Shown here: positions 1 through 32,453 of the stretch, one piece after another
Layout: each line of letters begins with the position of its first letter
Numbering within the stretch: position 1 is the stretch's first letter
Assembly: GCA_020851115.1 (NCBI GenBank)
Contig: JADZDJ010000126.1
Coordinates: forward strand, 1 to 32,453
Length of the DNA: 32,453 nt
Source of the DNA: Pirellulales bacterium
GTDB taxonomy: Bacteria > Planctomycetota > Planctomycetia > Pirellulales > JADZDJ01
Reading direction: 5' to 3'
Notes under the pieces: generated by a model
What the model was told of the DNA's origin: nothing
The model's database searches: none
Seen by the model: the letters and a program-made list of their open reading frames with translations, nothing else
Position numbers and translations under genes: made by a program

Positions 1-239
1 ACTTGCGAGCCATTCCTGACCACTCCCCCCACCCCAAATGAAAATGCAACGTGACAAACCGCCAAGCTAGCGCATCCGCACGTTATTTTCCAGGCCAATT
101 GGAGGTAAGCGGACAGACTCCTAGCTTGCATGGGGAAGCTCCGGGCGAACAGGTGAGACTGTGCCCAAACAACTTCCCAAGACTCGGAAGAATAATCCAG
201 TCCAGTAGCCAAGGGAAAAGCAATTATTGCGGAGCTGCT
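1..239. other. Gene-free left edge
   Basis: Nothing convincing was found here. A 71-codon plus-strand frame (51-266) has an unbiased composition and runs into the 3' end of cysK on the other strand, so I do not call it. No terminator hairpin with a T-run is visible after the cysK stop. Confidence 0.5.
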
Positions 240-1202
240 TTACTCTGGAAACAGCTTTGTCGATAAGTATCGCTCACCGAGATCTGGCAGAACGACGACA
301 ATTAGCTTGCCGCTGTTCTCTGCTTTGCGGGCCACTTGCAAGGCGGCCCAGGCGGCAGCGCCAGAGCTAATGCCGCACATTAGTCCTTCGAGCTTGGCCA
401 GTTGGCGGGCGGTATCCATGGCATCTTCATCTTGAACCAGGACAACATCGTCGACGATATCCAAGTTCAACACCTCGGGGATGAAACCGGCGCCCAGGCC
501 CTGGATTGTGTGGCGGCCGGGCTTCAACGGTTCGCCGTTGCGGCGCTGCGTAATGACGGGGCTATTCGTCGGCTCAACGGCGATCATTCTCACGCTCGGC
601 TTTTTCTTTTTCAACACTTCGCCAACGCCGGTGATCGTGCCGCCGGTGCCCACGCCGCTGACGACGATATCGACTTGGCCGTCTGTATCCTTCCAAATCT
701 CTTCGGCGGTTGTCTTGCGATGGACTTCGGGGTTCGCTGGATTGCTGAACTGTTGCGGCATGAAATAGTTTTTATTCTGAGCGATCAATTCTTCGGCCTT
801 CTTCATCGCGCCAGGCATGCCTTCGGCCGCGGGCGTGAGCACCAATTCGGCGCCGAGCGCTTTGAGCATCCGGCGTCGTTCGAGGCTCATGCTCTCGGGC
901 ATCGTCACGGTCAAGCGATAACCGCGTGCGGCGCAAACAAAGGCCAAACCGATGCCCGTATTGCCACTGGTCGGTTCAATAATCACGGTATTTTCGTTAA
1001 TCCGGCCCTCGCGCTCGGCGGCGTCGATCATCGCCCGGGCAATGCGGTCTTTCACGCTCCAGAGCGGATTGAGGTTCTCCATCTTGGCGGCCACGGTGGC
1101 GACGCAGCCCTCGGTCAGGCGGCGCAAGCGGACTAGCGGTGTGTTGCCAACACAACGAGTGATTTCATTCTTAATTCCAGCAGGGGCAGTGGCAGTGGCC
1201 AT
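240..1202 (-). CDS. cysK: Cysteine synthase (O-acetylserine sulfhydrylase), PLP-dependent
   Basis: This cytoplasmic enzyme makes L-cysteine from O-acetylserine and sulfide, the last step of assimilatory cysteine synthesis. The 320-residue protein has the usual family length. The PLP-binding lysine is K51 in [11 protein letters not shown], where NPxxSVKDR is the family signature. The substrate loop PTSGNTG lies at 78-84, the phosphate-binding GTGGT at 185-189, and GISSGAA is near the C-terminus. I chose the ATG at 1202 because a GAAAGAGG Shine-Dalgarno lies just upstream and family homology begins soon after. A longer frame to 1253 adds 17 residues that look like leader. It is divergent from the cation transporter, with a sigma70-like promoter 60-90 bases upstream. 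A cystathionine beta-synthase-like role cannot be fully excluded, but length and motifs fit CysK best. Confidence 0.93.
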
Positions 1203-1263
1203 GATCGAACCTCTTTCTAATTGAATCGACGGGAGGGTAAATTGTCCCAACAAATCTTGCCGG

Positions 1264-1293
1264 ATTATAAAGAGCGGTGAAAACAGCGGTCAA
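1264..1293 (-). promoter_or_regulatory. Sigma70-like promoter of cysK
   Basis: Read on the minus strand, TTGACC (complement of 1288-1293) and TATAAT (complement of 1264-1269) are separated by 18 bases. The -10 is a perfect consensus and the -35 matches 5 of 6. The predicted transcript start leaves a leader of about 55 bases before the cysK ATG. No riboswitch-like fold was recognised in that leader. Confidence 0.65.
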
Positions 1294-1371
1294 CGCCAGC
1301 GCTTGTTATCTTTCGCAGGAACGGTACAGTTTCTTGCCTTCAAACTCACCGACGCATTCCGTTGAATTGCC

Positions 1372-2310
1372 ATGACTCCATCCGCTCCATCCGCTCGATC
1401 GCTGTACGAACAAGCTACTCGTGCCGCTTGGGTGGGACTGCTGGCCAATCTGGGCCTCGGAGTCGTCAAGCTTGTTGGCGGACTCGTCGGGAATTCGTTT
1501 GCATTGGTTTCCGATGCTGTCAATTCGTTGGGCGATACTTTCACCTCGGCCGTGGTGCTCTTTGCGCTGAAAGTTGCGCAAAAGCCGCCGGATGAAGAGC
1601 ATCCTTACGGCCACACTCGAGCCGAGGCAATTGCGGGAACCAATGTGGCGCTACTGGTGATCGGATCGGCGCTGGCCATCGGCTGGGAAGCATTGCAGCG
1701 AATCGGCTCGGCTGAGCCGGCGCCGCAGCGCTGGACCTTATGGATCGCAGGAGCCAATGCAATCATTAAAGAAGGGCTGTTTCAATACAAACGTCGAGTG
1801 GCGGCTCGTACCGGATCGCGGGCGATGATCGCGCACGCTTGGGACCATCGCGCCGATGCGCTTTGCTCGCTGGCCGTGCTGATCGGCTTGGCGGCGGTGA
1901 GATTCGGCGGTGAACAATTCCACTGGGCCGACAGCGCTGCTGCGCTGGTGGTCGTAGCGACTGTTCTCATCTCCGCGGGCATGGTTTTTCGCAAGTCAGC
2001 CAGCGAACTGATGGATTCGCAGGCTTCCAGCGAGTTCGTGGAAAAAGTTCGCTCGATCGCCGCAAGCATTCCCGGCGTGACTGGCGTGGAAAAACTTTGG
2101 TGCCGCAAATCGGGACTGGAATATTTTGTCGATATTCACATCGAAGTGCCGCCGACGATGACTGTGGCCGACGGGCACGAAATTGGACACGACGTTAAGC
2201 GCCAACTCCAGTCCCAGATACCCACGCTGCGCGATGTGCTGGTCCATTTAGAGCCGTGCCCCAAGGACCACAACTGCCAACAGCCATCATCGAGCAGTGG
2301 GTCCAATTGA
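1372..2310 (+). CDS. Cation diffusion facilitator (CDF) family transporter
   Basis: This inner-membrane antiporter of 312 residues exports divalent metal ions. It shows the CDF plan: a first hydrophobic helix (about 19-39), TM2 with SDAVNSLGD (47-55), the HPYGH loop (77-81), TM3 around 90-108, TM5 with DHRAD (158-162), TM6 (about 187-206), and a C-terminal cytoplasmic ferredoxin-like domain (about 220-296). The tail is Cys/His-containing (EPCPKDHNCQ). By position, the transport site would be N51/D55 in TM2 and D158/D162 in TM5. Asn and Asp replace the His common in zinc-type CDFs, so manganese or another metal is possible. Substrate is not provable from sequence. No clear Shine-Dalgarno precedes the ATG. 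Confidence 0.88.
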   Translation: MTPSAPSARSLYEQATRAAWVGLLANLGLGVVKLVGGLVGNSFALVSDAVNSLGDTFTSAVVLFALKVAQKPPDEEHPYGHTRAEAIAGTNVALLVIGSALAIGWEALQRIGSAEPAPQRWTLWIAGANAIIKEGLFQYKRRVAARTGSRAMIAHAWDHRADALCSLAVLIGLAAVRFGGEQFHWADSAAALVVVATVLISAGMVFRKSASELMDSQASSEFVEKVRSIAASIPGVTGVEKLWCRKSGLEYFVDIHIEVPPTMTVADGHEIGHDVKRQLQSQIPTLRDVLVHLEPCPKDHNCQQPSSSSGSN

Positions 2311-2514
2311 TCGCCAAATTTTAGACCTGCTCGATCCGCAAAAGGAATCTGCTCTCGGAACGGGCAGGCTTCATTAAACGGACCACCTCCCGTAGTTGCT
2401 GAAATGGCGTTGGCATTCGCTCGGATTGCAGGCTATGGTGTCCATGGATCGCTTGTTGCGAATGCTAATTATCCCAACTTGCCTACCACACACCGTCTAC
2501 CGCCTACCTTTCCC

Positions 2515-3390
2515 ATGACTTGGCACGAACGTTGGCTCGTCATTACGAGACTCTCAAGAAAACTGTTTCCGTGGTTTGTGGGCGTTAGTGCCTATTGCGT
2601 TGCCATTGGGTTAATCGTCGATACGTTTCAGCACTGGCATGTCGATTGGGGCACGGAAGCGGCTGTGGTAAATGGCGTTATACTCGGTGTGCTGATGGGC
2701 TTGCGGAACCGCGCCGCCTACGACCGCTGGTGGGAAGGCCGGCGGCTGTGGGGACAACTGATCAACGACAGCCGCAATTTAGCCTGGAAGGTCCAAAGCT
2801 ATGTACCGACCGAAGAGATCGCGGCCGCGAAGATTCCGCAGTTAATCACCGGTTTTGCCGATGCCCTGAAAGGCCATCTACGGAATGGAAGTCAATTGCA
2901 AGAGGTGGCCGGCTTTGAGCATGAGCTGGACCAACCGCGGCATGTGCCTTCCTATCTCGCGGGCCGCATCGTCGGCGTCATTGCCTGCTGGCAGCAGGAA
3001 GGAATCATCGATCCACGCACGATGCAGGCGATGGATGTCCATTCACGGTCGCTACTCGACATTTGCGGTAGCTGCGAGCGGATTCGCTACACGCTAATTT
3101 CCATTTCCTATCGCACCTTGCTGCGAATGGGAATTGCCCTGAACATTCTCGCCGCGCCCTGGTTCATTACGCTGGAACTGGGTAATTGGAGCATTCCAGT
3201 GCTGATCGTGGTCTGCTTCTTTCTCGTCGGCGTTGAGGTGATCGATACAGATGTGGAAGAACCCTTTGGCGAAGACCTCGACGATCTGCCGCTGTCAAGA
3301 TACTGCCGCACGATTCGCGAGTCCGTGGACGAGATTTTCCGCACGGCACTGCCAAAATCGGCGGCGACGAACACGTCGTCGTGTCGCTGA
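2515..3390 (+). CDS. Bestrophin-like (UPF0187/YneE family) membrane channel protein
   Basis: This is a 291-residue predicted inner-membrane protein of the bacterial bestrophin family, whose members form pentameric ion channels. Recognisable pieces are the early segment RLSRKLFPWFVGVSAYC with TM1 (about 17-35), a second hydrophobic segment followed by LMGLRNRAAYDRWWEGRRLWG (the family signature NxAYxRWWEGRxxWG), a paired TM region near ILAAPWFITLELG, and an acidic motif, EEPFGEDLDDLPL, near the C-terminus. That acidic stretch is typical of the family (nDpFGxdxNDLPL). I chose the ATG at 2515 (MTWHERW). An upstream in-frame ATG at 2404 adds 37 residues of low plausibility that overlap repeat-like intergenic sequence. 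The ion transported is unknown. Confidence 0.85.
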   Translation: MTWHERWLVITRLSRKLFPWFVGVSAYCVAIGLIVDTFQHWHVDWGTEAAVVNGVILGVLMGLRNRAAYDRWWEGRRLWGQLINDSRNLAWKVQSYVPTEEIAAAKIPQLITGFADALKGHLRNGSQLQEVAGFEHELDQPRHVPSYLAGRIVGVIACWQQEGIIDPRTMQAMDVHSRSLLDICGSCERIRYTLISISYRTLLRMGIALNILAAPWFITLELGNWSIPVLIVVCFFLVGVEVIDTDVEEPFGEDLDDLPLSRYCRTIRESVDEIFRTALPKSAATNTSSCR

Positions 3391-3414
3391 AATCTCAAAT
3401 ACCCCATCGCGTCG

Positions 3415-4011
3415 CTAGTTGCGGTACTGCAGCAGCCGCACTCGATACCGCAAGTCGTGAACGCTTTGTTGCAATTGCATCAATTCCCAGCGGGCAATTT
3501 CCAAAGGATCGGCGTCGTCGAGCAGTTTAGCGACCGCTATCTGGGCTTTCGCCATTTCAACTTCGGCCTCGCGCCGCTCAACTTCCCCCGCGCTGACCGC
3601 GCCGGGGGCTCGGGCATTGACGAGGCCAGCTTTTCGCAAGCTATCTTCGGCATACGTCAGCGCTTCTTTTGCGGCCAGCACATAGGGGTTTTCCCCCTCG
3701 GGCTTGGTTCCCAGCATCGTCTGCAATCGCGCTGAATCGATGGCCACGTCGTTCTGCAAGCCGCGAATGATAAAGCCAGGAATCGTTCCCGGAATCTTGC
3801 TATCGGCTTCTATCGCTTTCGCCAAGTCTGCCCGCGCCACCTTGAGGATCGCTTGGGCGTAGTGGATCTTCGCTTGCCTTAACTCCTCGGCCTTGTCGGC
3901 CGGAATGGTCTGCGCCTTGTCTTGTCCCGTTGCGCAATTCACCTGAGTGTTCCAGGCCGCGGCCGCTCCGAGCAGCGCTACGCAACATGCCAATCCGATT
4001 CTTGTATTCAT
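3415..4011 (-). CDS. Secreted helical protein of unknown function
   Basis: I do not recognise the family. The 198-residue protein begins with a signal peptide (MNTRIGLACCVALLGAAAAW, probable cleavage near residue 27). The mature part is mostly charged and alpha-helical, rich in A, E, K, R and L. A helical hairpin is likely: residues about 40-70, then a proline/glycine-containing turn region, then about 130-195 ending in a Gln/Arg-rich helix. It resembles the coiled-coil hairpin of HlyD-type adaptors without their lipoyl domains. A GGGAG Shine-Dalgarno lies 8 bases before the ATG. It follows the PqqD-M50-HlyD gene on the same strand after a 464-base gap, so it may belong to the same functional cluster but is probably transcribed separately. 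It faces the bestrophin-like gene tail to tail, 24 bases away. Confidence 0.7.
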   Translation of the reverse strand: MNTRIGLACCVALLGAAAAWNTQVNCATGQDKAQTIPADKAEELRQAKIHYAQAILKVARADLAKAIEADSKIPGTIPGFIIRGLQNDVAIDSARLQTMLGTKPEGENPYVLAAKEALTYAEDSLRKAGLVNARAPGAVSAGEVERREAEVEMAKAQIAVAKLLDDADPLEIARWELMQLQQSVHDLRYRVRLLQYRN

Positions 4012-4475
4012 ATTTGCTCCCCGTGTCGCGACGTCGATTGTGTTGGTCGATGTCGCCGGTAAATCCGGTTTGACCGGCGCGACCTGCCGCTACTGCAATC
4101 GTAGCACAAGGTTTGCGCCCTGTCGCCAGTCGGCAGAAGCGCCGACCACATTTTCAAGAATCGCGAAACCCGGAAACCCTCCGTCTGGACACAATTGGGG
4201 CGGGAAACGCCTGAAGATAAGCCCCGCTCCATTCGTGATTGAATCGCAGGACCGTCATTTTGCCTGTGCATTTTAAGGAGCCGCACATTCAGTGCAATCG
4301 CAATGGTTTAGCCAGCAAAGGCCATCAATCGCTGGAGCCATCGCCCACGAGCAGCTCCGGAAAATGCCAGCCACTGACTCGACACTGCTCGCTCAGTCCC
4401 GTGGCTGTCAATCGCTTTTTGCTTCAATGATGGAAGAAAGTGGAACACCGCCGAGGAGATTTGGGGCTACGGAGA
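4012..4475. other. Gene-free stretch with a repeated motif
   Basis: These 464 bases hold no convincing gene. The reading frames present are short and unbiased. The one notable element is the 19-base motif at 4181-4199, which recurs at the right end of the window (32367-32385). The promoter of the secreted helical protein probably lies in the left part of this stretch, but no clear -35/-10 pair was found. Confidence 0.45.
4181..4199. repeat. Copy 1 of the CCGTCTGGAYACAATTGGG motif
   Basis: This intergenic 19-mer matches 32367-32385 at 18 of 19 positions (C/T difference at the tenth base). Both copies are followed by a G-rich stretch. It may be a regulatory or promoter element. Function is unknown. 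Confidence 0.45.
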
Positions 4476-6713
4476 TTACAACCTGAAGTGGAATGTCTGT
4501 TTTAGGAATCGCCACAATCTCCAGCCAAGCGAGTGCTTGCCGGCGTCGATGCGGGCTTCGCCTTTCAGGCCGACCAAGAGCATGCCATCGGGATCGTCGA
4601 GCGGCACTTCAACCTGGTAATAGGTGCTGGCCGGACGCTGCACGCCGGAAGGATCGGTTTTAGTCGCCAACGAGCCGCCCCCTTCGTTGCTCAGGTGGCG
4701 CGGGGCAACTTTCATCTCTTCCGGCGCGATGGCGGATACCACTCCCTCGAGTTTTTCACCGGGCATTTCCTCGAGCATCATTTCGACGCGCTGGCCTGCG
4801 CGGATCATTTCGATTTCGGCCTGATCGACGACGAGAATCGCATCGAACTTCCTGGGATCGCCAATTTGGCAAAACATCGTGCCGGGAGAAAGTGTGCTAT
4901 TCAGATTTCGTTTTTCCAGCGGCGTGCCGTGCCACTTGGACAGTCGCCCATCAGGCGAGGGCTTCTCTGGTGCTGCGGGTGGCGGGATAATAACTCCATC
5001 GCGCCCGGCAATCAGTGTTAGCCTTTGCATATCTTCCTGCAACTCGACCAGTTGCTCCTCGACTGTTTGTCGCGATTTTTCGACCAGTCCGATCTCAAAT
5101 TCGGCATTGGGATCTAATTGCCGCCGATCGCGCAACATTTTCAGCCGAACTAAATCCTGTTCCAATTGACCTTTGAGTTCGGCCTCTTTGAGTTCCAAGT
5201 CGATGCTGCGCAGTTGCGCCAATTGCATGCCCGCCGTGACTTTTTGGCCGGCTTCGACGGAAACCGCAGTCAGCTCTCCTTCGACGTCCTTGACATAGAC
5301 ATGCTCTGCCCGATGCGGCTGGATTTCAAAGGCGCTATACACGCGGTACGGAAACGGAAAGAACACGATCACTCCGATTGCGGCGCAGACGAGCGCCAGC
5401 GTGGCAAACATGCGCGGCTTTTTCACTTGATCGGTCCTCCCCGGCACATAAAAGAATTTTCCCATTTTCCACAGCGGCCGCACGACCAGGCCGACCAACG
5501 ACATGGCGGCGATCATCTGTCCGATGATTTCCAATCGATGGGGCTTAAAAACTTTGTAAAGGAAAAACAAGATTGAAAATACAACTACCCAACTGTAGAT
5601 CGAGGCCGCCACGGAATAAACAGCGAACATCATCTGGTTCCGCTTTGGCAAGAACGGATCATCCTGCTGCTCCAGTCCCAGGCACCAACTGCCGAGCTTT
5701 CGCGTGAGAATCGTCGTGGCCTTCTGCCGCAGGTTAGGAATCTCCAGCAGGTCTGACAAAATGTAATAGCCGTCATAACGCAATAGCGGGTTGCCGTTGA
5801 ACACCACGGTGCTGACTGAGCAGACGAATATGGTGCTCAGCGCCACGTTGTTGAGCAGCCCCGGCTGACTAAACCACCAGATGAATGTGGCGATCGATGC
5901 CAGAAAAATCTCGACGTACATTCCGGCAGCGCCGATAAAGGCTCGGTGCCATTTGTTGGGCAGCATCCAAGAATCCGACACGTTGCAGTACAAGCAAGGC
6001 GTGAGCACCAGCACCATGACGCCCATTTCGTGGCATTCGCCGCCGAAGTGTTTGCACGACAAGCCGTGACCGAACTCATGCAGAACCTTGGTAATGCCCA
6101 TGGCCGCGGCTAAAACAAACCAGTTCTCCGGTCCAAAGAACTTATGGAACGACGGCAGCTTTTGTTGAAACGTATCGAACTGCACCATCACCAGCGACAG
6201 GGCCGATAGAAATGTCAGCAGCCAGAGGATGAACGCCGGCCTGGTAAAGATCCAGCCGAACTTGGGATTCAGCCAATTGAGGATTCGCTCGGGGTCGATT
6301 CCTTTAAAGCGGATCGCCAAGATATTCGATAGCGCTCCGAGAATCTCTTTCTTCTTTCGTTCCCAGCGACGATTCAATAGCTGCTTGCCTTGCCCTGGCA
6401 TGGCGGCAATCACCAGTCCGCTCTGGTGCAACATGCCGATCAGCCGGCCCAGTTCCTCAAGCGTGATTTTTTGCGGCGCGAATTGTTTTTCAAATCGATT
6501 CCGCAATTCGTCGAGACTGCTTTGGCCGTCGAGCCAATTGAGTAGGGCAAACTCTTCCTCTTGGAAGCGGAAATAGTTCAGGCCGACAGGATCTTTGATG
6601 ATCCAGTACTGCCGCCCTTGATAGCGTTGCTTGGTCACCTCCAAATCGGGCCGTACGCGCACCGACAACGGCCTGGCGGCGCTGGATACGAGACTGTCGG
6701 CAAGGGTGGCCAT
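4476..6713 (-). CDS. PqqD-like / M50 metallopeptidase / HlyD-like adaptor hybrid membrane protein
   Basis: This 745-residue multidomain inner-membrane protein has three parts. Residues about 25-105 resemble a PqqD/peptide-chaperone winged helix (YWIIKDPVGLNYFRF, SLDELRNRFEKQ). Residues about 155-460 form a polytopic M50 (site-2-protease-like) domain with HEFGH at 212-216, further helices, and NPLLRYDGYYILSD (308-321), whose D314 would be the third zinc ligand. After another TM around 435-455 comes a periplasmic lipoyl/HlyD-like domain with a coiled coil (about 470-745). This architecture is known as 'putative peptide zinc metalloprotease' or HlyD-M50. Its substrate is unknown; a role in peptide processing or export is inference. 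It is transcribed after the separate HlyD-like gene (79-base gap). No Shine-Dalgarno is visible at the ATG. Confidence 0.88.
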   Translation of the reverse strand: MATLADSLVSSAARPLSVRVRPDLEVTKQRYQGRQYWIIKDPVGLNYFRFQEEEFALLNWLDGQSSLDELRNRFEKQFAPQKITLEELGRLIGMLHQSGLVIAAMPGQGKQLLNRRWERKKKEILGALSNILAIRFKGIDPERILNWLNPKFGWIFTRPAFILWLLTFLSALSLVMVQFDTFQQKLPSFHKFFGPENWFVLAAAMGITKVLHEFGHGLSCKHFGGECHEMGVMVLVLTPCLYCNVSDSWMLPNKWHRAFIGAAGMYVEIFLASIATFIWWFSQPGLLNNVALSTIFVCSVSTVVFNGNPLLRYDGYYILSDLLEIPNLRQKATTILTRKLGSWCLGLEQQDDPFLPKRNQMMFAVYSVAASIYSWVVVFSILFFLYKVFKPHRLEIIGQMIAAMSLVGLVVRPLWKMGKFFYVPGRTDQVKKPRMFATLALVCAAIGVIVFFPFPYRVYSAFEIQPHRAEHVYVKDVEGELTAVSVEAGQKVTAGMQLAQLRSIDLELKEAELKGQLEQDLVRLKMLRDRRQLDPNAEFEIGLVEKSRQTVEEQLVELQEDMQRLTLIAGRDGVIIPPPAAPEKPSPDGRLSKWHGTPLEKRNLNSTLSPGTMFCQIGDPRKFDAILVVDQAEIEMIRAGQRVEMMLEEMPGEKLEGVVSAIAPEEMKVAPRHLSNEGGGSLATKTDPSGVQRPASTYYQVEVPLDDPDGMLLVGLKGEARIDAGKHSLGWRLWRFLKQTFHFRL

Positions 6714-6792
6714 GAAGGGAGGTAGGCGATAAATGGTAGTTAGTCAGCGGAGAATTGTTGCCCGATTACCGCAAACTGCCTACCGCGCATCA

Positions 6793-7695
6793 TTAGCGAA
6801 GTTGAATCGTCATCGTGGGTTTCATGCCGATGCCGGGGCGCAGCAGCCAGTGTCCGCCATTGTCTTGGCGATTATCGATTTCGGCATGCACGCGCTGGCC
6901 TGTCGCAGTGACTTCGGGGTCGACAAAGACGATGTTGCCCGTGAATGTCGCTTTCTGGCCGCCGACCAGTTCGACTTCGACGACCACGGGCCGATCGATC
7001 AATTGACCTGGACTGGCGTCTTTGTGATCGACGTAGCCATCGACGCGAAGCCGATCCATGCGGATGATGCGAAAGACCGTATCGCCGGGTTTGACCCACT
7101 CGCCGAGGCTGGGCTTCACTTGCTGCACGACGCCGTCGATGGGGGAGGTAATCTTGCGCCGTTGGATGCCGACATCGGCCGCTTCGGCTTCCGCCAGCTT
7201 GGCGTCGGCGGTGAAGCTATTCACGATCTGCTCGTTTTTCGCTTGTTGAATGGCATACAGCGCGCGTTTCCATTGAAACTTCTTCTGCTCCATTTCGACT
7301 TGGCTGACTGCGCCGGGAGTTTTCTGGTTCGCTTCATCCGAATGACGATAATCGTATTCGGCCACCTTTGCCGCGGCATCCGCATGCAAAATATCGATAT
7401 CGCTGTCGGCCTTTTGTTTGGCGGCGCGATGCTCGGCAATGGCGACTTGCTTTTGCTTTTGAGCTTGGGCGTCATCAATCGTTGCCAGCAGGTCGCCCGT
7501 GCGCACATGAATTCCTTCGCGAACGTTGATCGTCGTAATCCGTCCGGCCTCTTCGGCGGGAACTTGCGCTTGACCGGTGATCGAAACCGGCTGCACGCGG
7601 CAGTCAGGAACGATCAGCGTGTCCGAGTTGGGCTGCGCATGGGCCGCGGAAACGACGCCAAGGAACAGGACCAACATCGAAAATCGAGTTTTCAT
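6793..7695 (-). CDS. Periplasmic HlyD-family (membrane fusion/adaptor) protein
   Basis: The 300-residue exported protein has a classical signal peptide (MKTRFSMLVLFLGVVSAAHA, cleavage after residue 20). It then shows the adaptor plan: first half of the lipoyl domain (AGRITTINVREGIHVRTGDLLATIDD), a long coiled-coil hairpin rich in K, A, Q and E (about 75-175), the second lipoyl half (RRKITSPIDGVVQQVKPSLGEWVKPGDTV, an ASPIDGxV-like motif), and a beta-barrel with a GIGMKPTMTIQLR tail. I chose the ATG at 7695 because GGGAGA lies 5-10 bases upstream and the signal peptide starts there; a longer frame to 7728 lacks this. It sits between the two membrane-anchored adaptor hybrids and is probably co-transcribed with the M50 hybrid downstream. 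No TM beyond the signal peptide is seen, so it would work as a soluble periplasmic partner. Confidence 0.87.
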   Translation of the reverse strand: MKTRFSMLVLFLGVVSAAHAQPNSDTLIVPDCRVQPVSITGQAQVPAEEAGRITTINVREGIHVRTGDLLATIDDAQAQKQKQVAIAEHRAAKQKADSDIDILHADAAAKVAEYDYRHSDEANQKTPGAVSQVEMEQKKFQWKRALYAIQQAKNEQIVNSFTADAKLAEAEAADVGIQRRKITSPIDGVVQQVKPSLGEWVKPGDTVFRIIRMDRLRVDGYVDHKDASPGQLIDRPVVVEVELVGGQKATFTGNIVFVDPEVTATGQRVHAEIDNRQDNGGHWLLRPGIGMKPTMTIQLR

Positions 7696-7748
7696 CGTTG
7701 TCTCCCAAAGTATTCCCGCCGCGGCCACGCCGCGATATTTACGCGGCG

Positions 7749-7768
7749 GCCGCCTAACGGCGGCTTTT
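7749..7768 (+). terminator. GC-rich hairpin with T-run (doubtful terminator)
   Basis: GCCGCC-TAAC-GGCGGC is followed by TTTT on the plus strand. Genes on both sides lie on the minus strand, where the T-run would precede the hairpin, so a terminator role for them is unlikely. It may instead be a 5' leader hairpin of the HlyD-like gene. Confidence 0.2.
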
Positions 7769-7901
7769 CAACGTCGAGCGGAAACTGAATTGCAGCATCG
7801 CTCGGTCATTCTTGATGCCGCATGGCTTGCGGCACACACTAGTTTCGGCTTGGCAATCGCCTTTTTACCAATTGCAACAGCCTTCATGGATCATTCGCTG
7901 A

Positions 7902-9950
7902 CTACCAGCGGAAGAAGATCTTCGACTGAATAAACTCAAAGACGTCGTGGAACCAACAGTAGCCCAGCGAGCGGCGGCCGCAATTGATTTTCGCCGAAAC
8001 GGCCGCATCGGGTCGCATCACATCGTCGCTCATCTCGCCCTTATTGATCGTCACGCGCACTTTCACGGTATTGCCTTCTTCTTGAACGACCTCGGCCGAT
8101 TCTTCGATGTCCTTGATCGTCCCGTACAGCGTGCGATTGGGATCCGTGGCCAGGATGTAGCTAACCTTGAGATCCTCTCTACCACTGGCATGTTGAGCGC
8201 GCCGAATGTGTCCCATGCGGTCTTCCGGCATTCGCACCTCAAGCTCCCAGTCTTGGGAAGTATCGGCGACGCGCAGCAGCACTTCGCCGCGACCTACCGG
8301 ACGGGCGTTGAGTTTGTCTTTCGGTTTCCAGGTAACGACGGTTCCGTTGATCGGGCTTTTGACAATCAAACTGTTTTTTTTGCTCTTGAGCAGTTCCAAT
8401 TGCCTTTCCAAGCTACCGCGCATCTGCTGTGCTGCTTGGCGTTCACCTTCAATGCGGACGCGTTCGAGTTCTTGGTCGTCGCCCTGCCTGGCCATGTCGA
8501 GCGTCGCAATTCGCCCTGCCGCGTTGGCGATTTTTTCGGCGCATTCGCGGATTTTGCCGTTGATGTCGATGATTTTCGTGTCGATTTCGGTGCTGTCGAG
8601 TTTCACCAATTCTTGACCGGCAGCGACGGTCTGGCCGTGTTCGACGAGCACGTCCGTAACAATGCCCTCGTCTGGCGCAAAAACCTCTCGCTGCACAACT
8701 GGCTCCAACGTCCCTTTGCCGTGTAGATCGAAATCGGCGGGAATCAAGAACAGAGACAAAACAGCAGCTAGCACAAGCCCTACCACCGCGAGGGTTTTCG
8801 GCAGCATCCGCGCGCCGACCAACACTTTCGACTTGCCAATCGTTCGCCAGACGGGCATCAGGAACAAGTTGTTGTGTTCCAGCGCGTTGCCGAGAGCGAC
8901 GCTGCCGTGCTCCGCCACGACGTCGATCCGGCGGCGCATGGCGGCAGGGATGCCGTCGGTATTGATTTGCTCGACGATCAAGGCACCGACGAAGTCGGGT
9001 GTACGATCGGGATGCTCTTTGATTTCTTCTTCATCGCGCGGCTTGGCCAGCGGCAGGACGACAATGTTCTTGGAGTGCGATTCATCGACGTAGGCTTCGA
9101 CGGCTTCTTCGATTTGCGGCGCTAAATCGCGCGTGTCGCCAAGATACCAGAGCGGCTCTCCGGCTTTCACCACGACGGTTGCCAGCTTGCCCAGCAACAC
9201 TACCGTGTTCGACCGCTTGTCGAACGTTTCTTGGCCGCTGACGGCTTCGATCGAGCAGCGCCCGCCTCGGCGAATGGCGATCGAGACGCGATCCGACTCG
9301 ATCAGCCGCCGGCCTTCATTGGCGATTGCATAAGCCGCGGCCCGCGGTTCCAGGCTGCTGTGGGCTACGCGAGTGAATTGTTCCAACTGCGTCCAGATCG
9401 CCTGCCGGTCGGTAAATAGCCGAAGTTGGCGAGTTTTGAGAAAGTCCTCGGCAACCTCGCACATCTGCTTGACGAACGTCAAATAGCCGCGCTGCACTGC
9501 GGCGCGGCTGCCGGTGCGCTGAAACACTTCGACCAGGCCGCGAACTTCCTGATCGCTCTTCAAGATGCCGCAGACCAACAGTAAATCAGTCGGGTTGGCG
9601 ACGTCGTCTTCCGGGTTGGTGTATTGTGGCTGCACAATCGCATCTTGCCCACCGTCGAGAATTTTTCGCAGCAGCTTGCCGTGACGCTGTTGGTCTTCCG
9701 GCTTTTCGACCAATCCTGTCTCGCCCAAATTGAGATGCGAGCTAAGGGTCAAATGGCCGTCGTCGTCAAACGTCCAAACAGCCCCGCCAATCGCGGCCAA
9801 GGCGGCGACGATCCGATGGAGAAACCCTTCATAGAATTCTTCGGGCGTAACCTCCGAGCGCGCAAGGCTTTCGATCTCGCGAACCAATCCGCGTATCTGC
9901 TGCCGCGTCTGATCGACGGCTTCCGGTTGATAAGATTGCTCGGTGCTCAT
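7902..9950 (-). CDS. GAF-domain / HlyD-family hybrid membrane adaptor
   Basis: The 682-residue protein joins a sensory N-terminus to an export adaptor. Residues about 35-175 and about 185-360 look like two GAF-type domains (AIGGAVWTFDDDGHL... and the second with RLIESDRVSIAIRRGGRCSIEAVSG, ending in GALIVEQI... VALGNALEHN). A single TM helix follows (386-404), then lipoyl half one (VFAPDEGIVTDVLVEHGQTVAAGQELVKLD), a coiled coil, lipoyl half two (SLIVKSPINGTVVTWKPKDKL), a barrel and a hydrophobic-aromatic C-terminus. The GAF part would be cytoplasmic and the HlyD part periplasmic, so a cytoplasmic signal could control an export complex; this is inference. The ATG at 9950 is preferred; a GTG six codons upstream (9968) is possible. 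It is the promoter-proximal gene of the adaptor cluster. Confidence 0.85.
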   Translation of the reverse strand: MSTEQSYQPEAVDQTRQQIRGLVREIESLARSEVTPEEFYEGFLHRIVAALAAIGGAVWTFDDDGHLTLSSHLNLGETGLVEKPEDQQRHGKLLRKILDGGQDAIVQPQYTNPEDDVANPTDLLLVCGILKSDQEVRGLVEVFQRTGSRAAVQRGYLTFVKQMCEVAEDFLKTRQLRLFTDRQAIWTQLEQFTRVAHSSLEPRAAAYAIANEGRRLIESDRVSIAIRRGGRCSIEAVSGQETFDKRSNTVVLLGKLATVVVKAGEPLWYLGDTRDLAPQIEEAVEAYVDESHSKNIVVLPLAKPRDEEEIKEHPDRTPDFVGALIVEQINTDGIPAAMRRRIDVVAEHGSVALGNALEHNNLFLMPVWRTIGKSKVLVGARMLPKTLAVVGLVLAAVLSLFLIPADFDLHGKGTLEPVVQREVFAPDEGIVTDVLVEHGQTVAAGQELVKLDSTEIDTKIIDINGKIRECAEKIANAAGRIATLDMARQGDDQELERVRIEGERQAAQQMRGSLERQLELLKSKKNSLIVKSPINGTVVTWKPKDKLNARPVGRGEVLLRVADTSQDWELEVRMPEDRMGHIRRAQHASGREDLKVSYILATDPNRTLYGTIKDIEESAEVVQEEGNTVKVRVTINKGEMSDDVMRPDAAVSAKINCGRRSLGYCWFHDVFEFIQSKIFFRW

Positions 9951-10256
9951 TGGCACGATCCGGCCCACCCTTCAGTTTAGTATCGAATGCCCTCGGCACG
10001 TTCGCAAGGTCCGCAATACCAACCAGTTCGGTAAAATCGGCAGCCGGGTTCCGATTGTCCGGTTTGGCGCCGCTTGCAGACGAGCCATGTTGCAATCATA
10101 GGCCGCAGGCGCACGAAAAAGCGGCCCGATCCTAACTACGATACGGGCCGCTGTGCGTTTTGGTCTGACGAAAGTGGCGTAATGCTGCTGTGGGACGGGC
10201 ATTTTTCCCGAACTGGCAGGTTTCCAAGCCTGACCCACCGAGAACCTCTTGGCCGC
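9951..10256. other. Intergenic region between the adaptor cluster and the barrel gene
   Basis: These 306 bases contain the rho-independent terminator of the barrel gene (10116-10152) and presumably the promoter of the GAF-HlyD gene. No promoter with good boxes was recognised. Confidence 0.5.
10116..10152 (-). terminator. Rho-independent terminator of the BBP7-like gene
   Basis: A perfect 9-bp stem, AGCGGCCCG/CGGGCCGCT (10120-10128 with 10144-10152), encloses a 15-base loop. On the minus strand it is followed at once by a T-run (complement of the A-run 10116-10120). It lies about 105 bases beyond the stop of the barrel gene, so that transcript should end before the adaptor cluster. Confidence 0.75.
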
Positions 10257-11642
10257 TTACCATTTCGCTGTCAAACCGCCGCTGATCCCGTGGATGATCA
10301 AGTTCCGGCCGCCATGCACTTGCGTACCAGCCGCCGAATTTACGTTGAAATCGAACTGCTGTGTGCCGAGCGCCAAGCGGTTGATGAAGATCACATCGTA
10401 GCCCGCCTGAATCGAGAACGTCGGCCCGAGTGGAAATACAGCCCGCGCATTGAGTTCCGAAACATATGCGACGTCGCTATTGGTGCCGCTGGCATCGCGG
10501 AATGGATTATCGAATCCTTGATTGTCGGTGATCATCTGATGCTGGAAGCTGGCGTTGCCGTATATCCCCGTCTTGGCGACGAAGTCGAAGTTCACGAGGC
10601 CGAAGGCTTCGTATTGGCCGAGAACGCCGATCTGTCCGCCGTAGAGCCGATTGATGCAATCGACATTGTACCGGCCGATTCCGGCCGCGTCCGTGTCTTG
10701 ACCGACAATCGATGCATCGTCCGAGACTTCGACGTAGCGAAACCCGGCCAGGAATTGCAAGCTGCTCCAAGGATAGATGACGTTCGCTTCAAAACTATGG
10801 AAATCGGTGTTCGAACTGACCGTCATTCGATCGGCGCCAAAGAATGATGGGGTATCTGGATTGGCGGCCAAGGGGAACGGCACTTGAAGATTGTTATTGC
10901 CGCGCGATGTGTTCGATGCGTCCATATTGTCGGTCTGAAGATAGATAAACTGTGCGGCAATGCCGCTCGGCCCCATATATGTCAGCCAAGTTCTGAAGCC
11001 GGGTTCGTACTCGTAGTGCAGTTGTTGGGCCGAAAACAAGGTGTTGTCGTTATTGGTATTAAAGACCAACCCACGGTCCGGTTCGTGCTCGCGTCGGTAA
11101 TAAACTAATTCTGCACCGGCCGACCAGCACGAGCCCATTTTGCCGGGGAACCCTCGATTTTCGCCGTGCAACCAAGCCCACAGGCTGTGCAGATAACCGG
11201 GATGACCGGCGTTGTTGCAGTAGGGGTCGTTGCAGTAACCTTCGCTGGGGGCACCGCCGGAGTATCCTTCGCCATATCCCTGACCAACGTTGGCAGCGTA
11301 CTGTTGAGCCGGAGTCATGTCGCCTGCAGCGCCGCCGACCGCTTCTTGATACGCGGCCATCTGGGCCGCGTGCATTTGTTGACCATAGGGGTTGCTGCCG
11401 TCTTGGTACGGACGGCCGTTATAGAACAGCAGCCCGCCATCGTCGCTAACGCCGCGCGGCAGTTTGGGCCTGGGCGGCGCGGGAATCGCGGCATGATATT
11501 GGGCCGCACCCGGAAAAATACCTGGCGGAGTGCCGCCTGGGGTCATTGCATTGGGCGCGTATCCATAGGGATTTTGGGCACTGGCGACGATGGTCATCGC
11601 GGCCATCCAAGTGCTGGCCAGTGCCAAAGGCAAACGTCTCAT
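10257..11642 (-). CDS. BBP7-like outer-membrane beta-barrel protein
   Basis: The 461-residue protein starts with a signal peptide (MRRLPLALASTWMAAMTIVASAQ). A Pro/Gly/Tyr/Ala-rich low-complexity segment follows, about 25-160 (NPYGYAPNAMTPGGTPPG, then cysteines in CNDPYCNN), and then a beta-rich domain of alternating aromatic strands (TWLTYMGPSGIAAQFIYLQTD, SSLQFLAGFRYVEVSD, FDFVAKTGIYGNASFQH, FSIQAGYDVIFI). It ends in an aromatic residue (GGLTAKW), usual for outer-membrane barrels. This matches the planctomycete BBP7 barrel family by style. I chose the ATG at 11642 for its signal peptide and a GGAG Shine-Dalgarno 9 bases before. A longer frame (to 11834) has a non-hydrophobic extension. It is on the same strand as the adaptor cluster but separated by a terminator. 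Confidence 0.82.
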   Translation of the reverse strand: MRRLPLALASTWMAAMTIVASAQNPYGYAPNAMTPGGTPPGIFPGAAQYHAAIPAPPRPKLPRGVSDDGGLLFYNGRPYQDGSNPYGQQMHAAQMAAYQEAVGGAAGDMTPAQQYAANVGQGYGEGYSGGAPSEGYCNDPYCNNAGHPGYLHSLWAWLHGENRGFPGKMGSCWSAGAELVYYRREHEPDRGLVFNTNNDNTLFSAQQLHYEYEPGFRTWLTYMGPSGIAAQFIYLQTDNMDASNTSRGNNNLQVPFPLAANPDTPSFFGADRMTVSSNTDFHSFEANVIYPWSSLQFLAGFRYVEVSDDASIVGQDTDAAGIGRYNVDCINRLYGGQIGVLGQYEAFGLVNFDFVAKTGIYGNASFQHQMITDNQGFDNPFRDASGTNSDVAYVSELNARAVFPLGPTFSIQAGYDVIFINRLALGTQQFDFNVNSAAGTQVHGGRNLIIHGISGGLTAKW

Positions 11643-12091
11643 CGGTGATCTCCACCCCGAATTGCGGGAAGCTTGTTTGTCGCCGAACGGTTCGGAATCG
11701 ACAAATCGGCTGAGTTGGCGGGGGAGCTGGGCCGGTGAGGCACCGGGTGCATCACCAGACGATGTTGGCGCCGATAGCGCCGTCCAATGGATAAGGCCCC
11801 CCTTACCACCGTTTTCATCGGTACGACCGGCCATTCAACTCAATTGGAAAATGCCGTACCGGCGGTAAAGACGGCAAACTTTGGCAGGTTGGGCGATAGT
11901 TTAGGGAAGGTACAATGACTTTTCCGGTGCGTTGGCAACCAAGTCGGCGGCAGCTTGAAAATAGTCCGTTGAAAGCGTAGGGAAGGCCAACTTCCAGATG
12001 CGACATTACTTGATTTGCGAGCACGGCAGCCGGAAACTGATAGCAGAGTCGCGAAGCCGACAAGTTTTCTACCGACGTCGAATTCAATGCC
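11643..12091. other. Divergent intergenic region
   Basis: These 449 bases separate the minus-strand barrel gene from the plus-strand small helical gene. They should contain both promoters. Only small features such as the hairpin GGCGC-CGATA-GCGCC near 11770 were seen, and no good promoter boxes. Frames crossing it have no recognisable product. Confidence 0.4.
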
Positions 12092-12358
12092 ATGCCAAAC
12101 TCAAACCTCGATGCCCTGGAAGTTTTGAACCGCGAGTTTCTCGAGATTCGTGCTCGACTTGTGCAAGTGGCAGCATTGTTAGATCGACTCGATAGGGCAA
12201 ACGGCGAAGTTTCCAGCGATCCCCGCCTCGCCTGCATCCGACAGTCGATTGAGATGCTAGCAAAACAAGGGGTTGGCCGGGCGGAAAAGCTGCAACTGAT
12301 CTTTTCCCGCCAATACGACCCAGATTGGAAGAAGAAGTTTGAGAGCGAGCAGCGATGA
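12092..12358 (+). CDS. Small helical protein of unknown function
   Basis: I do not recognise the family. The 88-residue, charged, fully helical protein lacks a signal peptide and membrane segments. It has one strong heptad-like helix (LDALEVLNREFLEIRARLVQVAALLDRLDRA), a short loop, and a second helix ending with KLQLIFSRQYDPDWKKKFESEQR. The start has no visible Shine-Dalgarno. It lies 72 bases upstream of the TatD-like hydrolase on the same strand, separated by a short direct-repeat tract, so the two could be co-transcribed. It may be a small partner or unit of its own. Confidence 0.6.
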   Translation: MPNSNLDALEVLNREFLEIRARLVQVAALLDRLDRANGEVSSDPRLACIRQSIEMLAKQGVGRAEKLQLIFSRQYDPDWKKKFESEQR

Positions 12359-12362
12359 ACTG

Positions 12363-12380
12363 CCAGCAGTGAGCAGTGAG
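12363..12380. repeat. Short tandem GCAGTGA tract
   Basis: The run CAGCAGTGAGCAGTGAGCAG holds tandem copies of AGCAGTG. It sits in the gap between two genes and resembles other low-complexity intergenic tracts in the window (near 2480, 6720 and 13350). Confidence 0.45.
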
Positions 12381-12430
12381 CAGCCGACAGTTGGATCATG
12401 GTTCCTTTCATCCCGAACCCCTAGCCTCTC

Positions 12431-13249
12431 ATGTACTACCTCGATCCTCACATCCACATGGTTTCGCGGACCACGGACGACTATGAGATGCTCGCCAAGA
12501 TGGGCTGCGTCGGCATGAGCGAGCCGGCGTTTTGGGCGGGGTTCGACCGCGGCAGCGTCGATGGCTTTCGCGATTACTTCCGGCAGCTCACGGAGTTCGA
12601 GCCGAAGCGCGCCTCGTGGTATGGCATCGCGCATTTCACTTGGCTCTGCATCAATGCCAAGGAAGCGGAAAACGTCAAGCTGGCGCGCGAAGTGATCGCG
12701 ATGATTCCCGAATTCATTCATGCGCCCGCCGTATTGGGGATCGGCGAAATTGGTCTGAATAAAAACACACGTAACGAATCGATCGTCTTTTTAGAGCATG
12801 TTCAGCTTGCTGAGCAACTTGGTGAGCAAATTCTCATCCACACGCCGCACTTGGAAGACAAGTACATGGGCACTCGGATGATTCTCGACATGCTGGCCGA
12901 CTTTCCAAAACTCGATCGTCGGCGAGCTTGTGTCGATCATGTCGAAGAGCACACGATTCGACATGTGTTGGAAGCAGGCTATTGGGCGGGAATGACCCTC
13001 TACCCCGTCAGTAAATGCACTCCGGAACGGGCCGTGGACATGGTCGAAATGTACGGCCCCGAGCGGCTGCTAGTGAATTCAGCCGGCGACTGGGGTCCGT
13101 CGAAGCCGACGGCGGTGCCCGATTTCATCTTGGCGATGCGGAAACGGGGCCATGCCGAATCACTCATCCGGCGGGTGGTTTACGAAAACCCGCTGAGCTT
13201 CTTCAGCCAAAGTCGCAACTTTCGGTTCACGCCGCCGGAAAGGGCCTGA
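12431..13249 (+). CDS. TatD-like metal-dependent hydrolase (amidohydrolase fold)
   Basis: The 272-residue predicted cytoplasmic TIM-barrel hydrolase has a complete set of TatD-type metal ligands: H7 and H9 (DPHIH), E106 (IGEIGLN), H137 (IHTPH), H170 (VDHVEEH) and D220 (NSAGDWG). The opening DPHIHMVSRTTDDYEMLAKMG resembles the TatD-like hydrolase of ebo-type clusters rather than canonical TatD DNases; I recall this from family knowledge and could not verify it. The rest of an ebo cluster (UbiA-like or dehydroquinate-synthase-like genes) is not in the window. It follows the small helical protein by 72 bases. Substrate is unknown. Confidence 0.8.
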   Translation: MYYLDPHIHMVSRTTDDYEMLAKMGCVGMSEPAFWAGFDRGSVDGFRDYFRQLTEFEPKRASWYGIAHFTWLCINAKEAENVKLAREVIAMIPEFIHAPAVLGIGEIGLNKNTRNESIVFLEHVQLAEQLGEQILIHTPHLEDKYMGTRMILDMLADFPKLDRRRACVDHVEEHTIRHVLEAGYWAGMTLYPVSKCTPERAVDMVEMYGPERLLVNSAGDWGPSKPTAVPDFILAMRKRGHAESLIRRVVYENPLSFFSQSRNFRFTPPERA

Positions 13250-13646
13250 GCGGGGCAAGGTGTCGGGGTTTCTGAAGTTTTGAATGGATGCCAATGCTCA
13301 AGCTTTGCCTACCAAGGGCCCGATGCTGGCCCGGTCATCAACATCACGGAACCCTGAACTCTGATCCTGAACCCTCTGCCCTGGCCGCTCTCTTCGCCCT
13401 TTGTGCTTGACATCACCTGGCGGTGCAATCACACTAATTCTGAATGTCGCAACCTTGGGGGCTTTGCGGGTTGCGCCGCTTATATACGGAACCAGCAAGC
13501 GCTCGCGCGACCCACGTGGCCTTCCCACCTTGCGCGCATGCGGGCGGAATCATAGTTACGCGAATCACGTGATATCCCAGTTGGCGGCACGCCGGTCGGA
13601 CGCGCGCCGCAAGGGTATCGGCCACTACTTCCTCGACGGCACGACC
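13250..13646. other. Gene-free stretch upstream of the metzincin gene
   Basis: These 397 bases contain a degenerate tract with repeated CCTGAAC/CCCTGA words (13349-13378), similar to other dispersed intergenic tracts. The frame of the downstream gene stays open back to 13401, but that extension has no signal-like or conserved character. No promoter pair was convincing. Confidence 0.4.
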
Positions 13647-16600
13647 ATGTTTCAGCGATCAGACGTAAGCGGCAGTTTCAAGTCTTTGCGGCTCCGGCGG
13701 CGAGGCGCGCGGCGAAAATACCCTGGCCAGCGGATGATTGCTCGTCGCACCGCTTGCGAAGCGCTGGAACCACGCAATCTGCTGACCACCACTTTGTTTA
13801 TCGATTTCGGCGAAGGCTTTGCCGGCGGCAAGATGCTCACGACAGTGGGGCAATTGCAGGGGGTCGCCATTGGGCCAGATTTAGGATTACCGGGGACCGA
13901 CGTGTTGGAATTCCAGTCGCTCCGCAGCGAGATGTCGAAGGTCAAATTCGACTACAACGCCGATGGCTTAGGCGGAACGAATTCCGACTACACCTTCCTG
14001 AAAAGCACGATCATGGAGACGGTTGCCCGGATCTATGAGCCTTTCGACGTCGACGTGAAAGAAGCCAAGGCACGAAGTATCTTCGATGTCGTGTCGGCCT
14101 TTAATCTCAACACCTTCGATCCCACCGGCGAGCACGATGCGTACGTCTTTGTCGCATCGATTATCGATACAACCGTTGGAGAGAGCATCACCGACCTCAT
14201 TGGGATTTACGGGATCGCATCGGGAATCGACCTGACCAGCGGGCCGGGAGGATTGCCGGGAAACAACGAAACCGATGAATCGGTGGTGGTTTGTGCAGAC
14301 GCAGTCTTAGAGGACTCCAGCAGGTTGGGATTCGACGCCGGCGCGGCCATGTCGAACGTCGTCGCGCACGAAGCCGGGCACACGTTCGGGCTGCGGCACA
14401 CCGTTGGTGTCGCCACACCTCTGGTTCCTGACCAGGCGCTGCAGAACCAGTCCGACATTATACGTGCTGGCGGTGACAACCCGCCGGTCAATTTGTTCAA
14501 TATCGGCATGATCACGCGGTACAACTTGATGGCCGACTATGACGCCTTGGGGACTAATATTAATCCTCTCGTCACCGTCAACTCCTACGAAAAGCTAGCA
14601 AGTGATCCCGACATTGGTTTGAACCCCGACTTCGGCGAATATGTGACGGGCACCGGCGCGTTCGACGATATCAGCATCACGCGAGTCAACGACACGACGG
14701 CGCTGGTTTCGGTGCAGACCTATCGCGATTCTTCGTTCTCGTTTAACGCGGCGATCGATGCCGGGCCGAACACCTACTTAATCGATTACACCGGCGGCAT
14801 CGTGGTCGATACTGGGCGCAGCAGCGACCGGATCGCCATCGATTCCGCGCTGGGCGTGAACATTACCGTGCGCGGTAGCCAGGGGGATAACGAACTCACG
14901 GTTTTTGCCAACGGCAATCCGAACGTGACCTTCACTCCCGAAGCCGACCCCGCGTTTGTGCCGGGCATCCCGGGGGCTACCAGCGGACGGATCGTAACCA
15001 CCGGAGGAGGATTTGGGACGACCACAATCGACTTCACCGAAGTCACCTCGAATAGCCGCGTGGTGTTGGATGGCTTCAACAAGTTCGACTACCTAGGGCC
15101 GCAGACGGGCAGCCTCAACTTGTCCATGAGCGGTGCCTCGATCACCGGCAAGGTCAATGGGCCGCAAGGCACGGTGGGAATCGTCGGCGTACGCTTCATT
15201 GACGTGGCGAACGTGACGATCGACACCTCGGTGGTCAATCCGGCCGAGAGCATCGATACCAACGACCAACTTGTCATCACGGGCGCCGGATTCGCCGCCC
15301 CAGGCTTGCAGAACTTCACCTTCACTCCCGGCCGGGGCAACGATACGCTGGTACTCGAAGCCCCCAACTTTACCTTGCCGGTGCTAGGGGGCGCATTTCT
15401 CTACGACGGCGGCAGCGGCAACAATACCATCGCCACCAATTCGGACACTAGTTTCATCTTGAACGACGGCAGTCTGGAAAGCACCAGCGGCGGTGTGGTG
15501 CAACTGATGCGCGTTGAGCTGGCGCGGCTTGCCGGCGGCGCGGGCGACAATTCGTTCTACGTTCAGACCTGGGCGGGCACAGGCTCGATCTTTGGCCTGG
15601 AGGGCGACGACAACTTTGTTTTTGGCGCAGGGGCGGACATCGACACGTTTACGGGCCAGTTCACCGTCGATGGGGGCGATGGAAACGATACGCTGACGCT
15701 CGACGATTCGGCCACTTTCGACACCGTCAATTACAATATCGGCGAAACCCGCGTTGCCGGCGACGACACGACGCCCACTCCCTTTGGCCGCATCTACTGG
15801 GAACCGACGCTCGACAATCTGGTCATGACCGGCACGCTGGGAAAAAATATCGACTTCGTGACTCCCAGCAAATTCTTGACCATCAAGATCGATGCACTCG
15901 ACCCGCCCAGCGGCACTCCACCGCTGGATGGCGATCAACTCAGTATTTTCTTCGGCGACGCCGCGGGGCGTCGGCTGATCGACCGCGGCACGGGCAACGG
16001 CATCTGGACCTTCACCAGCGGCGAGAAGGAGATCTACTTCGAGAACATCGAGTTCATGGGCTCGTTGGTTGCAGCCGCCGCCGAGGCCGGCGACGGCAGG
16101 CCGCTGGTGAAAGTGTACAACTCGCTGACTAACGAGCTGGTCTATAAGTTTTACGCCTACGACCAAGGCTTTAAAGGTGGCGTTCAGGCAACCATGGCCG
16201 ACGTCAACGGCGACGGCATTCTCGATGTGATCGTGGCGCCGGGTGCGGGGCGCAGCGGCGAAGTCAAAGTCTTCGACAGCGCTTTGATGCAAGCACTGGC
16301 GGCGTTTGATCCACGGAAGCTCGTCGAATCGCCAGATGCCGGCGCGCAAATTGGACCGTCGATCTTCCCCGAAGGCGTCGGTTATCGCAGCGGGCTACAT
16401 GTTGCCGCGGGTGACGTCGATGGCGACGGCGATATCGACGTGATCACGTCGCGTGACACAGGACGCGGCAAGATTCGCGTGTACGAAAAGACGGCCGCCG
16501 ATACCTATCTCCGCACACTAACGTTCACCCCCTATAGCAAGAGCGAAGGCGTCACCAAAGGCGCAGTCCTCGCCGTCGGCGACGTCGATGGCGACGGCCG

Positions 16601-17048
16601 CGACGAGATTGTTACAGCGCCCGGTGCCGGAGCATCGGCACGAATTAAGGTTTGGGAAGGCGAAAGCGGAGTTCGCACGCGGCAATTCTTTGGCTTCGAA
16701 TCGCGATTCAGAAATGGCGTTTCGCTGGCAGTCGGGGATGCCGATGGCGACGGCCGCGATGAAATTTTTGTCGCCGCAGGAGCCGGTGGCGGATCGCGCG
16801 TCCGAACGTTCAGCCAATATGGAACCTTGAGGAATGAATTCAAAGCCTATAGCAGTGGAAACACCAATGCTCCGGTTCAATTGGCCGCCCGCGCCAGCGA
16901 CCCGCAGGACAAAGTGGCGCTCTATACCGCTCAAGGCAACGACGGTCGTACCAGCGTCATTCGCGTGTTAAATCCGCTCACCGGCACGACGGTCGATTCG
17001 TTCTTCGAAACCGATCCAGATTTCGGCGGCGGCATTGCCATGGGCTAG
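13647..17048 (+). CDS. Exported LEPR-xLL protein with an intact metzincin site and FG-GAP-like repeats
   Basis: The 1133-residue protein has a basic N-terminus then LEPRNLL (40-46), the planctomycete export/anchor-type signature. The N-terminal domain carries AMSNVVAHEAGHTFGLRHT: H241, E242, H245 and H251 form the metzincin zinc/catalytic motif HExxHxxGxxH. M295 in YNLMADY lies where the Met-turn should be. Beta-rich regions follow, including degenerate Ca-binding-like repeats (DGGSGNNTI, EGDDNFVFG, DGGDGNDTL). The C-terminus has four FG-GAP/VCBS-like repeats with DxDxDGxxD-type sites: DVNGDGILD, DVDGDGDID, DVDGDGRDE and DADGDGRDE. It is likely surface-exposed or secreted with protease activity. 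I chose the ATG at 13647 because the basic signal region starts there; the frame remains open upstream. No Shine-Dalgarno is evident. It has a paralogue at 20087-23497. Confidence 0.87.
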   Translation: MFQRSDVSGSFKSLRLRRRGARRKYPGQRMIARRTACEALEPRNLLTTTLFIDFGEGFAGGKMLTTVGQLQGVAIGPDLGLPGTDVLEFQSLRSEMSKVKFDYNADGLGGTNSDYTFLKSTIMETVARIYEPFDVDVKEAKARSIFDVVSAFNLNTFDPTGEHDAYVFVASIIDTTVGESITDLIGIYGIASGIDLTSGPGGLPGNNETDESVVVCADAVLEDSSRLGFDAGAAMSNVVAHEAGHTFGLRHTVGVATPLVPDQALQNQSDIIRAGGDNPPVNLFNIGMITRYNLMADYDALGTNINPLVTVNSYEKLASDPDIGLNPDFGEYVTGTGAFDDISITRVNDTTALVSVQTYRDSSFSFNAAIDAGPNTYLIDYTGGIVVDTGRSSDRIAIDSALGVNITVRGSQGDNELTVFANGNPNVTFTPEADPAFVPGIPGATSGRIVTTGGGFGTTTIDFTEVTSNSRVVLDGFNKFDYLGPQTGSLNLSMSGASITGKVNGPQGTVGIVGVRFIDVANVTIDTSVVNPAESIDTNDQLVITGAGFAAPGLQNFTFTPGRGNDTLVLEAPNFTLPVLGGAFLYDGGSGNNTIATNSDTSFILNDGSLESTSGGVVQLMRVELARLAGGAGDNSFYVQTWAGTGSIFGLEGDDNFVFGAGADIDTFTGQFTVDGGDGNDTLTLDDSATFDTVNYNIGETRVAGDDTTPTPFGRIYWEPTLDNLVMTGTLGKNIDFVTPSKFLTIKIDALDPPSGTPPLDGDQLSIFFGDAAGRRLIDRGTGNGIWTFTSGEKEIYFENIEFMGSLVAAAAEAGDGRPLVKVYNSLTNELVYKFYAYDQGFKGGVQATMADVNGDGILDVIVAPGAGRSGEVKVFDSALMQALAAFDPRKLVESPDAGAQIGPSIFPEGVGYRSGLHVAAGDVDGDGDIDVITSRDTGRGKIRVYEKTAADTYLRTLTFTPYSKSEGVTKGAVLAVGDVDGDGRDEIVTAPGAGASARIKVWEGESGVRTRQFFGFESRFRNGVSLAVGDADGDGRDEIFVAAGAGGGSRVRTFSQYGTLRNEFKAYSSGNTNAPVQLAARASDPQDKVALYTAQGNDGRTSVIRVLNPLTGTTVDSFFETDPDFGGGIAMG

Positions 17049-17206
17049 CGATAGCAGATCAGAAAGGTTGCAATGGATAGGCTGGTTGGAAAAAGTGCGA
17101 TGGCTGCCCGCGGCCGCTGGCATCGAATCCTTGAAATAAGGCGGTTGGGAGCAGCCGTCACTGCATGACCCTTGAAAACTGAGCTACGACTCAATTTACA
17201 GTGAAT

Positions 17207-17235
17207 TTGACTCATTTGCCCCCATCCGGTATACC
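17207..17235 (+). promoter_or_regulatory. Sigma70-like promoter of the M8-like gene
   Basis: TTGACT (17207-17212) and TATACC (17230-17235) are separated by exactly 17 bases, about 33 bases before the start codon. The short leader contains the strong Shine-Dalgarno GGAGGAG (17255-17261). This supports separate transcription of the M8-like gene from the upstream metzincin gene. Confidence 0.55.
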
Positions 17236-17268
17236 GAGAGAAGCCCTTGCTATTGGAGGAGACGGGAC

Positions 17269-19635
17269 ATGAAGATGCGTAACTGGCGGCGCTGGCGGCC
17301 CTCGGCCCGTGAGGCTGGCCGCGTCCGGTCTGCCGCCGTTGAAATGCTCGAACCGCGACTGGCGCTGAAGTGGGCGGGCGTTCCCCCGGCTTCGATCGCT
17401 CCTCCAGTCGTTTACACGGATGTAGTGCTCGATGCCGACAGCGACGCGACGGGTACGGCGGCGATCACCAGTAGCGAGATCGACTATTACAAGTTCCAGG
17501 CTTCCTCGACCGGCCCCTATGTGATTTCCGCCACCACGCCATCGAGCAACCTGAACCCGATCCTTGGCGTCTTTTCCGCCACCGGATCGCGGATTACTTA
17601 CAACGACAACATTTCGCGTCGGAACCTCGACAGCCGGGTTGCCGTCAACTTGCAAGATGGCGTGACCTATTTTGTTGGCATCACCAATCGCAGCAGCTCG
17701 TCGCACGGATCGTATACCTGGAAAATCGATGGCTTATGGCCGAGTCTACCCGACGACTCGTACGAGCAAAACGACTCGTTCGCCGCGGCTTCCGACCTGG
17801 GCACGCTCGACTCGGAAACCACGATCGGCAACCTGGCGTTGCGGGACCAAGCAGATTGGTTCAAGTTCACCACAATCAACACCGGCGAGGTTGCCCATTC
17901 GGTTTCGATTGAGTTCGAACATCGCCGCGGCGATTTGGATTTGGATCTCTCGAACGATCTGGGTGAAGTCGTCGGACGTTCGAGCAGCCGCGGCAATGTC
18001 GAATCGATCTCGCTCGCCGGGCTGCCGGCGGGTACGTATTACCTCCGCGTCTTTGGCTATCAGGGCGCCGTCAATCCGAGCTACCGGCTCTCGATCGATC
18101 CACCTACGGAAGCTCCCCCCTTGCCGACAGTCGATTTGTTCGGAAGTTTGCTCAAGCTGGATAGCGGCGTGAGTTGGGAGCAAGCCCTCCCGGTTCAAGC
18201 GGTCATCCAAAATGCCGGTTCGACCGACGCCGGGGCATTCAATGTCAAGTGGTATCTGTCGAAGGACGCCAAATTCTCCTCCGGCAGCGACATTTTGCTG
18301 GAGCGCACACCGGGTGGCGGCGATTCGTACCGAGTCTCTGGCGTTTCGGGAGGAAGCAACAGCATTGTCATCTCGGTCAATTTGCAATTACCCGAGCAAC
18401 CCACGGGCTGGGATGGAAAATTGTACTATCTGGTGATGGTCACCGACTCGGACGGCGAAATCACCGAAATGTCTGAAAACAACAACGGCGGCCAGATCGG
18501 CGGCGGCTTCGACAATCGCGCTTTGGCCTTTGGCCGCAAGGTCCGGCTGCCCAATGAAGGGTTTGACATCGATCTCTCGATGAAGGGCCTGACCGTCAAC
18601 GAAGAGGCGTTTGTAAAAGCGGCCGCGTACCGCTGGGAAGAAATCATCACGGGCGACTTGCCAGATCTTGTCGTGCAATTCCCCAGGCCCGGCGATTCGA
18701 AAATTCTGGACGATCTGCTGATTGGCGTCAAACAAGACACGATCGACGGCCCAAGCACCATTTTGGCGGTTGGCGGCCCCTCAGACCCGCGCGGAGTCGA
18801 TTGGAACAGTTTGCCGTTTTCCGGAAACGTGATCTTCGATCGAGCCGACATCAGCGATTTGGAACAGAGCGGCGATCTTTATTATGTGGCGCTGCACGAA
18901 ATCGGCCACGTTCTAGGTTTGATCACCATATTCCCATCGCTGATCGCGCAAGATGACCAAGGCAACAATATCTTCACCGGCCCTCAAGCCACTGCCGAGT
19001 ACGTCATGCTGTTCGGTCTCGATCCTGCAGAGACAAAAGGCGTGCCCCTCAGCGGCGCGCACTGGCCGGAAGACCTCTTTGGCGACGAGTTGATGACCCC
19101 GAACCTCAATTCGCCTAGCCTGATCTCGACCATCTCAATCGCGGCGCTGGCCGACATGGGATACAAAGTCGATTTGACGAAGGCCGACCCATGGACGGCG
19201 CCAGCCTCTGCCGCGTCGTCCGGTTCGCTGCCGGGCGGAGGGGTCGCCGGTCAATATGCCGTCACAGCGGCCTCGCCTGCGGCGGGCGCGGATGCCGGCG
19301 CTCCACAGGGTTTGTTGGGTTCCACGTTGCTGGCTTCCTTGGCATCAAATTCGACTTCCATTGCGCCGTCGGCCGCGCTGGCGATTTCGTTGCCTGGCTC
19401 CGCGAACGCTGAACCGATCAAGAATTTCGTTCCCCGCGCCGCTGGGCTTTTGCGTGACATGGAACGGCCGATCGATGACTTGCAGCTCGAGCGCGCCATG
19501 CCCAGTGCGTCGGAGGTCGATTCGCTGTTGGCGGACACGACGGAAGACGGCGATCGTTCGACATCGAATCACTCGCACGACGCCGACGAAGCGCTGCTGC
19601 TTGAGTGGCGGCTAACGACGATTTGGGAAGCCTAG
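17269..19635 (+). CDS. Exported LEPR protein with PPC and CARDB-like domains and leishmanolysin-like (M8) peptidase
   Basis: The 788-residue protein starts with a basic leader and LEPRLAL (27-33). Two PPC-like beta domains follow, about 46-155 and about 160-285 (YYKF, DWFKFTT, AGTYYLRVFG). A CARDB-like domain covers about 290-405 (VIQNAGSTDAGAF..., ITEMSENNN). The peptidase domain has HEIGHVLGL with H543, E544 and H547. A distant H598 (GAHW) and M609 (ELMTP) are 11 residues apart, the same spacing as the third zinc ligand and Met-turn of leishmanolysin (from recall: H334, M345), and SIAALADMGY resembles that family's following segment. The C-terminal tail (about 645-788) is Ala/Ser-rich. The zinc site looks complete. 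GGAGGAG precedes the ATG. The non-catalytic PPC/CARDB domains sit N-terminal to the protease, which is unusual. Confidence 0.87.
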   Translation: MKMRNWRRWRPSAREAGRVRSAAVEMLEPRLALKWAGVPPASIAPPVVYTDVVLDADSDATGTAAITSSEIDYYKFQASSTGPYVISATTPSSNLNPILGVFSATGSRITYNDNISRRNLDSRVAVNLQDGVTYFVGITNRSSSSHGSYTWKIDGLWPSLPDDSYEQNDSFAAASDLGTLDSETTIGNLALRDQADWFKFTTINTGEVAHSVSIEFEHRRGDLDLDLSNDLGEVVGRSSSRGNVESISLAGLPAGTYYLRVFGYQGAVNPSYRLSIDPPTEAPPLPTVDLFGSLLKLDSGVSWEQALPVQAVIQNAGSTDAGAFNVKWYLSKDAKFSSGSDILLERTPGGGDSYRVSGVSGGSNSIVISVNLQLPEQPTGWDGKLYYLVMVTDSDGEITEMSENNNGGQIGGGFDNRALAFGRKVRLPNEGFDIDLSMKGLTVNEEAFVKAAAYRWEEIITGDLPDLVVQFPRPGDSKILDDLLIGVKQDTIDGPSTILAVGGPSDPRGVDWNSLPFSGNVIFDRADISDLEQSGDLYYVALHEIGHVLGLITIFPSLIAQDDQGNNIFTGPQATAEYVMLFGLDPAETKGVPLSGAHWPEDLFGDELMTPNLNSPSLISTISIAALADMGYKVDLTKADPWTAPASAASSGSLPGGGVAGQYAVTAASPAAGADAGAPQGLLGSTLLASLASNSTSIAPSAALAISLPGSANAEPIKNFVPRAAGLLRDMERPIDDLQLERAMPSASEVDSLLADTTEDGDRSTSNHSHDADEALLLEWRLTTIWEA

Positions 19636-20086
19636 GGATCAACTCCAACCATCGACAAATCGCGGCACAAATTGCCTGCCGACCATCGGCAGGGCGTGCT
19701 GAGGCTGTGTTTCGTCCGACCGAGCGAAGCCCTGGAACCCAAAAGGCAAATGGTTGGCCGGCTTCGTCACCTGGCGGAGCTTTCCGCAGATATTGATCTG
19801 GAAATTCAGGCCGTCAACTCAATTTCATTCTTACTCTTGCCCGCAAAAATCACTTGACAGCCCGCCTTACCCTAATGAGACTGAGAGATACGTAGCCGAT
19901 AGGGGCGCTGCGCACCAGGAATGAGCTTGCCTGCCGGAACATCTTCTCTGCAAAGTCTGCGGCATCGATGGCGCCCAACCCGGGCGGCAGTGCCGAGCGC
20001 TTGAACTTCATGGAGGGGACAGGCAATTTCGATCCATTCCACTCGACCCACTGCATCGATTTCTTTCCTTCCACGCGGTACACACC
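19636..20086. other. Gene-free stretch between the second and third LEPR genes
   Basis: These 451 bases hold the hairpin at 19675-19693 and a TTGACA at 19854-19859 that lacks a good -10 at 16-18 bases. No gene is supported; frames crossing it have no recognisable product. The third LEPR gene therefore probably has its own, unrecognised promoter. Confidence 0.4.
19675..19693 (+). terminator. Hairpin after the M8-like gene (possible terminator)
   Basis: CCTGCCGA-CCA-TCGGCAGG forms a perfect 8-bp stem about 40 bases after the stop codon. There is no T-run, so intrinsic termination is uncertain; it could stabilise the 3' end instead. Confidence 0.35.
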
Positions 20087-23000
20087 ATGGCACTGGAACA
20101 GCCCGGCATGCTTTCGTCTTGGATCTCTCAACTTCGACATCGCGGTTCGAAGGGCTTGCGCACGTCGGCCGATAGCCGCCGCGCTCGATTTCGCCGTCCC
20201 CCGCTGGCGATCGAGTCGCTCGAACGCCGAGAGCTGATGGTGAGCCGCGTGTTTTTGGATTTTGGCAACGGGTTCACGACACTGGGGAGCGGCGTGTTCA
20301 CGGGCACGACGATCATGGACTTCAAGGGCGAAGATTTAACGGAGAAGCTGGGAGGGGCGGCGGCTGCCGCCGGCAACGGATATACATCGTCCATCGGCGC
20401 ATTTGCCCCGGGCGACTACCGAATGGTGGGCTTCAGCGACGTCGTCAACGTGCTCAGCTCCGTGACCGTTACGACCGATCCGCTCATTCTGGAGCGCGCC
20501 ATTTCTCGACAAATCAGGCGCGCCTTGGAACCGTTCGATATTCAAGTGATTTCCTCCATCGATGGTCTCAACGACACAATTCCAGAACCGACGTTTTTCG
20601 GCTTCCCGTCGGCGGACCTCGACCAAGCCAATGCCTTGATTTCGCTCAACGAAATTGCCGCCGATGATGATGACGACACCGCCAATGCCACGGTGCCGCA
20701 ATTTGGCGCCGATGATGTCTATCTGTTCTTTGGCGGGCTATACGCGCAAGAAGACGAGGTTTTGATTCCGCTCAATATTCCGCTGACGGCCAAGTTTGGC
20801 GTCGAAGTCGAATCGCAAGGCTCGCTGCCCAATCGGCTCGATTCCGGCGGCATCGTGGACGTCAACTTCTGGATCAATCGCGTCCTCGGTCCGACGGGCA
20901 CTGGCGGTACGCTCAACACCGCCATGGCGAATGCCGCGATGTACATCACCGGCTGGGATTACGGTCTGGTCGAGGTGGAAGACGGCAAGCGCGGGCAGTA
21001 CACGCAATATTTCGATTCGGATACGCGGCTCATCGACCAATCTAGCGCGATGGTCGAAGCCGGCTGGACCGAATCCTTTGTCGACTACTACAGCCCCGAC
21101 GGAGTTGCCAAGCCGATCAGCGATCAACATTCGGCGTACTTCAATCGCAACTCGTTGATGCAAAACGGCCTCGACTTCCATCAGCTCTTACGGCAGGGCA
21201 CGCTGGGCAATCCGCCGGTCTTGAATGTGCCGGGATTTCCGCTGCCGCCGCCAGGTTTTCCGGAGTTTTCTCCGCCGACCTACACGATCAATACCGATCC
21301 GAACGTTCGAGTCAGCCTGTACGACTTGCTGGCCAACGATCCCGACATTGGCCGCAATCCCGATGTACAGTACGTCACCGGCACCGGAGCATTCGATCGC
21401 ATTCGGATCCAAAAGCTCGATGGGAATCGCGCATCGGTTTCGATCCAATCGTATCGCGATTCGAATTTCAACGGCTTGATCCAGGCGAACTCGTATACGA
21501 TCGACCTGTCGAAAATCATTATCCCTGGCCGCCGCGACTCGGGGCAGCCCTTCCGCCTGATCATTGAGGGGTGCAATAGCGACGATCAAATATTTCTGGA
21601 TGATCGACTGGGCGTGCAGGTGGTGGTCCACGGCGGGCCGGACCTCGAACGGTTGATGATCAGCGGCAGTGGCGTCGAGAACGTTCAATACACCGCCATG
21701 GGATCCGCCGTTGATCCATTCCATGAGCAATTAATTCCCGAGTTGTTGCTTCCCGCGGCGGCCGGGCGGATGGTGATCACCGGTCGGTTCGGTTCGACGA
21801 CGGTGCTAGTCGATCAATTCAACCCGATGAACGCCAGCGCCGTGCGGCTGGATAACTTCAATTCTCTCCAGTACAACTTGCCCGGGTACTTGAATAGTGA
21901 CTTGAATGTGACGGTTCCACGTTCGGGAGAATGGCGAATTGCCGGTACGCTAGACAACCCCTTGTTTCCGATTCCTGGCTTTCCGACGCCGCACGACGCG
22001 TCGACAGGTAAACTGGATTTTACCCAGATCGGGCATCTGGTGGTCGATACATCCCTCGGCACGGCGGACGACAACCTTACGTTCAGCACCGATGCCGCGC
22101 TGCCGCCGGGACTGACGAGCGTCTTCATCTCGATGGGGGGCGGAATCGATCACTTGACGTTCGACGATAGCGGCAATCTAGCCAACCTCGACTATTTCCT
22201 CTCGCCGACCGAGGTCGATTATGGGACGGGAGTCTCGACGAAGTTCACCGGATATGGCTACCACTGCGTACAACAATTGACGGTCAATGGTACGCAGGGG
22301 GGCAACGACTTCGTCGTAGTTCCCAGCACGGTGACCGAAATGCGCATTAACGGCGACGACCCACCCAGTGGTTCGTTCGGCGAAGATTCGCTGACGATTC
22401 GCCGCTCGGGAATTAGCGGCGCGACAGTCACGCCCAACGGCATTGGCAATGGCACTTGGAGCTTTACCAGCGGACACAAAGACATCGTTTTTACCGGCAT
22501 CGAAGAGTTGACTGCGCCTCCGGCGATTGTGGCCTTGACCGGCGCGTCGGACACGGGCCGGGGGCAGCCGCTGGTCAAAGTCTACGAAGCGGCCAGCAAC
22601 GAATTGCTCTACAGCTTCTATGCCTATCCAAGATCGTTTCGCGGCGGCGTGCGCGTGGCCGTGGGCGACATGAACGGCGATTCGACGCCTGACCTCGTTG
22701 TGGCCCCCGGCGCGGGCCGCGGCGATGTGAAGGTATACGACGGAGCGCTACTGCAAACGATGGCCGATGCCGATGCGTTTGTCGCCGATCCAGATTCGGC
22801 ACTGCTCGACACGTTTATCCCGGAAAGCGGCAGCTATCGCAACAAGGGGCTTTTCGTGGCCGTCGGCGACATCGATGGCGACGGCGACAACGACATCGCC
22901 ACTTCGCGTTCGCGCGGCCAGACGATGGTCCGCGTTTTCGACAACGACGGCACGGGCTTCTTCAGCCGCTTGACGGCTTGGCGGCCCTACAGTACGAACG

Positions 23001-23497
23001 TCGTCTCCGGCGCGGCAGTCGCGGTGGCCGATCTCGACAACGATGGACTGGCGGAGGTCATCACGGCGCCTGGCGCTGGTGTGAAAACGGAAATCCGGGT
23101 TTTCGACGGCTTCGGCGGCGGACTGATTCGCAAATTCAACGCCTTTGAAAGTTCGTTCCGTAACGGCGTCTCGCTGGCTGCCGGAGATGCCGACGGCGAC
23201 GGCAAAGCCGAGATTTTTGTCGGCGCAGGCATCGGCGGCCGATCGCGGGTGCGAATGTTCTCGCCCCTCGGCGACTTGAAAGAGGAATTCCGAGCCTATA
23301 CCAGCGGCAACGTGAACTCCCCATTGAGAATTGCGACCGTCGATCCCGACGGTGCAGACCGCGTGCTGCTGTTTGTCGGCCAAGGCAACGACGGTAGGTC
23401 GCACCGCATTCGCCTGTTCGATCCGCTCACGGGTAATCGCATCGATGAATTTCTCGAGCGCGATCCGGCCTTTGACGGCGGAGTATTTCTCGGTTAG
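20087..23497 (+). CDS. Exported LEPR-like protein, pseudo-metzincin paralogue with FG-GAP-like repeats
   Basis: The 1136-residue paralogue of the metzincin at 13647-17048 has a basic leader and LERRELM (45-51) in place of LEPRxLL. The same layout follows: an N-terminal domain, a conserved segment (YDLLANDPDIGRNPD versus YEKLASDPDIGLNPD) leading into VTGTGAFD, beta-rich middle, four repeat sites (DMNGDSTPD, DIDGDGDND, DLDNDGLAE, DADGDGKAE), and the ending FDGGVFLG (versus FGGGIAMG). At the zinc site the aligned stretch AMANAAMYITGWDYGLVEV (279-297) has Y286, I287, W290 and E296 where the paralogue has H, E, H and H. The fold looks conserved but it cannot bind zinc in the metzincin way. It is probably a binding or structural protein. 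The ATG at 20087 has no Shine-Dalgarno; M8 is an alternative. Confidence 0.86.
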   Translation: MALEQPGMLSSWISQLRHRGSKGLRTSADSRRARFRRPPLAIESLERRELMVSRVFLDFGNGFTTLGSGVFTGTTIMDFKGEDLTEKLGGAAAAAGNGYTSSIGAFAPGDYRMVGFSDVVNVLSSVTVTTDPLILERAISRQIRRALEPFDIQVISSIDGLNDTIPEPTFFGFPSADLDQANALISLNEIAADDDDDTANATVPQFGADDVYLFFGGLYAQEDEVLIPLNIPLTAKFGVEVESQGSLPNRLDSGGIVDVNFWINRVLGPTGTGGTLNTAMANAAMYITGWDYGLVEVEDGKRGQYTQYFDSDTRLIDQSSAMVEAGWTESFVDYYSPDGVAKPISDQHSAYFNRNSLMQNGLDFHQLLRQGTLGNPPVLNVPGFPLPPPGFPEFSPPTYTINTDPNVRVSLYDLLANDPDIGRNPDVQYVTGTGAFDRIRIQKLDGNRASVSIQSYRDSNFNGLIQANSYTIDLSKIIIPGRRDSGQPFRLIIEGCNSDDQIFLDDRLGVQVVVHGGPDLERLMISGSGVENVQYTAMGSAVDPFHEQLIPELLLPAAAGRMVITGRFGSTTVLVDQFNPMNASAVRLDNFNSLQYNLPGYLNSDLNVTVPRSGEWRIAGTLDNPLFPIPGFPTPHDASTGKLDFTQIGHLVVDTSLGTADDNLTFSTDAALPPGLTSVFISMGGGIDHLTFDDSGNLANLDYFLSPTEVDYGTGVSTKFTGYGYHCVQQLTVNGTQGGNDFVVVPSTVTEMRINGDDPPSGSFGEDSLTIRRSGISGATVTPNGIGNGTWSFTSGHKDIVFTGIEELTAPPAIVALTGASDTGRGQPLVKVYEAASNELLYSFYAYPRSFRGGVRVAVGDMNGDSTPDLVVAPGAGRGDVKVYDGALLQTMADADAFVADPDSALLDTFIPESGSYRNKGLFVAVGDIDGDGDNDIATSRSRGQTMVRVFDNDGTGFFSRLTAWRPYSTNVVSGAAVAVADLDNDGLAEVITAPGAGVKTEIRVFDGFGGGLIRKFNAFESSFRNGVSLAAGDADGDGKAEIFVGAGIGGRSRVRMFSPLGDLKEEFRAYTSGNVNSPLRIATVDPDGADRVLLFVGQGNDGRSHRIRLFDPLTGNRIDEFLERDPAFDGGVFLG

Positions 23498-23576
23498 CGA
23501 TCGACGGAAGCTCACTTCAACAAGTAGTCATGTTGCTCGCTTCCTGTCCGGCGCTGCTCGGAACATTGGTTCCGGT

Positions 23577-23993
23577 TCAAATCCGCAGCACTGAAGATTG
23601 AGCCAGGATATCCTCGACCGAATGCAGCTTTCCTCGGCCGCTGCCGGGGCAGACTTGGCAGGTGTGTTGCCATGCCGCCGGCGTGCGGATATTCGAGTGC
23701 CAGAAGGGCCACGTGCGGCACTGTTTAGGCCGATCCTCATAGACGGTACATTTCCGCGCCTGGCCGTCGAAGAACACACAATCGCCGTTTTCGAATTCAA
23801 TTAAGCTCTTGCGAATTCCCACTTGGCGAACGAACTTCTGTTCGAATTGGTCCAGCGGAATTCCCAATCGCCGCGCCAGCGCTGCGATTTCTTCATGGGT
23901 CAGCCAGACATAGCCAGGCGAACCTGTACAGCAATCGCCGCACTGGCTGCATTCGAATTTCAGACCTTCGTGGTACCAAGGGACTGTTGCCAT
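23577..23993 (-). CDS. YkgJ-family cysteine-cluster protein
   Basis: The 138-residue protein has the YkgJ-type cysteine array: C15, C18, C21 and C22 (CSQCGDCC), then C72, C82, C92, C112 and C115 (KCTVYEDRPKQC, CQVC). Such proteins probably bind zinc or an iron-sulfur cluster, but their function is not well established. A second motif, RPKQCRTWPFW, is typical of the family. I chose the ATG at 23993; a TTG-initiated extension to 24005 is possible. It lies 53 bases downstream of the cysteine-desulfurase-family gene on the same strand, consistent with an operon and a sulfur or metal-cluster theme. It converges with the pseudo-metzincin gene. Confidence 0.85.
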   Translation of the reverse strand: MATVPWYHEGLKFECSQCGDCCTGSPGYVWLTHEEIAALARRLGIPLDQFEQKFVRQVGIRKSLIEFENGDCVFFDGQARKCTVYEDRPKQCRTWPFWHSNIRTPAAWQHTCQVCPGSGRGKLHSVEDILAQSSVLRI

Positions 23994-24012
23994 GAGGAAT
24001 TCCAATTTTCGT

Positions 24013-24047
24013 TTCCGCGCGGAGCGGAATACGAGAAAACACGTATT
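24013..24047. repeat. Two adjacent hairpins between desulfurase and YkgJ genes
   Basis: TTCCGC-GCGGA-GCGGAA (24013-24029) and AATACG-AGAAAACA-CGTATT (24028-24047) sit next to each other just after the desulfurase stop. They could shape mRNA stability between the two genes. No T-run supports termination. Confidence 0.4.
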
Positions 24048-25204
24048 TAGGCGATTTCTTGCACGGCACGAATTGCCGCGTCGACGTCGTCCGCTGTGTT
24101 GAACGGACCGATGCTGAAACGAACGGTGCCACCGCGGTCGATAGTGCCCATGGCTCCGTGGATTCGTGGCGCACAGTGCAAGCCGGCACGAACTTGAACG
24201 CCGAACGCCGAATCGAGTGCTGCGGCGGCTTCCTGCGGATCATAGCCCTCGATCGTAATACTGACAACACCCACGCTCGCGGCGGCATCGCTCGGGCCAT
24301 ACAAAACGACGCCATCGATCGCAGCCAGTCCCGCCGTTAGTCTTTCTTTCAACATCCGCTCCCGCTCGCTGATGGCGCGAACTCCTTGTGCTTCCAGCCA
24401 CTCGATACCGGCCGCCAGTCCGGCGATTCCAGCCACATTGAGATTGCCCGCCTCATATTTGTCGGGCAGTGAATCTGGTTGCAACTCGCTCTCGCTGCTG
24501 CTCCCCGTGCCGCCCTGGCGAATGGAGCGAAGGTGGGTTTCCACTCCCGGCCGAATGTAAAGCAGTCCTGTTCCCAGCGGGCCGAGCAAACCCTTGTGTC
24601 CTGGAGCAGACAGCAGGTCGGCCTGAAGCGATTCGACGGAAATCGGAATCTGGCCGAGCGATTGCGCCGCGTCGATCAAATAGAACGAATTGCTCTCGCG
24701 ACAAATGTTTCCGACTTCGACCACTGGCTGGACAGCCCCGGTAACATTCGACGCATGGAGCATCGCAACCAATCGAGTCGTCGAGCGCAGCGCACGACGG
24801 ATATCCTCGGCACAAACAAGCCCCGATGCATCGCACGGCACGTACGTGACTTCGACTCCAAGAATGTCCTGACATGCTCGCAGCGGCCGTAGCACCGAGT
24901 TGTGTTCCGCAGCGGTGCAAATCGCATGATCGCCCGGTCGCAATAGGCCGTGAATCGCAAGATTCAGCGCATCGCTGCCATTGGCGGTGAATACAATGTG
25001 CGATGGATCGGCAGCGCCAATGAACCGCGAGACGGCAAGCCGAGCGGTATCGACCACTCGCTTCGATTCGCCGGCGGCGGCGTATGCGCCACGGCCTGCC
25101 GCTGCGCCGACGTTGCGCAGATAGCGATCGACCGCCACATAGACCGATTCTGGCTTGGGCCAGCTCGTCGCGGCGTTATCGAGATAAATCCGATGCTGAG
25201 ACAA
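24047..25204 (-). CDS. Cysteine-desulfurase-family PLP enzyme (aminotransferase class V)
   Basis: The 385-residue cytoplasmic enzyme has the fold type I PLP features of the cysteine desulfurase family: YLDNAATSWPKP at the N-terminus, AEHNS with H101, DAAQ (178-181), the PLP lysine K204 in SAPGHKGLLGPLG, and GLHCAP with the persulfide-type cysteine C344. It would release sulfur from cysteine for Fe-S clusters or thiolation. It resembles the single-gene desulfurase-family group (TIGR01977 type) more than IscS by LHCAP context, which is recall. The start is odd: the only suitable codon is TTG at 25204, directly abutting a tRNA-Asp 3' remnant, and no Shine-Dalgarno is visible. Family members start just before LDNAAT, so the protein is essentially full length. 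Probably co-transcribed with the YkgJ gene. Confidence 0.87.
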   Translation of the reverse strand: MSQHRIYLDNAATSWPKPESVYVAVDRYLRNVGAAAGRGAYAAAGESKRVVDTARLAVSRFIGAADPSHIVFTANGSDALNLAIHGLLRPGDHAICTAAEHNSVLRPLRACQDILGVEVTYVPCDASGLVCAEDIRRALRSTTRLVAMLHASNVTGAVQPVVEVGNICRESNSFYLIDAAQSLGQIPISVESLQADLLSAPGHKGLLGPLGTGLLYIRPGVETHLRSIRQGGTGSSSESELQPDSLPDKYEAGNLNVAGIAGLAAGIEWLEAQGVRAISERERMLKERLTAGLAAIDGVVLYGPSDAAASVGVVSITIEGYDPQEAAAALDSAFGVQVRAGLHCAPRIHGAMGTIDRGGTVRFSIGPFNTADDVDAAIRAVQEIA

Positions 25205-25568
25205 GCGAAGGTGGCGGGACTTGAACCCGCGACTTCCAACGTGACAGGCACGATCAAAGCCGCGCTGAAATTACTATATTTCCCGAAGAATATGGGAATT
25301 CTATCGCTAATTGTAGGGTTTGCAACCCTTCGCAAAGAGGAGCTATCTTGCCCGGCAATTTCCCCAAGTCGCGGATTGCGCGTCGGAAAATATTTCGGTC
25401 CTCACCAGAATTTGTGGGCGATTGAGTACGACAGCGCTAAATTCTTGAACCAAGCAAAAAAGGACATGCGTTGCTTGACGATGGTTGCGGTTGTGCCGAG
25501 AATTGATTGTCTCGCCTAAATATCCTCCGCGCTTGCCAAGGTTCTCCTTTATTCTTCTTTGCGTCCCC
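25205..25568. other. Gene-free stretch holding the tRNA remnant
   Basis: These 364 bases contain the tRNA-Asp 3' half at 25206-25248 and a perfect 6-bp inverted repeat AGGGTT-TGC-AACCCT (25315-25329). No integrase, transposase or other gene is supported in it. It must also contain the promoter of the M28 peptidase gene, which I could not identify. Confidence 0.45.
25206..25248 (-). pseudogene. 3' half of a tRNA-Asp(GTC), truncated at the anticodon loop
   Basis: Read on the minus strand this gives the loop CTGTCAC with anticodon GTC, 3' anticodon strand GTTGG, variable loop AAGTC, T arm GCGGG-TTCAAGT-CCCGC, acceptor strand CACCTTC and discriminator G. CCA is not encoded. The matching 5' half (acceptor GAAGGTG, D arm, CCAAC) is absent upstream, and no such 5' half is found nearby, so it is not a functional tRNA. 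Such fragments often mark attachment sites of elements that integrate at tRNA 3' ends. Confidence 0.7.
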
Positions 25569-27626
25569 ATGCCAACTCCTAAACTCGATTTCTACAGCCG
25601 GAGTTTTTTCGCCGCACTGATAGCCGCGGTCACTTGCTGGCAAATTGGTGCGGCCGAAAAAAATATCACCAACAAGAGTGTCGATGCCACCGCGGCCGAG
25701 TCACGCTTGACATCCGCGGTCGGCTATTTGGCTTCCGACGAGTTAGAGGGGCGTGGCTTGGGCACGAAGGGCATCGATCGAGCCAGCGACTACATTGCCG
25801 AACAATTTCACGCGATGGGCCTCAAGACCGAGTTGTACGATGGCACACCGTTTCAGAAATTCACCGTGACGACGAGTTCGCAACTGGGGCCCAAAGAAGA
25901 GAATGTATTGTCGCTCGTCGGCCCCGGCAAGCGAAGCAGTAAAGAAGATCACCTGCAACTAAAGCTCGGCGAAGATTTCTCGCCATTAGCGGTCGGCAGC
26001 TCGGCGAAGTTCAGCCTGCCGCTTGTGCTGGTCGGCTATGGCATCACCGCCCCAAAACTCGGTTATGACGACTATGCCGGTGTGAATGCCAAAGGGAAGG
26101 CGGTCGTGGTGCTGAGGCACGAACCTCAGCAGAATAATCCGCACAGCAACTTTGATGGCACCGCCGATTCACCATTCGCACCGATCGCTCGCAAAGTTTC
26201 CAACGCTTACGAACATGGCGCTGAAGCCGTATTGCTGGTAACGGACGAAGCCGAAATCGACAAACGAGTAGCCGCCGACCAACAACGAGTGCAGCAAACG
26301 ATCGACGAACTAAATAAGCTTGGTGTGGAGTTCCAGAAGGCTGTCTCGCCGACCAAAGAGGGCACGAAACAGTATTACCAAAAGGTCGCCGAGCTTGGCG
26401 AGCAAATTCGTAAGCGGGCAGATTCGACCGTCGGCGAGCTCGACCCGCTGCTATCGTTCACGCGCGGCGGAGAGGCCGCCGAAGGGCGACGAATTCCTGT
26501 AATTCACGTACGCCGTGCTGCAATTGAGCCAGCGATTCAAGCGGCGCTTGGCATCGATTTGGCGACTCTTGAGAAGCAAATCGATCAAGACGCCAAGCCT
26601 CGCAGCAGCGAACTAGTCGGTTGGAAAGTAGTTGGCCAGACCAGTGTCGAACGAGTGGAGGCCGAGACAAAGAACGTCGTTGCGATTTTAGAAGGGGAAG
26701 GGCCTCTCGCGGAAGAAACCATTGTCGTCGGTGCGCATTACGATCATCTCGGCCGCGGTACTGCTAACTCACGATCCCCCGGCTCCAACGAGATTCACAA
26801 CGGGGCCGACGACAATGCCTCGGGTGTCGCGGCGCTACTGGAAGTTGCCCGCGAACTGGCTGGGCGCGAAAAGAAATTGCCGCGTCGGATTGTATTCGTT
26901 GCCTTCACCGGTGAAGAACGCGGCTTGCTCGGCAGTGCCCACTATGTGCGCGAACCTGTCGTGCCGCTGACGAAGACCATCGCCATGCTCAACATGGATA
27001 TGGTTGGCCGGCTCGACGACGACAAGCTGATTATTTACGGCACGGGCACCGCTGCCGAGTGGCCGGACCTGATCGATGAACTCAACGAAAAGTACGCGTT
27101 CAAAATCACACGGCATCCCGAAGGGTTCGGCCCGAGCGATCATTCGTCGTTCTACGCCAAAGAGATCCCCGTGCTCCATTTTTTTACCGGCACGCACAAG
27201 GATTATCATCGACCGACCGACGATGTGGACAAGATCAACGTCCCAGGAATGCGCCGCGTTGCCGAAATGGTTGCTGAAACCGCCGTACGATTGGCCGTGA
27301 GCGATGGCAAGCCGACGTACCAGGAAGCAAAAGGAAAACCTGAAGTTGCCAAGAGTGGCGATCGACCATACTTCGGTAGCATTCCCGACTTTTCACAAGA
27401 TCAGCCCGGGTATTCATTGATGGGCGTGAGCAAAGGCAGCCCTGCGGAAAAGGCTGGCCTGGTGAGCGGCGACATTATCATCGGCCTAGGCGACAGCCGC
27501 ATTGGCAATTTGGAAGACTTCGACAGCGCACTTCGAAAGTTCAAAGGCGGCGACAAGGTGGCCGTCACCGTGAAACGTGGAACGGAAGAGAAAAAGCTGA
27601 ATGCGACGCTCGATCCGCCGCGGTAG
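25569..27626 (+). CDS. Exported M28-family aminopeptidase with C-terminal PDZ domain
   Basis: The 685-residue protein has a signal peptide (about 1-29, AALIAAVTCWQIGAA). An N-terminal region (about 40-150) and a PA-like insert (about 150-365) precede the M28 zinc peptidase core (about 370-580). Likely metal ligands and catalytic residues are H390 (AHYDH), D414 (GADDNASG), the acidic pair E449/E450 (TGEERG), D477 (MDMVG) and H547 (YHRPTDD). A PDZ-like domain occupies about 605-685 (GSPAEKAGLVSGDIIIGLGD). It probably acts in the periplasm or outside as a di-zinc aminopeptidase; natural substrate is unknown. I chose the ATG at 25569 for the signal peptide; a longer frame from 25485 lacks support. 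It is convergent with the HAD gene. Confidence 0.9.
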   Translation: MPTPKLDFYSRSFFAALIAAVTCWQIGAAEKNITNKSVDATAAESRLTSAVGYLASDELEGRGLGTKGIDRASDYIAEQFHAMGLKTELYDGTPFQKFTVTTSSQLGPKEENVLSLVGPGKRSSKEDHLQLKLGEDFSPLAVGSSAKFSLPLVLVGYGITAPKLGYDDYAGVNAKGKAVVVLRHEPQQNNPHSNFDGTADSPFAPIARKVSNAYEHGAEAVLLVTDEAEIDKRVAADQQRVQQTIDELNKLGVEFQKAVSPTKEGTKQYYQKVAELGEQIRKRADSTVGELDPLLSFTRGGEAAEGRRIPVIHVRRAAIEPAIQAALGIDLATLEKQIDQDAKPRSSELVGWKVVGQTSVERVEAETKNVVAILEGEGPLAEETIVVGAHYDHLGRGTANSRSPGSNEIHNGADDNASGVAALLEVARELAGREKKLPRRIVFVAFTGEERGLLGSAHYVREPVVPLTKTIAMLNMDMVGRLDDDKLIIYGTGTAAEWPDLIDELNEKYAFKITRHPEGFGPSDHSSFYAKEIPVLHFFTGTHKDYHRPTDDVDKINVPGMRRVAEMVAETAVRLAVSDGKPTYQEAKGKPEVAKSGDRPYFGSIPDFSQDQPGYSLMGVSKGSPAEKAGLVSGDIIIGLGDSRIGNLEDFDSALRKFKGGDKVAVTVKRGTEEKKLNATLDPPR

Positions 27627-27735
27627 CGATAGTTCTTCTTGGCCACAGCGTACCGCGGTTGCTGACGACGTCGGAAATTCGTCGTTCACTTGCGGTTTAT
27701 CCCGCTCAGCCGGTGCTACTTTGGCCTGGCAAATG

Positions 27736-28371
27736 CTACGAGCTTGATTCCAGCGCCAGGCCCAGCGCGGCCAGCCGACGGGCAGTGGTGTCGTAGTTGA
27801 CATGTTGGATGCCGACAATACCCAACGTCGTCGCAACTTCGACCAGCATCGCCCGATCATCGATGTAGGCGACCTGCTGCGGTTCCAACATCGCGACGTC
27901 CAGGGCGAGTTTGTAAATATCGGTGTCGGGTTTTCGCAAGTGCACAAAACTGGAAACGATGAAGAAGTCGACAAACGAATCGAGCTTGAATCGAGCAACG
28001 CGATTGCACATCAGTTCGCGGCCTTCGTTGCTAACGACCGCGATTTTCAAGTCGTGCTTCGCCTTCAGCGCGGCGAATAGCTCGATCATTCCTGGCAGCG
28101 GCTTTGCCTGATCGTAGACGAACTGCTTGAATTCATCCCGCGTGAAATCGCGCGGGCAATAAAACACAATGCGGTCGAGAAAGGTGTCAAAGGTGATTTT
28201 GCCGACTTCATAGGTGTCGAACGTCAAATGATGCCGGTTCTCGAGTTCGTTGAAATCGAGCTTGAATCGCTCGGCGGTGGCTCGGCGAACACGGCTGTCC
28301 CAGCCGTTGGTGAGCAGTACGCCTCCGACATCGAGAAACAGGGCGCGGATGGCAGTTGGCATTGAAGGCAT
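27736..28371 (-). CDS. HAD-superfamily phosphatase
   Basis: The 211-residue cytoplasmic hydrolase shows the HAD motifs in order: motif I FLDVGGVLL with nucleophile D14, motif II VVSNE (about 116-120), motif III lysine in LRKPDT, and motif IV AYIDDR. Motif I has DxG rather than DxD, as in YihX-type members, so the usual second acid is absent. A helical cap lies between motifs I and II. Its ATG directly follows the TAA of the PQQ-propeller gene (TAAATG), which indicates translational coupling. The substrate is unknown. An alternative start three codons inside (M4) is possible. Confidence 0.85.
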   Translation of the reverse strand: MPSMPTAIRALFLDVGGVLLTNGWDSRVRRATAERFKLDFNELENRHHLTFDTYEVGKITFDTFLDRIVFYCPRDFTRDEFKQFVYDQAKPLPGMIELFAALKAKHDLKIAVVSNEGRELMCNRVARFKLDSFVDFFIVSSFVHLRKPDTDIYKLALDVAMLEPQQVAYIDDRAMLVEVATTLGIVGIQHVNYDTTARRLAALGLALESSS

Positions 28372-29724
28372 TTAGTTGAGTGGTTGTGGGCGCTCGATGA
28401 TGCAATACAGCGTGCTGCCGGTGCGAATCAGCAGTTTGCCATCGACCACGGCGGCGCCATATTGCTTCACGCCGCCGAAATAGGTTGCGAGTTGCTTGTT
28501 TTCTACTTTTTCAGTCTCAATCTTGTTGACCGGATCCACTTGTACCTGGTCGGGATCCCAAAGCTGATTTTCCGCGAGCATTTGAAATTTTGGACCGGCG
28601 GCAATCACGGTTGTCAAGCCGCTCTTGCCGAATAGATAAACGCGCTCGCCAATGCCGATGGGCGTTGCCCAACAACCTTGCTTGGTGCGCTCGGCGAATA
28701 TCTGCTTGCCCGTTTCAACGTCGAAGCCATAAACTACGCCGCTGGGATTGATCCAATACGCAATCCCGCGATGGGCGATCGGCGAACTGTACGATGGATA
28801 GCACTTTTCGTTTCGCCACAAGACTCGAGGTTGCGGCTTGCCATCAACCGTTTCAACCGCCATGGCGAAGTTCGATTGTTTCACGCCGGCCGCTCCTTCA
28901 CCATTGGCGCCGGGCGACGCTCCGATCAAAAATTTGCCTGGCGAGCAGACGGTCGGCGTCGCGATGGTATTGCCGGTCACCTGCTCGAACGACCAAAGCT
29001 CGTCGCCATTCTTCGGATCGTAGCCCCTAATGCTTCCCGAACTACACACCAAGTGCTGGCGATTACCAATGGTGACGAGCGCCGGAGAAGACCAGCTTGC
29101 ACAGCCTTTTCGGTCTGTCTTCCAAATCTGCTCACCATCGGCTTTCGCCAACGCGATCAGATAACTAGGGCCGCCATCGTCATCGATGAGAATGATGATC
29201 GAGTTGCCAAACAACACCGGAGAGGATGCCAGACAGAAGCGATTTTTTGGTTCTCCAAATTGCTTGGTGAGAGATTTTTCCCACCGTATGACACCTTGCT
29301 GCGAGAGCGCAACCACGTCGCCGCTTTCAAAGTAGACATACAGGCCGGTTTCATCGATCACGGGTGTTGGCGCGGCCTGGCTGTGCCATATGTCGCGCTT
29401 CGCTCGCGACGACGCGTCCAGCGACTTCGTCCAGCGCACTTGGCCGCTTGCCAAATCGATTGCCGTGACATGATTTGATTCCTTCATTGGCCCACTGACG
29501 GTGGTCACATAGGCTACGCCGTTCCAGATGACGGGGCACGACTGCCCGTAGCCCGCCAACTCGCACTTCCAAGCAACGTTTTCGTTCGGCGACCAATGGA
29601 GTGGAACGTCTATCGCAGCGCTCGCGTCGACGCCGGCGCCAAGAAAACCCGGCCAACGATCGAGCGTTTCGGCCGAAGCGGCATTTGCAGCGGTCAACAC
29701 GGCGAGAAACATCAAACGACGCAT
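28372..29724 (-). CDS. Exported PQQ-type beta-propeller protein
   Basis: The 450-residue protein has a signal peptide (MRRLMFLAVLTAANAASA). It is made of repeated propeller blades of the PQQ-binding-like type: 'VTAIDLASGQVRWTKSL', 'LIALAKADGEQIWKTD', 'IRGYDPKNGDELWSFEQ' and 'VYGFDVETGKQIF' are the diagnostic A-x-DxxxGxxxW-like motifs. Planctomycete relatives are usually non-enzymatic outer-membrane or periplasmic propellers; whether it binds a cofactor is unknown. I chose the ATG at 29724 because GGAG precedes it by 7 bases and the signal peptide starts there; the frame is open to 29898 without plausible content. It is followed directly by the HAD gene. Confidence 0.87.
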   Translation of the reverse strand: MRRLMFLAVLTAANAASAETLDRWPGFLGAGVDASAAIDVPLHWSPNENVAWKCELAGYGQSCPVIWNGVAYVTTVSGPMKESNHVTAIDLASGQVRWTKSLDASSRAKRDIWHSQAAPTPVIDETGLYVYFESGDVVALSQQGVIRWEKSLTKQFGEPKNRFCLASSPVLFGNSIIILIDDDGGPSYLIALAKADGEQIWKTDRKGCASWSSPALVTIGNRQHLVCSSGSIRGYDPKNGDELWSFEQVTGNTIATPTVCSPGKFLIGASPGANGEGAAGVKQSNFAMAVETVDGKPQPRVLWRNEKCYPSYSSPIAHRGIAYWINPSGVVYGFDVETGKQIFAERTKQGCWATPIGIGERVYLFGKSGLTTVIAAGPKFQMLAENQLWDPDQVQVDPVNKIETEKVENKQLATYFGGVKQYGAAVVDGKLLIRTGSTLYCIIERPQPLN

Positions 29725-29860
29725 TGCAGGCTCCGACGGTAACTGATGCGGTGCAAGCCAACATTCTCGAAGGTTCCAGCCTATCGAAGCCAACGGACAA
29801 GAACAACCCAACGCAGCACGAAGAGTAAGCTGGTACGAATGCGGTTGTTCCCTTGCTCGT

Positions 29861-32194
29861 TCACGGCGTCTTTGGAGGTGCCGGCTCCTTTCGCACAATC
29901 CGACCGGCCTTTAGTTCTTCTTTCCACCGGTTCACACCGGGGCGACGCTGTGCAGCAGTCTTTTCATCGGGGCGATAAATGAGCGGTTTACCGGTGATCT
30001 CGGCCAGGTTCGCAATCGCCAGGACGCGAAAGTCGAGGCTGTCGTCGTCGAGGTACTTCACCAGTTCGGCCGCCCAGCCGCCGTTGGTCAATTGGTCGTT
30101 GGTGAAGCCGCCCAACATTCGATAAAGTTGTTGCCCGTTCGCTTGGCCGCGGCGCTGTTCGTAAGCTTCTCTGAGTTTTGTCGCGGTGGCCGGATCGCGC
30201 GCCATCGCGTTTCGCGCCGAGATGATCAAGTAGACCCAATAGGCGCGATTGCGATCGTCGTTCAATCCGTCGATTAGCGGATCGAAATGATTGAGCATGG
30301 CTAGACACTCAGCCCCTAAAATACGATTTTCATATCGCTGATCTTCCGAAAACTCGCGCAACGTCTGTAATAGCGGGCGTTTCTCGTCGGCGAGCTTGTC
30401 GGCCAGTGGCGGCGAAGCCAACCCCAACGATGGAGGCGCGAATATTTCACGATCGATCCACGGAAGCCTTTTTTTCTCTTCCACCGCAACGCCTGCCGGT
30501 TGCGAATCGGTGGGGTGCGGCACGATCGGCAACCGCTGGGCGGCGACAAGCTTCGTCGCTTCACCGGCAGCCGAAGTCCATTCCAATTGGCCGTTGACGT
30601 CGTAGAGGTTAACCGCCACCACTGGCTCCGCTTTTTCCGGATCGACTCCGAACGGGTGCGATCGCTGTACATCGGCCGCCAAAGTTGCGTCAGCATCAAC
30701 GAAGGTGGCGACCCCGTTCGCGGGTCCAAGTTCCATGCGCAGTTGCGAGCCGGCCTGGCCGGTCGTCATCGCGATCAGTCGGCCGAAATACAGCTTCACG
30801 CCGGGAATTCCCGAGCCGTCGGGTGCCTCAAGCTCTAGCATCGTTTCGGAGGGCAACTGCAGTGTCAGACCGGAACTGAGCGCGATCGTCGGCCGATAGG
30901 TAGGGAGTACCAGCAACTTATCGCCACCGGCCAATGGGCCGCCCGGCGGCACTCGCTCCCAATGTCCGGAATTCGCGTCAAGCCGCAAAAGCACAACGCT
31001 CTTGCCTGGAATGAACCGTCCCAGCGATAGGTCGGCCGCCGGCGGCATTGGCTCGGGAGGAACACTCTCGGGTGCCGGCGTGGGATTTGTGCCGACCGTT
31101 GAGTCGGCAGGCTGCGGCGTCGCGCCTGGATTACTGCCGCGCGCTTCGGGCGAAGACCTTGCTGGAGACCCCGCATTGTCGCTCGACGGCGTCGGCTGTG
31201 GCGAACGCTCGCCTGGCATCGGCAACGACGGCGCGCCGGGATTCGACGGCAACACTGGCGGCGTTTCCGTTTTTGCCGTCGATTCGGGTGGAATCGTTTC
31301 GACCGGCCGATTTTCGCCCGTTGACGCCGTTGGCTGCGTCTCTGTCATTGGAGGCGTCGTGGAAGGGACGGTGGCGCTTTCGGTTGGCGTAGGCGATGCG
31401 TCTGTTGGTTCAGGGGCAGGACCGCCTGATTCTGTCGATGGAGTCTCCGTGTTGGGGCTAAGTTCGTCTGGCTGCTTGATCGAATGGTCGGATTCTTGAT
31501 CCTGCTTGGCGACTTCCGCCGGCGGAACGCTGCCCAAGCCCAATAATCGCAACACGGGGTTGCGTCCATCCAAGGGCCAGCCGAGCGCCATATTAATCGC
31601 TCCCGCCAACAGCACGACGAGCAATAGTGCGGCAGCAATGGATCGCCACTTCGAGCGAACATTGCGCTCGCGCAAATAGGCCGGTACCTCGGGCCGATGC
31701 CGCGGCGGAGCGACGCGAACCTTGCCCGTATCTGATGGCACAGCCGCATGGTCAGCCACATGGACCGGTACCCCATGCTCATAGGGCTGCGTCGTCGCGT
31801 CGGAAGATATCCGTTCGGCAATTTTATACATCCGCCGCTTCATAGCCGGATCGATTTCCGCGGGCCGGCCGAGAACCATGGTCAACACTTGATGACATGC
31901 CGCTACTTCGGCAAGGTGAACTTCCGACTCTAAGCAGACTCGCTCGAAATCGGGCACTCGCTCGGCGGAAAGCGTATTGTCGAGATATTCCGCAACGGTG
32001 TTGGCGTCCAAGCCCAAGCCTTTGGCGTTCACTTTTGGCGCACCCAACCGTGACTTTTGAATGCTCTCTTGAATCCGTTGCATCAGATTGCGTGCAAATT
32101 CGCTATCTTCGATTTTCCGAGATATCTCTTCGCGGTCAGACGGCTCGAGTATCTCGTCCATGTAAGCGAGCATGGTGCGGAGGGTAAGTCGCAT
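29861..32194 (-). CDS. Large single-span membrane protein, anti-sigma/FecR-like
   Basis: The 777-residue protein shows two homologous N-terminal halves resembling anti-sigma domains but lacking metal-binding Cys/His: TMLAYMDEILEPSDREEISRKI (about 7-28) and TVAEYLDNTLSAERV (about 66-80). A single TM lies at about 185-204, then a Pro/Ser/Thr-rich linker (about 225-395) rich in TP, SP and TE motifs. A beta-rich FecR-like region covers about 395-540 (KSVVLLRLDANSGHWERVPPGGPLAGGDKLLVLP, LPSETMLELEAPDGSG). A helical C-terminal domain of about 180 residues follows (LQTLREFSEDQRYENRIL..., NRAYWVYLIISARNAM). Such proteins in planctomycetes may sense envelope signals; the partner sigma factor is not seen here. 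The ATG at 32194 has no Shine-Dalgarno. It is upstream of the propeller gene on the same strand (136-base gap). Confidence 0.8.
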   Translation of the reverse strand: MRLTLRTMLAYMDEILEPSDREEISRKIEDSEFARNLMQRIQESIQKSRLGAPKVNAKGLGLDANTVAEYLDNTLSAERVPDFERVCLESEVHLAEVAACHQVLTMVLGRPAEIDPAMKRRMYKIAERISSDATTQPYEHGVPVHVADHAAVPSDTGKVRVAPPRHRPEVPAYLRERNVRSKWRSIAAALLLVVLLAGAINMALGWPLDGRNPVLRLLGLGSVPPAEVAKQDQESDHSIKQPDELSPNTETPSTESGGPAPEPTDASPTPTESATVPSTTPPMTETQPTASTGENRPVETIPPESTAKTETPPVLPSNPGAPSLPMPGERSPQPTPSSDNAGSPARSSPEARGSNPGATPQPADSTVGTNPTPAPESVPPEPMPPAADLSLGRFIPGKSVVLLRLDANSGHWERVPPGGPLAGGDKLLVLPTYRPTIALSSGLTLQLPSETMLELEAPDGSGIPGVKLYFGRLIAMTTGQAGSQLRMELGPANGVATFVDADATLAADVQRSHPFGVDPEKAEPVVAVNLYDVNGQLEWTSAAGEATKLVAAQRLPIVPHPTDSQPAGVAVEEKKRLPWIDREIFAPPSLGLASPPLADKLADEKRPLLQTLREFSEDQRYENRILGAECLAMLNHFDPLIDGLNDDRNRAYWVYLIISARNAMARDPATATKLREAYEQRRGQANGQQLYRMLGGFTNDQLTNGGWAAELVKYLDDDSLDFRVLAIANLAEITGKPLIYRPDEKTAAQRRPGVNRWKEELKAGRIVRKEPAPPKTP

Positions 32195-32419
32195 GGGTCA
32201 CCGGGAGTAAATAGAGAATTCAGGCAGGCTGTTTACGGGACTGGTCATTCTCGCGCAATTGTCGAACACGAGAATAAACCGCTATAGAAATAGTGGCAGA
32301 ATCTATGTCGTGCCGTACAGTTTTGTCAGAAGGTGTTTGTTAAACGCTAGCATCATGGAACCTGGGCCGTCTGGATACAATTGGGTTGGGGCAACATCTC
32401 GTTTTCAGGAGGCCGAGCC
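32195..32419. promoter_or_regulatory. Divergent intergenic region with operator-like repeat and promoter candidate
   Basis: A 7-bp inverted repeat, ATTCTCG-(15)-CGAGAAT, lies at 32247-32275. Within and after it TTGTCG (32259-32264) and TATAGA (32283-32288), 18 apart, form a candidate plus-strand promoter whose -35 lies inside the repeat. This arrangement would suit a repressor site for the gene starting at 32420, but the gene product is cut off by the window edge. Confidence 0.4.
32367..32385. repeat. Copy 2 of the CCGTCTGGAYACAATTGGG motif
   Basis: Matches 4181-4199 at 18 of 19 bases and is also followed by a G-rich stretch. It lies 34 bases before the start of the gene at 32420. It contains TACAAT, which could pass for a -10 box. 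Confidence 0.45.
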
Positions 32420-32453
32420 ATGAGAGCACCAGCGCGAGCCAGGTACGATAGTG
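32420..32453 (+). CDS. Start of a truncated gene (window edge)
   Basis: A perfect Shine-Dalgarno AGGAGG (32407-32412) lies 7 bases before an ATG, and the reading frame stays open to the edge (MRAPARARYDS). The protein cannot be identified from 11 residues. The start is more convincing than most starts in this window, since the others usually lack such a signal. Confidence 0.5.
   Translation, partial: MRAPARARYDS

Follow-up and report, generated by a model that had tools for sequence, protein, structure and literature searches.

A metzincin paralogue without its zinc site beside a predicted active protease in a Pirellulales genome

Within the window, the whole 32,453-nucleotide stretch of Pirellulales DNA that was analysed, two large paralogous genes lie on one strand and encode a predicted active zinc protease, protein A, and a protein of common architecture, protein B, that has lost all three zinc-binding histidines together with the catalytic glutamate. 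The dead site is found in further members of the family as well, and the observation is for that reason stronger than the preliminary description of the locus had stated. The best reading, given a probability of roughly 0.6, is that B is a secreted pseudo-metzincin working without catalysis, as a structural or ligand-binding module of a surface or matrix protein.

Protein A (13647..17048, plus strand; 1133 amino acids) opens with an LExR start (LEPRNLL) and continues into a metzincin domain at residues 46-305 (13782..14561, plus strand), delimited from its AlphaFold model and structural matches. The intact zinc site, HEAGHTFGLRH, occupies residues 241-251 (14367..14399, plus strand) by sequence and multiple alignments. 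After the domain, BLASTP and alignment locate a conserved YxxLAxDPDIGxNPD...VTGTGAFD block (14583..14666, plus strand); the protein further comprises a beta region and a C-terminal FG-GAP region (16095..17045, plus strand). In protein B (20087..23497, plus strand; 1136 amino acids) the same architecture is met, with a LERRELM start, a pseudo-metzincin domain at residues 52-400 (20240..21286, plus strand), again from the AlphaFold model and structural matches, a YDLLANDPDIGRNPD...VTGTGAFD block (21320..21397, plus strand; BLASTP and alignment) and an FG-GAP region (22562..23494, plus strand). Pfam recognises four FG-GAP stretches in each protein, where a seven-bladed set would have seven repeats. 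Both reading frames are intact, and homology between the two proteins is beyond chance, as BLASTP matches the C-terminal 486 amino acids at 43% (327 bits, E 2e-98) and gives a second match of 100 bits around YxxLAxDPDIG..VTGTGAFD. The BLASTP homology, the four FG-GAP stretches and the LExR starts bear out the earlier claim of an architecture shared throughout, and the 1136-residue frame confirms that the B gene is full length. Neither protein reaches the Pfam cut-offs for protease families. The sub-threshold scores of A against PF13582, PF13583, PF13688 and PF00413 span about 20 residues around the zinc motif, while B has no match at all to the Pfam reprolysin- and matrixin-like metzincin models, and no NCBIfam model matches either protein.

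The loss of the site in B is seen when homologues are aligned together. The zinc residues of A, correctly numbered in the preliminary description, are H241, E242, H245 and H251. In alignments with 8, 16 and 23 homologues, the HEAGHTFGLRH segment that contains them stands opposite YITGWDYGLVE of B (residues 286-296; 20942..20974, plus strand), running Y286-I-T-G-W290-D-Y-G-L-V-E296, and the orthologues of B read YAIGWD[YF]GLSE. The HExxHxxGxxH zinc motif is thus present in A and absent from B and its orthologues. Comparison of a profile of 11 active domains with a profile of B-type domains alone (probability 98, E 3e-13, 241 columns) pairs E242 with I287, H245 with W290 and H251 with E296 and leaves H241 in a gap, so that the placing of Y, I, W and E at the zinc-site positions of B is upheld by the multi-homologue alignments, with the first position gapped in the profile comparison. 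Since HExxH occurs nowhere in the B sequence, the loss does not depend on a single alignment column. BLASTP of A against B gives no alignment across the protease region, and a two-sequence MAFFT alignment pairs HEAGH of A with a different and wrong stretch of B; pairwise comparison alone is thus insufficient to settle the pairing, and the doubt that it would raise is overturned by the multiple alignment of homologues.

Metzincins usually carry a methionine in the Met-turn. This turn reads E[LVI]MSY in G372, G293, G793 and C29, the last being the other active member of the window's genome, and the multiple alignments place there SDIIR of A (residues 269-273; 14451..14465, plus strand) and SSAMV of B (residues 319-323; 21041..21055, plus strand). 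The A segment, aligned with EIMSYQ, EVMSYL and SDMMR of relatives, has isoleucine for methionine; about half of the active relatives have isoleucine too (DVIRVG) and the others methionine (EIMSYQ). Alignment with relatives rules out NLM in A and SLM in B, which had been proposed as the Met-turn.

Both A and B are predicted to adopt the metzincin fold. The AlphaFold model of the A domain (pLDDT 85.4, pTM 0.89) is best matched by adamalysins and archaemetzincins, with Z about 11, some 155-160 residues aligned and an rmsd of about 3.5, and A is predicted to be an active protease. For the model of the B domain (pLDDT 73.1, pTM 0.82), all 50 structural matches listed are metzincin-type zinc proteases at a middling Z of 6.0-8.8. 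Foldseek alone returned no match to the B model with E below 0.001, and the metzincin matches from a profile search of solved structures were weak. In model numbering the site helix spans 186-201 in A (histidine at 196) and 225-240 in B (tyrosine at 235), within the same order of elements, and its start is the same relative to H241 and Y286. The structural comparison suggested at the outset therefore yields two metzincin predictions with corresponding helices across the site, of which the B model is the less certain, being pulled towards the active fold by the active relatives in its input alignment.

To place B among its relatives, homologues were gathered from the window's family, order, class and phylum, the largest alignment and tree holding 23 sequences. 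Seven members are dead, comprising five from the window's family and one each from G014 and G871, whose dead sites read ARVAARNFGLGNA and AQAAAQSYASTIS, respectively. Every one of the 16 homologues outside the dead set, drawn from at least six families, keeps HExxHxx[GST]xxH. Since the dead proteins are nested among these motif-keeping homologues, the loss is the derived state and B descends from an active form, which contradicts the alternative, raised beforehand, that B never came from an HExxH ancestor. A search of named Planctomycetota records with the active members gave 12 loci; 11 reach the site and are all active, several of them probably the same genomes as those already sampled, and one ends before the site. 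A contig search of the named records with an alignment of the window-family proteins gave no relatives. A dead-only profile recovered no further clear dead member in 346 genomes of the order and 327 of the class, and a weak match in G069 proved a false lead, an enolase-like protein.

Within the window's family, B-type proteins occur in the window's own genome and in G001 and G002, which represent a sister genus, and they form a clade with 100/100 support across the two genera. The five dead proteins of the family group together with 88-89% support. The AU test rejects neither a group of A with the dead proteins that fill its slot in the sister genus (p 0.0994) nor one clade of all the dead proteins, those of G014 and G871 included (p 0.0975). 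On these trees the number of losses lies between one and three, with three in the best tree. Since dead copies are found also in the sister genus, in G014 and in G871, loss of the active site is either recurrent or old. The dead member of G014 (L207:8900-13453) and the active member of G076 (L212:7194-8288 with L213:3-3407, a gene pieced together by inference from parts at two contig ends) come from one genus, and both adjoin the same BBP7 gene. The last repeats of these two proteins are 65-69% identical, compared with 27% for the protease or N-terminal domain.

Sequence comparison supports B as an intact gene, conserved across two genera and apparently under purifying selection. Full-length B reading frames are present in three genomes. 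The dN/dS check that had been proposed gives 0.16 over the whole gene between the G001 and G002 orthologues and 0.19 between B of the window and the G001 orthologue, values that are rough because saturation of the synonymous sites is close or already reached. The three B proteins agree at 15 of 24 positions of the former site segment, NxAxANAxxYxxGWDxGLxEVExG, compared with 25% identity across the domain, a score that only 13 of 504 overlapping windows equal or exceed. The FG-GAP region of B appears to be in concerted evolution with that of A. For this region a B clade can be rejected (p 0.029), though it has 100/100 support for the N-terminal domain, and within the window the FG-GAP ends of A and B are 51% identical, whereas B matches its own orthologues there at 43-45%. 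The N-terminal domains diverged, while homogenisation between neighbours appears to have kept the display ends alike.

A rival reading takes the pseudo-metzincin domain for a relic or spacer, an inert folded cap for export or folding, with the FG-GAP and beta regions being what matters. The domain is the least conserved part of the protein. Between the G001 and G002 orthologues it is 49% identical and the fastest-changing part, compared with 68-69% elsewhere; some of it may thus be under relaxed constraint and not in a new use, which leaves room for a relic. The contrast between the N-terminal domains and the last repeats of G014 and G076 points the same way, as does a short truncated reading frame upstream of the dead gene in G871 (L206:6500-7250), in which a family-type start, LEEQSLSASMLYVDFG, is followed at once by beta-repeat sequence, an apparent domain deletion. 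However, the dead-site helix of B is among the best conserved parts of the domain, by the counts given above, and all seven dead proteins retain the domain at full length; a relic or spacer is considered unlikely. Similarly doubtful is a broader account in which catalysis would have died repeatedly, in the window's family (f1), in G014 and in G871, with the exported proteins left intact and the zinc site of the B type rebuilt as a conserved aromatic and acidic surface binding site.

Turning to the relationship between A and B, the same tandem pair is found in G001 and G002 with both copies dead. The A slot of these genomes lies immediately upstream of B, behind the same TatD-like gene and HlyD operon, and its dead proteins read AQMAAITYG and AQGAAETWG. 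In G001 a contig end interrupts the A gene, the distal part of which lies at the end of the contig carrying B, and adjacency was deduced from this. When every candidate from an active-profile search of the dead-carrier genomes and G076 was scored, active members turned up in G076 and in the window's genome (A and C29) but not in G001, G002, G014 or G871. The window's genome is thus the only dead carrier in which active and dead members occur together. On the question of whether active and dead pairs recur, the tandem pair does and the combination of active with dead does not.

These results weigh on the proposal that B regulates the active protease A, as its inhibitor, decoy or chaperone or by presenting substrates to it. 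The two genes are adjacent on one strand in the window, their architecture is common, and their FG-GAP ends resemble each other more than B resembles its own orthologues, but four genomes hold dead members with no active family member, both slots of the pair are dead in two of them, and an unrelated gene separates A from B in the window. Since dead members persist without an active relative, the general case of a partner role is removed and the proposal appears improbable; dead members may still act towards unrelated proteases, or locally in the window's species. The preliminary description, which had suggested selection for a non-enzymatic role, with inhibitor, decoy, scaffold and substrate-binding partner as possibilities, is therefore supported in part. 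Purifying selection agrees with the dN/dS values and the dead-site helix, and a scaffold or binding role is the best reading, while the tie to the active protease falls away. Lastly, a new chemistry or ligand site gained by B where the active site used to be, with Y, W, D, [YF] and E as the conserved residues, is very unlikely. The three B proteins show no change or only conservative ones in Y-x-x-G-W-D-[YF]-G-L-x-E-V-E, but the pattern is known from just those three sequences, its bulky aromatics may simply fill the empty zinc cavity, and the A-slot dead proteins, G871 and G014 do not share a replacement motif.

The gene between A and B (17269..19635, plus strand) encodes a secreted metalloprotease-like protein of 788 amino acids with PPC, CARDB and an M8/M10-like HEIGHVLGL motif. 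It does not belong to the A/B family and has copies of its own family elsewhere in these genomes; a possible distant third ligand lies in GAHWPEDLFGDELMTP. This third metalloprotease-like gene of the locus was not mentioned in the preliminary description. In G002 the pair is directly adjacent, with no gene of this type in between. Upstream of A, a TatD-like gene (12431..13249, plus strand) marks the syntenic slot and is 83-86% identical in the same place in G001 and G002. Divergent from the pair is an operon (4476-11834) that comprises, on the minus strand, a BBP7 porin-like outer-membrane barrel (10257..11834), a GAF-HlyD membrane-fusion protein (7902..9968), an HlyD membrane-fusion protein (6793..7728) and an M50 site-2-protease-like/HlyD fusion protein (4476..6713). 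It is present in G001 and G002, where the HlyD operon is 65-67% identical, and in G014 and G076 the family member likewise has a BBP7 homologue next to it. In G002 the HlyD operon and the TatD-like gene are separated by a Ser/Thr protein kinase gene (L208:9024-10880) that the window does not have there. The BBP7/HlyD/M50-HlyD operon is a putative handler of the export or anchoring of A and B, and it is possibly an undescribed planctomycete export system; open-licence papers on HlyD and M50 in planctomycetes contained nothing on such an operon. Elsewhere in the order, genome sequence G007:C1 carries 26-34 FG-GAP-type matches to A and B across the chromosome, a large family of surface repeat proteins.

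Returning to a pseudo-metzincin that works without catalysis, B would have arisen by tandem duplication of an A-like zinc protease, after which the zinc histidines and catalytic glutamate would have been lost and the metzincin fold and FG-GAP display region kept. Most likely B is a surface or matrix protein stabilised by calcium, whose former protease domain may serve as a structural or ligand-binding module, while A would be an active protease on the same display scaffold, and both may be handled by the adjacent BBP7/HlyD/M50-HlyD machinery. Secretion, calcium binding, a role in adhesion or matrix and the route of export are putative. Since dead versions are kept by selection even where there is no active copy, they are probably non-cutting structural or binding proteins rather than partner regulators.

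In animals, dead metzincins with roles in adhesion and signalling are well documented. The locus presents a bacterial family in which active and dead members sit next to each other, and in G076 and G014 two genomes of one genus have kept and lost the site at the same locus. Together with the dead copies that persist without an active relative, this offers an opening to examine why a protease fold is retained after cutting is lost. A caution also follows for annotation, in that large planctomycete proteins of the A/B type should not be annotated as proteases, or as regulators by proximity. Open-licence literature on planctomycete metzincins and bacterial pseudo-metzincins contained nothing on the A/B family and, like the review of the pseudo-ADAMs (PMC11266112), named no bacterial dead metzincin.

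Three known groups invite comparison. The reprolysin- and matrixin-like bacterial metzincins of the four Pfam families named above have the zinc motif and fold common to A and its active relatives, but A scores under every Pfam cut-off and B has no match. The integrin-type FG-GAP beta-propeller proteins of bacteria, whose function is stated as unknown (PMC3192720), have FG-GAP repeats with DxDxDG-type loops, as at the C-terminus of A and B; the integrin type has seven blades, and Pfam finds four repeat stretches in each of A and B. A parallel in kind is with the animal pseudo-ADAMs (ADAM2, 11, 22, 23 and UNC-71; MEROPS M12), in which dead metzincin domains are carried by surface proteins (PMC11266112) and binding is reported to be possible through surfaces remote from the dead site, as in ADAM22-LGI1 (PMC11266112). 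Like B, they combine a metzincin fold with substitutions at the zinc ligands and the general base (for example QTLGQNLGMMWN in ADAM11), within a multidomain protein that in their case is at the cell surface; as with A and B, active and dead paralogues occur within one family, and ADAM22 is among the structural matches of A. Unlike them, B is bacterial and carries FG-GAP repeats instead of disintegrin, Cys-rich and EGF domains; Pfam finds no disintegrin or Cys-rich domain after the protease domain of A or B, only FG-GAP. The likeness is one of fold and not of sequence, B lacking even the histidine-rich pattern. By analogy, B is best read as a bacterial parallel to the pseudo-ADAMs rather than as a member of the ADAM/M12B family.

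Follow-up and report, generated by a model that had tools for sequence, protein, structure and literature searches.

Inactive relatives of metalloproteases are well studied in animals. The inactive ADAMs (ADAM2, 11, 22, 23 and others) combine a metzincin domain without zinc ligands with disintegrin and cysteine-rich domains in an exported or surface protein. Planctomycetes are not mentioned in the consulted parts of a 2024 review of inactive metalloprotease relatives (PMC11266112). In planctomycetes themselves, the consulted portion of another source describes a LEPR-type leader as the reported signal by which surface proteins of Rhodopirellula baltica are exported, and counts 52 genes carrying it in Tuwongella immobilis (PMC8567305). 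A literature search covering the top results among open-licence papers returned no description of planctomycete pseudo-metzincins or of the tandem gene pair described below.

The window analysed here, a 32,453-nucleotide stretch from a Pirellulales bacterium, contains three consecutive same-strand open reading frames, P1, P2 and P3 (Table 1). The coordinates and the gaps of 220 and 451 bases given in the initial annotation were reproduced. That annotation had proposed a single surface-protease module combining active members with a dead one. The explanation that we favour, and consider rather probable, is that P1 and P3 are an exported pair shifting from proteolysis to non-catalytic surface binding, with their own promoters and a shared leader, while P2 is independent of them. 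A bolder formulation, quite possible though short of probable, is that a metzincin family has become a surface-recognition system of two genes, largely non-catalytic and with a private 5ʹ mRNA hairpin leader, a bacterial parallel to the inactive ADAMs of animals. Unlike those proteins, the pair is bacterial and tandem, has a private leader, and carries an FG-GAP propeller where the ADAMs have disintegrin and cysteine-rich domains.

Table 1. Features of the locus (positions in the window)
Feature	Position	Strand	Details
TatD-like hydrolase	12431..13249	+	Synteny anchor before the pair in 3/3 family genomes
P1 5ʹ leader	13405..13478	+	Promoter-like CTTGACA-N17-CACACT, then hairpin in a different register; R1 61 bits, copy in model
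P1	13647..17048	+	1133 aa LEPR-type exported protein (predicted): zincin domain with intact HEAGHTFGLRH, repeat linker, FG-GAP propeller
P1 LEPR-type leader motif	13758..13784	+	EALEPRNLL
P1 active-site motif	14367..14399	+	HEAGHTFGLRH, residues 241–251
P1 FG-GAP propeller module	16089..17045	+	C-terminal
Promoter-like site before P2	17207..17235	+	TTGACT-N17-TATACC, by eye; without hairpin element
P2	17269..19635	+	788 aa LEPR-type exported protein (predicted): two PPC domains, CARDB, M8-like peptidase domain
P2 LEPR-type leader motif	17341..17367	+	EMLEPRLAL
P2 motif	18895..18921	+	HEIGHVLGL, residues 543–551
P3 5ʹ leader	19852..19922	+	Promoter-like CTTGACA-N17-GAGACT, then hairpin with AGGGGCGCT; R1 64.9 bits, copy in model
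P3	20087..23497	+	1136 aa LEPR-type exported protein (predicted), P1 paralog: zincin-derived domain without zinc ligands, FG-GAP propeller
P3 LEPR-type leader motif	20213..20239	+	ESLERRELM
P3 pseudo-active site	20942..20974	+	YITGWDYGLVE, residues 286–296, aligned to the P1 motif
P3 FG-GAP propeller module	22556..23494	+	C-terminal

P1 and P3 are paralogous along their full length (43% over 486 aa and 32% over 304 aa) with a common architecture of LEPR-type leader, zincin domain, repeat linker and FG-GAP propeller, whose repeats score above the Pfam cut-offs in both proteins (PF01839, 61.5 bits in P1 and 59.4 bits in P3; PF13517, 50.3 and 66.1 bits, respectively). The family was compared in three genomes, the source genome and two others of a sister genus (G001 and G002). 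In 3/3 genomes of these two genera, two such genes, called A and B, stand in tandem and in conserved order beside the TatD-like gene, the arrangement in G001 being pieced together across two contig ends. P1 and P3 are such a tandem pair, probably of exported planctomycete surface proteins. The basic leaders and LEPR signatures noted earlier were seen in all three proteins of the window: P1, P2 and P3 each have ExLExRxLL after a basic stretch near the N-terminus. In this they resemble the planctomycete LEPR-type leader (PF07595), from which they differ in that its curated score is not reached, P3 scoring 11.9 bits against a cut-off of 25.5 and P1 and P2 not being listed. As 0/28 PF07595 matches in the whole genome exceeded the cut-off, the Pfam model is insensitive here.

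Comparison of the upstream regions revealed conserved leader elements. All six pair genes carry CTTGACA-N17-(G/C)ANACT followed by a hairpin, 234–320 bases upstream of the start. The start of P1 at 13647 is favoured over a TTG at 13401 because the promoter-like element sits between the two and the resulting leader length matches that of relatives. When the three genomes (14.6 Mb) were searched with the pattern TTGACA-N14-20-GANACT-N8-26-GGGGCG, there were 5 matches, all before A or B genes, and the reversed control gave 0. A model of the element, R1, scored 61–80 bits on its own six building copies, and nothing elsewhere in the three family genomes (E <= 0.1) exceeded 20.2 bits. In other genomes of the order, weak R1 matches reached 28.3 bits at best. 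Among 13 such loci inspected, one of them an own copy included as a check, most of the promoter-looking ones (uppS-like genes, an HU-like gene and a LEPR-type gene in L162) matched the promoter half only, indicating a common promoter type and not the leader. A consensus promoter scan of the + strand reported nothing promoter-like in either of the two stretches, since its demands on the second hexamer are stricter than what these sites offer. P1 and P3 are nevertheless preceded by conserved promoter-like sites. The separate transcription suggested by the initial annotation was supported; P1, P2 and P3 would each be read from a separate sigma70-like promoter, and the transcripts of the pair genes would begin at or near a conserved hairpin private to the pair.

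For this leader, an alternative is that the conserved element serves as a DNA operator for a regulator and not as an mRNA hairpin. Its core, AGGGGCGCT, is invariant in 5/6 copies including the loop side, the arms form an inverted repeat, and neither window hairpin (P1 or P3) folds more stably than shuffles, all of which would suit an operator. Against it, 3/8 pairs are changed on both sides with pairing preserved, a level of covariation reached by 7/500 shuffles and far higher than in slid registers, and the place directly after the promoter-like site favours a transcript 5ʹ end. We therefore regard the operator as possible and somewhat doubtful. The hairpin register of P1 differs from that of the other five copies, and known RNA families gave no match to the leader at curated score.

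P1 has the full HExxHxxGxxH zinc-binding motif, in agreement with the intact metzincin motif claimed earlier, and probably acts as an ectoprotease. The Met-turn column, picked by sequence alignment and not by structure, holds Ile (DIIR) instead of Met in P1, and this replacement is found in 14/18 intact members, C29, G293, L114 and L136 having Met. No Pfam peptidase family reached its cut-off on P1: Reprolysin_3 scored 19.9 bits, below the cut-off of 22.4, and 21.6 bits with the domain alone. Solved relatives sought by sequence gave none that was convincing. With the P1 model (mean pLDDT 62.1), the best Foldseek E value was 0.013, and the best solved matches in VIA-align were snake-venom metalloproteinases (Z 8.5, rmsd 3.7, 145 aligned), adamalysins filling the top rows and archaemetzincin coming close behind (Z 7.6). 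P1 resembles the M12B adamalysin/reprolysin metzincins in its motif and, going by the best matches of its model, may do so in fold; archaemetzincins are among the best matches of the models of both P1 and P3. From either group the P1 family differs in reaching no Pfam peptidase cut-off, in the Ile at the Met-turn and in a dockerin-like stretch inside the zincin domain of some relatives.

In P3, the zinc ligands and the catalytic Glu are replaced, YITGWDYGLVE standing where P1 has HEAGHTFGLRH. The proposal that P3 is a dead member was borne out, for HExxH is absent and the domain shares homology with its intact counterparts. A profile made exclusively from 17 intact members matched P3 with an E value of 1.5e-6, better than any of 700 shuffled decoys, and matched the B proteins of G001 and G002 with 1.4e-7 and 2.5e-8, respectively; hhalign gave a probability of 97.5. 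The P3 model was poor (mean pLDDT 52.4). VIA-align placed archaemetzincins first (3lmc, Z 6.4; next, Z 6.1), below the trust level advised for the tool and with amidases at nearly equal Z, and Foldseek gave no convincing match, endonuclease V fragments being on top. With fold matches this weak and mixed, the claim of metzincin descent rests on sequence profiles. The ancestor of A and B was probably a protease, their N-terminal domain descending from a metzincin-type zinc endopeptidase, and the zincin domain would have been turned into a non-catalytic module in this planctomycete family. In P3/B, the catalytic glutamate and all three zinc ligands would have disappeared before the separation of the two genera, and the replacement patch would have been conserved since: 28/50 positions are invariant in the patch (a block chosen after inspection) versus 104/397 in the rest of the domain, and 4/447 circular windows were equally high.

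Across 25 non-redundant family members, the zinc motif was intact in 18 and absent in 7 (P3, both A and both B proteins of the sister genus, L123 and L137). The count started from 27 rows, 2 of which were left out because they are pieces of genes present in other rows; L112 is cut before the site. Losses of the motif recur in the family. In several dead members the first ligand His has become Gln (QGAAE, QMAAI, QAAAQ), as in ADAM11 and ADAM22 according to the consulted parts of the review (PMC11266112). At the Met-turn column, 6/7 dead members have kept Met. As HExxH is gone from both A and B in the sister genus, the conserved role cannot need proteolysis, and this speaks against a module made of one active and one dead protease. 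In the N-terminal tree, the clades of dead A and of dead B are joined at 88/87 with P1 outside, so that another gene than P1 may be the ortholog of A, and a single loss may be common to A and B; the C-terminal tree gave no clear placement.

By analogy with dead ADAM relatives, P3 could instead serve P1, its active neighbour, as a regulator or scaffold without catalysis of its own. The two are adjacent paralogs with a common leader and a conserved pseudo-site patch, and inactive metallopeptidase homologs have been described as regulators or scaffolds in the parts of the review consulted (PMC11266112). However, the sister genus has a pair in which both members are motif-less and no intact family member among the candidates scored (5 per genome at most), meaning that the pair is kept there without an active partner, and we consider this explanation unlikely. 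In the reading that we favour, A of the sister genus is dead like B, P1 retains the full motif, and A and B would probably share the job of binding something in the matrix or on the cell surface, proteolysis being an optional extra.

The gene between the pair is of another kind. P2 has the HExxH, the distal His and the Met-turn (HEIGHVLGL, GAHW, ELMTP) as in its relatives, which are common in the order, and is like the M8 leishmanolysin-related peptidases of planctomycetes in motif, distal H-W and ELMT. The leishmanolysin-like assignment holds for these motifs and falls short in the Pfam M8 score, at 20.0 bits under a gathering cut-off of 21, which a P2 paralog on C266 passes with 43.4. Homology between P1 and P2 was considered and rejected by sequence comparison. 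The good promoter claimed before P2 can be recognised by eye, but is missing from the output of the consensus scan, and the R1 model found no match before P2. In both other family genomes, a P2-like gene is absent at the A–B pair, and tblastn with P2 against 20 neighbourhoods of family members, several of them redundant or ended by a contig, gave none at E <= 1e-4. Among the five order-sample genomes that contain matches of both kinds (G000, G001, G002, G029 and G293), the two are adjacent only in the source genome.

That P1, P2 and P3 act together as a three-gene surface-protease module is consequently very unlikely. Consecutive same-strand LEPR-type genes with nothing in between would suit such a module, and another LEPR-type gene, on the opposite strand, adjoins the pair in G001 and G002; the latter indicates a site that collects such genes. 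The gene-neighbourhood check fails for the trio, with the M8 gene missing as described and P2 lacking the shared leader, and passes for the P1–P3 pair, whose order is kept and whose private leader is common to both. P2 would then be an independent M8-like exported protease with its own promoter, a separate newcomer that lies between the pair in one of the three genomes.

The TatD-like neighbour is 83–86% identical in the two other family genomes, and open frames are kept in all three at 39–60% identity, with dN of 0.28 and dS of 1.74 for the B genes of G001 and G002 and dN of 0.54 and dS of 1.75 for P3 and the B gene of G002 (NG86, dS near saturation in both). Decay of P3 as a gene on its way out, to which the loss of all catalytic residues and the fast divergence (39% versus that of the TatD-like neighbour) would point, is hardly credible given open frames in three genomes (1136–1255 aa), dN lower than dS, a conserved replacement patch, and a promoter and leader that are kept.

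Close relatives of one family offer tandem pairs or single genes in intact, half-dead and fully dead states, so that the proposed shift from enzyme to binder can be traced stepwise, and the private leader offers a direct handle on planctomycete control of a surface-protein pair.

The three open reading frames lie where the initial annotation had placed them, separated by 220 and 451 bases and all in the same orientation, and the basic N-terminus and LEPR-type motif were borne out in each of P1, P2 and P3. The motif matches a known planctomycete surface leader, given as RRLxxExLExRxLLA for Rhodopirellula baltica in a source that also counts 52 genes with such a leader in Tuwongella immobilis (PMC8567305). 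The Pfam LEPR model is insensitive in this genome, since none of its 28 matches there reached the cut-off.

Coordinates of the genes in the window and at related loci
Feature	Coordinates	Strand	Remark
P1	13647-17048	+	1133 aa; EALEPRNLL
P2	17269-19635	+	EMLEPRLAL
P3	20087-23497	+	1136 aa; ESLERRELM
TatD-like gene	12431-13249	+	before the pair
M50-like + HlyD	4476-6713	-	upstream
HlyD	7902-9968	-	upstream
BBP7 porin-like	10257-11834	-	upstream
M28 peptidase with PDZ domain	25485-27626		downstream of the pair
LEPR-type gene, sister genus	L082:4919-6595; L090:2299-4125	opposite to the pair	54% identical to each other; L082 (G002) copy without Pfam match
Region of the P2 paralog, own genome (contig C266)	L087:4452-9923		adjoins two genes
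Relatives of those two genes, sister genus	L081:1661-4644; L082:17635-19899		downstream of B
Interrupted family gene (L134, L139)	G349:C1:4931786-4933812		halves in different frames

The family comprises three genomes in two genera. In the sister-genus genome G002 the order is a TatD-like gene, an opposite-strand LEPR-type gene, then A and B, the positional counterparts of P1 and P3; G001 has the same order, split across two contig ends (L090 and L081). The TatD-like genes are 86% and 83% identical to the window copy; identity is 39% for P3 against B and, over 836 aa, 32% for P1 against A. No M8-like gene lies at the A-B pair in G001 or G002, where the relatives of P2 lie elsewhere and have only the PPC-bearing part in common with it. 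When the surroundings of family members, 20 loci from the family and other planctomycetes, were searched with P2 by tblastn, no match reached E ≤ 1e-4; some of these loci represent one genome twice and several are cut by contig ends. Both kinds of match occur in five genomes of the order sample (G000, G001, G002, G029 and G293), and are adjacent only in the present one. Thus, of the genomes compared, only the present one has the trio, and the pair is conserved. The anatomy first described was right; a module of all three genes finds no support, and one made up of the pair does. The shared leader and the recurrent loss of the active site are the parts worth following.

Because another LEPR-type gene stands between the TatD-like gene and A in the sister genus, the site gathers genes of this type. 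Among the eleven named planctomycete MAG loci with relatives of the N-terminal family, only L118 (K_Offshore MAG) places a member among two further LEPR-type ORFs.

P2 showed no relationship to P1. Besides two PPC domains and CARDB it carries an M8-like domain, in which HEIGHVLGL, GAHW and ELMTP occur. Matches of the P2 type are widespread (56 of 296 order genomes, E ≤ 1e-15), many covering the PPC part only. The neighbours of its paralog at L087 point to rearrangement of the region.

P1 and P3 are paralogs with a common architecture of leader, zincin-type domain, conserved YVTGTGAFD segment, repeat linker and C-terminal FG-GAP propeller, and the pair groups as a single clade apart from the other propeller proteins of this genome (100/99). 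The zincin-type domain starts at a strand F(I/L)DFG. P1 has the active-site motif HEAGHTFGLRH, which aligns with YITGWDYGLVE in P3; P3 therefore lacks the three zinc ligands as well as the catalytic Glu. To test whether the P3 domain derives from the zincin one, a profile was made from 17 intact members truncated ahead of the YVTGTG segment; it matched P3 (E 1.5e-6) and its orthologs (1.4e-7 and 2.5e-8), at 23.5 bits against 9.6 for the top of 700 shuffled decoys, and hhalign aligned the P3 domain with the intact family at a probability of 97.5. AlphaFold models of the two zincin domains were built from alignments of 13 rows. The solved structures closest to the P1 model (pLDDT 62.1) are venom metalloproteinases of the adamalysin type (Z 8.5, rmsd 3.7, 145 aligned); archaemetzincin follows at Z 7.6. 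Structure does not settle the P3 fold, because its model has a pLDDT of 52.4 and its top solved matches, archaemetzincins at Z 6.4 and 6.1, are closely followed by amidases. Within the zincin domain, ahead of its first long helix, L122, L113, L114 and other relatives carry a dockerin-like stretch, DxNxDxxxxxxDxxxL, of which there is a trace in P1 and none in B.

Few genomes have the N-terminal family (8 of 296 in the order and 14 of 397 in the class, E ≤ 1e-8). Removal of near-copies left 27 rows, two being fragments of genes already counted, hence 25 members; L112, which ends before the active site, lies outside these rows. H-E-x-x-H and the third His are kept in 18 members and missing in seven: P3, its two orthologs, both sister-genus A proteins, L123 (uncultured Gemmataceae) and L137. 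The Met-turn column holds Ile in 14 of the 18 and Met in six of the seven. In the N-terminal tree, which leaves out L137, A and B each form a clade (100/100) and join at 88/87, with P1 outside them. As L123 stands apart, the fewest changes on that tree are at least two; well-supported branches taken by themselves force one. In G349 the halves of a family gene lie about 900 bases apart, apparently interrupted.

B reading frames are open in all three genomes. Around the lost site 28 of 50 positions are invariant; elsewhere the count is 104 of 397. This block was picked after the alignment was viewed, and 4 of 447 circular windows were as high. dN was below dS in B comparisons, with dS near saturation. 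The function kept by selection would not be proteolysis, because both pair members of the sister genus are dead and scoring of up to five candidates per genome turned up no intact member there. The best-supported reading is putative surface binding through the remodelled zincin domain and propeller, to which P1 may add cutting. The closest parallel, a likeness rather than membership, is the inactive ADAMs, several of which are described as having the first His changed to Gln and the Met-turn kept (PMC11266112), as in several dead members here.

Comparison of the A and B upstream regions revealed a common element in which CTTGACA and (G/C)ANACT are separated by 17 bases and, a few bases further on, a hairpin follows that contains AGGGGCGCT in five of the six copies. 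It lies 234-320 bases before the starts (P1 241, P3 234; G002 246 and 300; G001 255 and 320), and P2 has neither its promoter element nor its hairpin upstream. In the window a strict pattern found the P3 copy alone, and a relaxed one, loosened after the P1 copy was spotted by eye, exactly those of P1 and P3, each with no match in 100 shuffles. Across the three genomes the pattern TTGACA-N14-20-GANACT-N8-26-GGGGCG matched at five places, each upstream of an A or B gene; its reversed form gave no match. A covariance model built from all six copies scored 61-80 bits on its own members and 20.2 bits on the next-best match in these genomes (E ≤ 0.1). Three of eight hairpin pairs have changes on both sides; the four sister-genus copies fold at z of about -1.8 to -2.5, the two window copies no better than shuffles, and the P1 hairpin pairs in a different register. 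Most weak promoter-like matches elsewhere in the order have the promoter half only, before housekeeping genes. On these grounds we read the element as a putative sigma70-like promoter plus 5ʹ hairpin belonging to the pair. At L162 (G140), a LEPR-type gene has CTTGACA-N17-TAAACT 112 bases before its start.
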